DNA of 64,000 nt from Moorella humiferrea. Lineage in GTDB: Bacteria; Bacillota; DSM-521; Neomoorellales; Neomoorellaceae. The stretch is from contig NZ_CP136419.1 of assembly GCF_039233145.1 (NCBI RefSeq), positions 1,338,001 to 1,402,000 on the forward strand. The letters run 5' to 3'. Shown piece after piece: positions 1 to 64,000 of the stretch. Both the position numbers and the translations under genes were made by a program. The notes under the pieces are model-generated. The model saw nothing but the letters and a program-made list of their open reading frames with translations, was not told the origin of the DNA and searched no databases. The stretch's first letter is position 1, and each line of letters opens with the position of its first letter.

Positions 1-13
1 GGTTTGTTTAAAT

Positions 14-757
14 TTAAATACTTTCTTCCTCAGCCCTTTCTTCCCTTTTACGTCTTACCAGATAAGAGATCCAAATGCTCACTTCATAAAGGGCAATTAC
101 CGGTAAAGCCATCAGGGTTTGAGAAATCATATCCGGCGTAGGCGTAAGAACAGCCGCCAGTATGAAAATAAGCAAAACGGCATATTTACGGTTTTTGGCG
201 AGGAAACGTGGTGTTACAAGGCCAAGATGAGTGAGCAGCATAATAACAAGGGGAAGTTGAAAAATCAGTCCAAAGGGCAAAACAAACATCGTCAGGAAAC
301 TAAAATAACGGGATATGGATATAAGCGGAGTAAAACCTTCGCTGGCACTTACCAAAAGAAAGCGAATGGCCGCCGGAAAAACTACGAGGTAGCCGAATAT
401 AATCCCGCCGAAAAAGAGGAGTATTGATGCCGGCATTACCATATAAACCAGGCGCCTTTCATGGCTGTGGAGGGCCGGCAATATAAAGCTCCATACCTCC
501 CAGAGAATCACCGGTAGAGCCAGGAAGATGGCCGCTACAAAAGAAATCTTAATGGTTGTAAAAAATGCCTCCCACGGTGTGATAAAAACGGGGTTTATAC
601 CCAATGATTTAAGGGGGCGTAAAATCAACTCCAGCAGCTGGGCGCGGAAACCGAAATAAACGGCAACAGTCGCAATTACCAAAGCTATAATGGATACTAT
701 AAGGACCCGCCGTAAGGCTTCCAGATGCTCGGTGAGGGTCATTGATTTATCTTCCAA
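14..757 (-). CDS. tatC: Sec-independent protein translocase TatC
   Basis: Membrane core of the twin-arginine translocase, which recognises RR signal peptides and exports folded, often cofactor-bearing proteins. The 247 residues are of usual family length and form six hydrophobic segments (about 17-39, 65-91, 101-127, 150-176, 192-210 and 214-232). The charged N-terminus with HLEALRR and the stretch LPVILWEVWSFILPAL followed by HERR are TatC signatures. I take the TTG start at 757 because GGGTGGAG lies just upstream; ATG at 742 is a possible alternative. It is the last gene after the hepS-like gene and menG on the same strand. No tatA or tatB is present in the window. Confidence 0.95.
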   Translation of the reverse strand: MEDKSMTLTEHLEALRRVLIVSIIALVIATVAVYFGFRAQLLELILRPLKSLGINPVFITPWEAFFTTIKISFVAAIFLALPVILWEVWSFILPALHSHERRLVYMVMPASILLFFGGIIFGYLVVFPAAIRFLLVSASEGFTPLISISRYFSFLTMFVLPFGLIFQLPLVIMLLTHLGLVTPRFLAKNRKYAVLLIFILAAVLTPTPDMISQTLMALPVIALYEVSIWISYLVRRKREERAEEESI

Positions 758-827
758 AGCTCCACCCCCTTTTCACCATACCCTTCGGATAATTACATTA
801 TAACCCCACTAAAACCTTAGGGCAACC

Positions 828-1532
828 TTATCTCTTAATACCCACGTGGACAGCCACAATCCCACCTGTCAATTCAAAATAACGGGCGTTGTCAAGGCCC
901 AGTTCGCGGAAATATTGCAGTATTTCCGCCTGGTGGGGATAACCCTTAAGGGATCGTGGCAAATAGCTATAGGGGCCGTCTAGACCAACCCCCAGGCGCC
1001 CTATTAGCGGCACCAGGTAATCAAAGTACAGGTAATAAAGTTGTTTAAAAAAAGGCAATGTCGGCTTGGCTAATTCCAGCGATACTACCCGTCCCCCCGG
1101 ACGGACTACTCGCCTCATTTCTGCAAGCCCTTTTTTAATATCGGGAAGGTTACGCAATCCAAAGGCTATCGTAGCGCAATCAAAGGAGTTATCCGGAAAA
1201 GGGAGGTCTATGGCATTACCTTCCACCAGACGAACCAGGTGTCCATTAGGATCGTTGGCCAAACGGGAAGAGGCGATCTCCAGCATTCGCGGGGAAAAAT
1301 CCAGCCCCACCACCTGACCATCGGGAGCCACGGCCCGGGCCAGCTCTAAGGACAGCATGCCGGTACCACAGCAGACGTCCAGGGCCTTGTACCCAGGTTT
1401 CAGGCCGGTCTGAGCCACCGTAAAGCGGCGCCACCTGCGATCGCAGTTAAAACTGAGAATAGTATTGAGCAAATCATAGCGGGGGGCTATGGCGTTAAAA
1501 ATTCCGCGGACATATTCTTCTTTACCGGTCAC
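828..1532 (-). CDS. menG: Demethylmenaquinone methyltransferase
   Basis: UbiE/MenG-family SAM-dependent C-methyltransferase that turns demethylmenaquinone into menaquinone. The SAM-binding motif I is LDVCCGTGML at residues 51-60, and the family stretch IAFGLRNLPD follows at about 120-130. The 234-residue length is normal. It starts with GTG and its first bases overlap the stop of the upstream gene by 4 bp, so the two are translationally coupled. Pairing with a HepS-like subunit matches the hepS-menG order known from Bacillus and supports menaquinone synthesis here. Confidence 0.93.
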   Translation of the reverse strand: MTGKEEYVRGIFNAIAPRYDLLNTILSFNCDRRWRRFTVAQTGLKPGYKALDVCCGTGMLSLELARAVAPDGQVVGLDFSPRMLEIASSRLANDPNGHLVRLVEGNAIDLPFPDNSFDCATIAFGLRNLPDIKKGLAEMRRVVRPGGRVVSLELAKPTLPFFKQLYYLYFDYLVPLIGRLGVGLDGPYSYLPRSLKGYPHQAEILQYFRELGLDNARYFELTGGIVAVHVGIKR

Positions 1533-2206
1533 AGGGCCATCACCTGTTTGGCAGGTAGTTTTTCGCTTAAATGAAAAACCAGTTCTACCAGCAAGTCCTT
1601 GACTGCTTTGGGTGCCAATTTTTCTATAGCCTGGCCGGCTTTTACCTTAACAGGCTGCCCGTTCCACAATTTGCCTAAAAACATACCGATTTCTTTCCAG
1701 GCCTCGACCTTCTGGGGCTCGACTTTACCCAACTGACTGCCCAAATAAGTTGCCATAGTAGCCAGGTATTCTCGCAAATGCGACCCGTCAGCGGAAACAG
1801 ACTTTTCATGCCGTCCGGCGGCATCAAGATGAATTTGGCAGATCAACCGGGAAAGCGGTACTAAAAATTGGAGATTACCGTCGCGACATAAAAGATCTAA
1901 AAAGCGGGCATAGAAATAATCGCCCACCAGGGTTTGCACGGCTACTTCATCTTTAACGTCGCTATGCATCAAGGAGGCGAGGAAGATAAACTGAAAAACG
2001 GCTGCCAGGGATAGAGCCCTAGAACCGGAATATCCTTGGGTATGGGCACTTAAAAGGACCAGGGCAGGCAGGAAATCTTCGTCTAAGGGATTGAGAACAG
2101 GCATAGTTACGGCCGGCAGCCCCTGCTTCTGCAGGCGGGTTTCCCTTTCCAGGCGCAGATGCACCATTTGCAGTTCCGGTCGCAACAGTTCGAATAGGGC
2201 GGTCAA
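1529..2206 (-). CDS. hepS: HepS-like heptaprenyl diphosphate synthase component I (degenerate prenyltransferase)
   Basis: A 225-residue all-helical protein that looks like a polyprenyl synthase stripped of its catalytic motifs. The position of the first Asp-rich motif reads LMHSDVKDE rather than a DDxxD type, and the later GDYFYARFLDLL resembles the GDY segment of HepS, the non-catalytic subunit that controls chain length. A second Asp-rich motif is not visible. The TTG start at 2206 is set by AGGAGG seven bases upstream. It is directly coupled to menG. The catalytic partner HepT is not in the window. The subunit assignment is by motif and neighbourhood and could be wrong in detail. Confidence 0.65.
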   Translation of the reverse strand: MTALFELLRPELQMVHLRLERETRLQKQGLPAVTMPVLNPLDEDFLPALVLLSAHTQGYSGSRALSLAAVFQFIFLASLMHSDVKDEVAVQTLVGDYFYARFLDLLCRDGNLQFLVPLSRLICQIHLDAAGRHEKSVSADGSHLREYLATMATYLGSQLGKVEPQKVEAWKEIGMFLGKLWNGQPVKVKAGQAIEKLAPKAVKDLLVELVFHLSEKLPAKQVMAL

Positions 2207-2293
2207 CTCCGGCCCTCCTAAAAGAAAATGATTATCTTTTAGTTATTCTATACTTTAAAACATATTCCTGCTGGTTTTGATTACGAAAACACT

Positions 2294-2329
2294 ACAGGCC
2301 CTGCAAGTTTCCTTCCTGCAAGGGCCTGT
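2294..2329 (-). terminator. Hairpin downstream of speD, probable terminator
   Basis: The arms ACAGGCCC and GGGCCTGT pair strongly, with an inner TGCA pairing. On the minus strand the T tract is short (TGTTTTC), so termination efficiency is uncertain. It lies between speD and the hepS-like gene. Confidence 0.45.
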
Positions 2330-2384
2330 CAGCACCTACCTTCGCTACTACCTTTACATGTAGGTAATAAAATAAATATCCCTC

Positions 2385-2762
2385 CTACAGATTTACCGCT
2401 GCCGCCCGAGGAGGTTCCAGGACGCCCCGTTCAATTTCGGTAGCGTGAACTTCGCTGGCCTGGAACTGTTCGGTTAAATACCTGCAGGCATCCCAGGGGT
2501 TTACCCTTTCACCACAGGTAAACACGTCTACGGCAGCATACCCTAACTCCGGCCACGTGTGGATTGCCAGGTGCGATTCGGAAATGACCACCACGCCGCT
2601 GACACCCTGAGGGCTGAATTTATGGAAGCAGACTTCGCGAATTTCTGCGCCGGCCTCTAGAGCGGCTTTTACCATGATTTCCTCGATCTTTTTGATGTCA
2701 TTTAAAATCTCGAAGCTGCAACCATAAACCTCAGCTAAAACATGACGGCCCAATGCGCGCAA
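2385..2762 (-). CDS. speD: S-adenosylmethionine decarboxylase proenzyme
   Basis: Prokaryotic class 1B AdoMetDC, which supplies decarboxylated SAM for spermidine synthesis. The self-cleavage site is visible in [12 protein letters not shown]: the Ser before HLAIHTWPE becomes the pyruvoyl cofactor, and the downstream VFTCG Cys is the expected catalytic residue. The 125-residue length is typical of the short bacterial type. The start is TTG at 2762, with GGAGG eight bases upstream; the nearby ATG is in another frame. It stands alone, and no spermidine synthase gene is in the window. Confidence 0.95.
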
Positions 2763-2879
2763 TTATCATTCCTCCTCTAGGATAAAAGTGGGGCATGACA
2801 TCAATCAAATCCAATTGTACCCCCACTCCCCCTTATTGTCAACTAAAAATCGCGCGCCTTGTCGGATAAAGTTGAGGGG

Positions 2880-3776
2880 CTATTTTCGGGCCACCTCGTG
2901 TCCGCCGAATTCATGGCGCAGAGCGGCCACCACCTTGGTGGCGAAGCTCTCCTCCTGCTCGGAGCGGTAACGCATCTGCAGGGCTGCCGTGATTACCGGT
3001 GCCGGTACTTTCAGGCGCAGGGCTTCTTCTACCGTCCACAGACCCTCACCGGATGAATAGGCGATGTCTTTAATGCTTTCCAAAGTGACGTCCTTGCTGA
3101 GGGCCTTTTCCATAAGATCCATAAGCCAGCCGCGGATTACCGAACCATGACGCCAGACCCCGGCCACGGCCCTGAGATCCAGTTTAAAGGGCCCTTTAGC
3201 CAGAACTTCCATTCCTTCGCCGATGGCCTGCATCATGCCGTATTCGATGCCGTTATGGACCATTTTGACATAGTGACCGCTGCCGGGAGGACCGGTGTGC
3301 AGGTAACCCCCGGGAACTGTTATATCCTTAAACAAATGCTCGAGGTAGGCAAAAACTTCATCCTCGGCCCCCACCATGCAGCAGGCACCGTAGCGGGCCC
3401 CCTCCATCCCGCCGCTGGTACCAGAATCGGCGAAGCGAATACCCCTGGCCTTCAAATATTCGTAACGCCGCAGGGTGTCCTTATAATGAGAGTTACCCCC
3501 GTCGACGATTATATCACCTGGAGATAGCAAAGGTAACAAATGCTCGATAACCTCATCCACGGCTGGGCCGGCAGGGATCATCAACCAGACCAAACGCGGC
3601 GTCTTAAGTAGGTCTACCATTTCTCCCAAACTATAGGCGCCTTTAATTCCTTGCGCCGCAGCATAATCGACGGTAGCCTTCGTACGGGCATACCCTATCA
3701 CTTCGTGACCATGATCCAGCATATTGAGGGCCAGGTTGAGGCCCATTTTGCCTAAGCCTATTAAGCCAACGCGCAA
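2880..3776 (-). CDS. gnd: 6-phosphogluconate dehydrogenase, decarboxylating (short YqeC type)
   Basis: Oxidises 6-phosphogluconate to ribulose 5-phosphate. The Rossmann motif GLIGLGKMGLNLA is at the very N-terminus, and the substrate-loop stretch DSGTSGGMEGA and the KMVHNGIEYGM motif with its catalytic Lys follow. I start at TTG 3776, with AAGGAGG seven bases upstream, which gives 298 residues, the normal length of the short family. A longer reading frame to 3875 adds a Cys-rich N-terminus with no homology and is rejected. No oxidative pentose phosphate partner gene is adjacent. Confidence 0.92.
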   Translation of the reverse strand: MRVGLIGLGKMGLNLALNMLDHGHEVIGYARTKATVDYAAAQGIKGAYSLGEMVDLLKTPRLVWLMIPAGPAVDEVIEHLLPLLSPGDIIVDGGNSHYKDTLRRYEYLKARGIRFADSGTSGGMEGARYGACCMVGAEDEVFAYLEHLFKDITVPGGYLHTGPPGSGHYVKMVHNGIEYGMMQAIGEGMEVLAKGPFKLDLRAVAGVWRHGSVIRGWLMDLMEKALSKDVTLESIKDIAYSSGEGLWTVEEALRLKVPAPVITAALQMRYRSEQEESFATKVVAALRHEFGGHEVARK

Positions 3777-3875
3777 AATCGCATCCTCCTTAAAATTTAA
3801 TCCTTTATCAAACTTATTATTTGCGGCTAATCGTTTTATACACCCGAAACAAGCGTGTAATAAATAAACGAACAT

Positions 3876-3899
3876 AAAAAAAGACGCCTTTACAGCGTC
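3876..3899 (-). terminator. Terminator of tRNA-Pro
   Basis: On the minus strand GACGC and GCGTC enclose a seven-base loop and are followed by seven T, directly after the tRNA 3' end. Confidence 0.85.
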
Positions 3900-3908
3900 C
3901 TGTAAAAA

Positions 3909-3986
3909 TGGTCGGAGCGACTGGACTTGAACCAGCGACCTCTACCACCCCAAGGTAGCGCTCTAGCCAAACTGAGCTACGCCCCG
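3909..3986 (-). tRNA. tRNA-Pro (anticodon GGG)
   Basis: The cloverleaf can be read directly. The acceptor arm CGGGGCG pairs with CGCTCCG with one G-T pair. The anticodon stem CTACC/GGTAG holds the loop TTGGGGT with anticodon GGG, and the T-loop is GTTCAAGTC. Discriminator A and an encoded CCA end at 3909. A good promoter and a terminator flank it, so it is an independent unit. Confidence 0.97.
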
Positions 3987-4007
3987 TTTTTCCTCTGTGC
4001 AAAGAAA

Positions 4008-4037
4008 AGTATAACACCTGACAAATGGCGTTGTCAA
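4008..4037 (-). promoter_or_regulatory. Sigma-A promoter of tRNA-Pro
   Basis: On the minus strand TTGACA is followed 18 bases later by TATACT, about 20 bases ahead of the tRNA 5' end. Confidence 0.8.
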
Positions 4038-4071
4038 GGGGCGATTCTGGCGCAACCCGGAGCAAGTAAAA

Positions 4072-4539
4072 TTATTTATTCTGCAAGGCGCTGTGCAGAT
4101 CGCACAGGTGCCGCCTTTCCTGGCGTAACAACTCATCAATCATTGCAGTCTCAGTTACAGATACAAGGTTCTTTAAGCCGCTGAAAAACAGCAGGGCATC
4201 CTTTTCAAACTGGATGGCGAAATTCAGGGCCTCTTCATCATTGGTAATCTGCTTGGCTAGGGTCTCAGGATGCAGGTCCTTATGGAAAACATTGCTATCC
4301 ACCAGGGCCTGCATGTAGGCCTCATACTCCCCCGGGTAAGACTCCGGGGGATCGTATGGAGTTGCTTTAGAAGCTAGTTGCTCAAAATCCAGGATATGCT
4401 GGCCTTCTTCTAAGGCCAAACGTTGGAAAAGCTTGCGGGCTCTATCATCCCGGGCGCTGGCAGCCATAGCTTGATAAAAGGCCTGGCCCTTTTGTTCAAT
4501 GGCCCGGGCAAATGCGAAGACTTCGCTGGCGTGGAACAT
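4072..4539 (-). CDS. Ferritin-like diiron protein, rubrerythrin family without rubredoxin domain
   Basis: A 155-residue four-helix protein. Two Glu-rich helix pairs carry likely diiron ligands: E14 and the EEGQH motif at about 44-48 in the first half, then E112 and ERRH at about 141-144 in the second. No C-terminal CxxC pair is present, unlike true rubrerythrin at 8244. By family it would reduce peroxide or store/oxidise iron, drawing electrons from a separate rubredoxin; two such small proteins are encoded immediately upstream on the same strand. Substrate is inferred, not visible. Confidence 0.82.
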   Translation of the reverse strand: MFHASEVFAFARAIEQKGQAFYQAMAASARDDRARKLFQRLALEEGQHILDFEQLASKATPYDPPESYPGEYEAYMQALVDSNVFHKDLHPETLAKQITNDEEALNFAIQFEKDALLFFSGLKNLVSVTETAMIDELLRQERRHLCDLHSALQNK

Positions 4540-4600
4540 AAGCCACCCCTTTACTGGTATAGTATTTATCGTCTTCTAGCGCACTTGACCCTCGCAAGTG

Positions 4601-4741
4601 CTACAAGGACCCGCCCCCGCAGTCCGGTATATAGCAGTTGGCGTCCACAAAACTGCAAACCGACTGGCAGGAAGGACATTTCTCCGGCGGCGCTTCGCCT
4701 TCAAAGGCATAACCGCACGCGGAACAACGCCACTTGTTCAT
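4601..4741 (-). CDS. Small rubredoxin-like metal-binding protein with extra cysteines
   Basis: A 46-residue protein. CSACG at 6-10 and CPSC at 22-25 form the same metal-binding knuckle pair as the rubredoxin domain at the end of rubrerythrins, with a short linker that includes GEAPPEKCP. Three further Cys at 29, 36 and 41 sit in a C-terminal tail ending NCYIPDCGGGSL, so it has seven in total, more than a single Fe(Cys)4 site needs. It lies 16 bp after the rubredoxin gene and ahead of the ferritin-like gene, so a role in electron supply to the latter is plausible. The function of the extra Cys is unknown to me. Confidence 0.82.
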   Translation of the reverse strand: MNKWRCSACGYAFEGEAPPEKCPSCQSVCSFVDANCYIPDCGGGSL

Positions 4742-4757
4742 GTCTATGTACCTCCGT

Positions 4758-4919
4758 CTATGCTTCAGGCTCAAACAGTTCTTTGCCTACACTGCAAACC
4801 GGGCATACCCACTCTTCCGGTAATTCGCCAAAGGGCGTTCCCGCAGGGATGCCGTTTTCCGGGTCGCCTTCGACCGGGTCGTAGACATAACCGCATACCG
4901 TACAAATGTATTTTTCCAT
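4758..4919 (-). CDS. Rubredoxin
   Basis: A 53-residue classical rubredoxin. [10 protein letters not shown] at 6-15 and CPVCSVGK at 39-46 provide the four Cys ligands of one iron, with the usual aromatic residues and the stretch GIPAGTPF between them. It would pass electrons to superoxide reductase, rubrerythrin-type peroxidases or FprA. The start at 4919 has a weak AGGA upstream. It now lies downstream of the IS607 element, whose insertion separates it from desulfoferrodoxin at 7674, a gene with which rubredoxin is often paired in anaerobes. Confidence 0.95.
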
Positions 4920-4953
4920 TGCTTATTCCTGGTTCAAAAAACCTAACAATTAC

Positions 4954-4968
4954 TGACACATCATGTCA
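4954..4968. promoter_or_regulatory. Inverted repeat upstream of rubredoxin, possible operator
   Basis: The perfect dyad TGACA-N5-TGTCA overlaps the minus-strand TTGACA that could serve as a -35 for the rubredoxin gene. The -10 is poor (TTAGGT at 17 bases). It resembles a regulator site, but I cannot name the protein. Confidence 0.4.
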
Positions 4969-5108
4969 ATCCTTATTAGGCGGCCTCCCCATGACCAGGC
5001 TTTTCGCTCCTTTCGGATTTGATTTGCCTGCCCCTGGGAGCAGGCTGCGCGACAGGGAGACCTCGGCCCCGGGAGTCTCACCCGGACGGGAGAACGGCAC
5101 TTCACGGG

Positions 5109-5154
5109 CGCAAGGCGCGGCCTTAAGGAGAACCATAAAAGTTCCCGCCTTGCG
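5109..5154 (-). ncRNA. Candidate tnpB-associated guide-RNA (omega RNA) stem
   Basis: On the minus strand, about 100 bases after the tnpB stop, CGCAAGGCG at 5146-5154 pairs perfectly with CGCCTTGCG at 5109-5117. A second stem, GAAC with GTTC, lies inside it. TnpB proteins use an RNA that overlaps the 3' end of tnpB and the right end of the element, so position and structure fit. Nothing in the sequence proves that it is the guide RNA, and its 3' end is not known. Confidence 0.4.
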
Positions 5155-5257
5155 TTGACCGTCAAGTGGTCCAGCACTTTATTCTTTCAGGTGCCGGACG
5201 CCTCCGCGCGATCTGTTAGATGCGGCCTACCGGTTTGTCCGATACCGGCTAACGGGG

Positions 5258-6967
5258 TCACCTACTTGATAAAGCGAGCTGCTTCAAGTCATGCCAGACA
5301 GAATAAAAGGATTCCTGTTTATAGCGGTCTAAGCCGTTATGAACGGAAACCTTTTCGCCCAGCCGCATGATTTGCTGCTTCACCTTTCGGGTCATCCCTT
5401 TTCCTTCCCCAGGTAAGGAATTCGCCTTTTGGTTCAGCTTTTCTTTAATGGCTTGGATTTTTTGTTTTAACTCTTTGGTGATGTGTTCTTTAAAACCTAT
5501 TGCCCGGCGGGCGATTGCCAATGCGGCGGCATGGTGGATAGTTACCCCGTACCGCTCCATGTATTTCCAATAGCCGATGGTGGAAGTGTGAGCTGGCCGG
5601 ACCGGCTTTACGCCGACGCCTTCTTTGTAGGCTTTACGGATAATAGCTTCGGTTATCTTCCGGTAAGGAAAATTGGCCGCCATGCGGTTGAACTTTTTAT
5701 CGGTGTCCAGCCGGTCTTTGCCGAAGCCCAGGTCTTCTATAGCGATAGATTTGCCTAAAACTCTGGCGATGTTCACCACTACCTGGGCCAGAACGCCGAT
5801 GAGGTAAGTACGTCTAAAACTGCGGCTGTAAGCCAGTTCCGGTATCTTGAGGTAAAGGAAACCGTTCGGGTGTACTATCGTCTGAAACTCTCCGGCAAAC
5901 TTGTGCAAGGCTTTGGGATAAGGAACAGTGAAGCCTTCCGGCCAGGGCTCGGGCTGGCCAAAATAATTAACGTTAGCCAGAGCTACCCCATCTGGGTTGG
6001 TGTCTATCCCAAGGTAGCCGCGGTTGGGGTCGGTCACCAATTCAGGCGCCGTCACGGTGAAGGCGATATGGACCCTGTACCGGTTGTCCCGGCATCTAAT
6101 CAATTCAACGTTATAGGGTGCGCCGGAAAGAAGCAACCCCCACACCTTGAGCCGGTGTTTTTCCGGCAGCCAGAGCTCTCCTTCCACCCGCGGTGCCCTG
6201 GTCATTATGGGCCTTCCTTTGCTGTCAGTACCTTTTTGCTCGGATAAATGGGAAATAGTGACTGCCAGGGTAAATCTCCCCTCCTGGTAAGCCACCTTCA
6301 TGTTGGGGTTGCCGCCTTTTGTTTCGTCGCCCCGGGCGTATAACCGGTTCTGCCGGGTGTGGCGCCATTCTTCCCGGCTGGTCTTGCCCCGGCAGATCTG
6401 CCGCCATAAGGCCCGTCCCCCGAATACTACCTTGGGGATAGTGCCGTTGGCTTCATGTTTCTGGAGTTCGGCCAGTTTGGCGGCAAGCTTTTTGACCCGG
6501 GCTTTGCGGCCGTGGAGAATACGTTTGGTTTTCTCGATTTTTGCCGGGTCTTTGGCCTTGATCGCTTTGTCCAGGACCTTTGCAGCCCAGTGGAATTTCT
6601 TTTTGGCCCGGCTCAGCTTGGTTTCTGTTTCCTCGATTTCTAACGCTAGGAGTTCCTTTTGCGATTCTATGATAGCCCTCGCTTTCAGTATGGCGTCGTC
6701 ACAATAGCGGGAGTTTAAGCCGAATACCCGCTGGCCTTCTTGTTTGAGTTCTTCCCGGGAACGGCCTTCCATAAGCCGGTTGAAGGCCCAGCGCTCGCAG
6801 GCGCAGAAAAGCCGCATCTCAGTATCCAGCGGGTCTTCATCCCCCCGGCCCCATTTCTTGGACCGGTAAGCGGGGTAAGCTTCCGGAAACCACTCGCCGC
6901 AGATGGTATACTTAAGACCGCCGTTAAGTTCACTCATTCTCTTTTTGTTCTTTCGCTGTTTCTTCAT
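5258..6967 (-). CDS. tnpB: TnpB-family RNA-guided nuclease homologue, long variant without zinc finger
   Basis: A 569-residue protein, longer than the usual ~400. RuvC motif I is GIDTNPDG with D322 and motif II is IAIEDLGFG with E411. In canonical TnpB a CxxC...CxxC zinc finger and a DxNAA motif follow. Here the segment after PAHTST is short, has no Cys, and reads IHHAAALAIARR at 477-488, with His where the third acid should stand. The N-terminal third is extended and includes a Lys-rich coiled-coil-like part at 100-170. Its start overlaps the tnpA end by 38 bp. It may be a rearranged-site nuclease or an inactive derivative; the sequence does not decide. Confidence 0.85.
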   Translation of the reverse strand: MKKQRKNKKRMSELNGGLKYTICGEWFPEAYPAYRSKKWGRGDEDPLDTEMRLFCACERWAFNRLMEGRSREELKQEGQRVFGLNSRYCDDAILKARAIIESQKELLALEIEETETKLSRAKKKFHWAAKVLDKAIKAKDPAKIEKTKRILHGRKARVKKLAAKLAELQKHEANGTIPKVVFGGRALWRQICRGKTSREEWRHTRQNRLYARGDETKGGNPNMKVAYQEGRFTLAVTISHLSEQKGTDSKGRPIMTRAPRVEGELWLPEKHRLKVWGLLLSGAPYNVELIRCRDNRYRVHIAFTVTAPELVTDPNRGYLGIDTNPDGVALANVNYFGQPEPWPEGFTVPYPKALHKFAGEFQTIVHPNGFLYLKIPELAYSRSFRRTYLIGVLAQVVVNIARVLGKSIAIEDLGFGKDRLDTDKKFNRMAANFPYRKITEAIIRKAYKEGVGVKPVRPAHTSTIGYWKYMERYGVTIHHAAALAIARRAIGFKEHITKELKQKIQAIKEKLNQKANSLPGEGKGMTRKVKQQIMRLGEKVSVHNGLDRYKQESFYSVWHDLKQLALSSR

Positions 6968-7596
6968 CCAGCTCCACTCCCGCGATTAGTTCCCGAAACC
7001 CCTGCCTCACTTTTTTGCCGCCCCTGGCCCCGTATAACCGGGCAGAAAATGACGTGACTATGGCCAGCAAATCTTTCACCAATTCGCTTTGAGCGTCTTC
7101 CGGCTCTTTTTCCGCTATGGCGATTATTTCTACGCCGCAATATTTTAAATGACGCTCAATGTACGAATATCCGAAACGGGCCAGCCGGTCGGGGTACTCA
7201 ATAATAAGTTTCTTATACTCACCCTGCTCGGCTAACTTGAGTGCGTTGGCCAGGCCACGGCGCTTCTGGTTCAAGCCGCTAGCCACGTCCGCAAATTCTG
7301 CCATGATAGCAAAACCGTGTTCTTTGGCATACTGGCGCAACCGCTCCATTTGTCGTTCCAGGTTGCCGGCGTCGGCCTGCTTTTTGGTGGACACCCGAGC
7401 GTACAGCACGACTGCCTCGCGTTCGCCAGTCAATTGGCCGGACTGTAGAAGCTTATTGAGTTCATCCATGGAGTACCGGCGCTGGCCTCCAGGCAAACGC
7501 ACAGGCTTGATTAAGCCCCGCTTTTCCCAGTTGCGCAGGCTGTTGGGATGGACTCCCAATTTTTTTTGCCGCTTTGCTGATGGTTAATAGTTCCAT
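6930..7596 (-). CDS. tnpA: IS607-family serine recombinase TnpA with a one-base frameshift near its start
   Basis: The body shows a MerR-like helix-turn-helix (GVHPNSLRNWEKRGL) and then a resolvase domain with the catalytic Ser in YARVSTKKQ and the conserved EYPDRLARFGY. This joins and cuts DNA ends during IS607 transposition. A good N-terminus, MELLTISKAAKK, begins at ATG 7596 but is out of frame: a run of eight A at 7560-7567 needs to be seven to join it to LGVHPNS. Without it the frame opens at a TTG at 7559, losing about 12 residues of the DNA-binding domain. Slippage on the A run, a sequencing error or true decay could each explain this. Confidence 0.8.
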
Positions 7597-7673
7597 AACT
7601 TTATGGTAAGCTTTTTGTTATGTTTTGTCATTATTTATTAATCTGTTGGTAACTGCTACTAACCTCCCATCGT

Positions 7674-8063
7674 TTACTCATATTCATAATTTGATTTCCA
7701 GTGGCCGTGCAGGTTGCAATAGGCGCGGGCCGTGGCACTCCTGGATTCAGTACAAAAAACTGCCTCGGGAGCGTCGCCGGGGTCCAGGTGCTGCCGCAAG
7801 ACCTGGCCGCCGGCCTGGAGCTCGATCCACTCAATGTAATGCTTTTCTTCCATTGGATGGGGAACACTGCCAACGGTCACTTTAAAACCGCCATCAACTT
7901 TAGTAACTACCGGTACATGCTTTTCCTTGCTGGCGTCTACGGTGTTCTCGTTCATCAACTCCATGGGTTTGCCGCAGCAGACCAGGGACCCAACTCCGGG
8001 ATGGAGAACCTCAACGATATTACCACAAACGTTGCACTTATAAATTTGGCCGATTGCTGTCAT
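7674..8063 (-). CDS. dfx: Desulfoferrodoxin (superoxide reductase)
   Basis: Reduces superoxide to hydrogen peroxide without making oxygen. The 129-residue two-domain form is complete. An N-terminal desulforedoxin-like centre has CNVCGN at 10-15 and the adjacent Cys pair in LVCCGKP. The catalytic iron centre has [18 protein letters not shown] and the final CNLHGHW, giving four His and one Cys. It is divergent from the rubrerythrin gene across a 180 bp AT-rich spacer. Its downstream neighbour is now the IS607 element. Confidence 0.96.
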
Positions 8064-8181
8064 GTTTGCACCCCTTAAAGATAAAAATTACTATTTTTAA
8101 TTATTAATTCGCCATTTTTTTCATTTCTCCTTCTCCATAAAACAAAATATAAAGTTTTTTATTAACAAAAAATAGCTTATC

Positions 8182-8210
8182 TTGACTTCCTAACTTTGGC
8201 AAGGTAAAAT
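8182..8210 (+). promoter_or_regulatory. Sigma-A promoter of rubrerythrin
   Basis: TTGACT and TAAAAT are separated by 17 bases. Transcription would start about 25 bases before the strong AAGGAGG ribosome site of the rubrerythrin gene. Confidence 0.8.
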
Positions 8211-8243
8211 GACGTCGAAAACTAAATAAGGAGGAAGAGTAAA

Positions 8244-8819
8244 ATGTCAAATATTAAAGGTTCTCGCACCGAAAAAAACCTGCTGACGGCCTTTGCCGGC
8301 GAGTCCCAGGCTCGCAACCGTTATACTTATTATGCCAGCCAGGCCAAAAAAGAAGGCTATGAGCAAATAGCAGCCATCTTTTTAGAGACGGCCGATAACG
8401 AAAAGGAACATGCCAAGCGTCTCTTTAAATTCCTGGAAGGCGGCGAAGTAGAAATTAGCGCCGCTTTCCCGGCAGGTACTATCTCTAATACGGCTGTAAA
8501 TCTTGCCGCCAGCGCCGATGGAGAAAATCACGAGCATGCCACCATGTATCCAGAGTTTGCCCAGGTGGCTGAAGAAGAAGGTTTCAAGGAAATAGCCGCC
8601 GTTTTTCGGGCCATTGCCCGGGCTGAAAAAGGACACGAAGAACGCTTCCGCGCCCTGCTGGCTAATATAGAAAACAATCGTGTCTTTAAGCGGGAAGAAA
8701 AGGTGACCTGGCGTTGCCGCAACTGCGGTTATATACACGAGGGCAACGCGGCCCCAGAAATATGTCCCGCCTGTGCCCATCCCCAGGCGTTCTTTGAACT
8801 ACACGTGGAAAATTATTAA
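8244..8819 (+). CDS. rbr: Rubrerythrin
   Basis: A 191-residue peroxide-scavenging protein of strict anaerobes. The N-terminal ferritin-like domain has Glu/His diiron motifs in [20 protein letters not shown] and [11 protein letters not shown]. The C-terminal rubredoxin domain starts at about residue 155, with CRNCGY and CPAC holding one FeCys4 centre. AAGGAGG precedes ATG by about seven bases. It is followed after 8 bp by a small regulator-like gene and then by fprA and hrb on the same strand, which together remove peroxide and oxygen. Confidence 0.97.
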
Positions 8820-8827
8820 GGAGTGGT

Positions 8828-9067
8828 ATGGCCATCCTGGTTGATAGCCGGCGTGAAACGGCGACTAAAGTTCAGGAGATTTTAACAAAGTATGGCTGTA
8901 TTATTCGGGTGCGCCTTGGCCTCCACGAAACTGAGGCCTGTAGTGACGAAGGCTTGATTATCCTGCAGTTATGCGCTCCCGAAGTCCAGGTCCAGCAGCT
9001 AAGGGATGAGCTTAACGCCCTTGGCCGAGTGAAAGCCGAGGTAATAAAGCTCGCACTGGATGATTAA
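8828..9067 (+). CDS. Small ACT-like protein resembling the iron-only hydrogenase regulator family (TM1266 type)
   Basis: A 79-residue protein with a beta-alpha-beta pattern: AILVDS, a helix ATKVQEILTKYG, a strand IIRVRLGLHE, a strand GLIILQLCA, then a helix and a final strand. This matches the small ACT/NikR-C-like family found beside iron-hydrogenase maturation genes. There is no DNA-binding domain. It sits 8 bp after rubrerythrin and likely shares its transcript. The role is unknown; the family link is by pattern only. Confidence 0.6.
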   Translation: MAILVDSRRETATKVQEILTKYGCIIRVRLGLHETEACSDEGLIILQLCAPEVQVQQLRDELNALGRVKAEVIKLALDD

Positions 9068-9104
9068 GTAGCCGCCCCTGTCTTACGGATAATATAAAGT
9101 TGCA

Positions 9105-9122
9105 CCTGGCTCCTATGCCAGG
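9105..9122 (+). other. Intergenic hairpin before fprA
   Basis: CCTGGC and GCCAGG flank a six-base loop. No T tract follows, so it is unlikely to be a strong terminator. It could stabilise or separate the rubrerythrin and fprA transcripts. Confidence 0.35.
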
Positions 9123-9164
9123 CGATGCTTGCAAAAAATAAACCGAAAGGATGATTAAGAAACC

Positions 9165-10364
9165 ATGGGCCAGCCCGTTACCATTGCGGAAGGTATTTAC
9201 TGGGTGGGGGCCATCGACTGGAACATCCGCTACTTTCATGGCCCCGCCTTTTCCACCCACCGGGGTACTACATATAATGCCTACTATATTGTCGACGAAA
9301 AAACCGCCCTGGTGGACACCGTTTACGAACCCTTTCAAGGAGAATTAATTGCCAAACTGAAGCAGATCCAGGACCCGATGAAAATCGACTACCTGGTGGT
9401 CAACCACACTGAAAGCGACCATGCCGGCGCCTTTCCGGCCATCATGGACCTCTGCCCCAGCGCCCATGTCCTCTGTACTCAGCGTGGTTATGAGAGCCTG
9501 AAGGATCATTACCCGCATCTTGATTTCCAGTATACCATCGTCAAAACGGGAACCAGCATCAGCCTGGGCAAACGAACCCTTACATTTATTGAAGCCCCTA
9601 TGCTCCACTGGCCCGACAGCATGTTTACATATATACCCGAAGAGGCCCTGCTGCTGCCCAACGATGCCTTCGGCCAGCACTTCGCTTCCAGCGTTCGCTT
9701 CGACGATCAAGTAGATGTAGGAATTGTCATGGATGAGGCAGCCAAGTATTACGCCAACATCCTCATGCCCTTTAGTAACTTGATTACTAAAAAGCTGGAA
9801 GAAATTCAGAAAATGAACATAAATATTAAAACTATTGCCCCCAGCCACGGTATTATCTGGCGGCAGAATCCCAACCGAATCATTGAGGCCTACACCCGCT
9901 GGGCTGAAGGCAAAGGTACGGCGAAAGCCGTTATTGCCTACGATACCATGTGGTTGAGTACGGAAAAGATGGCTTATGCCCTCCTGGACGGCCTGGTGGC
10001 CGGTGGCTGCGAGGTCAAGCTTTTCAAGCTCTCCGTATCCGACCGCAACGACATTATCAAGGAGATCCTCGATGCCCGCGCCGTCCTGGTGGGCTCGCCG
10101 ACCATCAATAACGACATCCTGCCGGTGGTTTCTCCCCTCCTGGATGACCTGGTAGGCTTAAGACCAAAAAATAAAATCGGCCTGGCCTTCGGCGCTTACG
10201 GCTGGGGCGGCGGCGCCCAGAAGATCCTGGAGGAGCGCCTGAAGGCCGCCAAAATCGAGCTCTTTGCCGAGCCCGGCCCCACGGTGAAGTGGGTTCCCAA
10301 GACCGAAGACCTGCAACGTTGCTACGAACTGGGGCGGGAAATGGCGACCAGAATCAAGGATTAA
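9165..10364 (+). CDS. fprA: A-type flavoprotein FprA (diiron flavoprotein oxygen / NO reductase)
   Basis: A 399-residue flavodiiron protein that reduces oxygen to water or NO to N2O in anaerobes. The metallo-beta-lactamase-like half has iron ligands in HTESDH at 81-86, plus H148, D169 and H228. The flavodoxin half starts near 253 with the FMN loop YDTMWLSTEKMA. It is followed 15 bp later by hrb, the expected electron donor, as in the Moorella cluster. The ribosome site (AAAGGA) is distant from the chosen ATG, so the start has some doubt. Confidence 0.95.
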   Translation: MGQPVTIAEGIYWVGAIDWNIRYFHGPAFSTHRGTTYNAYYIVDEKTALVDTVYEPFQGELIAKLKQIQDPMKIDYLVVNHTESDHAGAFPAIMDLCPSAHVLCTQRGYESLKDHYPHLDFQYTIVKTGTSISLGKRTLTFIEAPMLHWPDSMFTYIPEEALLLPNDAFGQHFASSVRFDDQVDVGIVMDEAAKYYANILMPFSNLITKKLEEIQKMNINIKTIAPSHGIIWRQNPNRIIEAYTRWAEGKGTAKAVIAYDTMWLSTEKMAYALLDGLVAGGCEVKLFKLSVSDRNDIIKEILDARAVLVGSPTINNDILPVVSPLLDDLVGLRPKNKIGLAFGAYGWGGGAQKILEERLKAAKIELFAEPGPTVKWVPKTEDLQRCYELGREMATRIKD

Positions 10365-10379
10365 CAAGGAGGGAACATT

Positions 10380-11069
10380 TTGGATACCAAAGCCCTATAT
10401 ACTATCTCTTACGGGTTGTACATCGTCACGGCAAAAAAGGACGACCGCTTAAACGGCCAGGTTGCCAACACCGTCTTTCAGATTTCCTCGGCACCGCCGA
10501 CGGTTGCCGTCAGCATTAATAAGCAAAACCTGACCCATGAATTCATCCAGGCCGGACGGAACTTTGCCGTCTCGGTCCTGGCCAGGGAGGCCCCCCTTTC
10601 CCTCATCGGCCGGTTCGGCTTCAAATCCGGACGCGAGGTAGACAAATTTGCCGGCTTAAACTACAAGTTAACGCAGGGAGGACTTCCTTACCTGGCTGAG
10701 GACACCCTGGCCTACCTTGAGGCTGAAGTAAATCAGACGGTCGACGCCGGCACCCACAGCATATTTATCGGCACTTTGAGGGACGCCGCCGTCTTGCGCC
10801 AGGGTGAGCCCATGACCTATGCTTACTACCATCAGGTCAAGCGCGGTACGACCCCGCAAACGGCGCCTACCTTCGCGGCCGCCCGGGTGGAAAGCGGGCC
10901 GGCAGCCGCTGCACCCAGGTACCGGTGCACTATCTGCAATTATATCTATGACCCGACCCAGGGCGACCCGGAACACGGCATTGCTTCGGGTACACCCTTT
11001 GAGGACCTGCCTGGCGACTGGGCCTGCCCCATCTGCGGCGCCGGCAAGGATGCCTTCGAGAAAATTTGA
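10380..11069 (+). CDS. hrb: High-molecular-weight rubredoxin (flavin reductase-like domain fused to rubredoxin)
   Basis: A 229-residue fusion. Residues 1-150 are a flavin-reductase-like FMN-binding domain ([32 protein letters not shown]). Residues 180-229 are a rubredoxin with [10 protein letters not shown] and [11 protein letters not shown]. It carries electrons from NAD(P)H oxidoreductase to FprA in Moorella-type acetogens. The start is TTG at 10380, set by AAGGAGG seven bases upstream. A strong terminator closes the unit. Confidence 0.95.
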
Positions 11070-11088
11070 TTGCGCTCCCCGGATTACT

Positions 11089-11122
11089 AAAAAGCCATCT
11101 GCGCGTCGGCAGATGGCTTTTT
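11089..11122. terminator. Bidirectional terminator between hrb and gltB3
   Basis: A perfect 14-bp stem with a six-base loop has an A run on one side and a T run on the other, so it can stop transcription from both convergent units. Confidence 0.92.
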
Positions 11123-11139
11123 AGTGCAAATAGTTCAAC

Positions 11140-11877
11140 TCAATAAGCATATAAGGTACCATACGGCCGTTTATTGTAGGGTATAAACTTGGTAAAAGGC
11201 TCGGCCAGAATCTTTTCGGCCTCCAGGTCGAAATAACGGGCAAAATCGCCCACAATTTCCCGCAGGCGTTCCTGGTCGGCGGCCGTAAGCGGTACTGCTT
11301 TGACTTCTTTCCCCAGGTAAAAGGGATCTACCTGACCGCGGATAAAGATCTCGCCGCCGTGCATCCCGGTGCCTACATAATTACCCACCATGGCTTCCCC
11401 GGGTTGCAAATCCAGTCCCAGGAGGACCAGGGTACCGCCGGCCATATACTCGCCGAAAAAATCCCCGGCCTTGCCGCCGATGACAATTAAAGGTTTTTTC
11501 TCCCGGAAGGCCTTCATGTGGATACCCACCCGGTAGCCGGCATTGCCACGGATGAAGATGCGGCCGCCGCGCATGGAGTAACCGACTATGTCGGTGGCGT
11601 TGCCGTGGATAATTACCGTGCCGTCGTTCATGGTGTTGCCTACTCCGTCCTGGGCATTCCCGAAAACCTCTATTTCCAGCCCGTCCATCAGGGCCGCCAG
11701 GTTGTTGCCAGGCACGCCGTGAATCTCCAGCCTGGCCCGGCCCCGGACCCCGGCACCGATGTAACGCTGGCCGTTGACGTTTTTTAAAACCAGTTCCCGA
11801 CAGCCGTTATCCAGGAGGGTCCTGATGGAATCATTCAAGGCTTGATAAGACAGACCCTTGGCATTCAATGTTTTCAT
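11140..11877 (-). CDS. Glutamate synthase large-subunit domain 3 (GXGXG) protein
   Basis: The stand-alone C-terminal beta-helix domain of glutamate synthase, which structurally links the amidotransferase and synthase parts. GXGXG-type repeats recur through the middle (GNNLAALMDG, GNATDIVGYSMRGG, GNAGYRVGIHMK, GGKAGDFFGEYMAGG). I start at ATG 11877, with GAGGTGAAGG just upstream, giving 245 residues; a GTG five codons earlier is less well placed. It is the last gene of the glnA-glt operon, and this splitting into separate proteins is typical of archaea and some Clostridia. Confidence 0.9.
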   Translation of the reverse strand: MKTLNAKGLSYQALNDSIRTLLDNGCRELVLKNVNGQRYIGAGVRGRARLEIHGVPGNNLAALMDGLEIEVFGNAQDGVGNTMNDGTVIIHGNATDIVGYSMRGGRIFIRGNAGYRVGIHMKAFREKKPLIVIGGKAGDFFGEYMAGGTLVLLGLDLQPGEAMVGNYVGTGMHGGEIFIRGQVDPFYLGKEVKAVPLTAADQERLREIVGDFARYFDLEAEKILAEPFTKFIPYNKRPYGTLYAY

Positions 11878-11893
11878 AAAAATTCCCTTCACC

Positions 11894-13126
11894 TCACTCT
11901 GCCAGCTTTTGCCGCCAGATGATTTCCGGCAAATTCAAGAGACCGAAATCCGGCCGCAACAATGCATCTTTAAAGGGCGCGACCTCAAGGCCTTCTTCGA
12001 GCAACTGGCGGTAGATGCCGGCCCGGTGGTCGATTTTATTGATCAGCAGCACGCCGTCCAGGCGGTTATCCTTTAAGACAAGCTTGCGGTAGACCAGGGC
12101 GGCAGGGTCTATTTCCGTCAGGACTTCATATCCCTCGTCGGCAGCACTGTTACCCATGCTGATAATATGCAGTCCTAGGAAACCGAGGGCGTTATAGGGC
12201 GGTAAGGGTTGATAGATCTCCCGTGCTCCGGCCATATTGCGGCCGGCTATTTTCCCCTGGATGGCGGCATGGGGTAGTAGAGGCGGACTGCCGGCCACCA
12301 CATCCCCGGCGGCATAAACGCCGGGTAAGCCGGTGCTGAGGTCCGGTCCCACAACGACGCCGCGGTTAATGGTCACCCCGGGTAAACCCTCGAGCAGCTC
12401 AACGTTGGGCCGCACGCCGATGGCCATCACCAGGATGTCGGCCTGGAGTTCCCTGCCGGATTTAAGCTCCAGGTGAAGGCGGTCGTCTGCCTCCCGGTAG
12501 ACGCGCGTCAGGGTATCATTTAAATAAAGATTGACACCTTTATCCTGCAGGAAGGTGGCAATCATGCTTGCCGCTTCCTCATCCAGGGCCGGTGCCCAGA
12601 TGCGGTCGGCCAGCTCTACCAGCGTTACTTTGACGCCCCGCTGCACCAGGCTCTCCATGGCCTTGAGGCCCGTGGGCCCGGCCCCCAGAATGACAGCTTC
12701 CCGCCCGGGGATGGCAAAAGCCTCCAGGCGCCGAACGTCGTCATAATTAATAAAGGTAAAATAGTCAGCCGACGTCAACCCGTCGATGGGCGGTACAAAA
12801 GGTCGACCGCCGGTGGCGAGGAGCAAACGGTCGTAGGGAAGCTTCTCACCGTTATCCAGGTGGACCTGGCAGGCTTCCGGGTCCAGTTTTACGGCCCGGC
12901 GTCCCAGGATGACGCGGACGCAATTTTTTTCATAAAACTCTTGCGGCCGGTAGGGCATATCCTGGTCCTGGACCCGCTTTTCCAGCCAGTAGGAAATCAG
13001 GGGCCGGCCATAGGCATAATAGTTTTCCGCCGAGACGATGGTAATGGAGCCTTCCCGGTCATACTCCCGGATTCCGGCAACGGCGTTGACGGCCGCTATG
13101 GAATTGCCGATAATGACGTAGTTCAT
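11894..13126 (-). CDS. FAD/NAD(P)-dependent oxidoreductase of the split glutamate synthase
   Basis: A 410-residue pyridine-nucleotide disulphide-oxidoreductase fold protein. The FAD-binding site is IIGNSIAAVNA at the N-terminus, the NAD(P) site is VILGAGPTGLKAME at about 145-158, and GVYAAGDV near 270 is the second FAD motif. No CxxxxC redox pair is visible. It overlaps the preceding ferredoxin gene by 4 bp. In this operon it most likely takes electrons from NAD(P)H and passes them through the ferredoxin subunit to the FMN/Fe-S synthase subunit. Cofactor preference cannot be read. Confidence 0.85.
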   Translation of the reverse strand: MNYVIIGNSIAAVNAVAGIREYDREGSITIVSAENYYAYGRPLISYWLEKRVQDQDMPYRPQEFYEKNCVRVILGRRAVKLDPEACQVHLDNGEKLPYDRLLLATGGRPFVPPIDGLTSADYFTFINYDDVRRLEAFAIPGREAVILGAGPTGLKAMESLVQRGVKVTLVELADRIWAPALDEEAASMIATFLQDKGVNLYLNDTLTRVYREADDRLHLELKSGRELQADILVMAIGVRPNVELLEGLPGVTINRGVVVGPDLSTGLPGVYAAGDVVAGSPPLLPHAAIQGKIAGRNMAGAREIYQPLPPYNALGFLGLHIISMGNSAADEGYEVLTEIDPAALVYRKLVLKDNRLDGVLLINKIDHRAGIYRQLLEEGLEVAPFKDALLRPDFGLLNLPEIIWRQKLAE

Positions 13127-13578
13127 GCCCCTGCCCTCCTTTCCTCAAAGACGAGGGCCCGGTTGGGACAACCGGCCACGCAGGCCGGCCCCTCAGCCTC
13201 CCGACAGAGGTCGCATTTTAAGGGTACGGGGCGGCCGTTTTTCTCCCCCGGGCGAATGGCGCCAAAGGGACAGCCGACCACACAGGTCCAGCACCCCACG
13301 CATTTATCTTCCTGGCAGTAAACAATTCCCGTCTCCGGATCTTTGACCATGGCGCCGGAGATGCAGCCGGCCACACAGCGGGGGTCATCGCAGTGGCGGC
13401 ACTGAACGGCTACCGAGAGGGGCAACCGCTCTTCCACAATCAGCCGCGCTGTACCCCTTAAATTTTCGCGCTTATAGGCCCGAAAAAGGTCGCGGCTGCG
13501 GGAATGGGCTACAATGCAGTTCACTTCGCAGAGGTGACAGTTCATACAATAGGCCGGCCGGGCATAAACTTTTTTCAC
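13123..13578 (-). CDS. Four-cluster-type ferredoxin subunit (4Fe-4S)
   Basis: A 151-residue Fe-S protein. Cys groups include CMNCHLCEVNC near the N-terminus, CRHCDDPRCVAGC at 60-72, CVGCWTCVVGCPFGA at about 92-106 and CDLCREAEGPACVAGCP. This is the pattern of HycB/CooF-like electron carriers with several 4Fe-4S clusters. It lies between the synthase subunit (17 bp gap) and the FAD subunit (4 bp overlap), consistent with an electron-transfer role within glutamate synthase. Confidence 0.88.
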   Translation of the reverse strand: MKKVYARPAYCMNCHLCEVNCIVAHSRSRDLFRAYKRENLRGTARLIVEERLPLSVAVQCRHCDDPRCVAGCISGAMVKDPETGIVYCQEDKCVGCWTCVVGCPFGAIRPGEKNGRPVPLKCDLCREAEGPACVAGCPNRALVFEERRAGA

Positions 13579-13595
13579 CGATGTTCCCTCCCCTG

Positions 13596-15104
13596 CTACA
13601 TTCCTTCGCCGGCGTGTTTGACACCCAGGAGCTTCAATTCCACTTCGTTCAAGCCTACGCCCCGCAGGTGCAGGCGGTTGCCGCGCAGGCTTTCAATGGA
13701 GTTGATGCCCATGCCGCCCAGCATTTCTTTGATTTCATGGGACCAACCCCGCAGCAGGTTGTAAAGGCGTTCGGCGCCGATTTCCGGATTCAGGCGCCGG
13801 CTGCGATAGGGATCCTGGGTGGCGATGCCCCAACTGCACTTGCCGGTATAGCATTTCTGGCAGAGGTGGCAGCCCAGGGCAATCAAGGCGGCGGTAGCGA
13901 TGTAGACCGCATCGGCACCCAGGGCTATGGCCTTTACCACATCGGCGCTGCTGCGGAAGCCCCCGGCAGCCACCAGGGATACCCGGTTGCGGATACCTTC
14001 CTCGCGCAAGCGCTGGTCCACGGCGGCAATGGCCAGCTCGATGGGAATACCCACATGGTCGCGGATCATAGTAGGAGCTGCGCCAGTGCCGCCGCGAAAA
14101 CCGTCAATGGCGATGATATCGGCCCCGGCCCGGGCAATGCCGCTGGCAATGGCCGCCACGTTATGGACGGCCGAGATTTTGACGGAAACCGGTTTCTGGT
14201 AACGGGTTGCTTCTTTTAAAGTAAAGATTAACTGCTTCAAGTCTTCAATGGAGTAGATATCATGATGGGGAGCCGGTGACAGGGCATCGGTACCTTCAGG
14301 TATCATTCTCGTAGCGGCCACAGGCGCGGTAATCTTTTCCCCCGGCAGGTGGCCGCCGATGCCCGGTTTGGCTCCCTGGCCGATTTTAATTTCGATCACG
14401 CGCCCGGCATTCAGGTAACCGGCATGGACGCCGAAGCGCCCCGAGGCCACCTGGACTACGGCGTGATCGGCATACTCGTAGAGATCCTCGGGCAGGCCGC
14501 CTTCGCCGGTATTAAACAGGGTGCCAAATGCTTTTGCCGCCCGGGCCAGGGATTCAAAGGCCTCATGGCTGATGGACCCGTAGGACATGGCGGAAAACAT
14601 GATTGGGGTCTCTATGGGCACCAGAGGGGTGCTGGTTTTATCCTTGCTTTCCTCTCGGCTTACCGGCTCGGCACGGCTGCCCAGGTAAGTCCGCAGCTCC
14701 ATGGGTTCCCTTAAGGGATCAATGGAAGGATTGGTAACCTGGCTGGCGTTAAGGAGCAGCCGGTCGAAATAGGTAGGAAAGGGCTGGTCGTTCCCCATCC
14801 CGGTGAGGAGCACCCCGCCAGTTTCCGCCTGCTTGACAATGTTGCGTAAGTGTCCTTCCGTCCAGTGGGCATTGGGCCGCATGGGCGGCGGGTTTTTATA
14901 AATAGTCAGCGCCCCGGCCGGGCAGATGCTGACGCAACGCTGGCAGTTGACACAGTTGGCATCAATAGCATAGAGGCGGTCGTCTTCCGCGTCGTACTTT
15001 TGCGCGTCAAAGCCGCACTGGCGCACGCAGGCCAGGCATTTAATGCATTTGTTATCGTCGCGAACCACACTGAATTCAGGTGGCATCAGGCTGAGAGTCG
15101 GCAT
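13596..15104 (-). CDS. Glutamate synthase FMN-binding domain protein with N-terminal ferredoxin domain
   Basis: A 502-residue catalytic subunit that makes glutamate from 2-oxoglutarate and ammonia. The N-terminus holds two 4Fe-4S motifs (CIKCLACVRQC at 19-29 and CVNCQRCVSICP). The rest is the GltB2 FMN barrel: MSYGSISHEAFES, GEGGLPED, KIGQGAKPGIGGHLPG, DGFRGGTGAAP, then CHLCQKCYTGKCSWGIATQDP, whose Cys bind the 3Fe-4S cluster. A clear GAGGAGG sits before ATG 15104. It overlaps the amidotransferase gene by 19 bp, which implies coupled translation. Confidence 0.94.
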   Translation of the reverse strand: MPTLSLMPPEFSVVRDDNKCIKCLACVRQCGFDAQKYDAEDDRLYAIDANCVNCQRCVSICPAGALTIYKNPPPMRPNAHWTEGHLRNIVKQAETGGVLLTGMGNDQPFPTYFDRLLLNASQVTNPSIDPLREPMELRTYLGSRAEPVSREESKDKTSTPLVPIETPIMFSAMSYGSISHEAFESLARAAKAFGTLFNTGEGGLPEDLYEYADHAVVQVASGRFGVHAGYLNAGRVIEIKIGQGAKPGIGGHLPGEKITAPVAATRMIPEGTDALSPAPHHDIYSIEDLKQLIFTLKEATRYQKPVSVKISAVHNVAAIASGIARAGADIIAIDGFRGGTGAAPTMIRDHVGIPIELAIAAVDQRLREEGIRNRVSLVAAGGFRSSADVVKAIALGADAVYIATAALIALGCHLCQKCYTGKCSWGIATQDPYRSRRLNPEIGAERLYNLLRGWSHEIKEMLGGMGINSIESLRGNRLHLRGVGLNEVELKLLGVKHAGEGM

Positions 15105-16192
15105 TGGGATTCCTCCTCAACTAAGCCGATGACCGGCTCGCCTCCTTGCGGATACCATACCCGTTCCACGTCGGGACAGATTTCCCGGATGGCCGCTTCC
15201 TCGCTGGCCACATACAGGGTGGCGCCGTGGGAAGCGGCCACCAGGGGCCGCAGTTTGATGCGGTCGCTCAAAGCCATAAGGCCGCCGCTGAATCCGACAA
15301 TGATGGAAAAGGGCCCGTTCATCAGGAGGCTTCCGTAAACAACCCGTAGACGGGTATAAAGATCGCGTTCTGCCGCCGGCAGGCGGTCGATTACCTGCCA
15401 GAAGGGAGCCGCCAGGACCTTCGCCGCCAGTTCCAGGGGCAGTTTATGGCGCCGAACTAGTAAATCGATAGCGTAGGCGACTACTTCGGTATCGGTCTGC
15501 AGGGTCATTTTATAACCGTACATTTCCAGAAAACGGCGATTGGCACCATAGGAAGAAATCTCGCCGTTATGAACTACCGACCAGTCAAGCAGGGTAAAGG
15601 GATGGGCGCCGCCCCACCACCCGGGGGTATTGGTGGGAAAGCGGCCGTGGGCAATCCAGGTATAGGCCTGGTATTCATCCAGGCGGAAGAACTCGCCGAT
15701 ATCTTCCGGATAACCCACTCCTTTAAAGGCTCCCATGTTTTTGCCGCTGGAAACGACATAGGCACCGTTGACGCTGTCGTTGATGCGCATGACCAGTCGG
15801 GTCATGAAGTCGGCTTCCGTCTCCTGGGCTTCTTCGATTTTCGCCAGCCTGGGGGTTACAAAATAACGCCACAGCAAGGGCGCTTTGCCGATGGACCGGA
15901 CGTGACGGGTGGGGATACGGTCTTCGGCTTCAATATAAAAATTATCTTTAATCAGCTCCTCTACCTGGTTGCGGCTCAGCTTATCCTCAAAGAGGAGATG
16001 CAGGGCATAGTAATCTTTGTATTCCGGATAGATGCCATAGGCGGCGAAACCGCCGCCCAGGCCGTTAGACCGTTCCTGCATCAAAGCGATGGACTGGATG
16101 ATGGCATTACCGTTAACCCTGCGGCCGTCTTTATTGATAAAGCCGCTGATGGCGCATCCTGCAGGTATCCGGTAGTCTCCTTCCCTGAGCAT
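15086..16192 (-). CDS. Glutamate synthase glutamine amidotransferase (class II) domain protein
   Basis: A 368-residue stand-alone GltB1 subunit that releases ammonia from glutamine. The N-terminal nucleophile is the Cys in PAGCAISGFINKDG at residue 13, so a 12-residue leader would be removed. AHGRFPTNTPGWWGGAHPF carries the conserved Arg/Asn region, and VVHNGEISSYGANR and TDTEVVAYAIDLL follow. It lies 22 bp after glnA and overlaps the synthase subunit, giving a substrate chain from glutamine synthetase to glutamate synthase. Confidence 0.93.
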   Translation of the reverse strand: MLREGDYRIPAGCAISGFINKDGRRVNGNAIIQSIALMQERSNGLGGGFAAYGIYPEYKDYYALHLLFEDKLSRNQVEELIKDNFYIEAEDRIPTRHVRSIGKAPLLWRYFVTPRLAKIEEAQETEADFMTRLVMRINDSVNGAYVVSSGKNMGAFKGVGYPEDIGEFFRLDEYQAYTWIAHGRFPTNTPGWWGGAHPFTLLDWSVVHNGEISSYGANRRFLEMYGYKMTLQTDTEVVAYAIDLLVRRHKLPLELAAKVLAAPFWQVIDRLPAAERDLYTRLRVVYGSLLMNGPFSIIVGFSGGLMALSDRIKLRPLVAASHGATLYVASEEAAIREICPDVERVWYPQGGEPVIGLVEEESQCRLSA

Positions 16193-16214
16193 CGTTGCTC
16201 ACTCCCTTGTTCTA

Positions 16215-17555
16215 TTAAAACTTAGTCAAATACTGATCGATCTCCCACTGGTGCACCCTGGTACGATATTGTTCCCATTCCAGTTTCTGGGCCAGGGTCA
16301 GGCGTTCATAAATGTGGGGGCCCAACGCTTCCTTGATAACTTCATCTTCGGCCAGGGCTTCCAGGGCCTCATCAAGGCTTCCGGGCAGGACGCCGATGCC
16401 TTCTGCCTGAAGTTCAGCCGGTGTCATGGCAAAGATATTTTTATCGGTAGGCGGCGGCGGGGTCAGGCCCTTTTTGATCCCATCCAGGCCGGCCTTCAAA
16501 AGAACCGCCAGGGCCAGGTAGGGGTTACAGGAAGGATCCGGGTGCCGCACTTCAATGCGGGTGGAAGGGCCGCGTTTGGCCGGCACCCGAATCAAAGGGC
16601 TGCGGTTGCGCGGCGACCAGGCAATATATACCGGCGCTTCATATCCGGGAACCAGGCGTTTATAAGAATTGACCGTCGGGTTGGTTACGGCCGCCAGGGC
16701 GCGGGCGTGCTTCATGATTCCGGCGATGAAATGATAGGCGGTCTGGCTTAAGCCCAGCCTGTCGGCGGGGTCGTAAAAAGCATTCTGTCCGTTTTTCGAT
16801 AGTGAGATATTCACATGCATCCCCGAACCGTTAATGCCGTAAATGGGCTTGGGCATAAAGGTCGCATGGAGGCCGTGGCGCTGGGCAATAGTCCGCACTA
16901 CGAATTTAAAGGTAGCGATGCGGTCGGCCGTGGTCAGGGCCTCGGCGTATTTAAAGTCAATTTCATGTTGACCGGGGGCTACTTCGTGATGGGAGGCTTC
17001 AATTTCAAAGCCCATCTGCTCCAGGGTTAGGACCATATCCCTGCGCGCGTCCTCCCCCAGGTCTACCGGGGTGAGGTCAAAGTAACCGGCACGGTCATGG
17101 GTTGTTAGGGTTGGTCGGCCGGAAGCATCTGTATGGAAAAGAAAGAATTCGGCCTCCGGCCCGACGTTCATGGTATAACCCATGGCGGCTGCTTCAGCGA
17201 TAACCTTCTTCAAAGTACAGCGGGGACAACCGGCAAAGGGTGTACCATCAGGGTTATAAACGTCGCAGATGAGGCGGGCCACCGCTCCATCATGGGGGCG
17301 CCAGGGGAAAACGGCAAAGGTGTCTGGATCGGGATACAGGTACATATCCGACTCCTCGATGCGCACAAAGCCTTCAATAGAAGAGCCGTCAAACATGAGC
17401 TCATTGTTTAAAGCCTTGGGCAGCTGGTTTACCGGTATGGCGACATTTTTCAAGACCCCGAAAATATCGGTAAACTGGAGGCGAACAAATTTAACCCCCC
17501 ATTCTTCGGCCTGGTTAAGGACAGCCGCCCGTTTTTCCTTGTTTTTGTCTTCCAT
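16215..17555 (-). CDS. glnA: Glutamine synthetase type I-alpha
   Basis: A 446-residue enzyme that makes glutamine from glutamate, ammonia and ATP. The family signatures are [36 protein letters not shown] and [21 protein letters not shown]. Arg65 in FVRIEESD corresponds to the Arg that mediates glutamine feedback in Bacillus GS-I-alpha. The adenylylation-loop Tyr of the beta type is absent. AGGAGG stands before the ATG. It heads the glt operon and is preceded by a leader with mutually exclusive terminator and hexaloop hairpins, so antitermination by the adjacent ANTAR protein is likely. Confidence 0.96.
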
Positions 17556-17596
17556 CGATATAAATCCTCCTCACAAAAATTCTTTTTGCACCGCTT

Positions 17597-17647
17597 AAAA
17601 AGCGTCCTGCCGAAGAAGGATAGATAAGCCCTTCTCCTTCAGGACGC
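17597..17647 (-). terminator. Leader terminator ahead of glnA
   Basis: On the minus strand GCGTCCTG and CAGGACGC form a perfect 8-bp outer stem with a further GA-rich inner stem, followed by TTTTT. It lies between the ANTAR gene and glnA. Its 5' arm is shared with the hexaloop hairpin at 17637-17660, so only one can form. Confidence 0.85.
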
Positions 17648-17660
17648 CGTTGCCCTAAAG
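17637..17660 (-). promoter_or_regulatory. ANTAR-type hexaloop hairpin, glnA antiterminator
   Basis: Arm CTTTAGGGC (17652-17660) pairs over nine positions, two of them G-T, with GTCCTGAAG (17637-17645), leaving the six-base loop AACGGC. A at 1 and G at 4 match the published ANTAR target loops. It starts three bases after the ANTAR stop codon. A second upstream hexaloop was not evident. Confidence 0.65.
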
Positions 17661-17662
17661 GG

Positions 17663-18271
17663 TTAATCCACCTTTTTACCTTTACTGCTGCCGCTCTGAA
17701 GTTCGTGGGCGACGATAATCGCCTCGGCGATGTTTTTCATGGGAACGCACCGATCCATGCTCTGACGCTGCATGCGCCGGTAGGCCTCGGCTTCCGTTAA
17801 TCCCATGGTGTCCATAAGAATCCCCTTGGCCCGTTCAATTATTTTCCGGGCGGCCAGGGTTTCCTTAAGCTTTAAGATTTCCTGCTGCAGGCGGCAAATT
17901 TTTTGGTAATTAGCCAGGGCCGCTTCTATAGCAGGTAACAAGGTGTTCTCCTGCACCGGTTTAATTAAATAAGCAAAGAACGGAAATTCGTGGGTATGGG
18001 CCAGCAAATTCCGATGCCAGGAAGAGGCCAGGAAAATTATCGGGGCTACGCCATCTTCTTCGACGATCCTGGCTACTTCCAAAGGAGTGGTACCTTGGAG
18101 CTCGTTATCCAAAATTACAAGGTCAGGCTGCAGGGTGCGGATCATCCGCAGGGCCTGGCTGCCGTCCGGGGCTTCCCCGGCAATCAAATAGCCCTCCCGC
18201 ACCAATAAATACTTTAAATTCTGCCGGGCAGCCGGGTCGGCACTGGCGATAAAAATTTTGGGCTGTTGCAT
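17663..18271 (-). CDS. ANTAR-domain response regulator, putative transcription antiterminator
   Basis: A 202-residue two-domain protein. Residues 1-120 are a receiver domain: Asp12, phosphoacceptor Asp in VILDNEL near 55, Ser in FLASSW and Lys in LIKP are present, so phosphorylation is possible, though the acidic pair is reduced to AD. A short coiled coil (residues 123-140) leads to the ANTAR domain with KIIERAKGILMDTMGLTEAEAYRRMQ, which binds RNA hairpins. No cognate kinase is in the window. Genes around it are all for ammonia assimilation, and hexaloop hairpins occur in its own leader and in four other nitrogen leaders here. Confidence 0.92.
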   Translation of the reverse strand: MQQPKIFIASADPAARQNLKYLLVREGYLIAGEAPDGSQALRMIRTLQPDLVILDNELQGTTPLEVARIVEEDGVAPIIFLASSWHRNLLAHTHEFPFFAYLIKPVQENTLLPAIEAALANYQKICRLQQEILKLKETLAARKIIERAKGILMDTMGLTEAEAYRRMQRQSMDRCVPMKNIAEAIIVAHELQSGSSKGKKVD

Positions 18272-18295
18272 ATAATTTCATCACTGCCCCCTCGC

Positions 18296-18334
18296 GCTAC
18301 GCCGTTGTAGCACTTTCAAGGACCCCTTCGCCCT
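18296..18334 (-). promoter_or_regulatory. Tandem hexaloop hairpins in the ANTAR gene's own leader
   Basis: Hairpin 1 (18319-18334): AGGGC and GTCCT enclose loop GAAGGG. After a seven-base linker, hairpin 2 (18296-18311): GCTAC and GTAGC enclose loop AACGGC. This two-hairpin form is the ANTAR target architecture. No terminator follows; hairpin 2 lies next to the GAGGGGGC ribosome site, suggesting autoregulation at initiation of translation or by another route. Confidence 0.6.
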
Positions 18335-18364
18335 GCGAAATCATTTTTCATTTTGTATGGTACA

Positions 18365-18393
18365 ATTATAAAGGAAAACCCCTAAATTGACAA
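18365..18393 (-). promoter_or_regulatory. Sigma-A promoter of the ANTAR gene
   Basis: On the minus strand TTGTCA is followed by a 17-base spacer and TATAAT. The start of transcription would give a leader of about 85 bases that contains the tandem hexaloops. Confidence 0.85.
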
Positions 18394-18774
18394 TAGATAA
18401 AACCGATGTATACAGCATTTCAATAAATATTTTCGTATAATGAAATCCTTTTCTAAACCCATTAGTTACTATATCAGTCTAATAAATAAACGAAAATTAC
18501 TATAGAGCAGAAAAAATGTTTATTATGTAGATTAATAGAGAAACAGTTTGGGCCCAGAACCTCGGTGCAACAAAAATATGGTCTGAAAATAAATTAATAT
18601 CAAGATGGGGAGGTGGCATATGATTATGTTGAAGGGGGGGATATGCCGTCTAACGTTATTCATTAAATCATTTTCTTCATAAACTTTTAAAGAAAGGGGT
18701 AATGCCTTCAATAATACCAACATTAAAAGACAGAAAGAGGATGTGATAATAATAACAAAAAAGGAGGTACAATA
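18394..18774. other. AT-rich intergenic region between the ANTAR gene and the Nramp-like gene
   Basis: About 380 bases between divergent genes. Apart from the ANTAR promoter at its edge and the AAGGAGG ribosome site of the transporter, I see no clear promoter, repeat or gene here. Confidence 0.5.
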
Positions 18775-20250
18775 ATGTTTAAAGATGATAGGGCTTTTAA
18801 CGTTTCCCCTGGATGTGGACCCGAATTTACGGTAGAAGACCTTCCCCAGCCACCCAGTCCTTTAAACCTGCGCCGCTTGCTGGCTATTATGGGGCCGAGC
18901 GTTATAGCTTTGGGCGGTACCCTGGGAAGCGGCGAATGGTTAATCGGGCCGTCCATGTTTGTAAAGTACGGCCTGGCCCTGCTCTGGATCACCACTGTAT
19001 CAACTTTGCTGCAGACTTTCCTCAATATCGAAATGGCCCGCTACACCCTTTATACCGGTGAACCAATTACTGTTGGCTTCATGCGTTTAAATCCCGGTTC
19101 TAAATTCTGGGCCCCCCTTATGTCCCTCCTGGGTATCCTTGAACGCGGTTTGCCCGGCTGGGCCCTGGCCAGTGCCACCTGCCTGGCGGCACTGCAATTA
19201 GGAAAAATTCCGGGCAATGCTGATAAAAATTTAGTTTTGATCTACGGCGTCATCGTTTTTCTTTCCTGCGTCGTTTTAACTTCCGTGGGGCGTAAGGTTG
19301 AACGTACCCTGGAAATAGCCAACTGGGCCATGATGATTATCGTTTTTCTGGGTTTGGGCCTGCTGGCCATTGCCTTTGTGCCGGCAAGGGTCTGGGCGGA
19401 AGGCTTGAAAGGCTTCGTTTCCTTCGGCTATGTTCCAAAAGGGGTAGATATTTTCATGCTTAGCGCCCTTGCGGGCTATTCGGCGTACGGCGGTTTCGGC
19501 AACAACGCTATTACCAACTGGTATAGAGATAAAGGTTTCGGAATGGGCGCCAAGGTGGGATACATCCCCGCACTGGTGGGCGGTACCATGGTCCATGTCT
19601 CCCCTTCCGGTAAAGTCGCACCGCCTACGGAAGATAACTTGAAGTCCTGGAAACAGTGGTTTAAGATTTTAAGCTATGATCAATGGTGTGTTTTCTTTGT
19701 TGGCGGCATGTTCGGTATGTTCCTGCCGGGCATCCTGGCGGCTGGCCTGATACCCAGAGGAAGCGATTTGCCTCAGTGGGGAGTTGCCGCCTATCAAGGA
19801 GAGGTTTTCAGAAGCTTAATCGGACCGATAGGTTGGTTTTTTGCCCTGGGCTTGGGCTTCTGGATACTTTTCAGTACGGCCCTAAGTAATGTGGACCTAG
19901 TCTGCCGTCAGATAACCGATATGTCCTGGTCCGGTTCCCCGGCCGTGCGGCGCTGGGCCAAGGATGATATCAGGAAAATTTACTACCTGCTGCTGTTAAT
20001 CTTCACAATCTGGGGTCTCCTATATATGAAAATCACGGTTCCTTTGAAGCTTGTGGCCTTAAGCGGTAACATTGCTAATTTTACCCTGGCCTTATCCGCT
20101 CTGACGACCATCTATCTTAACCGGAAATTTATACCAAAAGAATTTAGGGCACCCCTCTGGCGCGAAATTATGCTGGTATTAAATGCCTTGTTCTTTGGCA
20201 CCTTTTTCCTCCTTTTCGCTTTCAATCAGCTGTTCGGACTTAAATTTTAA
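18775..20250 (+). CDS. Divergent Nramp-related membrane transporter
   Basis: A 491-residue protein with about eleven to twelve hydrophobic helices and an Nramp/APC-like layout. The first helix reads GPSVIALGGTLGSGEWLIGP, where metal-transporting Nramps have the DPGN metal motif; here GSGE takes its place. A canonical MPH motif in helix 6 is not visible either. AAGGAGG precedes ATG by seven bases. It stands alone between a regulator and a decayed region. It is related to manganese/iron Nramp carriers, but the substrate may differ, and I cannot name it. Confidence 0.72.
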   Translation: MFKDDRAFNVSPGCGPEFTVEDLPQPPSPLNLRRLLAIMGPSVIALGGTLGSGEWLIGPSMFVKYGLALLWITTVSTLLQTFLNIEMARYTLYTGEPITVGFMRLNPGSKFWAPLMSLLGILERGLPGWALASATCLAALQLGKIPGNADKNLVLIYGVIVFLSCVVLTSVGRKVERTLEIANWAMMIIVFLGLGLLAIAFVPARVWAEGLKGFVSFGYVPKGVDIFMLSALAGYSAYGGFGNNAITNWYRDKGFGMGAKVGYIPALVGGTMVHVSPSGKVAPPTEDNLKSWKQWFKILSYDQWCVFFVGGMFGMFLPGILAAGLIPRGSDLPQWGVAAYQGEVFRSLIGPIGWFFALGLGFWILFSTALSNVDLVCRQITDMSWSGSPAVRRWAKDDIRKIYYLLLLIFTIWGLLYMKITVPLKLVALSGNIANFTLALSALTTIYLNRKFIPKEFRAPLWREIMLVLNALFFGTFFLLFAFNQLFGLKF

Positions 20251-20285
20251 ACAACTAAAATTAAAAACACCTTAGACCCTGTTAT

Positions 20286-20319
20286 GACCTTCCTGTTTCA
20301 ATTTAGGAAGGTCTTTTTT
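20286..20319 (+). terminator. Terminator of the Nramp-like gene
   Basis: GACCTTCCT and AGGAAGGTC form a 9-bp stem with a ten-base loop and are followed by six T. Confidence 0.92.
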
Positions 20320-20349
20320 ATTCCAGGCAATGTTTTAAGAACTGCGGCA

Positions 20350-20412
20350 TATTCATTCCCGTCATAATCGATGGCACAGCCCCCCACAGGGTCGTGTCTG
20401 TCCGCCTTCGAG
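20350..20412 (+). pseudogene. Remnant of a gene like the ATPase at 42754
   Basis: The 24 bases at 20365-20388 are identical to 43013-43036, inside the PRK06851-like ATPase gene. They read IDGTAPH in the same frame, preceded by FIPV where the intact gene has VVIPA and lacking about four codons between. The flanks do not continue the frame convincingly. This looks like the last trace of a duplicated or deleted copy. Confidence 0.45.
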
Positions 20413-20558
20413 GTAGTGGTTTTTAAATGAGGTTTGCGGCGGGTCCTTCGTTATAACTACCTTTGATACCAACCTCATTATAAAATAAAATAGAACCCGT
20501 AAATGAAGCACGGATTCTTTTTTAGACTTTCGCTAAAATAAAGGGTTTTATACGGTGC

Positions 20559-20960
20559 TTATTTTTCTCCATTCCGGTTGGTGAGGGATAACGCCCACCG
20601 GTAAACTTCTTGGGCCAGCGAGACTGCCCGTTTTTATTCAGCTTCATCTATTGGTTCCCAGTCTCCCGGGTAACGGGTTGTTACAGCGTAATCAGTAAGA
20701 ATCGCGGCTTCCTTAAGACTTTCGGGAACCTAAACCTTCCCGGACTCTTCAATTAACTTCAAAAGGTACCCAATAGAAGGGGTTTTCGGGATATCCATTT
20801 CCAGGAATGCCATTATACCTTTAAGGGCCTTTTCAACTGCCTGGTGGGCATCAAAGCAAAGATCTTCGTAGAGAATATCTGAGGTTTGCCTGCCAAGTTC
20901 GGCCCTTGCGAGGTTACTTTTTGCTCTTTGGAACCACAGGCGCCATAATTCATCGCTCAT
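20559..20960 (-). pseudogene. Broken HEPN-domain gene (toxin half of a HEPN/MNT pair)
   Basis: The frame starts MSDELWRLWFQRAKSNL and contains the HEPN core CFDAHQAVEKALKG. It is closed by an in-frame TAG at 20730-20732, but homologous sequence goes on in the same frame (VPESLKEAAILTDYAVTTRY, then PGDWEPIDEAE), is cut again by TAA at 20634-20636, and continues with KRAVSLAQEVYRWA to a final TAA at 20559. Two nonsense mutations in one frame with the reading otherwise intact show a young pseudogene. The intact form would have about 133 residues. Confidence 0.85.
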
Positions 20961-21291
20961 AAACTACCCGCCCTCTTGCGGCCTCAGCATACACGAACCC
21001 TCATGAATTACGGTACCTTTCTAGTTTTTCCGGGGTTTCTACAAGTATGTCCACGGCAGCAGGAACATCGACCAGGATTCTATAGATCTGGTGGGCCAAA
21101 GCGCGGCGATTATTTATTCCTCTTTTCAGCACCAAAAGATCGTAATCACTATGCGATCCTTCCTGCCCTCTGCTTCTGGATCCAAAAAGGATAATTTTAT
21201 CGGGGTTTACAGTCTTCACTATCTTTTCGACTACTGTATCAAGGACTTCTTCCACAGGGAGCCCCCCTTTTTTTGTCCTAGAAAAAGCCAC
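20950..21291 (-). pseudogene. Broken MNT nucleotidyltransferase gene (antitoxin half of a HEPN/MNT pair)
   Basis: The minimal nucleotidyltransferase motif is intact: LFGSRSRGQEGSHSDYDLLV. After LERYRNS a TGA at 21001-21003 interrupts the frame, which then continues with GFVYAEAARGRVVYER to a TGA overlapping the ATG of the HEPN frame, as in functional pairs. The start may be GTG at 21291 or GTG at 21255, which has a G-rich ribosome site. MNT proteins inactivate HEPN toxins by AMP transfer; truncation before the C-terminal segment together with the broken HEPN suggests the whole module is dying. Confidence 0.82.
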
Positions 21292-21399
21292 TACACCCTA
21301 AAAATAGGAGTTCTTCTTTGAAAAAGGTCACACTTACCAATACTTATTTGGGTTATCGCCGCTTCTTTTGTAAGATTATACCATGTAGAATGCTCAAAC

Positions 21400-21592
21400 T
21401 CAACTGCCTTCCTTCGCTTCCGCGCCCTTAGTCTCCTTCACAAGCTTCCCAAAGAATTGGTGCCCACGGTTGGTGTCGTGAAAGCCGACCAAGTCATCAT
21501 GAACTTCAACCCCAATAGCCAGCATTAAAGGAGGCCGCAATCCAAATGAACTGTCTTTCACGAGATACAACACCTTATCGCTAATAATTCAT
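21400..21592 (-). pseudogene. Short degraded ORF, frameshifted at its start
   Basis: AGGAG followed by ATG at 21592 gives only MNY and a stop, but one base later the frame reads IISDKVLYLVKDSSFGLRPP and runs for about 62 codons to a TGA at 21400. Codon use and the regular hydrophobic pattern argue for former coding. I do not recognise the family. It contains VEVHDDLVGFHDTNRGHQFF. Confidence 0.5.
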
Positions 21593-21773
21593 ATTAACTC
21601 CTGTGCTCGCTAGGCGGTTTCTGGTTTTGAACACCTCAACTATGTTAAAAAACATCTGATTCTTGTCACGCCGGCTCGTGTCGGGCGGCGTGAGATTTTC
21701 TTCGCGCCGCCACATCACTCGCGCCGCTGGATCTAATTTTACAAGCGGCGTGAACTCATTTTGTTTTAATGCG

Positions 21774-21979
21774 TCACTTGCCCGGTTTGAGGTCAATCGG
21801 GTTGCCGTTTTCATCAACCGGCTGCCCTTCGACTTTTAGGAGTTTGCCATTTTCTTTTCATCTCGCAACTCAATCTATTCCCACTGGTGCCATCCGTTTC
21901 CATCGAGGACGAGGTAAGTTTTGTAAACCTTCTTAGGTCCAACTACTACTCCAGACCCACCGAGGTCGTGACCACTCTT
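21774..21979 (-). pseudogene. Fragment of an unknown protein with a nonsense codon and a frameshift
   Basis: The minus strand reads SGHDLGGSGVVVGPKKVYKT and on to GNGWHQWE, meets TAG at 21875-21877, continues IELRDEK, shifts frame in an A-rich stretch near 21855, and ends GQPVDENGNPIDLKPGK before TGA at 21774. No start is present. It appears to be the 3' part of a longer gene. The rest of the interval to 22029 shows nothing I can support. Confidence 0.5.
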
Positions 21980-22029
21980 TTAACAGGATAGTCACCATGT
22001 TTTAGATATACTGGTTCTTTATGTAAATG

Positions 22030-22674
22030 TCATTTGTCTGGGTAGTTATCCACCAGTTCTAGCACAGCTTCTACCTCGGCAGTAACCTTGATTTTATCTG
22101 AAGGAATAACGTTTTCTGGCCTTTCAGCTTGATAAGAGGAGCTTTCACGAAGAATATAGTACCCGCTATCATACGAACGGCGATTACCGGAAACGCGAAT
22201 AACTGCACCTACCTTTACTCCAAGTCCTGCAGCAATAGCCTTGGCTCTTTCTACCGCGTCTTGGGCTGCCTTCGTTAGTGCTTCTTGTTCCAAAGCTGAT
22301 TTGTCCTCGTACGTAAAATTAACGTAGTCTATGTTTTTTACTCCGGCTTTAACGGCCGCATCAATAATTTGCGTAACCAGGGACAGATCGCCGGTCTTAA
22401 CCAGAAGAGCATTGGAAGCCTGGTAACCTTTGAAAACACGCGAGTTTTTTTCCCATTGATAATGAGGGAATAATGAGTAATTACTAGTCTCGATGTCTTT
22501 GTTCGGTATTCCGAGGGACAGCAATTCTGCCAACAGTTTCTGGGTTACACCAGCCACCAGTTCCTGAGCTTGATTAGCTTCCGGTTGGATAAAGGTGATA
22601 TTGAGCCCGACTTCAGCAATATTGGGCCTTGCAGAAGCTTCTCCGTAACCGGATACAACTATTTTCCTAAGCAT
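22030..22674 (-). CDS. SIMPL-domain (DUF541) protein
   Basis: A 214-residue protein made almost wholly of the SIMPL domain: VSGYGEASARPNIAEVGLNI at the N-terminus, YSLFPHYQWE and GYQASNALLVKTGDLSLV in the middle, then a helical AAQDAVERAKAIAAGLGVK and a C-terminal strand region. Family members are often periplasmic, but no signal peptide is seen here. I start at ATG 22674 because GGAGG lies seven bases upstream. It is a single gene in a decayed region; the biochemical role of this family is unclear. Confidence 0.85.
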   Translation of the reverse strand: MLRKIVVSGYGEASARPNIAEVGLNITFIQPEANQAQELVAGVTQKLLAELLSLGIPNKDIETSNYSLFPHYQWEKNSRVFKGYQASNALLVKTGDLSLVTQIIDAAVKAGVKNIDYVNFTYEDKSALEQEALTKAAQDAVERAKAIAAGLGVKVGAVIRVSGNRRSYDSGYYILRESSSYQAERPENVIPSDKIKVTAEVEAVLELVDNYPDK

Positions 22675-22791
22675 AAGCACACCTCCCCAGCATGCGAAGT
22701 ACTTTCAGCAGTCGCCCCTGGGAACACCAGGGGTTCTTTCCCATATATATCCAATTGACTATATAATAAGCTTCAACGACAGGTGGGACTA

Positions 22792-23280
22792 TTACCCGTT
22801 ACTGCTGCCTGCTGCAATAATGTCTTGGAACATACCCCGGCGTATCTCATCATCCCGTTTGATAATGTAGTGGATGGAATTCAGTTTTTCAAAGAGTTCG
22901 CGGGCGGCCTGCTCTTTAGCTACCACATGGGGGTGTGCCGTTTGGTCTGCCTGTTTCACTTCAACCACTGCCCATCCATTATTTTTGAGTTTAAGTATAA
23001 AGTCTGGGTAATAGCGTCTCCAACGACCTTCCAACTCATCGTAATACTCTACGTAAAACTCAAAAGCGTCCACCTGCGGTGGGTGCAAAAAGCCAACCTC
23101 CCGGATGTGGCGCAAGATGTTCTGGGTTTCAGGGAATACCTTTATAAAAAAGTCACCCTCGTAAAATCGCTCGTTCTCTTCCTGCCGCAAGCGTTTCCCA
23201 ACAAATTCAGCACTGGAGTAGCCCCGGCACTGCTCAAAAGCCTGCCACAGTTGATCAAGAAAAGAAATTGCGCTCATCAT
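22792..23280 (-). CDS. PD-(D/E)XK nuclease-domain protein, like the C-terminus of type III restriction subunits
   Basis: A 162-residue protein whose centre is a restriction-endonuclease fold: YYPDFILKL with D93 and AVVEVKQAD with E107 and K109. In type III restriction enzymes this domain follows a helicase; here no helicase part precedes it, and the gene starts just 17 bp after the neighbouring nuclease gene. It may be a stand-alone nuclease or the surviving 3' end of a res gene. The regular frame and an ATG favour expression. Confidence 0.7.
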   Translation of the reverse strand: MMSAISFLDQLWQAFEQCRGYSSAEFVGKRLRQEENERFYEGDFFIKVFPETQNILRHIREVGFLHPPQVDAFEFYVEYYDELEGRWRRYYPDFILKLKNNGWAVVEVKQADQTAHPHVVAKEQAARELFEKLNSIHYIIKRDDEIRRGMFQDIIAAGSSNG

Positions 23281-23297
23281 ACCACCTCAACCTTCGC

Positions 23298-24443
23298 TTA
23301 CCGGGTAAGCAGCATAAAATCGTGCTTAGTGATACGTCCCGTGCCTTGCACAAACCAAGCCCAGGGTTTTGAAGGGTCACGCCCTTGGAAAGCATCCAGC
23401 TTCGCCCTTAGCTCGGCGCTTAAAACAACGGGATTTTCGGTATAGATGCTGACGGAATCCACCTCGAAGACGTAAGGATACTTTTCGGGATGCTTTACCA
23501 GCGGGTGATGTTTCTGCACGGGGGATGATTTTACCCTGGCATGTGCTACTACACCCGTCGCGGTGGCATAAAAACAAATCCAGTCGCCCGGCTTAACTTT
23601 TCGTCCCAGGGAATTTTCGCTGACGGCGTAAATTCCTGCGCCAAGGAGTTTTTTTATACGTTCTTCTGCGGTTTGAGTGTCATCGGACGCTACCGGAGCG
23701 AGGTAATACTGAACGTCAACACCTTCGGGCTCCGATGAAGGTTCATTAGTAATTTCTTCCTGCGGCTGTTGTATGCCTTCGCCGGCAGTGCGGATTTCTT
23801 TCGCTACCAGGCCGGCCATCAGTTCAATCAGGGAATCCACTATAGGCCCCGTTGGCCGGAGAACAGTTAAAACAGCTTCGTGTTCCATTTCGTAATCGGC
23901 TAAGAGTTCAGCCAGGGTAAGCAGTTTATCAACGGTAATAACCCGTAACTGGTGGGTGCGCTTCTCAGCAATGATGGAGTTTTCCAGTTGCTTCAGTTCA
24001 GCATCACTGCGCCCTACTACATAAAGGCCCAAAGCGTGGTCCCAGTCGGGTATCTTTTGTTCGGATATAAGCCGGTCTATGTAGCCGAGGAGAGTAGCCG
24101 TTTTTATGGCATAAACATCGGTTGTTTTCACTTCTACGACGATATAAAGGCCGGAAGGGGACTTCCACACGCCGTCAAACCCGATTTCCCCCTGGACGCC
24201 CTTATATCTGCCAAAGGTTACGTCAAAGCCCAGCAGGCGGCCCAAGTGGTTCACCAGATCTTGTAAGGCCCGGTTATACTGCTCCCCGGAACTGCGCAGG
24301 CACTCTTCCACGTAATCGCGTACAGCGCCAACGCTAGTGAGATTTTGGGAAAGGAAACGGCGGAAGCGTTCCCTTGGCGTTTTCTCGCCTGGAGCGTCAT
24401 CAAGGTCGCCAACCAGTTCTAATACCTGTTCCAGTGGCATCAT
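23298..24443 (-). CDS. PD-(D/E)XK nuclease fused to an EVE-like domain
   Basis: A 381-residue two-domain protein. Residues about 60-180 form a restriction-endonuclease-like core with GFDGVW (D90) and IVVEVKTTD (E104, K106). After an acidic linker, residues 245-381 look like an EVE/PUA-type domain: YYLAPVAS, KVKPGDWICFYATATGVVAHARV, and a final WFVQGTGRITK. EVE domains bind modified bases, so a nuclease that senses modified DNA is the simplest inference. Its ATGATG start overlaps the stop of an upstream fragment. It lies at the edge of the BREX island. Confidence 0.75.
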   Translation of the reverse strand: MMPLEQVLELVGDLDDAPGEKTPRERFRRFLSQNLTSVGAVRDYVEECLRSSGEQYNRALQDLVNHLGRLLGFDVTFGRYKGVQGEIGFDGVWKSPSGLYIVVEVKTTDVYAIKTATLLGYIDRLISEQKIPDWDHALGLYVVGRSDAELKQLENSIIAEKRTHQLRVITVDKLLTLAELLADYEMEHEAVLTVLRPTGPIVDSLIELMAGLVAKEIRTAGEGIQQPQEEITNEPSSEPEGVDVQYYLAPVASDDTQTAEERIKKLLGAGIYAVSENSLGRKVKPGDWICFYATATGVVAHARVKSSPVQKHHPLVKHPEKYPYVFEVDSVSIYTENPVVLSAELRAKLDAFQGRDPSKPWAWFVQGTGRITKHDFMLLTR

Positions 24444-24547
24444 CTTGCTCCCACCTCCAAGACCTCAAAATACTCCTCCGATAGCACATCCACAATCTTA
24501 ACGGCAATTTTCTGCCCGAGTATGAAGGGGACCTGTATCCATATTTT
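24440..24547 (-). pseudogene. C-terminal fragment of a possible adenine methyltransferase
   Basis: Thirty-odd codons read KIWIQVPFILGQKIAVKIVD and then VLSEEYFEVLEV up to a TGA that overlaps the next gene's start. The KIVDV ending is like the tail of type III Mod methyltransferases. A stop lies directly upstream, so only the 3' end survives. The overlap with the nuclease gene suggests the two were once a modification-restriction pair. Confidence 0.4.
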
Positions 24548-24580
24548 GCACTAACCCAGACTAAAGGACTAAAGTCGGAT

Positions 24581-25555
24581 TCAAACTATAGAATTGGTCA
24601 AACTCGCCGGTTTTTCGGGTAATATCACATAACCACCTTCAAACACACGCCTCATCTCTTTTTCGGTCAAAGCTCGTGGCCAGCCGTGAAAAATAACAAG
24701 GCCGTTTATTTGATTGGCTCCATTTCGGTCTGAGCCTATCCAAAGCCTGCTTTCTGCGGGAACTTTCTGCCAGCGCCGTCGGATCGTCTGTAATTTTCCA
24801 TCCAGCATACAAGTAAATCCCTGGACTACGTCCCAGGTTGCAATGCATAGGAAGGCATCGCTGTCATCTATGTATCGATGAAATGTAAGCACTATAGGAC
24901 TCTCGTATACCTCTGTACGCATCTTCAACTGGAAGCGTGCCGGTTCATACCAAATACTGAATACCCCGGGGAAATCGAGAACGACGAAGGGGCGGCCAGC
25001 ATGCTGGATAGTCTTGCTGGTCCATTGAGGATCCACTCCTATAGCGAATGTTCCTTCAGTTATACTAATTGCAATTCTCGGAAGTTGTTCTTCGCGAAAG
25101 GGGCTGGTCAATATCCCTGGGAAGACCCGCGGAATTGGATAGCCCGCCAACCGTTTTTTTGCCGACGAGGATAGGAAATGCTTCCAATCCAAAGTTACCA
25201 AGTAATCTGCACAACCGGCTTCAGCTCCAGCTAAAACGTGACGATCATTCGGGTCGGCTATTGTAGTATACTTTTCTATATCCTTGTCTGAAACTTCGAC
25301 CACTTCTAGATGGCGCGCTAACTCATCGAATTTCCTTTGGAGTTCTGGATGACGATTTAGTTTTCGATAGCATTCGTTAAGAACAGTCTGGGAAACGATG
25401 CCTAACATATTACCTTCTTTGCATCGCCCCAATAGTTTGGCTGAATCAGAATGCTCATGGCAGGCAGCGGTTAACAAAACGCTTGAATCCAGAAAAACCC
25501 TCTCTCTTGTATGCTCAGCAACATTGTTCCTGAGTTTTTCTCTTTCTTCCCTCAT
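24581..25555 (-). CDS. PIN-domain nuclease fused to a LamG-like domain
   Basis: A 324-residue protein. Residues 18-150 are a complete PIN ribonuclease domain with its four acids: D23 in VFLDSSVLL, E61 in LNECYRKL, D104 in DPNDRHVLAGAEA and D123 in LVTLDWKHF. Residues about 170-315 resemble a LamG/concanavalin jelly roll, seen best in SRLWIGSDRNGANQINGLV followed by WPRALTEKEMRRVF, the usual end of LamG domains. I know of no standard PIN-LamG family. It lies 44 bp after the large SIR2 gene on the same strand, so the two are probably co-expressed. Confidence 0.75.
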   Translation of the reverse strand: MREEREKLRNNVAEHTRERVFLDSSVLLTAACHEHSDSAKLLGRCKEGNMLGIVSQTVLNECYRKLNRHPELQRKFDELARHLEVVEVSDKDIEKYTTIADPNDRHVLAGAEAGCADYLVTLDWKHFLSSSAKKRLAGYPIPRVFPGILTSPFREEQLPRIAISITEGTFAIGVDPQWTSKTIQHAGRPFVVLDFPGVFSIWYEPARFQLKMRTEVYESPIVLTFHRYIDDSDAFLCIATWDVVQGFTCMLDGKLQTIRRRWQKVPAESRLWIGSDRNGANQINGLVIFHGWPRALTEKEMRRVFEGGYVILPEKPASLTNSIV

Positions 25556-25599
25556 CTTACCGCCACCTCGATGGTTTCACGGAAGTTTAGCTTCCCTTT

Positions 25600-28500
25600 T
25601 CAACTTAACGGAAAACAGCCCAAGCGGATAAGATGATCTTTAAGAGGTTTTATCCCGTCTGGCGGTAAACTTTGGAAAATATCGTTGCAAAGCTCTTTTA
25701 GTTCGTGACAGTAATCAAAGAGGCGACTTTCCCCTGAAAGGAGGTGAACCAGCAATCTGGCTGTATCCCCAGGGTACTTTTCAGCAAATTTTTCTTTAGC
25801 CAACCTATAATAAATGCTTGAAAATCGCAGAACTGGGATAGGACCAGTAACGATTAAATCCACTACTTCAGAAAAAACCGGTTTCAATGCCAAAGCCCAA
25901 TCTACCATAACTCCCACCTCAGCCGGACTCAAAGGAAGCGGGATACCGTCAATTCGTCGGGACCAGTAATTTTTTATCCATTTATCCCATATCTCCTTGG
26001 CCGCTTCTGGTGAAAGACGGGTAAGCTCATGGGCCACCTTATTAGCCCAGCTTATTCTAGTCTCCTCATCTACAGTAGCTATAAACCTGTCAAGCCAGCC
26101 ATTCTGCAAGGGATCTACTGAACTACGAACAGCAATGCTGGCGAGATGGTCACAAAGCCGGTCAAATACTTTTAAGCCTCTCGGCAACTTATTATAAGCC
26201 TGCTCATATAAGGGCAGTAGTTCTGGCAATAATGCCTCATTCCATCTTCCCCACCAAAGATATCCTCCCCATGCCTGTACGGCACGTTGGACATCTATAT
26301 CCCAATTAAGTAAAGGTACTATCTTTTTACAGGTCCAACTGCGGTCGAGGGAAAATAGAAAATGTAATTGGCTAGCAATTATAACCCGACCCATTGCAGC
26401 TGCGCTAGACTTCCCTGACATAATCCTTTCAAAACGAGTCTTGTACTTATCAGGTATACCCTGCCAATCACCTCCTTTTTCGGCTTGCCGCCTGGACAGG
26501 GCTAAGAGCCAGAATTGAGTAATTATCCCTCCAATGTGGTTAATGGCCCTTGTTAACCAGTCATTGTCATTATTCTCCATTTCTTTCTCATTGTAATCCT
26601 CTAGTTCTTGCCATAGTCGGTCTGTAAGAGCCTCCGCACGAGATAATAATGCGACTGATAAGCCCCCTTCACTCTTTTCGACCACTTTTTTCAGCAGTTC
26701 GGCTATCTTATATCCATGTTGCCAGATTTCCGTGCGCCGCTCCAAGAATTGCAGTACTTCTTCCCACTGGGTTTCAGTTAAATGGGCTACCTGCCATCCT
26801 GAAATAATCGCATCCCAGAGGTCAGTACTCCACTCTCTCCTCAGTTCTAGTTCTTTAACTAACTCAGAGCTCCAGATAAAAGATCGCGTCACTGCCTCCC
26901 TAACCGCGGACATAAGCCCTTCTCTGTCAGGTCCTAAGAATTTCTCTCCCCGATAGGTTAGCAAAAAGTTAATTTTGTCCGAAGGCGGTTTGGAAAGAAG
27001 TTCATCAACGGTTATGGGACTTTGGGGTCCGACCCATTCCGACCCATACCAATCTAAGTCTGGATGTTCCCTGGGCTGAAATTCAGGATGCCTATCTTGA
27101 ATCTCGCTGAGCTTCTGGCGTGCTAATGAACAATGTGGGGCGATTTGTACTAACCAATATAAAAGATTGTAAACCTCATAGCTTCGCCTTCTTACAGCGG
27201 CAGGGTCTTCCTCACCACTGTCACTACCTGCCCAATAAATCTCAACATCATTCAAAAGCCGTTGGCGGACCGCTTCGTCAGCCTGGGGATAGGCAGCTTT
27301 AAGCAGTTGAAAAACTTCATGCTTAAGTCCATAAACAAAAAGCCAATTATTTGTCAAGAGCCACTGGAGTTTTTCATTCGAGCTGCGATTGCGGTCAATT
27401 GTCATACCATAAATTGCTAGTCTCTTAAGCATCGGGGTTTCGGATAAAGCCCACTCTTGGATAACAATCTGAGCTCGTTCAGGATCATGTTTGAGGAGAC
27501 ATTCTATTATGTCTCTGGCAGCATCAATAAGCAGGTCTATGCCGCGGGGATATCGGTCCTGTTCGTGGGGTTCAATGGAAGCCCGTGTAAAGCTAACCGG
27601 GTCCCATTTATCGTCGGCATAACCCACGCTGCACAACAAACGGTGGGCCTCCTTTAGGTGGCCAGTAATTATTGGCTCTAGGTCGCGGACCAAGTTTTTT
27701 AGATTAGGTTTGAAAAATTCCTTCCATGCCTTATCTAGCCAATAATGTTCAGCCGGTATCGCTACTTCAAAGGTAACCTGCTTACCCTCATGTCCTCTCT
27801 CGGCAAAGAAAGTGAAGGACGGCTCTAAAACCAGATATGGAGTAGAAAGGTATTTGAAAATAAGAATTGCTATAGTGGCATATTCGGGACGACAACACTT
27901 TTGTAGTAAATAATCCAAATAATCTCCTTGGGAAGGAAGACGGTTAGGGGATGCTAGCAAAACTGCCACCCATTTGGCAAGAATCTTGGGCTCTGGCAGT
28001 GGCTCGGAGCGCCATAGATTTGAAGCTATAATCTGCCAGAGCAAAGGGCTCAACACTTGACCTTGCCTTTGTACCACAGCTAAAGCATCTTCTGGGTAAC
28101 GGCAAATATATTTCTCAGCAAACCACCAGGCAAAAGTCTGGCTGATTTCATCAGAAGGATTATTTAAACTGAAGAGTGGCTTGAAAGCGCCCTTTTCCTC
28201 GACCCAGCGCAGCCATTCCACCGTCTCGGCATATCTAGTAAATATGCGCACCTTTACCGGGTCTTTGATAGCTTCTTCGATATAACTGGCTTGTTCCCTG
28301 TCAAGGGGTGGTGGAAACTGCACTATGTCCTTGATGCGTTGCTCGTGTTCGGCCAGACCCATTCTGGTTTGGGTTGCCCACGATTTTACAGCCGCAACAA
28401 GGTCATTATGGTTTCGGTCTTCCCGGCTACGCGGGTAGGGAATTAGTTCTATCCCCCTGAACTTCCACTTTTCAGTCTCATCTTCAGGAATGAGGGCATA

Positions 28501-29157
28501 GCGTTTAGTCTCTGGCGGGAGGCCACGCCCCAGGTATTCCATAGGTAGATCATTGTGACTGTAACCCACAAATAGAACTTCGTAGCTACTAAATATCCCC
28601 ACCAAAAAACGTGTGGCCCAGCCTTCGGTAAGATAGGCCCGCCCAAAGTCAATGTCGGTGAGAATTAATTCTTCCGGTTTCTGGTCTACGCAGCCGTGAA
28701 GATAAACAATGCCATTGAATCGGTGCCCCAGGGGCAGGGCAGGAGCACGATATATGGGAACTTCACCGCCAAAAAGTTCGGCTGCAGCTGTAGAAAAATG
28801 CGTATCGAAGTTAGTGGTCACGATCCGGACTTCTTGAGGGCTACGAAATAATGATAAAAGAGCGTAATGCAGCTCTGTTGGGTTTGAATCTTGATTCTTT
28901 ATTATATCCCAGACTAATTTATGAACCCTGGGGCCTTTCTCCTTGAGCCGCCCTAAAAAGCGATCAGGGGCCTCTTTCTCGGGTTCCCACGTCAATAGAT
29001 TACCTGTCTTAGATTCAATCTTTCTGACCAGGTCTCTAAAATTGGGCAAGCTAGACGGCGGACTCATAGATACCCCAGCGCCCGCAAATATAACCAGTCT
29101 CCCATCGACCTGGGCATTAATAAGCTCTTCCGGTAGTTTAATTTTACCTATCCACAT
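25600..29157 (-). CDS. Large SIR2-domain protein, probable NADase defence effector
   Basis: About 1,185 residues. The N-terminal 280 form a SIR2 fold: FAGAGVS at 24-30, TTNFD with N116, YLHG with H154, and VGYSHNDLP. These are the NAD-binding and catalytic residues, so NADase activity is possible. The remaining 900 residues are mostly helical, without motifs I can name; the layout is like DSR- or DUF4020-type defence proteins, a family link I cannot confirm. I choose ATG 29157, just after GGAAGGAG, though the spacing is short; a longer frame to 29271 exists. It follows brxA by 136 bp. Confidence 0.8.
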   Translation of the reverse strand: MWIGKIKLPEELINAQVDGRLVIFAGAGVSMSPPSSLPNFRDLVRKIESKTGNLLTWEPEKEAPDRFLGRLKEKGPRVHKLVWDIIKNQDSNPTELHYALLSLFRSPQEVRIVTTNFDTHFSTAAAELFGGEVPIYRAPALPLGHRFNGIVYLHGCVDQKPEELILTDIDFGRAYLTEGWATRFLVGIFSSYEVLFVGYSHNDLPMEYLGRGLPPETKRYALIPEDETEKWKFRGIELIPYPRSREDRNHNDLVAAVKSWATQTRMGLAEHEQRIKDIVQFPPPLDREQASYIEEAIKDPVKVRIFTRYAETVEWLRWVEEKGAFKPLFSLNNPSDEISQTFAWWFAEKYICRYPEDALAVVQRQGQVLSPLLWQIIASNLWRSEPLPEPKILAKWVAVLLASPNRLPSQGDYLDYLLQKCCRPEYATIAILIFKYLSTPYLVLEPSFTFFAERGHEGKQVTFEVAIPAEHYWLDKAWKEFFKPNLKNLVRDLEPIITGHLKEAHRLLCSVGYADDKWDPVSFTRASIEPHEQDRYPRGIDLLIDAARDIIECLLKHDPERAQIVIQEWALSETPMLKRLAIYGMTIDRNRSSNEKLQWLLTNNWLFVYGLKHEVFQLLKAAYPQADEAVRQRLLNDVEIYWAGSDSGEEDPAAVRRRSYEVYNLLYWLVQIAPHCSLARQKLSEIQDRHPEFQPREHPDLDWYGSEWVGPQSPITVDELLSKPPSDKINFLLTYRGEKFLGPDREGLMSAVREAVTRSFIWSSELVKELELRREWSTDLWDAIISGWQVAHLTETQWEEVLQFLERRTEIWQHGYKIAELLKKVVEKSEGGLSVALLSRAEALTDRLWQELEDYNEKEMENNDNDWLTRAINHIGGIITQFWLLALSRRQAEKGGDWQGIPDKYKTRFERIMSGKSSAAAMGRVIIASQLHFLFSLDRSWTCKKIVPLLNWDIDVQRAVQAWGGYLWWGRWNEALLPELLPLYEQAYNKLPRGLKVFDRLCDHLASIAVRSSVDPLQNGWLDRFIATVDEETRISWANKVAHELTRLSPEAAKEIWDKWIKNYWSRRIDGIPLPLSPAEVGVMVDWALALKPVFSEVVDLIVTGPIPVLRFSSIYYRLAKEKFAEKYPGDTARLLVHLLSGESRLFDYCHELKELCNDIFQSLPPDGIKPLKDHLIRLGCFPLS

Positions 29158-29293
29158 AATCTCCTTCCTTATCATGATCATCCAGAGAAGTGAGAGATGT
29201 CTTTGTATCAAAGGGTACGATCGCTCAACAGGCTCAGCATCTTCATGTGGTAAAACCATCAAATTTACCACTAAAAAGATACAGACCCGACCA

Positions 29294-30016
29294 TTACTTA
29301 TGGGCGATTGTGACCATCTCTAAATCCAAACCCTGACGCTGTATTTCAAACCGTTTAGATTGTCTTATAGCTGCCACCGAAATATCCAGGTGAAACGGAA
29401 AAGCTGAGGGTAGCTTTGGCAATTGGTGCAGGATCACCGCTGGGGTGGATTCCGAATACAAAAGGGCTTCTAAAAACCATAACTGAACACTAGCGCTGGC
29501 CGGGCCTTTTTTGGCGGTGGGGATATAAACGCCTTTTACGGCCGTATCCTGGAGAACGCCCCAGTCTACCATTGAACGTACCACTCGTTGGCTCGCCCGG
29601 CGAACAGTTGACCTTTCCCCCCACCGCTCCGCCAGTCGGCGGTAAATCTGCTCTAGAGAAACTTCATTCTGCAGTGTCAACAGACGACCAATGATATCCG
29701 CTATATCGCGAAAAAATGGATAGGCCAAAAGCGTCATGCCCCAATGCAACCAGAGTCTTGTATCGGGGCCGTCCTCGGTTAAAATTCCTAAAGCCCGCTC
29801 CTGTAATGACCGATGTTTCTGCGGTACCCTGACCCAAATCCGAGTTAACACGGTTATGGTCTTCCTGCGTGCCTCTCTATTTTGGCATTCTGACTGCAAG
29901 AAATCATCAAGGTATTTCCGTACCTCAGCAATGTCTGTTTCCGTTGCGGCTTTCCAGGCGGCGGCATCCAGCCATTCCAGCTTAACTCTCCGGTCAAAAC
30001 CGATATTTAAGGCCAT
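29294..30016 (-). CDS. brxA: BREX protein BrxA (DUF1819)
   Basis: A 240-residue helical protein beginning MALNIGFDRRVKLEWL, the last gene of the BREX set. The start at 30016 is fixed by GGAGGA nine bases upstream, just beyond the pglZ stop. WGERSTVRRASQRVVRSMVDWGVLQ resembles the winged-helix DNA-contacting part of BrxA. Identification rests on position after pglZ plus size and fold pattern. Confidence 0.82.
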   Translation of the reverse strand: MALNIGFDRRVKLEWLDAAAWKAATETDIAEVRKYLDDFLQSECQNREARRKTITVLTRIWVRVPQKHRSLQERALGILTEDGPDTRLWLHWGMTLLAYPFFRDIADIIGRLLTLQNEVSLEQIYRRLAERWGERSTVRRASQRVVRSMVDWGVLQDTAVKGVYIPTAKKGPASASVQLWFLEALLYSESTPAVILHQLPKLPSAFPFHLDISVAAIRQSKRFEIQRQGLDLEMVTIAHK

Positions 30017-30018
30017 GA

Positions 30019-31968
30019 TCAATGCTCCTCCCAAATCCTGACAAAAGGAACGACAACCTCTTCCAAAGATATCCCACCATGGCTTACAACTTCTTCACCC
30101 TCAGAAACAAAGGCCGACCGGCCCCTGGCCAGCAGAACGGAGTAACCCTGGGGTAAACCAAAACCAGGCCAACAGATGGCATTTTCTATTTCTTTCATCA
30201 TCTGCTGTCGAAAAACGTCGTAATGATAAATTCTGGCCCGCTCACCGCGGGACTCAGCCAGGACCCCGTCCGGCAAACGGCCCTTCCCCCTGGCCGTAAT
30301 ATTACCGTGATCCGAAGTCAGATAGACGGCAAATTTGTTTTTAAGGAGATGATCAATTAGCTGTATCAGGTAACCCTGTTCGGCCCACAGTCTGATTTGC
30401 TGGTGCATACCAGCTGTTCCCAGCTCCATGCCATGCATGATTCTGTCCACTTTATCTATAACCAGACCCACGATCTCGAACTGTGATCCTAAAAATTCTC
30501 CAATTTCACTTGCCAACTCATCACCCAAACCTTTATGGTAGTAGGTATTTCCTTTCCTGACCCCGCTGTCTTCCCAAAATTTATGCCAGTGCTGTTCTTC
30601 TTTCGAGGTTGTCGTTAGGGAGTCCTTGAAATACAAGGGCGGCTCTGCAGCGAACAGTGCTTGCCGCGAGATAGAAGTTAAGGTCGGTACCCAGGCAAAG
30701 ACCTGGTTTTCCTCGAGTCGCCACACCGGGCACCTGTCTCTCAGGAAATTGCGGATAACCAGCCACTGATCCAACGCCAGGCCGTCAATTACGAGCAGAG
30801 CAATGTTTTTTTCCCCTTCTTTGGCGCGCAGATGAGCCAGATAACGGGGTATGTGATGCACCATTACTGGTTTGGACGTGTAAGAAAGGTTGGCCAAAGA
30901 ACCGTAGCGCACGACCATCCAGCTCGCAAAGCGCTCTTCCAATTGATCGTGCAATTCTTCAATTTGTGGTTTACTTCCAGTTTTTATGTCCTGATTCAGT
31001 TCGCCGCTAAGTACAATCAATTCCGCCCACAGAACGGCCAGGCGCTGCCAATCCTTGTGGGACGCTGTTTCTCCAGGCAAATCTTGTCGTATCTTCTCTA
31101 GCAGCCACTTGGTCCTGCGCCTTTCCTCAGCCTGCTTATCGAAGAGCACACCTGCCCGGACCCACCCGGGCATACCTTCCGTACTCGCAACCGGAACAGG
31201 CCTTAAACTGCCTTCCAAGAACAGGTTGTCGATGTACACCCGTATGTCATAATGGTCAAAGGGGACCTCGGTGAAATTCTCTCCTCTGGCCGTGCTTTCC
31301 AGGAATCTACGCCATTTTTCTTGCAGAAAAGCAAAAAAGGCTTCCCTGCTGGGGATGATGTCTTCCAGCGGCCAGTCCTTAAAAACGCTCTTTTCTCTTA
31401 AACAATGGATAAGGTGTTCGTCCAAAACCCTTGGCACAGTCACAAAGTTGCAATGCCGCGAAAGCAGCATCTTCATCAGTTCGACCGGTGAATTGATAAG
31501 GTCGGGTATTATGCCAAAAACGCGTTTTAGGATAAAATCCTTGGTCGCCTTCTCCCCCAGCGCAGGACCATTGTAATTCTGGTATGCCCTGTAAAGCTTA
31601 TCCATGTCCGACTTCTCCACAGCCGCAACTACCGGATAGCTGAGTTTGGGAAAGATATCGGCCAGGCTGAAGAAAAGCTTATGACCCCTCTGCCATACAT
31701 CGAAGGGGAGGCGGCGCAGTTCCTGCGGGCCGCCTTGTACCACCACTATTAAATGTGCCGCTTCGCCCCGATCCCACCTTGAGCGATAGTTTGCTTCATA
31801 TGCATAACGAAAGATGATGGGATCACTAAAAACAAGGACATCAAGCCCCATTTCCCCTAAGGTCGAGAGAACATCTTCTTCCAAGAGCAAGCCGTCGGGG
31901 TCAGCCACTAAAGTAAGCCTTGATACGCAGGGCTTTAAGTTCTGAAGGATAAGGTCACGCCAGTTCAT
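30019..31968 (-). CDS. pglZ: BREX protein PglZ, alkaline phosphatase-like
   Basis: A 649-residue protein starting MNWRDLILQNLKPC at ATG 31968, which overlaps the helicase stop as ATGA. The C-terminal alkaline-phosphatase superfamily core shows VIDGLALDQWL (metal Asp), TSISRQALFA (nucleophile region), VDRIMHGMELG and SDHGNITARGKGRLP. PglZ is one of the two proteins found in all BREX types and is needed for both methylation and phage block. An upstream extension to 32052 is out of keeping with the family. Confidence 0.94.
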   Translation of the reverse strand: MNWRDLILQNLKPCVSRLTLVADPDGLLLEEDVLSTLGEMGLDVLVFSDPIIFRYAYEANYRSRWDRGEAAHLIVVVQGGPQELRRLPFDVWQRGHKLFFSLADIFPKLSYPVVAAVEKSDMDKLYRAYQNYNGPALGEKATKDFILKRVFGIIPDLINSPVELMKMLLSRHCNFVTVPRVLDEHLIHCLREKSVFKDWPLEDIIPSREAFFAFLQEKWRRFLESTARGENFTEVPFDHYDIRVYIDNLFLEGSLRPVPVASTEGMPGWVRAGVLFDKQAEERRRTKWLLEKIRQDLPGETASHKDWQRLAVLWAELIVLSGELNQDIKTGSKPQIEELHDQLEERFASWMVVRYGSLANLSYTSKPVMVHHIPRYLAHLRAKEGEKNIALLVIDGLALDQWLVIRNFLRDRCPVWRLEENQVFAWVPTLTSISRQALFAAEPPLYFKDSLTTTSKEEQHWHKFWEDSGVRKGNTYYHKGLGDELASEIGEFLGSQFEIVGLVIDKVDRIMHGMELGTAGMHQQIRLWAEQGYLIQLIDHLLKNKFAVYLTSDHGNITARGKGRLPDGVLAESRGERARIYHYDVFRQQMMKEIENAICWPGFGLPQGYSVLLARGRSAFVSEGEEVVSHGGISLEEVVVPFVRIWEEH

Positions 31969-34811
31969 GGGACTACACCTTCTACGTAAATAATGGTAAT
32001 CGCGCTTAGTTCCGGCAAGATTTTTTCCTTCTGCTGTAACCGCAGGGCCCATTCTTTCTCCTGGCGTTCCAGTTCGGCCAGGCGGTGCTGGCGCACGGCG
32101 GGCAGGCCAACCCTCATAATGGCCTGCCGGCGAATTTGGAACGCATATCGGCCTTTTTCCCGCTCTTTCTGCAGGTGCTCTTCATACTGGTTCTTGAGCT
32201 CCAGGAAAAGATTATGCCCGTATCGTACAGCCTGTTTCTGGAGCCTCTCAAAGATTTCCTCGGATTTTTCGCCTGTAATATAACCCTGGATTTCGAGGGA
32301 GGTTTCTTCCTGTAATAACAAATCCCATATCCTGCGGGCGGTGGGCATGAGTATTTTGCCGTCTTTTTCCTGATGGAACAAGGGTAGAACCCGAACCTCA
32401 CGCATGTTTTCCGCCATAAGAGATATCCGCCATAAAGACCAGTAGCCGCTTATCTCCTGCGGCAGTCCTTTGAGCCTGACCTTCGCAAAAGGCTGACCCG
32501 CCACCGCTAGGGGCAGGCGGGAGACCAGCCCGCGAACTCTCGGTTCTTCCAGGCTGAGATAAGACATTGAGTGCTTATCTGCTTCCTGCCGGGAGAAAAC
32601 CACGTCCTTCATAGTGAAGCCGTCGGGCCAGGTTAAATCATAACCGGCCAATTTGGGCTTTACTATGCCGCCTTCGCTCACCAAAAAGTTAACGGTCATG
32701 CGCTCTACCCAGTACGGAAGCGGATGGCCGGGAATTTTCTCCACCAGCCGGGAATCGAGCTCTGCCTCTTCTCCCAAAAGCCGGTTGGCCGTAGTTGCTT
32801 CCTGGATGCGCTGCCGAAGTTCAGCTTCCAGCCGTTCAATCCTGGACTCAACTTCTTCCGGCCTGAGGATAGCCTCTTTATACAGGTCCTCGAAATCCGG
32901 CGCTACTTCAGCCGAGTCGAGAACATCGCTCATCTTGTCAACGCCGAAATCCGCCAGGATTGCGGCCAGTTTTTCCTGGAGGACTTCCTGCACCCGGTAT
33001 TCAACAGTGTCCTGCAGGACGAAGTTAAGTGCCCGGACAACGTGTTCCTGGCCGATGCGGTCCACCCGGCCGATGCGCTGCTCCAGGCGCATGGGGTTCC
33101 ACGGCAGGTCGTAGTTGATGACCACGTGGCAAAACTGCAAATTCAAGCCCTCGCCGCCGGCATCGGTGGATACGAGCACCCTGGCGGGACCGGCAAATTC
33201 CTGCTGGACCCTCCGCCTTTCTTCCAGCCCCATGGACCCGTTTAGACAAACGACGCTAAAGCCCCTGTTTTCCAGAAACTCCTTAAGCATCTCCTGGGTC
33301 GGAATGAACTCGGTAAAGATGAGAAATTTGAGCTCGGGGTCGTTCTCTTCGGCCTGCAGCCGGTACATCCACTCCAGCAAGGCTTCGGCCCGCGCGTCGG
33401 GCAGGGACTCGCACTGACGTGCCAGGGATAAAAGACGCTTGACCTCTTCCCGTTCACTGGCGAAGGCGACTAAACGGTGCTTCAGAATTTGCTCGAGCTG
33501 CTCCTGCCCGTCGAGGTCCCACCAGTCTTCTTCCAGCTCTATTTCACTGTTAATCTGAAAAGGAGCTTCCTGTTCGATCGCTTCCAGTCTCCGTTGCAGG
33601 GCGGTCCGGATTGCCCTGGTGCTGCTGGCTACCAGGCGCTGCATGAGAACCATCAAAAAGCCGATATAGTTTCGCTTTTCTTTCAGCGCCCGGTTGTATC
33701 CTTCCCGCACATATTCCGTCACCGCTTCATATAGTTCCCGCTGCTTTTGGTGCCGGGATTGCCACACTACGGTCACCAGCTGGGTGCGGCGCGGTTTGAA
33801 TAACGGCTGACCCTTCTCATCAATGGCCCGGCGTTTTTCGGTGCGGATTACATACGGGGCCACTCTCTCCCGCTTTATGGACTCGACGCCGGGGAAAGCC
33901 TCCCTATCTAGGAGAGCCATGAGCCGGTGGAAGGAATCAGTCTTCCCCTGGTGGGGCGTCGCCGTGAGAAGGAGAAGATACGGTGCCGCTTCAGCCAGCG
34001 CTTGGCCTAAGCGGTACCTGGCCACGGCATCCGTGCTGCCGGCAATTCTGTGAGCTTCATCGACAATAATCAAATCCCAACCCGCAGCGATAAGGTTTTC
34101 GAAGCGTTCCCGGTTATAGCGGCTTACCTGGTCCCTGCTCCACCCCCGGCGCGATTCCAAAGGCTTTACGGCATCCATGGGAACGACTACCTGGTCAAAC
34201 CGCTGCCAGACGTTGGCATCCCATTCAAAGCACGATAGAGTTGTGATCTCGGCGGGCATCAGCAGGTGAAAGCGTTCCCGAAAGCGGTTTTCCATTTCCT
34301 GCACCCACTGCATCACCAGGCCCTTCGGCGCCACCACCAGCGTGCGCCTGACGAGTCCCCTGAGCTTCAACTCGCGCATGATTAAACCGGCTTCTATTGT
34401 TTTGCCGAGGCCGACCTCGTCAGCCAGAAGATAGCGGACCCTGTTGCCGGAAACAGCCCGGGAGAGGGCGTAGAGCTGGTGGGGCAGAGGAGTGACGCAG
34501 CCTTCCAGAGGCGCCAGCAGGATATCCGGCCGGGCCAGGCTTTCAGCGATTCGGGCCGCGGCGACGGTATAAATCAGCCTCTCCCGACTGGTTAAGCCTG
34601 CCTCTGTTATCGAGGATAATTCGTTTTCCTGAAGGCGCAAAACCGCGTCCCGGCCCGGTACCCAGACGCGGTAGACGTTCTTTCCCCACAGGTCCAGGGC
34701 TTCGATAACCTTGACCGGTTCACGGTACTCCCGGCTCCAGGCCCAATCACCAGGCCGCCATATACCATCCCGACTCAAAATTGACACCTCACCGGCAGAT
34801 AAATCATTCAT
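31965..34811 (-). CDS. brxHII: BREX type 3 helicase BrxHII (SNF2/HepA-like)
   Basis: A 948-residue superfamily 2 ATPase. ADEVGLGKTIEAGLI near residue 130-144 is Walker A, IIVDEAHRIAGS near 250 is motif II, LLTATPHQGKTDSFHRLMAL is motif III, and LVSTDAGGEGLNLQ with NPMRLEQRIGRVDRIGQ near 580-615 are motifs V and VI. It overlaps pglXI by 8 bp and pglZ by 4 bp, so the operon is tightly coupled. In BREX type 3 this helicase replaces the BrxL/BrxHI proteins of other types. Confidence 0.93.
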   Translation of the reverse strand: MNDLSAGEVSILSRDGIWRPGDWAWSREYREPVKVIEALDLWGKNVYRVWVPGRDAVLRLQENELSSITEAGLTSRERLIYTVAAARIAESLARPDILLAPLEGCVTPLPHQLYALSRAVSGNRVRYLLADEVGLGKTIEAGLIMRELKLRGLVRRTLVVAPKGLVMQWVQEMENRFRERFHLLMPAEITTLSCFEWDANVWQRFDQVVVPMDAVKPLESRRGWSRDQVSRYNRERFENLIAAGWDLIIVDEAHRIAGSTDAVARYRLGQALAEAAPYLLLLTATPHQGKTDSFHRLMALLDREAFPGVESIKRERVAPYVIRTEKRRAIDEKGQPLFKPRRTQLVTVVWQSRHQKQRELYEAVTEYVREGYNRALKEKRNYIGFLMVLMQRLVASSTRAIRTALQRRLEAIEQEAPFQINSEIELEEDWWDLDGQEQLEQILKHRLVAFASEREEVKRLLSLARQCESLPDARAEALLEWMYRLQAEENDPELKFLIFTEFIPTQEMLKEFLENRGFSVVCLNGSMGLEERRRVQQEFAGPARVLVSTDAGGEGLNLQFCHVVINYDLPWNPMRLEQRIGRVDRIGQEHVVRALNFVLQDTVEYRVQEVLQEKLAAILADFGVDKMSDVLDSAEVAPDFEDLYKEAILRPEEVESRIERLEAELRQRIQEATTANRLLGEEAELDSRLVEKIPGHPLPYWVERMTVNFLVSEGGIVKPKLAGYDLTWPDGFTMKDVVFSRQEADKHSMSYLSLEEPRVRGLVSRLPLAVAGQPFAKVRLKGLPQEISGYWSLWRISLMAENMREVRVLPLFHQEKDGKILMPTARRIWDLLLQEETSLEIQGYITGEKSEEIFERLQKQAVRYGHNLFLELKNQYEEHLQKEREKGRYAFQIRRQAIMRVGLPAVRQHRLAELERQEKEWALRLQQKEKILPELSAITIIYVEGVVP

Positions 34812-37470
34812 CCAGCCGCATCAGGGCGTTGTCGTAGTACATCAGGAGGGTGGTATCTTCCTGGAGGACGGTGTCCGGTATGCGCCTGGCCACCTCTACG
34901 ATGGTCTTGTAGTCTTTAGCAGCCCAGCACGCCTTGAATCCCGCCCGCAGCGCTTCGGTACGGAACACTTTGAGTCTGCTTCTGCCTTCTTTATATTCTT
35001 CGAACTCTTTGAGGAGGGCCTTCTCGCGCATCTTCTCCAGGTCAGACTGCCTGCCGGGGTCGGGGACGTACCAGCGGCCGTTATCGTCTTTAAGGAAGTT
35101 CTGCTCTAAAAGCTCTGCCAGCTCCGGCAGCTTTTCGTGCGGCGCTTTGTGCAGTTCTCGCAGGAATTTGGGGTGGATCTCCTGGTAGGTCTGCGGCTTC
35201 TTTTCGAGTTCACTGCGCAGCCACTGGATGGAAGACTTTTCATCGGTTACAAAAAGGGATAATTGCTCAATTTCCTGGACCATAAAACGCTTCTTATCAT
35301 ATTCCACCACCTGGTCGGGGAGGAAGTACATGCCGTCTCTTTCCGGGAAGCGCTGTTTTAAACCGGCGTAAAACTCCGCCGCCCCCATAGGTACGGTGAC
35401 TCCCCGCTGGACGTGGAAGGCCACCATCCGGTCATAGAGGAGGAAATTCTGCCGCTCGGCAATGACCTCCGCTTTGCCGCTTTTCTCCACAAAGACCGGC
35501 AGCTGTTTGAGGTGGGTGCGGACAAAATCCCAGACTCCTTCTTCGGTCCCCGCCTCAAGCTGAAAGCGCTTTTCCAGGCCGCCGTTGGGCTTGTAGGCGG
35601 AGATGACCAGGTCCTGCTTCACCGCGGTGGTCGAGGTAACCTGCTTGAAGGTCCCCTGCTTTTTGTCCAGAGTCCGCACGTCGGCAATAACGAACCCAGC
35701 CCGCAGAATGGCTTCCTGGATGGCGTTCCAGATCCGGTTCTGGGAATTGTGAAACACCACCGTCATCCACCGGCCGGGCTTTAAGACACGGTAATATTCA
35801 GCAAAGCACTTTTCCATGAGCTCCTGGTATTCCCGGGGGCCTTTGCCCTGCACTTTGTTTTCAACGGCTTCGGGCTTATTGTTAGTAAAAACCCTGAGCC
35901 AGGCTTCCCAGAGGAAGTTGAGCTCGGAATACATGAGATTGCCGCCGAAGGGTGGGTCGGTGAAGATGTAGTCAATACAGGCATCTCTAAGCAGGGTGCT
36001 ATCGGCTGAGGAACAATAAGTGGTGCAGGCTCCAACATACTCCTTTAAAAGTGCCCTGGTCAAATTCTTTATTTTAGTGCTGTTGAGTATATACCAAGGA
36101 GAAACTTCAACTACCTGAGAAGCTATATATAATGTTCCACTAAGATATTGATTAACCTGAGAGTAGTGACGTGGAACGTACCGGGCGAGTCTGGACATCC
36201 CAAGCACAAGCTGCTCAACGAGAAAAAGTAGACGGTTTCTTAGACGCAAATTACCTAATGATTTTGGTTTACTCATACAAGCAGCTAATACCCACAAATT
36301 CCGCCTGGTGTAAAAATGGTGAACATGAGTAATCCCATGTGATACTTTAGGCTGTTCGGTATTGTAGCCCTCCGGCATGCGGGCGGTAGGATACCAGTAC
36401 GGTATCTCGCTCTCCTCGATCTTCCGGATCAGCTCCAGGTCGTAATCGTCGGGCTCTTTTTCATACCTCTTATTCCCCACCGAATAATTTATCAGCACCG
36501 GCACCTGGCGGGCGCGGGTGATAAACTCCCCGATGTCCCGGTCGTACACCCTTTCCGTGGCCCTCTCCAGGGTCCGTTTAGTGAGATCTGCCCCGCAGTG
36601 GGGGCAGGGAAACTCGTTCCGTACTTTACCTTCTTCTTTATCTACCGCCACTTCCCAGAAGACAAGCTCTCCGGAACAGCTGGAACAGATAAACACGTCG
36701 GACCAGACGGTGTAGTTGATTTTCCCCATAATGGGGTTGCCCTTGGCGTCTTTCTGCACTTTCCCATCCACCACGTGCTGCGTCCGGTACATCCAGCCGC
36801 ATTCTCTTTCCACTTCGTCCAGAATCCGCCGGGCTTCCCGCTCAAAAGCCCGGACATCCACCGGCGTGTTGTAGTTGTAGGCAATGAAGGTGGCGGCAGG
36901 GGAGAGGTCGATTAAGATAGCCTTGCGTGCTCCAAGCTTAGAAAAGGGCCGGCCTTTTTCATCAAGGATAGTGCCATCATCCTGCACAATGTAACCCAGG
37001 GATTCTACGGCCTTGCGGTCCCCGCATAAACTCGCCGCAACGCCGGTCATGCCCGTGCCGCAGAAACCGTCTAAGACGATGTCTCCCGGCTCGGTGTAGT
37101 GGAGGATATAACGCATGATGGCCCTGTGCGGCACCTTGGTGTGGTAGGAATGGGCATTGTAAATGGGATCGTTCTTGCCCTCTGATACATCTGCCGCAAA
37201 GGGCTGCCGGCGGTAAGCGTCGTTATCCGGGTCATACGGCTTGCCGTGCTCTTTGATAAAATCCCCTATGAACGGGTTCGGGCAGGCCGTGTAATAGGGC
37301 GGGTCGGAAAGGTTGATGATGTCCTCATCTTTGGCAATGGGGAATCCCTCGATATGCCTGACCAGGTCCAGGTGTTCCTTGGTAAGCCGGAAACGTGAAC
37401 GTTCTTGCCATTCCCTTCCTTCTTTGTTCCTTTCCGGTGTATCTATGAAAAGTTGCTCTTCTTTGGCCAT
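34804..37470 (-). CDS. pglXI: BREX type 3 adenine-specific methyltransferase PglXI
   Basis: An 888-residue DNA methyltransferase that marks self DNA. The SAM motif is LDGFCGTGMTGVAA at about 133-146. The catalytic motif is either LSDPPYYTACPNPF near 55 or FTDPPFGGNLMY near 510; both DPPY/F forms are present. A zinc-ribbon-like CSSCSGELVFWE and CPHCGADL lie between. It is located between brxC and brxHII as expected. Target site cannot be predicted from sequence. Confidence 0.92.
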   Translation of the reverse strand: MAKEEQLFIDTPERNKEGREWQERSRFRLTKEHLDLVRHIEGFPIAKDEDIINLSDPPYYTACPNPFIGDFIKEHGKPYDPDNDAYRRQPFAADVSEGKNDPIYNAHSYHTKVPHRAIMRYILHYTEPGDIVLDGFCGTGMTGVAASLCGDRKAVESLGYIVQDDGTILDEKGRPFSKLGARKAILIDLSPAATFIAYNYNTPVDVRAFEREARRILDEVERECGWMYRTQHVVDGKVQKDAKGNPIMGKINYTVWSDVFICSSCSGELVFWEVAVDKEEGKVRNEFPCPHCGADLTKRTLERATERVYDRDIGEFITRARQVPVLINYSVGNKRYEKEPDDYDLELIRKIEESEIPYWYPTARMPEGYNTEQPKVSHGITHVHHFYTRRNLWVLAACMSKPKSLGNLRLRNRLLFLVEQLVLGMSRLARYVPRHYSQVNQYLSGTLYIASQVVEVSPWYILNSTKIKNLTRALLKEYVGACTTYCSSADSTLLRDACIDYIFTDPPFGGNLMYSELNFLWEAWLRVFTNNKPEAVENKVQGKGPREYQELMEKCFAEYYRVLKPGRWMTVVFHNSQNRIWNAIQEAILRAGFVIADVRTLDKKQGTFKQVTSTTAVKQDLVISAYKPNGGLEKRFQLEAGTEEGVWDFVRTHLKQLPVFVEKSGKAEVIAERQNFLLYDRMVAFHVQRGVTVPMGAAEFYAGLKQRFPERDGMYFLPDQVVEYDKKRFMVQEIEQLSLFVTDEKSSIQWLRSELEKKPQTYQEIHPKFLRELHKAPHEKLPELAELLEQNFLKDDNGRWYVPDPGRQSDLEKMREKALLKEFEEYKEGRSRLKVFRTEALRAGFKACWAAKDYKTIVEVARRIPDTVLQEDTTLLMYYDNALMRLDE

Positions 37471-37484
37471 AACTCTTCACCCCT

Positions 37485-40400
37485 CTATTCCAGAACGATC
37501 CTCACTTTCTGCGGATCCCTGCCGCGCGTGAGAGACTGGATATAATCCTCGAAGCGCTGCTTTAACTCAGAGACTGTACAGGGCGTTCCGCCTTGTGCCA
37601 GAGCTTTCTTTAAGTCGGCTGCGGTGATCGAAACCTTTTCCATGCCGGACAGCACTTCCTGAACAGCCTTTACAAACGATGCGTCCACCATATATGGCAG
37701 CTGCTGTTCTTTGATCACCTGTTCCAGTGCTTTTTGCTGATCCGGCTTCAAAAGATAGATGTTTTCCTTTACCGTCGGGTCTTCCAGGTTGGCGACCAGT
37801 GTCCTTTCCCAATCCTCGCATAGCCTTTCCAGGTCGTCCTCCAACCGCCTGAGCGCCGCGTCAGCCGGAAGCTTAATCTGCTCCTGTGCCGGCCGGTAGT
37901 TGCAGTGAGGACAGATGGGCGTTTTTTCCAAATCATCTCTGGTGAGGCTGAAGCACGTTTTCAGCTCCGCCAGACGGTTTTGGAAGTCAGTAAGCTGGGC
38001 CCGGGGCATCAACTCGATACCGGCCAGTCTGCTGAGTTTGCTCAACCGCTCATCTTTGAGAAGCCCGGATTTCTTCTGATCTCCAGTCGCATTTAACCTG
38101 GCTTTGGTATGGGCCTCAAGGTAGGCCTCAATGTAAGAATTCTTGAGCTCTAAGAGCACCTGCACGAGCTCCCGGCGAAGGTCAGGAACGGATACTTCAT
38201 CAAGACCGGATAGTTTTCCTTTGAGTTCTTCACGCCGCTCCCTGGCTTTTGCCGTCCAACCGGCATCCGCAGGAAGCACGGCTTCGGCGGTACTGAGGTA
38301 GGAGAGCAGAGGCTGAATCTCATTGGCCAGGCCGGCCAGTTCTTCAACCCTCTTCAGGGTGGCAAGGTACGCCTTCTGCTTATTTATATCCCGCTCGGAG
38401 TAGCGGAAGTTTTTCAACTTCCCGGGAGTGTTAAAAACCCGGAGTGACTCCAGAAACCCTTTGAAACCGGCCAGTTCATCCCTTAAACCGGTTTTCTTTT
38501 TCTCATCGAAGAGAGAAATACCCCATAAGGATATCTCTTGCTGGATCGCCTGCTGGGCCTCCACTGTGCGTTCCAGAAGCTTATCCACTGCTTCCTGAAG
38601 CTGCCTTACCCCTTCTTCACGAGTAGATTGATTGACGATGAGCCCAGGCGGCAGCCCCAAAAATTCAAACAGAACCTGCAAGGGACCAAGGGGAAGATCC
38701 TTGGGACGCTCGATGTGTTTGAACTTGATAAGTTCCTCCAGGGGAACTTTGCCCAGCTCCTCCAGGTTGGAAGCATCTATCTTCTTCCCCGGCATGCTTA
38801 AAGTAACATCGCCGCTATAGATCAAGCTCGCCAGGATGACGACCACCCACTCCGGCTCCAATCTGAAACGGGGCTCAAACTCCACACCGCGAAAATCGGT
38901 AATTATTTCGCCCCGGTTGAAGACCTGACCCGGGCCCTTTTTGTCCAGCTGTCCCAGGATGTGTTTGGCATAACGGGAATTTTGCGGCCTTAACTTATCT
39001 CCGTCCAGAAGCTCCAGGGCATCGAGGACGGCAGCCCCCTGCCTGGTCCTGATGCTGCCGAGGATCCACTTTATCGCCTCCTGGGCTGCCTGAGGCCGGT
39101 TCTTTACGGTAACCAGGATGGAAAAGGCCGGGTATTCGGGCGCCAGCTCCTGGAAGCAGGGCGCGAGACACGAGGAACCCACCAAGTTTACCAGATCACG
39201 AACCGACACATGAGGAGTGGCACTGTGCTTAACCCACTCGACGAATTTTTTAGTTGCTCCCCGGTAGGTAACTTCATAAGCCGTGGTGATGTTGTTCCGC
39301 AGCCATTCGACTATCTTTTTTAGCTGATCGTTAGCCTTATTTTCATAAACCTGCCGCGTTCCTTTCGAAGCCGTGCTGGCCATCTCGCAGGCGCCGGCGA
39401 AGAACTTCAGGGCACGGTCAAAATCCTCGTCACGCTGCACCAGCCGGAAAAACACTTCATCGGGCTTTTTCTCATCCTCAAAGGGCGGCGGGTCAAAGGG
39501 CTGCAGAAAATAGAGGTAAAAATCCCTGGGCGGGTGGGCCGTAGAACGTTCGTTGGGAGCCCCGAAGAATAAATACCCTAACCGGGTAGCCTTTTTCTCG
39601 CGCCACTCAATTTCGTGCTCCCAGATCTGGAAATTGGGAACATACGTGGCTTCGGGGCACTCCATGGCCCGGGCGAGGGCCCTGAAATAATAACGGTCCA
39701 ACTGGTTCGAGGTAAGTGTCTCGGCTTTCTGCTCAATTAGCGAATCAAAATCAATGTCTTTTTTCAGGTCAAGGTAGTACTGCCCGTTGTCCTGGTTGAA
39801 AGAAATAAACTGGCCGCTCACCGTCCTTAAGATCTCGCGCAAGATTGATTCGACGGTGGTTTTAAGAAACTCAGCATCCTCTTCCGGCAAGGGCAGGTAA
39901 AGGCAGAGGTCGTCGCGGAGTTCTTCAGCCGTGACCCCTATGGGAGCGTAAATATCTCCTGTTGTCAGCCGGTGAACGCTTAAAGCGTGAATGATGCGGA
40001 AGGCCACAGGTTTATACTGCGGCCTTGTAAAAGCCTGCTGGACACGGCTTTCCAGCACCTGGCTCTTCTCAATCACTTCGCGAATGTCCGGGTCACTGCG
40101 GAAAGAAGGATTGTCCTTTAAGTTTTGCCAGTAAGAGTCATAAGCGATGAGGCCGGGAGCAGTTTCCGGCACTTCTCTGTCGAGGAGCTTTTTCATGGCG
40201 GCGCTGATGGTTTTTAGAACCTCGCGCTTTTCGGCTACATAGACCCGTTCAAATGTTTCAAGGTATGCCGGATGCACGGGGAAAAGAGCGACGAATTCGT
40301 CCATGCGCTCGGCCAGGGTGCCGTATAATTTGGTGAAACGCTGCAGGTGCTCCCTTATAAGAGCCTTCTGCCGGTCATCCTTGCGCAGCAGGCGCTGGGC

Positions 40401-41165
40401 AACTACGTAGGCTATGTCTTCACGAACAATTCGTATCTGTTCAAAGCGGTCTTTGACCCGGCGCAGGGTTTCAGCCACAAACTGAAAGCGTGGGCTATCG
40501 AAAATGGCTTCCTGCACACCGGCCATGAAACGAAACCGGGTGAGCCGGCAAACCTCCCCGATTTCTCGCAAAAAGTTCAGGTCGAGGATTAGCTCCTGAT
40601 CTTTGCGCGTACGCAGGTAGTCCAGGAGTTCATCGACAACCAGCAAGAGCCCGTGATCCAGGTAAACTTCCTGGAAAGCATTCATCATCTCTATAAAAGG
40701 GTCTTTGTTGTTGGTAACTTTATCGGCTTCAGGAAAACGGTATTTCACCCCAAGATTAGCCAGCTGTTCTTCCAGCTCAGCACAAATAATGTTCCTGAGG
40801 GACATCGTGGTGGAACCGATCTCGGTCCTGATAACCTTGAACTTGCCAGCGATAACCTCCGCTTTTTTAGCCACAGCAGGATGCCGTATCTCCGTGACCA
40901 GGTCTGGATATTCGGCTATAGCAGATAGTACCGACATTAAATGCGATTTGCCGGTACCGTAGTTACCGACGATCAAAAGCCCCTTATTATCCTGGGGATG
41001 TTCGTATTGGAGTTGCGGAAAGACAACTTCAGTAATCTGCTCGGCCATCCGTTCCGAGATCACGTAGCTTTTTACCAACTCACCGGCCCTGCTTTTGGCA
41101 TCAGCTTCCCGTAACTGCACTATAGTTTCGACCGGTTCAAAATGTATCAGGTCAGCGTATTTCAC
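37485..41165 (-). CDS. brxC: BREX ATPase BrxC (PglY)
   Basis: A 1,226-residue P-loop protein. Walker A is GNYGTGKS at 67-74 and a Walker B-like [12 protein letters not shown] lies near 175-186. A zinc-finger-like CPHCNY is in the C-terminal third, with long coiled-coil stretches from about 830 to 1,050. This is the DUF6079/BrxC type found in BREX type 3. It starts 30 bp after brxF and is followed by pglXI 14 bp later. Confidence 0.93.
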
Positions 41166-41195
41166 CGTATTTTCCCACCTTTTCCTGAAATCTCT

Positions 41196-41654
41196 TTACC
41201 CCAAAGGACAAACAAGGGCATCGACTTCATAATACTTTCTGTACTCCGGGTGATCCGGCTCGGCATAAATCAGCGCACCACCTTCGAACTTGCCGTTCCA
41301 TGCGGCAACGATAGTTCGATTGCGGCTTACCTGTTGAAGTAAACGTAAAGGGTCCTGTTGAAGAACAGGATCAAAAAGTATTTCTGTATTATCCAGAAGG
41401 ACAGTGTCCTTTTCCGTTTCGCCTATGATCGTCTCCACTATTCTCGGCAGGCGTAACGCTCGTATTTTAGCGGGATATTCCAGGAGTTTCTGGCTCAGCA
41501 TGAGGTTCAGATTAATATAGGGATAACCCTCATCTTTGGCTATTTGAACAAGAATTTTGGTTTTTCCGGTTGCAGCTGACCCGACCAGTAAAACCAGTCG
41601 ATAATACCTCGACCGGGCTGCTACTATTTGTTTTTTGAGTTCATCTGTTTTCAT
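41196..41654 (-). CDS. brxF: BREX type 3 protein BrxF
   Basis: A 152-residue small P-loop ATPase with Walker A GSAATGKT at 25-32 and TVLLDNTEILFD as a Walker B-like strand. It opens the operon; its small size, P-loop and place before brxC are the defining features of BrxF in type 3 systems. No promoter with good consensus was found directly upstream. Confidence 0.88.
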   Translation of the reverse strand: MKTDELKKQIVAARSRYYRLVLLVGSAATGKTKILVQIAKDEGYPYINLNLMLSQKLLEYPAKIRALRLPRIVETIIGETEKDTVLLDNTEILFDPVLQQDPLRLLQQVSRNRTIVAAWNGKFEGGALIYAEPDHPEYRKYYEVDALVCPLG

Positions 41655-41869
41655 GGCAATCCCAGCACCTGCCTATTTATCCCCTGGATAACCACTAAAA
41701 ACATCAGCTTTCAGTAGCTTCCCCAAATCCATCTTTCTTGCTGGCGGGAATAATTATCGCCTTTCGGTCCCATTTTAGGTGTAAAAATTTTCTTTTGGAC
41801 CAAGAAAACCACCTGCCAGGAAGTGTGGAAAACTGGATATGGAGACTTATTCGGCAAGAAAACATGAAA

Positions 41870-41889
41870 ATCCTGCCAATTGGCAGGAT
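41870..41889. promoter_or_regulatory. Perfect 20-bp palindrome upstream of the BREX operon
   Basis: ATCCTGCCAATTGGCAGGAT is fully self-complementary and lies about 215 bp upstream of brxF. A partial copy (CCTGCCAGG) lies at 41812-41820. No regulator gene is adjacent, so it may be a site for a regulator encoded elsewhere. Confidence 0.4.
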
Positions 41890-42090
41890 AACCCTGCAAA
41901 AAGACAGCATGGTGTGAGCGCCAGCCCAAGAATTCGACTCCCGGAGGAATGGGTAGCTGTGCCCGTGCCGCCGCTGGTAAGTAGTGAAGTAATACGGTTA
42001 TTTAACCCTGTGAGTTTCTAGTGATAGAAATCATGGTACAATAGTAACCAGGAGAGTGGTGTTTGTGAAGCTTGACGGTAGACACTATTT

Positions 42091-42306
42091 TCACGGGTTT
42101 TCACTCCTTCCAAGGACAGCTCTCGTAAGCTCCTGGACTTCCCTCGCGGGAGATTCGAAGAGACGCTGCACAAATTTCACCTTGGCCAGCTCCTCTACGA
42201 GGGCGGGAGTAGGCAGTACCTTGGCATTTCCCAAGATGCTGCATAAGTGTTGGGCCACCTCTCCTATGGTGTAAACCTGATGGCTGCCGCTTTGAGCAGG
42301 ATCGAT
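42091..42306 (-). pseudogene. Start-less ORF fragment of unknown family
   Basis: About 70 codons are open, with IDPAQSGSHQVYTIGEVAQH and LVEELAKVKFVQRLFESPAR, ending at TGA 42091. A stop lies directly upstream and no plausible start with ribosome site exists. Amino-acid pattern looks genuine. The rest of 41655-42433 shows no gene apart from this and the palindrome. Confidence 0.4.
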
Positions 42307-42433
42307 TTAAAATCGAAGTCCGGAAAAGACCGGGAAGCTGTTTTCGCTTAAGCAGTCTTTCTGCTCGGCTGATGTTTATGGCTGCCGCAATCACCGTTAT
42401 CATTTATAATGTATTTTGCCTTTTCTTTCCTAT

Positions 42434-42535
42434 CTATTGACTTCTGCGGGAAGCGATATCTTCCCTGGTAGTAATAAGTTCGAACTCATAGTGATCCGCA
42501 GTTACAAGGCTGGCACCTATCCTTTTCCAGTTGCT
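42434..42535 (-). pseudogene. C-terminal remnant of a PIN-domain toxin
   Basis: Reads SNWKRIGASLVTADHYEFEL and on to ASRRSQ before TAG. LVTAD followed by F/E is the usual last acidic motif of PIN toxins. It sits where a toxin gene would follow the antitoxin remnant at 42546. No start remains. Confidence 0.5.
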
Positions 42536-42545
42536 TGGACTGCAG

Positions 42546-42626
42546 TTATTTTTCTACGTTAAAGCCCTTTCCCTTCAAAATCCCCCGTGCCTCACGAATT
42601 GGATCTTCCACAGGACCTTTCCATAT
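42546..42626 (-). pseudogene. C-terminal remnant of an AbrB-type antitoxin
   Basis: Reads WKGPVEDPIREARGILKGKG and ends FNVEK before TAA. The DPIREARGILKGKGF ending is typical of AbrB/SpoVT-like antitoxins paired with PIN toxins. Only about 25 codons survive; a stop stands directly upstream. Confidence 0.5.
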
Positions 42627-42753
42627 TTAAAGCAGGAAGAGCCTTTTTACGATGTCATATCGGCAACCCAGCATCATATTCTTCTCGGACCAGTAAAGAT
42701 TTAGGACCATAAGCATAAGATTTAAGTAAGTTAGTTTTCAGGGGGGTTAAAAT

Positions 42754-43896
42754 ATGAGCCAGGGTAAATTGCGAAGAGTTTTTCCCGGTGGGAATACTTG
42801 TGAAGGCTTTTATTCTTTTTATGATTACATTATCGAACCTGATGCAAACAGGATCTTTGTCGTTAAAGGTGGTCCCGGTGTCGGCAAGTCAACTTTTATG
42901 CGCAAAATCGGCGAAACTATGCTGACCAAAGGTTATGACGTGGAATTCCATTGCTGCTCTTCCGACAACAACTCCCTGGATGCCGTGGTCATTCCCGCCA
43001 TCAAAGTAGCTTTAATCGATGGCACAGCCCCCCACATAGTCGATCCTAAGAACCCCGGTGCTGTAGATGAAATTATCCATTTGGGAGACTACTGGGATGA
43101 AAGTAAAATAGCCGCCCACAAGGAGGAGATCATTAAAGCCAATACCCGGGTGTCACGCTTGTTCCAGATAGCCTACAGCGCCCTCCGGGAAGCAAAAGTC
43201 ATCCGCGACGAATGGGAAAGCTATATTTCCGAATGCATGATTGAAAGTCAGGTAAACAAAGCCGTTGCCAACCTGCTCCAAGCAATTTTTAACGGTGTAG
43301 CACCTCGCTATGACCGTCCGGCCAAAACCCGCCATCTTTTTGCCACGGCCATAACTCCCGACGGCATCATTACCGGCCATGTCGAATCCCTGCTACAGGA
43401 TGTTCAACAACTATATACCATTTCCGGCGAACCCGGTTCCGGCGTAGCCCAGGTGCTGGCTAGGATCGCCGAGCTAGCCCATGAAAAAGGGCTACACACC
43501 GAAATCTACCATTGTCCTTTTAACCCCCGCAATATTGATCTGGTAATCATTCCGGAAATAAAAACGGCGGCCATGAACGTCCAACCGCCCCATACCTACG
43601 ATCCTTCGTCCTTGCCCGAGCTTATGGCCATGAAACTAAACCTGTCAGCCTATATCGACCGGGATAAGCTGGGAACTTATGCCCACGAGATCAGTAGCGC
43701 CGCCTACCGCTACCAGGCCTGCCTGGACCGGGCCGTGGCCTACATCCGCCAGGCCAAATTAACCCATGATTATATAGAAAGCTTCTATATCCCAGCCATG
43801 AATTTCGAAGCGATCAATGCCAAACGTCAGGAAGTGCTGCAGCGGATTTTAAACTATGCCGCCGAGTTTTCCGGTAACCATGCCCTGGCAGGTTAA
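42754..43896 (+). CDS. PRK06851-like ATPase with duplicated P-loop halves
   Basis: A 380-residue protein of two similar halves. The first has Walker A GGPGVGKS near 39-46; the second has the degenerate GEPGSGVAQ near 223. Both halves share a later IPAIK/IPEIK segment followed by a PPH or APH element (VIPAIKVALIDGTAPHIVDP and VIIPEIKTAAMNVQPPHTYD). Proteins like this are conserved in spore-forming clostridia; the function is not known to me. GGGGGG precedes the ATG and a terminator follows. A 24-base identical piece of the gene occurs at 20365. Confidence 0.8.
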   Translation: MSQGKLRRVFPGGNTCEGFYSFYDYIIEPDANRIFVVKGGPGVGKSTFMRKIGETMLTKGYDVEFHCCSSDNNSLDAVVIPAIKVALIDGTAPHIVDPKNPGAVDEIIHLGDYWDESKIAAHKEEIIKANTRVSRLFQIAYSALREAKVIRDEWESYISECMIESQVNKAVANLLQAIFNGVAPRYDRPAKTRHLFATAITPDGIITGHVESLLQDVQQLYTISGEPGSGVAQVLARIAELAHEKGLHTEIYHCPFNPRNIDLVIIPEIKTAAMNVQPPHTYDPSSLPELMAMKLNLSAYIDRDKLGTYAHEISSAAYRYQACLDRAVAYIRQAKLTHDYIESFYIPAMNFEAINAKRQEVLQRILNYAAEFSGNHALAG

Positions 43897-43904
43897 AGGT
43901 TATT

Positions 43905-43941
43905 GGGGGCGCCTTCTTTAAAGGAGGCAGCTCCCTTTTTT
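43905..43941 (+). terminator. Terminator after the ATPase gene
   Basis: GGGGGC with GCTCCC (one G-T pair) forms the outer stem, with a GCCT/AGGC inner stem, followed by seven T. Confidence 0.8.
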
Positions 43942-44021
43942 AATCTTTTAATCCAATGGCCTGTTCGATAACCGGTCTGCCTGCTATAATAATCTAAAAT
44001 TAAATACGCGAGGTGAAAAAA

Positions 44022-44660
44022 ATGTTATGGTCGCTTCTTTTCCTTTTTCTTTTTATTCCTATGCTGTTGGCTTCTCTATTTTTAAATTTAGCCGTATTTT
44101 CCTTTGCCCGGTTGGGTTTAACACCGACGGGAGCCTTTACCTTGCTGGCAGCTTCGATTATCGGCGGCTTCATCAACATTCCCATCTCTCGCCGACGTTT
44201 TTATGTTGAACAGCTCCAATTCGGTCGTTTCCCTTTCTTTTTCTATTACCCTCCCCAGGTTAGCTACCAATTCCTGTGCGTCAACGTCGGTGGAGCGGTA
44301 ATTCCCGTACTTTTTTCCCTCTACCTCCTGACCACCAGGGCTCCGCTGCTGCCATCCCTGGAGGCTACTCTAATCGTAACCATTGTGACTAAAGCACTTT
44401 CCCGGGTAGTTCCGGGGGTAGGTATTACCATACCTACATTTATCCCCCCCATTGCTGCCGCCCTAGCGGCCGTTATCGTTTCCCCTCATAATTCCGCTCC
44501 GGTGGCCTACGTTGCCGGTGCTCTAGGAACCCTTTTAGGGGCAGATATTTTAAACCTCGGCGCCATCCGTAGCTTGCGCTCCCAGGTGGTCAGCATCGGC
44601 GGCGCCGGCGTTTTTGACGGAATTTTCCTGGTAGCCTTGGCCGCATCTTTATTAAGTTAA
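44022..44660 (+). CDS. DUF1614 membrane protein
   Basis: A 212-residue hydrophobic protein with about six transmembrane segments, starting at ATG 44022 with GAGGTG six bases upstream. Features include GFINIPISRR in the loop after helix 2, VNVGGAVIPVLFSLYLL, PGVGITIPTFIPPIAAALAA, GALGTLLGADILNL and a final VSIGGAGVFDGIFLVALAA. This fits DUF1614, whose role is unknown. It is convergent with glnA2, and the shared terminator lies between. Confidence 0.8.
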   Translation: MLWSLLFLFLFIPMLLASLFLNLAVFSFARLGLTPTGAFTLLAASIIGGFINIPISRRRFYVEQLQFGRFPFFFYYPPQVSYQFLCVNVGGAVIPVLFSLYLLTTRAPLLPSLEATLIVTIVTKALSRVVPGVGITIPTFIPPIAAALAAVIVSPHNSAPVAYVAGALGTLLGADILNLGAIRSLRSQVVSIGGAGVFDGIFLVALAASLLS

Positions 44661-44666
44661 AGGGAC

Positions 44667-44704
44667 AAAAAACCCCCGCCCTTACTGGCGGCAGGGCAGG
44701 GGGG
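44667..44704 (-). terminator. Terminator of glnA2
   Basis: On the minus strand CCCCC plus TGCCCT pair with AGGGC plus GGGGG and are followed by TTTTTT. Confidence 0.85.
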
Positions 44705-44715
44705 AAGAACTTTGC

Positions 44716-46137
44716 CTAAATATCGTAGTACAGGACAAACTCGTAAGGATGGGGCCGGAGTTTAATTTGGCTTATTTCTTTCTTTGTTTTGTATTCAATC
44801 CAGCTTTTGATTAGATCCTCGTCAAAGACGCCTCCCTGAAGTAAAAACTCATGGTCATTTTGCAAGGCGGCGAGGGCTTCTTCCAAGGACCCAGGCAGGG
44901 AGTTTATCCTACTCGCTTCTTCCGGTGATAAATCATAGATGTCTTTATCCAGGGGATCGCCCGGATGGATCTTGTTTTTAATCCCGTCGATACCGGCCAT
45001 TAAAAGGGCGGCAAAGGCGAGGTATGGATTGCAGGAAGGATCGGGCGGCCTGTATTCTATTCTTTTGGAGTTCGGGCTATTGGAATACATTGGTATGCGG
45101 ATGGCCGCGCTGCGGTTACGCTGGGAGTAAACCAGGTTCACCGGGGCTTCAAAGCCGGGGACCAACCGTTTAAAGGAATTGGTGGTAGGGCTGCAGAAGG
45201 CCGCCAGGGCCGGACCGTGTTTTAAAAGTCCTCCGATATAGTACAGGGCAAGTTCGCTTAAACCGGCATAACCATCGGCGTCAAAAAACAACGGCCGGCC
45301 TTCTTTCCATAGGCTCTGATGGACGTGCATCCCCGAACCGTTATCCTGAAATACCGGCTTAGGCATAAAGGTAGCCGTTTTGTTATGTTTGATGGCTACG
45401 TTTTTGACCACATATTTAAACATCATCAACTGGTCGGCCATACGGGTGAGGGGTGCATACTTCATATCGATCTCGCCCTGGCCGGCAGTGGCCACCTCAT
45501 GGTGATGGGCCTCCACGGCAATTCCCATTTCTTTGAGCAGTAATACCATTTCCGTACGCAGGTTCTGCAGGGTATCGGTAGGAGGAACCGGGAAATATCC
45601 TTCTTTATAGCGCGGCCGGTAACCCAAGTTGGGATGCCCGTTCATTTCCGCGCCGGAATTCCAAAAGCCTTCTATGGAATCGATAAAATAGTAACCGGCA
45701 TACTGACTGTGATCAAAGCGGACGTGATCGAGGATGAAAAATTCGGCCTCCGGCCCCCAAAAACTGGTATCGGCAATTCCGGTTTCCTTGAGATAGGCCT
45801 CCGCCTTCTGGGCTATAAAGCGGGGATCGCGGTTGTAGTTTTTGCCAGTAACAGGGTCATAGACGTTACAGATGAGGCTCAATGTCGGAATTTCACAAAA
45901 GGGATCGATAAAGGCCGTTTCCGGGTCGGGAATGAGGATCATATCGCTCTCGTTGATGGTTTTAAAGCCGCGGATGCTGGAACCGTCAAAACCTACGCCG
46001 CTGGTAAAAACCTCTTCCCCAAACTGCTCTATGGGGACGGTGAAATGTTGCCATGTGCCGGGCAGGTCGATAAATTTTAGATCGACCATTTGAACACCTT
46101 TTTCCCTGGCCATGGCGAGGACTTCTTTTGCCGTCAT
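44716..46137 (-). CDS. Glutamine synthetase, GSI-beta-like second copy
   Basis: A 473-residue type I glutamine synthetase with the signatures [39 protein letters not shown] and [21 protein letters not shown]. It carries the insertion [20 protein letters not shown] and the loop [12 protein letters not shown], whose Tyr corresponds to the adenylylation Tyr of enteric GSI-beta. The Arg-feedback region of the alpha copy (FVRIEESD) is FKTINESD here. So the window has one alpha-like and one beta-like enzyme. Its leader carries hexaloop hairpins and a terminator. Confidence 0.94.
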
Positions 46138-46188
46138 ACCCTTGATAAACCCCTTTCGTAATTTAATCTAAATAATACTGCGCAAAAA

Positions 46189-46225
46189 GAAAAACGCTCC
46201 CTTTAGGGTTTACCCCTCGGAGCGT
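46189..46225 (-). terminator. Leader terminator ahead of glnA2
   Basis: On the minus strand ACGCTCC and GGAGCGT form the stem, with an inner GGG/CCC, followed by TTTTT. It lies about 50 bases before the glnA2 start and shares its 5' arm with a hexaloop hairpin. Confidence 0.85.
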
Positions 46226-46287
46226 CTTTGCTCATCCGGCAACATCGCCGTACCATTTTGCTTTTGCCCAAGGACGTCCTCGCCCTT
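46220..46287 (-). promoter_or_regulatory. ANTAR-type hexaloop hairpins in the glnA2 leader
   Basis: Three small hairpins in order on the minus strand: AAGGGC/GTCCTT with loop GAGGAC (46270-46287); CGGC/GCCG with loop GATGTT (46237-46250); and GAGC/GCTC with loop AAAGAC (46220-46233). The last occupies the 5' arm of the terminator, so the two folds exclude each other. All loops have G at position 4. Confidence 0.6.
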
Positions 46288-46294
46288 TGTTATT

Positions 46295-46323
46295 AATATA
46301 TACCATAACTGCTTTTTTGGCAA
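46295..46323 (-). promoter_or_regulatory. Sigma-A promoter of glnA2
   Basis: On the minus strand TTGCCA, a 17-base spacer and TATATT. The transcript would start just before the first hexaloop hairpin. Confidence 0.75.
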
Positions 46324-46433
46324 GCACTAATTAGCCCATAGCCCATCCCCAAATACCTTTTCTCTTTAGTACCTTCTACAAGGAAAGAGATACTTTTCGT
46401 CGACCCTGGCATAAGATCAATATTGGAACCCGG

Positions 46434-46479
46434 TTGCAAGGGGTTGCAAAGGCGTAACTCCGGCGGGCAATGGCGTCCG
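46434..46479 (+). promoter_or_regulatory. ANTAR-type tandem hexaloop hairpins in the asnB leader
   Basis: TTGCA/TGCAA with loop AGGGGT (46434-46449), a 14-base linker, then CGGGC/GTCCG with loop AATGGC (46464-46479). The 3' arm of the second can also pair weakly with CGGGT at 46488-46492 just before TTC, which may be a weak terminator. No clear promoter was found. Confidence 0.5.
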
Positions 46480-46542
46480 ATAAAAGGCGGGTTTCAAGCA
46501 AGGGTTAACTTATTCACCATGCCTGCTGGGGGGAATTTTAGC

Positions 46543-48384
46543 ATGTGCGGGATCACAGGATGGGTAGACTGGGAACTTGACCTAACACAGCAAAGCCGTA
46601 TCCTGGAGGCTATGACCGCTACCCTGGCCTGCCGGGGGCCCGATGCCGGCGGCACCTGGGTAACGCCCCGCGCGGCCCTGGGGCACCGCCGCTTAATTGT
46701 CGTCGACCCCGCCGGGGGCGGCCAACCAATGGTCCGCCGCCGGGGGGAACAAACTTTTGTCATTTCTTATAATGGAGAGCTTTATAACACCGAGGATATC
46801 CGCCGCGAGCTTTTGGCTAAGGGCTACACTTTTTACGGCCATTCGGATACGGAAGTGTTACTGACCGCTTATATGGAATGGGGGCCTGCTTGTGTAGAGC
46901 GTTTCAATGGCATCTTTGCCTTTGCCGTATGGGAAACAGCCGGGGAACGTCTCTTTATAGCCCGGGACAGATTGGGGGTTAAACCCCTCTTTTATACTTG
47001 TTTTCATAACTCTTTTCTCTTTGGGTCGGAATTGAAAGCCCTGTTGGCCCATCCATGGGTCAAGGCGGAAGTGGATGCCGAAGGCCTTGCCGAAGTCTTC
47101 ATCTTGGGCCCGGCCCGTACACCGGGGCACGGTGTGTTTCGCAACCTGGCCGAGTTAAAACCCGGATATTATTTATTATACGACCGGCGGGGCCTGCACC
47201 TGCAACGGTACTGGTCGCTGGAAAGCCATCCTCACCAAGACGATTTGAAGACAACCGTGGCCAAGGTGCGTCATTTACTGGCGGATACAGTTGAACGTCA
47301 GTTGGTGGCCGACGTGCCCGTCTGCACCCTCCTTTCCGGCGGGTTGGATTCGAGCGCCGTGACCGCCCTTGCCGTCAAGGCTTTTCACTCTAGAAGCCGT
47401 GGTTCCCTTCACACCTGGTCCGTCGATTATATCGAAAACGATCGTTATTTTCAACCCAGTCACTTTCAGCCCAGTCCAGACGGTCCCTGGATAAAGCTGG
47501 TGTCAGAATACCTGCAAACTACCCACCACTCCGTTTATCTGGATACCTCGGAATTGGTCAAATCCCTGAAGGCGGCCATGCAGGCACGGGACCTGCCGGG
47601 TATGGCCGACGTTGATTCTTCCCTGCTCCTGTTTTGCCGCGAAGTTAAAAAGGAAGCCACCGTTGCCCTGTCTGGTGAGGCTGCCGATGAGGTTTTCGGC
47701 GGCTATCCCTGGTTCCGTAGCGAAAAGGCCCTGGCCCTCAACTCATTTCCTTGGAACAGGGCGGGTCGGGAGCGGTTGTCAATTTTGTCGCCGGAATTAA
47801 AGGCAGCGGTACAGCCGGAAGAGTATATTGCCCGACGCTACCGGGAAGCCCTGCAGGAAGTACCCGCCCTGCCCGGCGAAAATAAGCGGGAAGCCCGGTT
47901 GCGGGAGATTTCCTACTTGAGCCTTACACGCTTCCTGCCGGTGCTGCTTGACCGTAAAGATCGGATGAGCATGGCCGTAGGACTGGAAGTACGTGTTCCC
48001 TATTGCGATCACCGCCTGGTGGAATACGTCTGGAACATCCCCTGGGATATGAAATTTGCCGGTAAGATGGAAAAAGGCATCTTGCGCCTGGCTGTAGAGG
48101 ACCTCCTGCCCGCGGAAGTAATTGCCAGACGCAAGAGCCCGTATCCCAAGACTTATAACCCGGCCTACCTGGAGGCGGTTAGCGCCTTGATGCTGGAAAT
48201 CCTGGAGGATCCTACTTCGCCAATTCTATCGTTCATTGATGTACCGGCAGTAAAGGCCCTGGTCCAATCGCGGGAGGTTTCCAGTCTACCATGGTTCGGC
48301 CAGCTCATGGGTAGACCACAGCTACTTGCCTACCTGATCCAGGTTGACATGTGGATGCGGGAATATAAAATCGCAGTGCGCTAA
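46543..48384 (+). CDS. asnB: Asparagine synthetase, glutamine-hydrolysing
   Basis: A 613-residue enzyme. I start at ATG 46543 so that the catalytic Cys becomes residue 2 (MCGITGWVDWE), as required for the N-terminal nucleophile amidotransferase; earlier in-frame starts would block it. The amidotransferase part has LGHRRL, SYNGELYN and GHSDTEVLLTAY. The synthetase part has the ATP-pyrophosphatase loop TLLSGGLDSSAVTA at about 265-278 and LSGEAADEVFGGYPWF. A G-rich ribosome site precedes it. It is divergent from glnA2 and directly upstream of amt. Confidence 0.94.
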   Translation: MCGITGWVDWELDLTQQSRILEAMTATLACRGPDAGGTWVTPRAALGHRRLIVVDPAGGGQPMVRRRGEQTFVISYNGELYNTEDIRRELLAKGYTFYGHSDTEVLLTAYMEWGPACVERFNGIFAFAVWETAGERLFIARDRLGVKPLFYTCFHNSFLFGSELKALLAHPWVKAEVDAEGLAEVFILGPARTPGHGVFRNLAELKPGYYLLYDRRGLHLQRYWSLESHPHQDDLKTTVAKVRHLLADTVERQLVADVPVCTLLSGGLDSSAVTALAVKAFHSRSRGSLHTWSVDYIENDRYFQPSHFQPSPDGPWIKLVSEYLQTTHHSVYLDTSELVKSLKAAMQARDLPGMADVDSSLLLFCREVKKEATVALSGEAADEVFGGYPWFRSEKALALNSFPWNRAGRERLSILSPELKAAVQPEEYIARRYREALQEVPALPGENKREARLREISYLSLTRFLPVLLDRKDRMSMAVGLEVRVPYCDHRLVEYVWNIPWDMKFAGKMEKGILRLAVEDLLPAEVIARRKSPYPKTYNPAYLEAVSALMLEILEDPTSPILSFIDVPAVKALVQSREVSSLPWFGQLMGRPQLLAYLIQVDMWMREYKIAVR

Positions 48385-48398
48385 ACAAAAGATCACCC

Positions 48399-48426
48399 TT
48401 GACAGACGCCGGAATGTTAGTATAAT
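48399..48426 (+). promoter_or_regulatory. Sigma-A promoter of amt-glnK
   Basis: TTGACA, a 16-base spacer and TATAAT. It gives a leader of about 210 bases that contains two hexaloop/terminator switches. Confidence 0.85.
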
Positions 48427-48459
48427 AAATATCAAAATCAAGCAAAGGAGTTTGGTTGT

Positions 48460-48475
48460 GGGGTAAAGGAGCCCC
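48460..48475 (+). promoter_or_regulatory. First ANTAR-type hexaloop hairpin of the amt leader
   Basis: GGGGT pairs with GCCCC around loop AAAGGA (A at 1, G at 4). Its 3' arm is part of the 5' arm of the terminator at 48470-48497. Confidence 0.55.
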
Positions 48476-48497
48476 GGTACTGCAAAGTACCGGGGCT
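48470..48497 (+). terminator. First leader terminator of amt
   Basis: AGCCCCGGTACT and AGTACCGGGGCT form a perfect 12-bp stem with a GCAA tetraloop, followed by TTTACTTT. The T tract is interrupted, so strength is uncertain. Confidence 0.65.
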
Positions 48498-48511
48498 TTT
48501 ACTTTATCCCT

Positions 48512-48529
48512 CGGAGCAACGGGGCTCTG
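48512..48529 (+). promoter_or_regulatory. Second ANTAR-type hexaloop hairpin of the amt leader
   Basis: CGGAGC pairs with GCTCTG around loop AACGGG (A at 1, G at 4). Its 3' arm lies within the 5' arm of the hairpin at 48521-48556. Confidence 0.55.
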
Positions 48530-48556
48530 TATGGGTTTTTGCCCGTACGGAGCCCC
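48521..48556 (+). terminator. Second leader hairpin of amt, terminator-like
   Basis: A 15-bp stem, with G-T wobbles but no mismatch, joins GGGGCTCTGTATGGG with CCCGTACGGAGCCCC. It is followed by TATTGTTT, a weak T tract, and then by AAGGAGG, so it could also act on the ribosome. Confidence 0.5.
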
Positions 48557-48641
48557 TATTGTTTAAGGAGGTGGTGCTTTTTTACCTGTGGGCAACGCCG
48601 TCCGCCAAAAACATCAAAGTTCCCAAAAAGGAGGCTCCCAC

Positions 48642-50261
48642 ATGAAAATCCTGAGGTTACCCGTTCTTTATGCGTGTTTAATCCTGGCCCTCATGTTGTT
48701 ATTGAGCCAGGCCCTGCCCGCCTGGGCCGGCGACCCAACCGGTGCTGCCACCGGCGGCATCGCCGACATTCCGGCGGCGCAAACAGGTAATCCTTCTTTA
48801 GTAGAGCTGGCGACTGCAGCCGGTAAGTTGAAAATCGGCCTTAATTTCGTTTGGACCCTCCTTGCCGGTTTCCTGGTCTTCTTTATGCAGGCCGGTTTTG
48901 CCCTCGTGGAAACAGGCTTCACACGGGCCAAAAACGCCGCTCATACCATGGCCATGAATCTTATGGTATTCCTGGTTGGCGCTGTAGGCTTTTTTGTCCT
49001 GGGCTTTGGTCTGATGTTCGGCGGCGTGGGGTCCGTGGCTAACTTGGGCGGTACCCCGCCCCTGACCAGTGAATTAACAGTCGGCGGGTGGGGTTTGATG
49101 GGGCTGAAGGGCTTTTTCTTAAATGGTGACGCCTATGATGTAGGTGTTTTTGCCCTTTTCCTCTTCCAAATGGTCTTCATGGATACGGCCGTGACCATTC
49201 CTACCGGAGCCATGGCCGAACGAGTTAAATTCAGCGCTATTGTCATAGGTTCCTTCTTTATTGCCATGTTCCTCTATCCCATTTTCGGCAATTGGGTCTG
49301 GGGCGGAGGCTGGCTTTCCCAGCTTGGCAGCAGGTTGGGATTGGGTCACGGTGCCGTGGATTTTGCCGGTTCCGGGGTAGTCCATTCCATCGGCGGTGCT
49401 GCCGGTTTGGCCGGGGCCCTCATCCTAGGACCACGTCTCGGTAAATACCGGGACGGCAAGCCGGTAGCTATGCCCGGCCATGATATTCCCATGGCCATCT
49501 TGGGTACTATCATCCTCTTCTTCGGCTGGTTCGGCTTTAACCCTGGCAGTACCCTGTCCGGCAACGACCTGCGCATCGCGGTGGTAGCCGTCAATACCAT
49601 GATGGCCGGAGCCGTCGGCGGCCTGGCCGCCATGCTTTATACCTGGTGGCGCCAGGGCAAGCCCGATCCTTCCATGATGTGTAACGGTGTTCTGGCCGGC
49701 CTGGTGGCCATTACCGCTCCTGCGGCCTTTGTCAATGGACCGGTAGCCTGCCTGATTGGCGCCGTAGCCGGAGTCCTGGTTGTCTGGAGCGTTTACTTCT
49801 TCGATCACGTCCTCAAGATCGACGATCCGGTAGGCGCCATATCCGTCCACCTGGTTAACGGCCTCTGGGGCTTACTCGCCGTAGGGCTTTTTGCTGACGG
49901 CACCTATGGCGCCGGCTGGAACGGCGTTGGTGCTGACACCTACCTGGGAGTTGCTGGCCAGGGCGTTACCGGCCTCTTCTACGGCGATCCCGGCCAGCTG
50001 GTAGCCCAGCTAATCAATATGGCGGCAGTCTTCATCTGGGGCTTTGGTGCTTCCTATGTCTTTTACAAGGTTCTCGACAAGGTCATTGGTATTCGCGCCA
50101 ACCCCGAAGCTGAAGAACAGGGCCTGGACATCCCCGAAATGGGCGCTCTGGCTTACCCTGACTTTCTCCTGGCCTTTAACGATACCTACAGCCCGGGACC
50201 GGCACCTGCCAGGCAAACTGCTTACGCTCCCCGCCGGCAGGAAATACCGGTTCGCAATTAG
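48642..50261 (+). CDS. amt: Ammonium transporter Amt
   Basis: A 539-residue channel. It begins with a signal-like hydrophobic segment at ATG 48642, set by AAGGAGG ten bases upstream; a GTG 54 bases earlier has no ribosome site. Eleven transmembrane helices follow the N-terminal LNFVWTLLAGFLVFFMQAGF with ALVETGFTRAKN. The pore His pair is in VHSIGGAAGLAGA and in VHLVNGLWGLLA. The C-terminal tail is longer than usual, ending with a Pro/Arg-rich stretch. It pairs with glnK, whose PII protein blocks Amt when nitrogen is plentiful. Confidence 0.96.
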   Translation: MKILRLPVLYACLILALMLLLSQALPAWAGDPTGAATGGIADIPAAQTGNPSLVELATAAGKLKIGLNFVWTLLAGFLVFFMQAGFALVETGFTRAKNAAHTMAMNLMVFLVGAVGFFVLGFGLMFGGVGSVANLGGTPPLTSELTVGGWGLMGLKGFFLNGDAYDVGVFALFLFQMVFMDTAVTIPTGAMAERVKFSAIVIGSFFIAMFLYPIFGNWVWGGGWLSQLGSRLGLGHGAVDFAGSGVVHSIGGAAGLAGALILGPRLGKYRDGKPVAMPGHDIPMAILGTIILFFGWFGFNPGSTLSGNDLRIAVVAVNTMMAGAVGGLAAMLYTWWRQGKPDPSMMCNGVLAGLVAITAPAAFVNGPVACLIGAVAGVLVVWSVYFFDHVLKIDDPVGAISVHLVNGLWGLLAVGLFADGTYGAGWNGVGADTYLGVAGQGVTGLFYGDPGQLVAQLINMAAVFIWGFGASYVFYKVLDKVIGIRANPEAEEQGLDIPEMGALAYPDFLLAFNDTYSPGPAPARQTAYAPRRQEIPVRN

Positions 50262-50272
50262 AGGGGGTCTTT

Positions 50273-50611
50273 ATGAAGAAAATTGAAGCCATTATCCGCT
50301 CCTCCCGCCTGGAAGCAGTGAAGGAAGCCCTGGGGAAAAACAATATCCATGGCATGACGGTAACCCACGTCCTTGGCTGCGGCCTGCAGCGGGGGCAAAC
50401 GGAGTATTATCGCGGCAATCTCTATACCATCAACTTGTTGCCCAAAGTAAAGGTGGAAATTGTTATCCCCGATAACCGGCTCGAGGAAATAATTGCTATC
50501 ATTTGCCGGGAAGCCCGTACCGGGGCAATCGGCGACGGTAAAATTTTTATTTACCCGGTGGAGAACGCCATCCGCATCCGCACCGGTGAGCAAGGAGAAG
50601 GGGCAATCTAA
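50273..50611 (+). CDS. glnK: PII nitrogen regulatory protein (GlnK type)
   Basis: A 112-residue PII signal protein that binds ATP/ADP and 2-oxoglutarate. The N-terminus MKKIEAIIRSSRLEAVKEAL is standard. The T-loop segment RGQTEYYRGN differs from the enteric RGAEY form, so uridylylation is not assured. The nucleotide-binding GAIGDGKIFIYPVENAIRIRTGE is complete. It starts 11 bp after amt with GAGGGGG upstream, forming the usual amt-glnK pair. Confidence 0.95.
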   Translation: MKKIEAIIRSSRLEAVKEALGKNNIHGMTVTHVLGCGLQRGQTEYYRGNLYTINLLPKVKVEIVIPDNRLEEIIAIICREARTGAIGDGKIFIYPVENAIRIRTGEQGEGAI

Positions 50612-50643
50612 AGGCGGCGGTTTCTATCCCGTCGCCTTTTTTT
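50612..50643 (+). terminator. Terminator of amt-glnK
   Basis: AGGCGGCGG and CCGTCGCCT form a 9-bp stem with one G-T pair, followed by six or more T. Confidence 0.9.
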
Positions 50644-50653
50644 ACCTTTACCC

Positions 50654-50992
50654 CTACCCCGGCAGGCAGATCTTCTGGCCGACCTGGAGATTGTAGGGAT
50701 TGACATGGGGATTTAGTTCAAGCAGCCTTTCTACCGTCGTTCCGGTGGCCCGGGCAATACTATAAAGGGTGTCGCCCGGGGCAACCTCCCAGTAAACGCC
50801 TGAAGGGCAGGGCGGTTCAGGCGGTAAACACAACACCTGACCGATTTGCAAATTATAGGGATCTATCCCGGGATTCAGGCGTTCCAACTCGGCGACGGTC
50901 GTCCCGATACGTAAAGCTATAAGATACAGGGTATCACCCGGCTCCACCCGCCAGTAGCGGCCGGAGGGGCAGGGTATTTGCATCAAGCCCAC
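50654..50992 (-). CDS. Small protein with two LysM domains
   Basis: A 112-residue protein made of two near-identical LysM modules, each starting CPSG(R/V)YW(R/E)V and including PGDTLY(L/S)IA, TTV, LNP and PYNLQ(I/V)GQ. No signal peptide is seen. Such Cys-bearing tandem LysM proteins are common in clostridial spore formers and may bind spore or cell-wall glycans. GTG at 50992 is the likeliest start. Confidence 0.85.
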   Translation of the reverse strand: MGLMQIPCPSGRYWRVEPGDTLYLIALRIGTTVAELERLNPGIDPYNLQIGQVLCLPPEPPCPSGVYWEVAPGDTLYSIARATGTTVERLLELNPHVNPYNLQVGQKICLPG

Positions 50993-51059
50993 GCATAATC
51001 ACCCCTTGGCGGTTTTTCTGTATCTTATGCGCGGGCTTTGAAAATTGAAACCGGCAGGT

Positions 51060-52277
51060 TTATTCTTTATCCAGGCCGAAACGGGTATGGAGGGCCTGTA
51101 CAGCCCTGGTAAGGTACTCTTCATCAATGATACAGGATACCTTAATCTCTGAAGTGCTGATCATATGAATATTTATCCCTTCTTCGGCCAGGCAGGCAAA
51201 CATATCGGCGGCCACGCCGGGATTGGTAATCATGCCGGCCCCCACGATAGATACCTTGGCAACCTTGTCATTAAACGTTACTTTGCTCGCCCCGATCTCT
51301 GCCCGCACCTTTTCGGTGACGGCTACGGCCTTTTGCAAATCGTCTCGGCCTACGGTAAAAGCGATATCGTTAATCCCATCACGCATGGCGCTCTGGACGA
51401 TCATGTCGACATTAATGCTCTCTTTGGCCAGGGCCACGAATAACACTTTGGCAATACCCGGCCGGTCGGGAACGTCGTGAAGGGCGATACGGGCTACATT
51501 GCGATCTCCGGCCACTCCGCTGACCACCATTTTCCTTTCCAATTCCGCCACCTCTTTCACCAATGTTCCTTCGTTATAATTGAAACTGGAACGAACCTCT
51601 AAAACTACATTATTTTGCTTGGCAAACTCCACTGAACGCGGCTGGAGGACCTGGGCGCCGAGGCTGGCTAGCTCCAGCATTTCATCGTAGGAAATTACAG
51701 GTAGCTTTCTCGCTTTGGGAACTATACGGGGATCCGCCGTATAAACTCCGTCCACATCGGTATAAATTTGACAGACGTCCGCTTTGAGGGCGGCGGCAAC
51801 GGCCACGGCCGTGGTATCCGAACCGCCCCGTCCCAGTGTCGTAATCTCGTTATCCTCCGTTTTCCCCTGGAATCCGGCCACAATCACAATTTTACCCTGT
51901 TTTAATTCCTGCCGCAGACGGTCACAACATACATCAAGAATGCGGGCTTTAGTATGAACGTTGTCGGTTAAAATACCGACCTGGGGACCGGTAAGGGAAA
52001 TCACCGGTTCGCCCAGTTCGTGGATGGCCATGGCCATCAGGGCAATGGACGTCTGTTCACCAGTAGCCAGGAGCATGTCCATCTCCCTTGCCGGCGGATT
52101 CGGGCTAATGGCATGGGCCATGGCTATCAGGTCATCGGTCATGTCCCCAGGGGCCGAAACGACCACCACCACATCATTACCCGCTCGGCGGGTGTCAACT
52201 ACCCGGCGGGCAACGTTTTTCACCCGTTCAGGTCCGTTAACAGAAGTTCCGCCATATTTTTGTACTATCAGGGCCAT
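51060..52277 (-). CDS. lysC: Aspartokinase
   Basis: A 405-residue enzyme for the first step of the aspartate family. KYGGTSV at 7-13 is the substrate/ATP signature, and TLGRGGSDTTAVA follows at about 147-159. Two C-terminal ACT domains (about 265-330 and 340-405) mediate amino-acid feedback. AAGGAGG precedes the ATG. It is the last gene of the metY-metX-hom-thrC-thrB-lysC run, 12 bp after thrB. Confidence 0.96.
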   Translation of the reverse strand: MALIVQKYGGTSVNGPERVKNVARRVVDTRRAGNDVVVVVSAPGDMTDDLIAMAHAISPNPPAREMDMLLATGEQTSIALMAMAIHELGEPVISLTGPQVGILTDNVHTKARILDVCCDRLRQELKQGKIVIVAGFQGKTEDNEITTLGRGGSDTTAVAVAAALKADVCQIYTDVDGVYTADPRIVPKARKLPVISYDEMLELASLGAQVLQPRSVEFAKQNNVVLEVRSSFNYNEGTLVKEVAELERKMVVSGVAGDRNVARIALHDVPDRPGIAKVLFVALAKESINVDMIVQSAMRDGINDIAFTVGRDDLQKAVAVTEKVRAEIGASKVTFNDKVAKVSIVGAGMITNPGVAADMFACLAEEGINIHMISTSEIKVSCIIDEEYLTRAVQALHTRFGLDKE

Positions 52278-52289
52278 TAGTGAACCTCC

Positions 52290-53183
52290 TTAATTGACTA
52301 CAAAGGCTCCCCGCTTACAGGGATTAAGCTCTTTAATTATGCAGGCTACCCCGTGGCGGGCAAAGGCCGCCGCCATGGCCTCCCCTACTTTAGGCTTGCG
52401 CCCTCGGCAAAAAGCGATTACCGAAGGACCGGAACCGCTTAAAGCCACGGCCAAAGCCCCTGCCTCCCGGGCAGCGCCGAAGACCTCCGCCATTCCCGGT
52501 ACCAGGGACAAACGGTAGGGCTGATGCAATTTGTCTTCCATCATTTTACCCATTAACTCCAGGTCGCCGGCTTGAACGGCCAGTAAGAATAGACCTACAC
52601 GGCTCAAATTGAAAACGGCGTCTGCGAGATCCACTTTGGCAGGTAGGACGCCTCGGGATACCTTGGTGGAAAGGGTAAAATGGGGAATGGCCACAACTGT
52701 CGTCAGGCCGACCGGCGGCTCTAAACGACGGCAGTAAACTTTCTCCCCCTCCCTCGCCGCCACCACCAGGCCGCCTAAAATAGCAGGGGCAACGTTATCT
52801 GGATGGCCTTCGAGCTGGGTAGCAAGCTCTATTAGTTCTTCACTACTTAAGGGTTCACCGAGGAGGACATTGGCACCAACCAATCCCCCCACCAGGGCCG
52901 CCGCACTGGATCCTAATCCCCGGGCTACGGGAATGTTGTTGTGCATGTTTATTTTTAAATTAACCCCTCGTTGCCCGGTTCGGGCAAAAACGGCCATGGC
53001 CGCCCGAAACGCTATATTTTCGGGGCCCCTGGGTATGGTAGCTTCACCTTCACCGGTTACATTAATCTCCAGGTTTTGCGAAACTTCGATATACACTTCA
53101 TCATAAAGGTCCAGGGCCATGCCTATAGTATCAAACCCCGGTCCCAAATTGGCTGTTGTAGCCGGAACCCGTACCAGCGGCAT
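52290..53183 (-). CDS. thrB: Homoserine kinase
   Basis: A 297-residue GHMP-family kinase that phosphorylates homoserine. VPATTANLGPGFDTIGMAL is the N-terminal motif, the ATP loop is PVARGLGSSAAALVGGL at about 85-101, and LSGSGPSVIAF is the third GHMP motif. It lies between thrC and lysC with short gaps. Confidence 0.96.
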   Translation of the reverse strand: MPLVRVPATTANLGPGFDTIGMALDLYDEVYIEVSQNLEINVTGEGEATIPRGPENIAFRAAMAVFARTGQRGVNLKINMHNNIPVARGLGSSAAALVGGLVGANVLLGEPLSSEELIELATQLEGHPDNVAPAILGGLVVAAREGEKVYCRRLEPPVGLTTVVAIPHFTLSTKVSRGVLPAKVDLADAVFNLSRVGLFLLAVQAGDLELMGKMMEDKLHQPYRLSLVPGMAEVFGAAREAGALAVALSGSGPSVIAFCRGRKPKVGEAMAAAFARHGVACIIKELNPCKRGAFVVN

Positions 53184-53214
53184 AATTTTTCTACCTTCGT
53201 TTCGTCATTTCCGC

Positions 53215-54261
53215 CTATAGAATAGCCTCAACTATCCGCGCTTCTTCCGGCGGCAGGGAAAGGGGTTCGCCGATCTGCTTAATGGCAATATTAGGATCCT
53301 TCAAGCCATTTCCGGTAAGAACGCAAACCACCCTATCGCCATGATGGAAGTAACCTTTTTTAACGTACTTGATCACCCCGGCCAGGGAGGCGGCCGAAGC
53401 AGGTTCGGCAAAAATACCTTCGGCAGAAGCCATGAGGCGCTGGGCAGCAAGAATCTCTTCGTCGCTCACGCAGTCGATAAAACCTCCGGATTCCTTTGCC
53501 GCCCGTACGGCCGACTGCCAGCTGGCCGGATTGCCGATCCGGATAGCCGTGGCCACCGTTTCCGGATTGGGCACTATTTCTCCACGAACAATGGGCGCCG
53601 CCCCTTCGGCCTGGAAACCGATCATTTTGGGTAAAAGATGGCTGCGGCCGGCCTGGTAATATTCATTAAATCCTTTCCAATAGGCGGTAATATTACCAGC
53701 ATTGCCCACAGGAATGGCCAAATAATCAGGTGCCTCACCCAGCCAGTCGCAGACCTCGAAGGCCGCCGTTTTTTGCCCTTCGATACGGAAAGGATTGATG
53801 GAATTGACAAGGGTGATGGGATACTTGGCCGTTATCCGGCGTACGAGATCCAGGGCGTCGTCGAAATTACCCTGAATGGCAATTACCCTGGCACCGTAAA
53901 AAAGGGCCTGGGCCAATTTTCCTAAAGCTATATTCCCTTCAGGAATAAGTACGCTGCACTTGAGGCCGCAGCGGGCGGCATAGGCGGCGGCGGAAGCCGA
54001 AGTGTTCCCCGTAGAAGCGCACATGATGGCCTTGGAACCGGCCTCCACAGCCTTGGCCACAGCCATCACCATACCGCGATCTTTAAAAGAACCAGTGGGA
54101 TTGAGGCCTTCAAACTTAAAGTATAATTTTATACCCAGTTCCCGGGAAAGGTTCCCGGCGGCTATCAATGGGGTGTTACCCTCCTGTAAAGTAATCAAGG
54201 GAGTTGCCTCCGTTACCGGCAGGAACTCCCGGTAAGCTCGAATTACCCCCGGCCAGCTCAA
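53215..54261 (-). CDS. thrC: Threonine synthase
   Basis: A 348-residue PLP enzyme that turns O-phosphohomoserine into threonine. The PLP Lys lies in [11 protein letters not shown] at about 55-65, and the phosphate loop GNAGN appears near 188. It is the short bacterial type. Its start overlaps the hom stop as ATGA. Confidence 0.96.
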
Positions 54262-55556
54262 ACGTTTTCTCCTCCTTCTACACGTACAACGCAGGCTATT
54301 TCTTTAACAACTGGCAGACCGGCCAAAACCTTTAGGGCATCTTGCAGGTTTTGTTCCCGGACGCGATGGGTGATTAGCACCAGCTCGGCCAATTCTCCCA
54401 GCATGCGTTCCTGGATTACCGATGCCAGACTGACCTCACGGTCCCCGAATACACCGGCAATGGCTGCCAGCACCCCGGGTCGGTCCACCACAAGTAAACG
54501 CAAGTAATATTTTGTGTTGATGGTCCCTACTGGTTTAATGGGCTTGTCATAAAAACAGGTGCAGGTTATGCGGCCCCGTGTTTGATAGTTGAGGTTACGA
54601 GCCGCCTCTATTATATCACCCACCACGGCGCTGGCCGTTGGCATAGAACCCGCGCCGCGGCCGTAAAACATTGCTTCACCGACGGCATCCCCTTCTATAA
54701 AAATAGCATTAAATACGTCGTTCACAGAAGCAAGGGGATGGTTGCCGGGCAATAAAGCGGGATGAACGCGTACTTCAATACCTTCCTCATCTTCTCGGGC
54801 TATTCCTAAAAGTTTAATGACATAACCCAGATCGGCGGCATAACTAATATCCTGGGCCGTAATGCGACTGATGCCTTCCCGGTAAACGTCTCTATAAGTC
54901 ACCCGCGTGTTAAAGGCGATGGAAGCCAGTATGGCCATCTTCCTGGCGGCGTCGTCACCTTCAATATCGGCGGCGGGATCGGCCTCGGCATATCCTAAAT
55001 CCTGTGCTTCCCGCAAAACTTCTTGAAAATCACGGCCTTCCCGGCTCATCTTGGTAAGGATGTAATTGGTAGTACCATTGACAATGCCCATTACTTGCCG
55101 GATTTTATTGCCGGCCAGGCATTCTTTTAAAGGGCGAATAATGGGGATGCCGCCGCCCACACTGGCTTCAAAAAAAAGATCTACTCCGTTTGACGCAGCA
55201 GCATCAAAAAGCTCCTTACCGTATAGGGCGAGGAGATCTTTGTTGGCCGTAACTACACTTTTACCCCGTTCCATCGCCTTGAGGATATATTCCCGTGCGG
55301 CATCCGTTCCGCCCATTACCTCAACTATTATATGAATGTCGGGATCGTTTATTATCCCGTCGGCGTCAGTAGTCAGCAAGGCGGGATCGACTTCGACCTG
55401 TCGCGGACGGTTCCGCTCCCGCACCAGAACGCGGCTGATTTTTAAGGGACGTCCTAGTTTCTGGGTAATAAGGGCACCGTTTTGCTGCAGCAGACGAACT
55501 ACACCGCTGCCGACCGTCCCTAATCCCAATAGGCCGATATTCACTGGTCCTGACAC
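54258..55556 (-). CDS. hom: Homoserine dehydrogenase
   Basis: A 432-residue enzyme with an N-terminal NAD(P) domain ([15 protein letters not shown]), a catalytic middle ([35 protein letters not shown]) and a C-terminal ACT domain ([16 protein letters not shown]). I start at GTG 55556 with AAGGAG upstream; a longer frame adds nine non-conserved residues. Its stop overlaps thrC. A possible promoter lies directly upstream, so it may be read both from the SAM riboswitch unit and on its own. Confidence 0.95.
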
Positions 55557-55582
55557 TTCTTCACGCTCCTTGCACCTTCTCA

Positions 55583-55611
55583 ATTTTACCTTATACTTCG
55601 GTACAGGGCAA
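55583..55611 (-). promoter_or_regulatory. Possible internal promoter for hom-thrC-thrB-lysC
   Basis: On the minus strand TTGCCC, a 17-base spacer and TAAAAT lie in the 61-bp gap between metX and hom. Confidence 0.5.
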
Positions 55612-55617
55612 TACTTT

Positions 55618-56733
55618 TTAAACCTGCCGACTTATTTCATCTAGAAAAGGCTTGAGGATGGCTTCCAGCTGTTTAAATTCGATGAGAAAGGCGTCATGGC
55701 CATAGGGTGATTTAAGTTCTTTATATAGAGCCCTGCCGCCGGCGGCATTAATTAATTGAACGATTTCTTTAACCTGCTGGGGCGGAAAAAGAAAATCGCT
55801 GGATATTCCTATTCCCAGACATACAGGCACGTTGCACCAAATTTCATTATAGTTGCCGCGGCCTCGGCCGACGTCATGAAGGTCAACGGCCTTGGTCAGA
55901 TATATATAGGCATTGGCGTCAAAACGCTGCACCAGCTTCCTCCCCTGATAAGATAGATAGCTTTCTACTTCAAATTGACCGTCAAGGTGAAAGTATTTTT
56001 TTTCATCGACTATTGTGCGTCCGAATTTCATGGTCCAGGAAATGTCGCTTTTATAAGTAATTGTCCCGATCCTCCGGGCCAAAGCCAGACCCCTTTGAGG
56101 TCCCTGTGTACCGTAATAATTTCCGGCCTGCCATTCAGGGTCGGCGTAAATGGCTTCCCTTTGGACGTTGTTAAAAGCAATCTGCATCGGCGTCGTGCGT
56201 CCACATGCGGCAATGGGAATGATGGCCCTGACCATTTCTGGATAAAGGAAGCCCCATTCCAGAACCTGCATGCCTCCCATGGAACCGCCGACGGCCGCGA
56301 CCAGATGTTTTACGCCGAGATGGTCCAAAAGTATTTTCTGGACCCTGACCATATCCCGTATGGTAACCACGGGAAAATCTAAGGCGTACGGCCTGCCTGT
56401 ATCCGGATTGATGCTCGCCGGCCCCGTAGTTCCATAGCAGCTGCCGAGTACGTTGGCGCAAACAACAAAATACCGCCTGGTATCCAAAGCCCTTCCCGGT
56501 CCAATTAACGGATCCCACCAGCCGGGCAACCGGTCTTCCAGAGAATGGCGACCAGCAACATGGGCGCTGCCGGTCAGGGCGTGAAGTACAAGAATAACGT
56601 TATCCCCTGAGGCATTTAATTCGCCGTACGTTTCATAAGCTATGGTGAGGGGGCCCAGGTGGGCCCCTCCTTCCAATTGTAATTTACCCGGCCATTCATA
56701 AAACCGGGTGGCTACAATACCTACATCGCCCAT
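55618..56733 (-). CDS. metX: Homoserine O-acetyltransferase
   Basis: A 371-residue alpha/beta hydrolase that activates homoserine for methionine synthesis. The nucleophile elbow is AAVGGSMGGMQVLEW at about 141-155, and the catalytic Asp and His are in SDFLFPPQQ and GHDAFLIEF. Its start lies two bases after the metY stop. Confidence 0.95.
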   Translation of the reverse strand: MGDVGIVATRFYEWPGKLQLEGGAHLGPLTIAYETYGELNASGDNVILVLHALTGSAHVAGRHSLEDRLPGWWDPLIGPGRALDTRRYFVVCANVLGSCYGTTGPASINPDTGRPYALDFPVVTIRDMVRVQKILLDHLGVKHLVAAVGGSMGGMQVLEWGFLYPEMVRAIIPIAACGRTTPMQIAFNNVQREAIYADPEWQAGNYYGTQGPQRGLALARRIGTITYKSDISWTMKFGRTIVDEKKYFHLDGQFEVESYLSYQGRKLVQRFDANAYIYLTKAVDLHDVGRGRGNYNEIWCNVPVCLGIGISSDFLFPPQQVKEIVQLINAAGGRALYKELKSPYGHDAFLIEFKQLEAILKPFLDEISRQV

Positions 56734-56735
56734 GC

Positions 56736-58094
<1,359 letters not shown>

Positions 58095-58111
58095 CTAGTT
58101 TTCTTACCCCC

Positions 58112-58223
58112 CTTATCTCTCAGGACTTGCGTCCTGCAGGAATTGGCACCTTGCGCTCCCGATAAACGGAACGCGGGTTGCCGGGTTTCATCGGGCCCGT
58201 CCCTCCACCACTCTTGATAAGAG
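58112..58223 (-). promoter_or_regulatory. SAM-I (S-box) riboswitch aptamer
   Basis: The conserved S-box blocks are all present on the minus strand: CTTATCAAGAG, GGTGGAGGGAC, GGCCCGATGAAACCCGGCAA, AAGGTGCCAATTCC and GAGAGATAAG. The first and last pair to close helix P1. It lies between a strong promoter and metY, with the terminator following. Confidence 0.97.
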
Positions 58224-58260
58224 TTTCGTTCCTGTATTTAATTGCTCCAGCTTGATATCA

Positions 58261-58289
58261 ACTATAAACCCTGTTTTTTTATGTGTCAA
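58261..58289 (-). promoter_or_regulatory. Sigma-A promoter of the metY operon
   Basis: On the minus strand TTGACA, a 17-base spacer and TATAGT, about 40 bases before the riboswitch. Confidence 0.88.
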
Positions 58290-58303
58290 GCACTTTTTTA
58301 AAT

Positions 58304-59047
58304 CTATTCCTGGCGCCAGCTGGCTATTATCTGTTCTTCAACGTTTTCTAGATGTCGTAACATGGCGGCCGCCGCCCCTTGACCGTCACGCTCCTTCAAA
58401 GCCTTTACCACCTCATAGTGCTCATCAACCGAGCGCTCGCCGCGACCGGGTATGGCCAGACTCCTGGAACGGCTGTCGGCCAGAAGATCAAGCATGCTGT
58501 GCATCAGACGCACCAAAACCGTGTTTCCCGTGGCTTGGGCCAAACGGTAATGAAAATTGCTGTCGTGACTGGCAAGTAAGGATAGACGGCCGCTATGCAG
58601 GTGTCCCAGGTGTTCCCTCGTGGTAGTCACCATGGCGGCCAATTCTTCTATATCGGTTTGCCCCGCCCTCTCCGCCACCCAGAGGGCTGCTCGGGGCTCG
58701 AGGACTTTACGTACTTCGAACAAATGCAGTACCGTATCTTTGCTTACTGGCAGATGGCTGGCAAAACGTTTCAAATACTCGTCGGGATCCTGCTCGCTGA
58801 TGAAGGCCCCCTGCCCGTGTCGAATGCTTACCAGGCCTTCGGCGGCCAACATTTTTAAGGCTTCCCTTACGGAAGTACGACTCACTCCCAGCATCTCAGC
58901 CAATTCCCGCTCGGCCGGCAGGCGATCCCCCGGCTTCATTCGTCCTTCAAAAATGCTTTTTTTTATTTCATCCACGACACGGTGGTAAACGCTTTTGGGG
59001 TTGGGATTGATGGGCTGAAAAAGCCTTTTCTTTGAAGAATCACGCAA
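58304..59047 (-). CDS. FadR-family GntR transcriptional regulator
   Basis: A 247-residue repressor/activator. The N-terminal winged helix has PGDRLPAERELAEMLGVSR and VREALKMLAAEGLVSIRHG. The C-terminal all-helical FCD domain (about 95-240) includes EVRKVLEPRAALWVA and DSNFHYRLAQATGN; its Asp/His residues could bind a metal and an acid ligand. It is divergent from the D-aminoacylase gene, so it probably controls it and itself. Confidence 0.9.
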   Translation of the reverse strand: MRDSSKKRLFQPINPNPKSVYHRVVDEIKKSIFEGRMKPGDRLPAERELAEMLGVSRTSVREALKMLAAEGLVSIRHGQGAFISEQDPDEYLKRFASHLPVSKDTVLHLFEVRKVLEPRAALWVAERAGQTDIEELAAMVTTTREHLGHLHSGRLSLLASHDSNFHYRLAQATGNTVLVRLMHSMLDLLADSRSRSLAIPGRGERSVDEHYEVVKALKERDGQGAAAAMLRHLENVEEQIIASWRQE

Positions 59048-59075
59048 TGGTTATCGCTCCTATATCTAGTAACAA

Positions 59076-59087
59076 GTGGTCTTACCT
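59076..59087. promoter_or_regulatory. Possible FadR/GntR operator
   Basis: GTGGTCTTACCT has the TGGT-N3-ACC form of FadR-type sites and lies 29 bp upstream of the regulator start, in the divergent region. Confidence 0.4.
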
Positions 59088-59103
59088 CTTTATTTTATCA
59101 TAA

Positions 59104-59120
59104 TTTACGTCAGGCGTAAA
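59104..59120. promoter_or_regulatory. Perfect inverted repeat in the divergent regulator/aminoacylase region
   Basis: TTTACG and CGTAAA are separated by five bases. It is a second candidate site for the adjacent regulator. Confidence 0.4.
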
Positions 59121-59209
59121 TGCCATAAACTATTATATTGCTATTGTAATTATATATAAATATTATTAGAATTACTTTAGTATAACTTTATATTCGGGAG
59201 AGGGGTGCC

Positions 59210-60823
59210 GTGTTTTCCCTGTTAATAAAAAACGGGCTGGTGGTCGACGGCACCGGTCGCCCGGCCTTTCGGGCCGATGTCGGCATTCAGGGAACGAAAA
59301 TTACGGCCGTGGGTGCTTTAGATAAAACACCTGCCGCCCGCGTTATTAATGCCGACGGCCTGGCAGTTGCACCGGGATTTATCGATATCCATAGTCATGC
59401 CGACGCTGAGCTTTTGAGGTATCCTGAAGATCCGGCCAAGGTATCCCAGGGTGTTACTTGTGAGGTTATAGGCAATTGCGGCATGTCCCTTGTGCCCAGC
59501 CATAGGGGCAGTCTTCCTTTGCTGGCCTCTTATGCCGCACCAGTTTTAGGTAAAATACCAGACACTTTCTGCCCTGGAAGATTGGAGGAGTACCTATCTT
59601 TCTTAGCATTCCGAGGTACGGCCGTTAACTGCGTTATCCTGGTCGGCCACGGCACCATACGCCTTGCGGTTATGGGTATGGAACCTCGTCGGGCAAAAAA
59701 AGCAGAGTTGGATGCCATGTCCTCTTTCCTCCGTCAGGCCATGGCCGAAGGGGCAGCCGGCCTTTCCAGCGGACTTCTCTATCCCCCTGGCTGCTATGCC
59801 TCTACGGGGGAATTGATCGCCCTATGCCGAGTGATTCAACCCTTCAGCGGTATATACGTTACCCACATCCGTGACGAATCCGACGGCGTCCTGGAAGCCA
59901 TTGAAGAATCGCTGGAGATCGGCCGTGAGGCAGGCATACCCGTCCATATATCTCACTTGAAAGCCTGCGGCCCCCGCAACTGGCCTAAAATCTCCAAAGC
60001 CCTGGCCATGCTAGCGGAGGCCAGGGAAAAAGGGCAAGACGTCACCTGGGACGTTTACCCCTACACCACCGGTTCGACCACGGCTTCTTCTCTCCTCCCA
60101 CCCTGGGCTGTTGCCGGAGGGGAAGGAGAAATAAAAAACCGTTTAAGGAACCCCGAGATGCGGCGGCAAATAAAAATAAACTGGCAGGAAGGCCTGCCGG
60201 GATGGGATAATATGGTGGGATCCTTGGGTTATGAAGGTTTGATTATCAGCGCCGTTGGGGGAAGGAAGAATGCCGATTGCGTCGGTCTAAATCTGGTCGA
60301 GATAGGGGATAGGCGGCAATGCCATCCTGCCGACGCCCTCCTCGATCTCCTGCTGGAGGAGGGTGCCTCCCTTACCATTGCTACTAAACACGGATGTGAA
60401 GAAACCCTGGAAATGATCTTAAAGCATCCCCAGACAACCGTTGGCAGCGACGGCATATATTCCGGCGAACGTCCCCATCCCCGCCTGTACGGTACCTTTG
60501 TGCGGGTTCTGGGGCGCTATGTCCGGGAACGTCGGCTCTTTACCCTGGAAGAGGCGGTGGCCAAAATGACCTCTCGTCCGGCGTTCAGGTTTGGCCTAAA
60601 AGAACGCGGTCAAGTTAGAGTAGGATATTATGCGGATTTGGTAATCTTTGACCCGGAAACTGTAGGTGATCGCGCTACCTTTGAGAAACCCGCTCAGCCT
60701 CCGAGCGGTATTGTAGCAGTGATCGTTAACGGCCGGGTCATCTACCAGGACGGTCAATTTAGCGGAGAGCTGCCGGGTTTTATCTTAAAAACAAAACCGG
60801 GGCAGTCCCCGGTTAAATTATAA
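59210..60823 (+). CDS. N-acyl-D-amino-acid deacylase (amidohydrolase superfamily)
   Basis: A 537-residue D-aminoacylase-like enzyme. The metal motif is DIHSHAD at 60-66 and VEIGD and SDG occur late, the latter (SDGIYSG) with the conserved Asp. VTCEVIGNCG, HISHLK near 245 and WDVYPYTTGSTT complete the family pattern. GTG at 59210 follows GAGAGGGG. It would release amino acids from N-acyl-D-amino acids. Its last 11 bases overlap spoIVA, which is read in the opposite direction, and its final codons contain the spoIVA terminator. Confidence 0.88.
   Translation: MFSLLIKNGLVVDGTGRPAFRADVGIQGTKITAVGALDKTPAARVINADGLAVAPGFIDIHSHADAELLRYPEDPAKVSQGVTCEVIGNCGMSLVPSHRGSLPLLASYAAPVLGKIPDTFCPGRLEEYLSFLAFRGTAVNCVILVGHGTIRLAVMGMEPRRAKKAELDAMSSFLRQAMAEGAAGLSSGLLYPPGCYASTGELIALCRVIQPFSGIYVTHIRDESDGVLEAIEESLEIGREAGIPVHISHLKACGPRNWPKISKALAMLAEAREKGQDVTWDVYPYTTGSTTASSLLPPWAVAGGEGEIKNRLRNPEMRRQIKINWQEGLPGWDNMVGSLGYEGLIISAVGGRKNADCVGLNLVEIGDRRQCHPADALLDLLLEEGASLTIATKHGCEETLEMILKHPQTTVGSDGIYSGERPHPRLYGTFVRVLGRYVRERRLFTLEEAVAKMTSRPAFRFGLKERGQVRVGYYADLVIFDPETVGDRATFEKPAQPPSGIVAVIVNGRVIYQDGQFSGELPGFILKTKPGQSPVKL
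60787..60814 (-). terminator. Terminator of spoIVA inside the 3' end of the convergent gene
   Basis: On the minus strand AACCGGGG and CCCCGGTT form an 8-bp stem with a four-base loop, then TTGTTTTT. It overlaps the spoIVA stop by two bases and lies wholly within the coding part of the aminoacylase gene. Confidence 0.85.
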
Positions 60824-62291
60824 TGCATATTAGCCCGCCGCCGCCGTCGTTTACAATGCGTTCTATTGTTTCCTGAAGCTTTATTTGAGCGCTTTCAGGC
60901 ATGCGATAGAGCTTGCTCTGGATGCCTTCCCGTACCAATTCGCTTAAAGACTTGCCGAAAACATTGGTCTGCCAGATTTTCTGGGGATTGTCCTCAAACT
61001 CTTCCATAATATATTTCACCAAGTCTTCACACTGTTTTTCAGTTCCGATGAGGGGCGTTACTTCGGTGGTGATGTCGGCGCGGATGAAATGGTAAGATGG
61101 GGCTGTGGCCTTCAACCGCACGCCGGAACGGCCGCCCTGCTTGATAAGTTCCGGTTCCGCCAGTTCCATTTCTTCTTCGCTGGGTGTAACGACGCCGTAG
61201 CCGGTATTGCGTACTTCCTGGATGCCGTAGGCGATTTTATCCCATTCCTTTTTAATGCCGGCCAGCTCCCGAATCCAGCGTAGGACGTCGTGGTCCCCGC
61301 CGATATCCAGACCACTGACCTCACGCAAAACCTGGTAGAAAAGACCTTCTTTCGTCGTCAGGTCAATGTGGGCAGTACCCGTACCCAGGTCCATATCCCT
61401 CAGGGCCGCCCGGGCAACGTATTCGTTATTGTTGAGCTTCTCCACAACCCCGTTAATATCCCTCAAGCGACGCACCTCGCCCACGGCTTCCTGGACGGTA
61501 TTTTCTAGCTGGCGGCGTAACCAGTGGTCCCCTGCTAGTTCATCAACCCAGCGGGGTAGGTTGACGTTTACTTCGGCCACCGGAAATTCATATAAGGCTT
61601 CTTCCATGATGTGCAGGATGTCCTCTTCCTCTAAATGCAGGCAGTCCACCGGCAGGACGGGAACATCATAGGCCGCCTCAAGTTCCCCGGCCAGCGTCAC
61701 CGTTTCCTCGGCCAAAGGATGAAGGGAATTGAGAAGGACGACAAAGGGTTTGCCCAATTCTTTGAGTTCCCAAATGACCCTTTCTTCGGCGTCAACGTAA
61801 TCCTGCCGTGAAATTTCAGTTATACTGCCGTCTGTGGTGACGACTATACCTATGGTGGCGTGATCGGTAATTACTTTACGCGTTCCCGTTTCCGCCGCTT
61901 CTTGGAAAGGTACGGGCTCTTCAAACCACGGCGTTCGGACCATCCTGGGCCCGCCGTCCTCCTCGTAACCGAGGGCGCCGGGTACTGTATAACCGACGCA
62001 GTCAACTATCCGCACCCGCACCTTCAGGCCCTCACGAACGGTGATCTCCACCGCTTCGTTGGGGATGAATTTAGGTTCGGTGGTCATAATCATGCGACCG
62101 GCGCCGCTCTGGGGCAGTTCGTCCCTGGCCCGTTCCCGTTCATTGGGGTTTTTAATATTTGGCAGTACCAGCTTTTCCATAAATTGAGTAATAAAAGTCG
62201 ATTTGCCGCTGCGTACCGGGCCCATCACGCCGAGATAAATATCACCACCGGTACGTTCGGCTATGTCCCGGAAAATATCCCGATTTTCCAC
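60813..62291 (-). CDS. spoIVA: Stage IV sporulation protein A (SpoIVA)
   Basis: A 492-residue ATPase that forms the basement layer of the spore coat. Walker A is GPVRSGKSTFI near 24-34, and VRIVDCVGYTVPGALGYEEDG and FVVLLNSLHP are the SpoIVA-type TRAFAC-like motifs. The C-terminus ends NDGGGGLICIII, close to the usual SpoIVA end. The start is GTG at 62291. A sigma-E-type promoter lies upstream. It shows that the organism forms endospores. Confidence 0.97.
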   Translation of the reverse strand: MENRDIFRDIAERTGGDIYLGVMGPVRSGKSTFITQFMEKLVLPNIKNPNERERARDELPQSGAGRMIMTTEPKFIPNEAVEITVREGLKVRVRIVDCVGYTVPGALGYEEDGGPRMVRTPWFEEPVPFQEAAETGTRKVITDHATIGIVVTTDGSITEISRQDYVDAEERVIWELKELGKPFVVLLNSLHPLAEETVTLAGELEAAYDVPVLPVDCLHLEEEDILHIMEEALYEFPVAEVNVNLPRWVDELAGDHWLRRQLENTVQEAVGEVRRLRDINGVVEKLNNNEYVARAALRDMDLGTGTAHIDLTTKEGLFYQVLREVSGLDIGGDHDVLRWIRELAGIKKEWDKIAYGIQEVRNTGYGVVTPSEEEMELAEPELIKQGGRSGVRLKATAPSYHFIRADITTEVTPLIGTEKQCEDLVKYIMEEFEDNPQKIWQTNVFGKSLSELVREGIQSKLYRMPESAQIKLQETIERIVNDGGGGLICIII

Positions 62292-62333
62292 CCCTTAATC
62301 TCCCTCCCCAGGCCTTAATTTACCCGTTCAAAG

Positions 62334-62363
62334 ATGGTATGTTTTAACAATACATCTATATGA
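62334..62363 (-). promoter_or_regulatory. Sigma-E-type promoter of spoIVA
   Basis: On the minus strand TCATATAG, a 14-base spacer and CATACCAT, each one base off the Bacillus sigma-E consensus elements. Sigma-E control of spoIVA is known in Bacillus. Confidence 0.7.
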
Positions 62364-62430
62364 TTTTGCCGCCGGAATATGACCGAAAATACCCCGGGTG
62401 TTTAACCTTTTACAAATATATGCACCGGGG

Positions 62431-62461
62431 GAAAATAAAATAACCCGCCCCTGTGGGCAGG
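62431..62461 (-). terminator. Terminator of the plsY-gpsA unit
   Basis: On the minus strand CCTGCCC and GGGCGGG pair with one G-T around a four-base loop, followed by TTATTTTATTTT. Confidence 0.82.
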
Positions 62462-62463
62462 CT

Positions 62464-63477
62464 TTATATCTGCCATACACTGGCCTCCATTTCATTAGTC
62501 CGGGGACGCTGCATAAGGGCCCCCACACATTCCTGGGGAGGTTTGCCTTTATAAAGAACTTGATAAATTTCTTCAGTTATCGGCATGGGAATACCGTGCC
62601 GCAGGGCTAAATCTCGGGCCGCCGCCGTAGTTCGCACCCCTTCAACCACCATACCCATCCCGGCTAAAACTTCATCCAGGGGTCTGCCCCTACCGAGTTC
62701 AATGCCGGCGCGGCGGTTGCGGCTGTACATGCTGGTACAGGTAACAATCAAATCGCCGATGCCGCTTAAACCGGCAAAGGTCATGGGTCTGCCCCCTAGA
62801 GCCACACCAAGGCGGGCGATCTCAACTATTCCCCTCGTCATTAAAGCCGCCCGCGCATTGTCGCCAAGGCCCAGTCCATCGGCAATACCCGTGGCCAGGG
62901 CGATTATATTTTTTAAAGCGCCGCCAAATTCCACCCCTATCATATCGGGATTGGTGTAAACCCTAAATGCGGGTGTCATAAAAATATCCTGAACGTATTC
63001 GGCCACTTTCTTATCAACCGCGGCTACCACTACGGTGGTAGGCAGCCCACGACCTACTTCTTCGGCGTGGCTCGGGCCTGATAGGACGGCTATCCGTTCA
63101 AAACCTTCCTCTTTAAGGACTTCTGATAATCTTTTCTGGGTATCTAATTCCAGTCCTTTAGCTGTGTTTACGATAACTGCCTCCCTGGGCAGAAGGGGGT
63201 TCAGGTGGCGGGCAATCGTCCGCACGACGTGGGAAGGCACGGCTAAAACGACTAATTTCACACCTTTAACGCATTCTGCCAGTTCGACCATCGGGCGGAT
63301 ACCGTCGGGAAGTGTCACTCCCGGCAGGTAGGCTATATTCTCTCTCTTGGCATCCAGTTCGCGGGCTACTTCCTTTCGCCTGACCCACAAATTGACCGAA
63401 AAACCTTTTCCGGCCAGCAAGACGGCCAAGGCCGTACCCCAGCTGCCGGCACCAATGACTGCTATAGTACCCCCCAC
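62464..63477 (-). CDS. gpsA: Glycerol-3-phosphate dehydrogenase [NAD(P)+]
   Basis: A 337-residue enzyme that makes sn-glycerol 3-phosphate for lipids. The Rossmann loop is VIGAGSWGTALAVLLA at the N-terminus; GGALKNIIALATGIADGL with the catalytic Lys and NARAALMTRGIVEIARLG follow. The start is GTG, directly after the plsY stop. Confidence 0.96.
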   Translation of the reverse strand: MGGTIAVIGAGSWGTALAVLLAGKGFSVNLWVRRKEVARELDAKRENIAYLPGVTLPDGIRPMVELAECVKGVKLVVLAVPSHVVRTIARHLNPLLPREAVIVNTAKGLELDTQKRLSEVLKEEGFERIAVLSGPSHAEEVGRGLPTTVVVAAVDKKVAEYVQDIFMTPAFRVYTNPDMIGVEFGGALKNIIALATGIADGLGLGDNARAALMTRGIVEIARLGVALGGRPMTFAGLSGIGDLIVTCTSMYSRNRRAGIELGRGRPLDEVLAGMGMVVEGVRTTAAARDLALRHGIPMPITEEIYQVLYKGKPPQECVGALMQRPRTNEMEASVWQI

Positions 63478-64000
63478 TTAACTCCGCTCCCCCAGTTTAT
63501 GTTCTGTGCCCGTTAAAAGCCGTTTTATATTCGAACGGTGGCGGTAAATAATCAAGGCGGCACCTACTAAGGTAAAAAGGGTGTACGGCCAGGGACGATG
63601 GAAAAAAAGCATAAGAAAGGGAGCCACGGCCGCCGCAATGATTGAGCCTAATGAAACATACCTTGACAAAACAACTATGACAAGCCATAAGAGTCCCGCC
63701 CACAGGACTACAGCCGGCGCCATAGCCAGCACCGCTCCTGCCGTGGTCGCTACTCCTTTGCCCCCCTGAAATTCAAGAAACAACGACCAGCTGTGTCCGA
63801 TAATGGCCGCCAGGGCCGTAACAGCCGCCAGCCATGGACCGCCTGCAACCTGACCGAGCCAAACGGCAATCACGCCCTTCAAGGCATCCACCGCCAGTAC
63901 AACTAGGCCGGGGACAGTGCCCATAGTTCTCAAGGCATTTGTGGCACCTACATTGCCGCTGCCGCGTTTCCGGATGTCAAATCCGTAAACAAAGCGCCCA
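63478..64000 (-). CDS. plsY: Glycerol-3-phosphate acyltransferase PlsY, 5' end outside the window
   Basis: Integral membrane enzyme that acylates glycerol 3-phosphate with acyl-phosphate. The readable part has the three PlsY loops: KRGSGNVGATNALR with the phosphate-binding motif, GHSWSLFLEFQGGKGVATTAG, and RHRSNIKRLLTGTE at the end. Four or five transmembrane segments are visible. The frame runs off the window at 64000, so roughly 20-30 N-terminal residues are missing. It is followed at once by gpsA. Confidence 0.93.
   Translation of the reverse strand, partial: GRFVYGFDIRKRGSGNVGATNALRTMGTVPGLVVLAVDALKGVIAVWLGQVAGGPWLAAVTALAAIIGHSWSLFLEFQGGKGVATTAGAVLAMAPAVVLWAGLLWLVIVVLSRYVSLGSIIAAAVAPFLMLFFHRPWPYTLFTLVGAALIIYRHRSNIKRLLTGTEHKLGERS

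Follow-up and report, generated by a model that had tools for sequence, protein, structure and literature searches.

The window, as we call the whole 64,000-nucleotide stretch of DNA analysed here, comes from the 2.67-Mb, single-contig genome of a heat-loving acetogen of the Moorella type. It contains an ammonium transporter gene, amt, whose product shares 89% identity with that of Moorella thermoacetica DSM 21394, followed by a gene for a glnK-type PII protein. The gene asnB precedes amt on the same strand, and the glutamine synthetase gene near these two sits on the opposite strand. The closest genomes compared with the window belong to the same genus, and G016 represents another genus. The amt locus comprises the following features.

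48399..48426, plus strand: amt promoter TTGACA-16-TATAAT, a 12/12 match to the consensus, with TTGACA and TATAAT kept in the aligned relatives
48437..48456, plus strand: hexaloop hairpin P1a, loop AAAGGA at 48444-48449, stem ATCAAGC/GTTTGGT kept in five genomes
48459..48476, plus strand: predicted hexaloop hairpin P2a, loop AAAGGA at 48465-48470, stem GGGGT/GCCCC
48470..48507, plus strand: terminator T1 by folding, a 12-bp stem at 48470-48497 (dG -24.3), then TTTACTTTAT and a T-rich tail ending at 48507
48512..48529, plus strand: predicted hexaloop hairpin P2b, loop AACGGG at 48518-48523, stem CGGAGC/GCTCTG
48521..48564, plus strand: terminator T2 by folding, a 15-16-bp stem at 48521-48556 (dG -32.0) with the tail TATTGTTT
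48625..48644, plus strand: ribosome-binding site and ATG (at 48642) of amt, read from the sequence
48642..50261, plus strand: amt, ammonium transporter, domain match PF00909
50273..50611, plus strand: gene 3' of amt for the glnK-type PII protein, domain match PF00543

Judging from the promoter, the amt RNA is expected to start near 48433. Downstream of this perfect consensus promoter the leader is arranged as two modules, two hexaloops with T1 and then one hexaloop with T2. The 3' arm of P2a is the 5' arm of T1, and the loop and 3' arm of P2b extend into T2, so that both P2a/T1 and P2b/T2 show the overlap of hexaloop and terminator that marks ANTAR targets. Both loops of module 1 carry A at position 1 and G at position 4; the stems have 8 and 6 pairs, and the hairpins are spaced 21 nt loop to loop. 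An earlier note on this DNA had described an AAAGGA hexaloop overlapping a 12-bp terminator stem and an AACGGG hexaloop overlapping a 15-bp stem, and both are indeed present, as P2a/T1 and P2b/T2. It overlooked P1a, whose presence gives module 1 the usual composition of an ANTAR target, two hexaloops with a single terminator. The contrast it drew between this switch and usual two-hexaloop targets was thus mistaken, P1a and P2a being the usual pair, and its idea that each hexaloop guards its own stem holds for module 2 and fails for module 1. Its remark that the T tracts are imperfect was apt, the terminator score d being 25-36 for T1 and 13.7 for T2. An Rfam search of the leader returned zero families at the gathering threshold.

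The two stems are far more stable than shuffled sequences (z -6.5 for T1 and -6.8 for T2, with 0/200 shuffles as stable in either case), as is the folding of the whole leader (z -8.5). P2a excludes T1 and P2b excludes T2. When growing prefixes of the leader were folded, P1a and P2a formed first and were displaced once the 3' arm of T1 emerged, and P2b likewise preceded T2 and gave way when the 3' arm of T2 emerged, which is the order required of an antiterminator.

Module 2 differs from module 1 in its upstream hairpin. A search for a P1 hairpin closely spaced before P2b yielded just one weak candidate, an ACCGGG hexaloop (48489) that lies 29 nt upstream in the 3' arm of T1, and we therefore file module 2 as a single-hexaloop variant and not as a full ANTAR target. 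The candidate was set aside as likely due to chance, since a stabler mini-hairpin overlaps and competes with it, G016 lacks it and its spacing is long.

Comparison with relatives shows that two switches in series are a recurring design in which the second switch is less constrained. Both modules were seen in the window and in G007, and compensatory changes on both sides of the stem distinguish P1a and T1 between genomes. Loop position 1 may be G in relatives, and position 4 is G without exception. Two modules, both with paired hexaloops, also precede amt genes of a distinct family, about 50% identical, in five genomes of the Moorella clade (L119-L123); module 2 there has a P1 hairpin, for example TCCT-AATGTT-GGGA. 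In Desulfosporosinus metallidurans (L003) two single-hexaloop modules occur, the first of which begins directly after the -10 box and so leaves no room for a P1. Two modules in series were further found in 5/68 upstream regions of the survey described below, which together with these cases underlies our view of the design as recurrent.

The second switch appears dispensable in places, T2 being weak in the window, negative in score in G004 (d -18) and decayed in G013 (d -52). It is conceivable that only switch 1 (P1a, P2a and T1) is regulatory, T2 being a terminator that leaks or is decaying, or else a hairpin for RNA stability, and P2b a relic. This reading draws on the poor T2 tail in the window and in G004, where the second module is otherwise present, on the decay in G013, on the retention of T1 in all relatives compared, and on the want of a clear P1 for P2b, given that published eut antitermination requires both hairpins closely spaced (PMC8934654 and PMC3369931). 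We nevertheless regard it as unlikely. The window, G004 and G007 retain the P2b loop identity (A1, G4), the P2b stem and a strong stem in T2, and the T2 score is good in G007 and G016. Terminators with one hexaloop have also been conserved upstream of glnA in several genomes and, immediately downstream of the -10 box, in Desulfosporosinus, and single hexaloops are bound by EutV (PMC8934654). Two switches in series, as the earlier note proposed, are the best reading in view of mutual exclusivity, folding order, the relatives and co-occurrence with ANTAR genes, with T2 as the weaker half.

In G016, T1 and a strong T2 are retained, the P2b stem is poor and amt is broken. There (L293) and in G012 (L292), amt is broken or fragmentary and parts of the regulatory leader persist. 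Upstream of amt in two other loci, L085 and L002, some 100 nt are inserted between T2 and the fourth hexaloop described below; the inserted DNA carries an additional long hairpin (GGGGTTTCCGGC...GCCGGGAAACCCC) and, after it, a T-rich run.

The position of the leader raises another explanation, in which T1 and T2 serve mainly as a double terminator of asnB and the hexaloops merely modulate read-through from asnB into amt. Although asnB shares the strand of T1 and ends at 48384, a distance of 86 nt from it, the 12/12 promoter lies between the two, and G004 retains the leader with a divergent glnA leader, and not asnB, upstream of it. We consider this explanation very improbable.

Beyond T2, outside the stretch that the earlier note had singled out, which opens at the promoter -35 (48399), lies a fourth hexaloop hairpin, HX4, which that note also overlooked.

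48588..48605, plus strand: HX4 (hexaloop 48590-48603), GTGGGC-AACGCC-GTCCGC, loop at 48594-48599, with GTGGGCAAYGCCGTCC conserved in four genomes
48587..48642, plus strand: candidate ribosome-site hairpin TGTGGG...GCCGTCC / GGAGGC.T.CCCACA, the same pairing occurring in four genomes with a loop of 16-26 nt

In these four genomes GTGGGCAAYGCCGTCC and GGAGGCTCCCACA are conserved while the length between them varies (26, 26, 16 and 21 nt). The two elements are able to pair and would then cover the amt ribosome site; HX4 uses both upstream strands of this pairing, so that the two structures are mutually exclusive. This conserved alternative pairing suggests, as a lead, a translational gate on amt. 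The energy of the ribosome-site hairpin is unexceptional against shuffles (z -0.9), and its predicted probability dominates in short fragments (0.6-0.99) and falls to 0.04 in the full leader, where HX4 reaches 0.76. A hairpin AAGGAG-GTGGTG-CTTTTT (48571) was tried as the P1 of HX4 and rejected; its spacing fits in the window, but it is unconserved.

We surveyed 80 amt upstream regions from the phylum, 68 from ANTAR-positive and 12 from ANTAR-negative genomes, with a detector for a hexaloop (R at position 1, G at position 4, at least 3 pairs) that contributes its 3' side as the 5' arm of a terminator. Such modules were found in 40 of the 68 ANTAR-positive and none of the 12 ANTAR-negative regions, genomes being counted without correction for kinship and thresholds having been set by hand after the window was seen. 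Controls gave 2/68 on the reverse strand, 1/240 in shuffles and 5/68 for wrong-loop motifs. Hexaloop-terminator modules before amt thus track the presence of an ANTAR gene. This bears on the idea that a leader peptide or a non-ANTAR regulator works T1 and T2, to which short ORFs after T2 in some relatives lend some weight, for example MGKQVRKSW, which has its own ribosome site and is conserved in L119-L121. In the amt family of the window, however, the short ORF is unconserved: GTGGGCAAYGCCGTCC was discarded as its start, the frames differing among genomes and a ribosome site being absent before the GTG in G007 and G013. As modules follow ANTAR genes and Rfam gives no known leader above threshold, we hold this idea to be hardly likely at all. 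The pattern GGGCRANGNNGTCC searched across genome G000 showed no overall enrichment over its control (8+9 versus 10+7 matches), and although 5/17 matches precede nitrogen genes within the window, the pattern alone is no evidence, its overall count being no higher than the control.

The only ANTAR protein of the genome is encoded within the window, with genes for glutamate synthase and for a second glutamine synthetase (glnA) beside it, and the same hexaloop stems occur before asnB, the ANTAR gene and glnA, in related genomes too.

17663..18271, minus strand: ANTAR gene; domain matches to a receiver and an ANTAR domain
17602..17655, minus strand: between the ANTAR gene and glnA, a single hexaloop GGGC-AACGGC-GTCC that overlaps a terminator, the hexaloop being found in five further genomes (L289-L295)
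18296..18333, minus strand: dual hexaloop in the leader of the ANTAR gene itself, with loops GAAGGG and AACGGC, from the sequence
46442..46478, plus strand: dual hexaloop of the asnB leader, with loops AAAGGC and AATGGC and no terminator, from the sequence

Inspection by eye found no P1 for the glnA hexaloop, which makes a possible natural single-hexaloop antiterminator. The ANTAR gene may regulate itself through its own leader, where the 3' arm of P1 is complementary to the ribosome site over a shorter pairing than in asnB. In the asnB leader, the 5' arm of P2 and the ribosome-site region 46521-46531 could form a helix of 11 positions. One of its pairs has changed on both sides (C-G to T-A) when the window is compared with G007; G012 has a G-U there, and in G013 the pair is broken. 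The asnB leader is a candidate for ANTAR-activated translation. The leader of the other glutamine synthetase gene carries a hexaloop GGGC-GAGGAC-GTCC (46272-46285, minus strand) with G at position 1 and, downstream of it and not overlapping it, a terminator-like hairpin. The second amt gene of the genome (L098, G000:C1:168779-170035, minus strand) has a dual hexaloop, GGTTAC-AAGGGT-GTAACC and GCC-AAAGAA-GGC, and one terminator.

The amt leader resembles the eut leaders controlled by EutV/EutW of Enterococcus faecalis, which likewise have two short, closely spaced A1/G4 hexaloop hairpins, a P2 arm shared with an intrinsic terminator and a receiver-ANTAR regulator (PMC8934654 and PMC3369931); deletion of P1 in eut leaders abolished induction, according to PMC3369931. 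Whereas the eut leaders are described with one terminator per ANTAR element, the amt leader adds a single-hexaloop terminator and possibly a translational gate. That ANTAR targets precede amt is already known: PMC3369931 describes ANTAR antitermination at nitrogen genes, ammonium transporters included, and Desulfotomaculum acetoxidans-type regulons with terminator-bearing targets before ammonium transporter, P-II and glutamine/glutamate synthase genes. The covariance search in this 2012 report listed 13 attenuators in six transcription units in D. acetoxidans, which already implies several per unit, and it was the one open-access source retrieved for serial ANTAR terminators before amt. Its main text does not describe a leader gated in series, modules with one hexaloop or an added gate at the ribosome site, features that the amt leader has or may have. 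Nor did we find, in the open-access literature with this main text included, a description of serial gating within a leader whose second module has a single hexaloop, or of such gating paired with a ribosome-site gate. NitR of Clostridium saccharobutylicum, likewise an ANTAR regulator, induces GS/GOGAT genes on nitrogen limitation according to a passage of the review PMC6316151, which mentions neither an amt leader nor tandem switches. In mycobacteria and actinobacteria, ANTAR targets that act on translation also place hairpins at the ribosome-binding site, but there binding covers the site and represses, whereas here binding of HX4 would uncover it (PMC8164766).

Taken together, we think it likely that the amt leader holds two ANTAR-type antitermination switches in series, with a possible translational step beyond. 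Transcription of the amt-glnK operon would begin at a strong constitutive promoter, with T1 and T2 keeping the operon off, provided that both terminate efficiently. By analogy with known systems, the signal activating the ANTAR response regulator would most likely be nitrogen limitation (PMC6316151 on NitR; PMC3369931). An ANTAR dimer would bind P1a and P2a as RNA polymerase releases them, keeping the 3' arm of P2a out of T1 so that polymerase passes; sixty nucleotides on, the same or another dimer would hold P2b and block T2. With two terminators in series, each with ANTAR docking hairpins, amt would be on only when the ANTAR protein overrides both. Read-through would then approximate the product of two antitermination events, giving low leak when off and possibly a multiplicative, steep response; the steepness is a matter of logic and would require the two gates to share both the protein they respond to and the range over which they do so. 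HX4 may add a third step, at translation, in competition with the hairpin that covers the ribosome site. It is tempting to speculate that one ANTAR protein gates the amt mRNA three times, by two antitermination steps, of which the second works through a single hexaloop, and one uncovering of the ribosome site, with a multiplicative response of ammonium import, a fuller scheme that we consider possible but doubtful.

Serial gates on one leader would offer a simple route to a tight off state and a steeper response with one regulator and no cooperative binding. Leaders of the clade with two full modules, with a full and a single-hexaloop module, or with a full module and a decayed one are natural variants that allow the serial-gate idea to be measured, and the single-hexaloop modules would test whether P1 is truly required, as the eut work holds. 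ANTAR-driven translational activation, if true, would be of opposite sign to the mycobacterial reports.

Elsewhere in the window, a defence island on the minus strand (25600-41654) shows BREX-type matches to BrxF, BrxC, PglX, the BrxH helicase and BrxA and includes a Dsr1-like protein (25600-29271, minus strand). A SAM riboswitch (Rfam RF00162; 58110-58223, minus strand) lies upstream of methionine-pathway-like genes.
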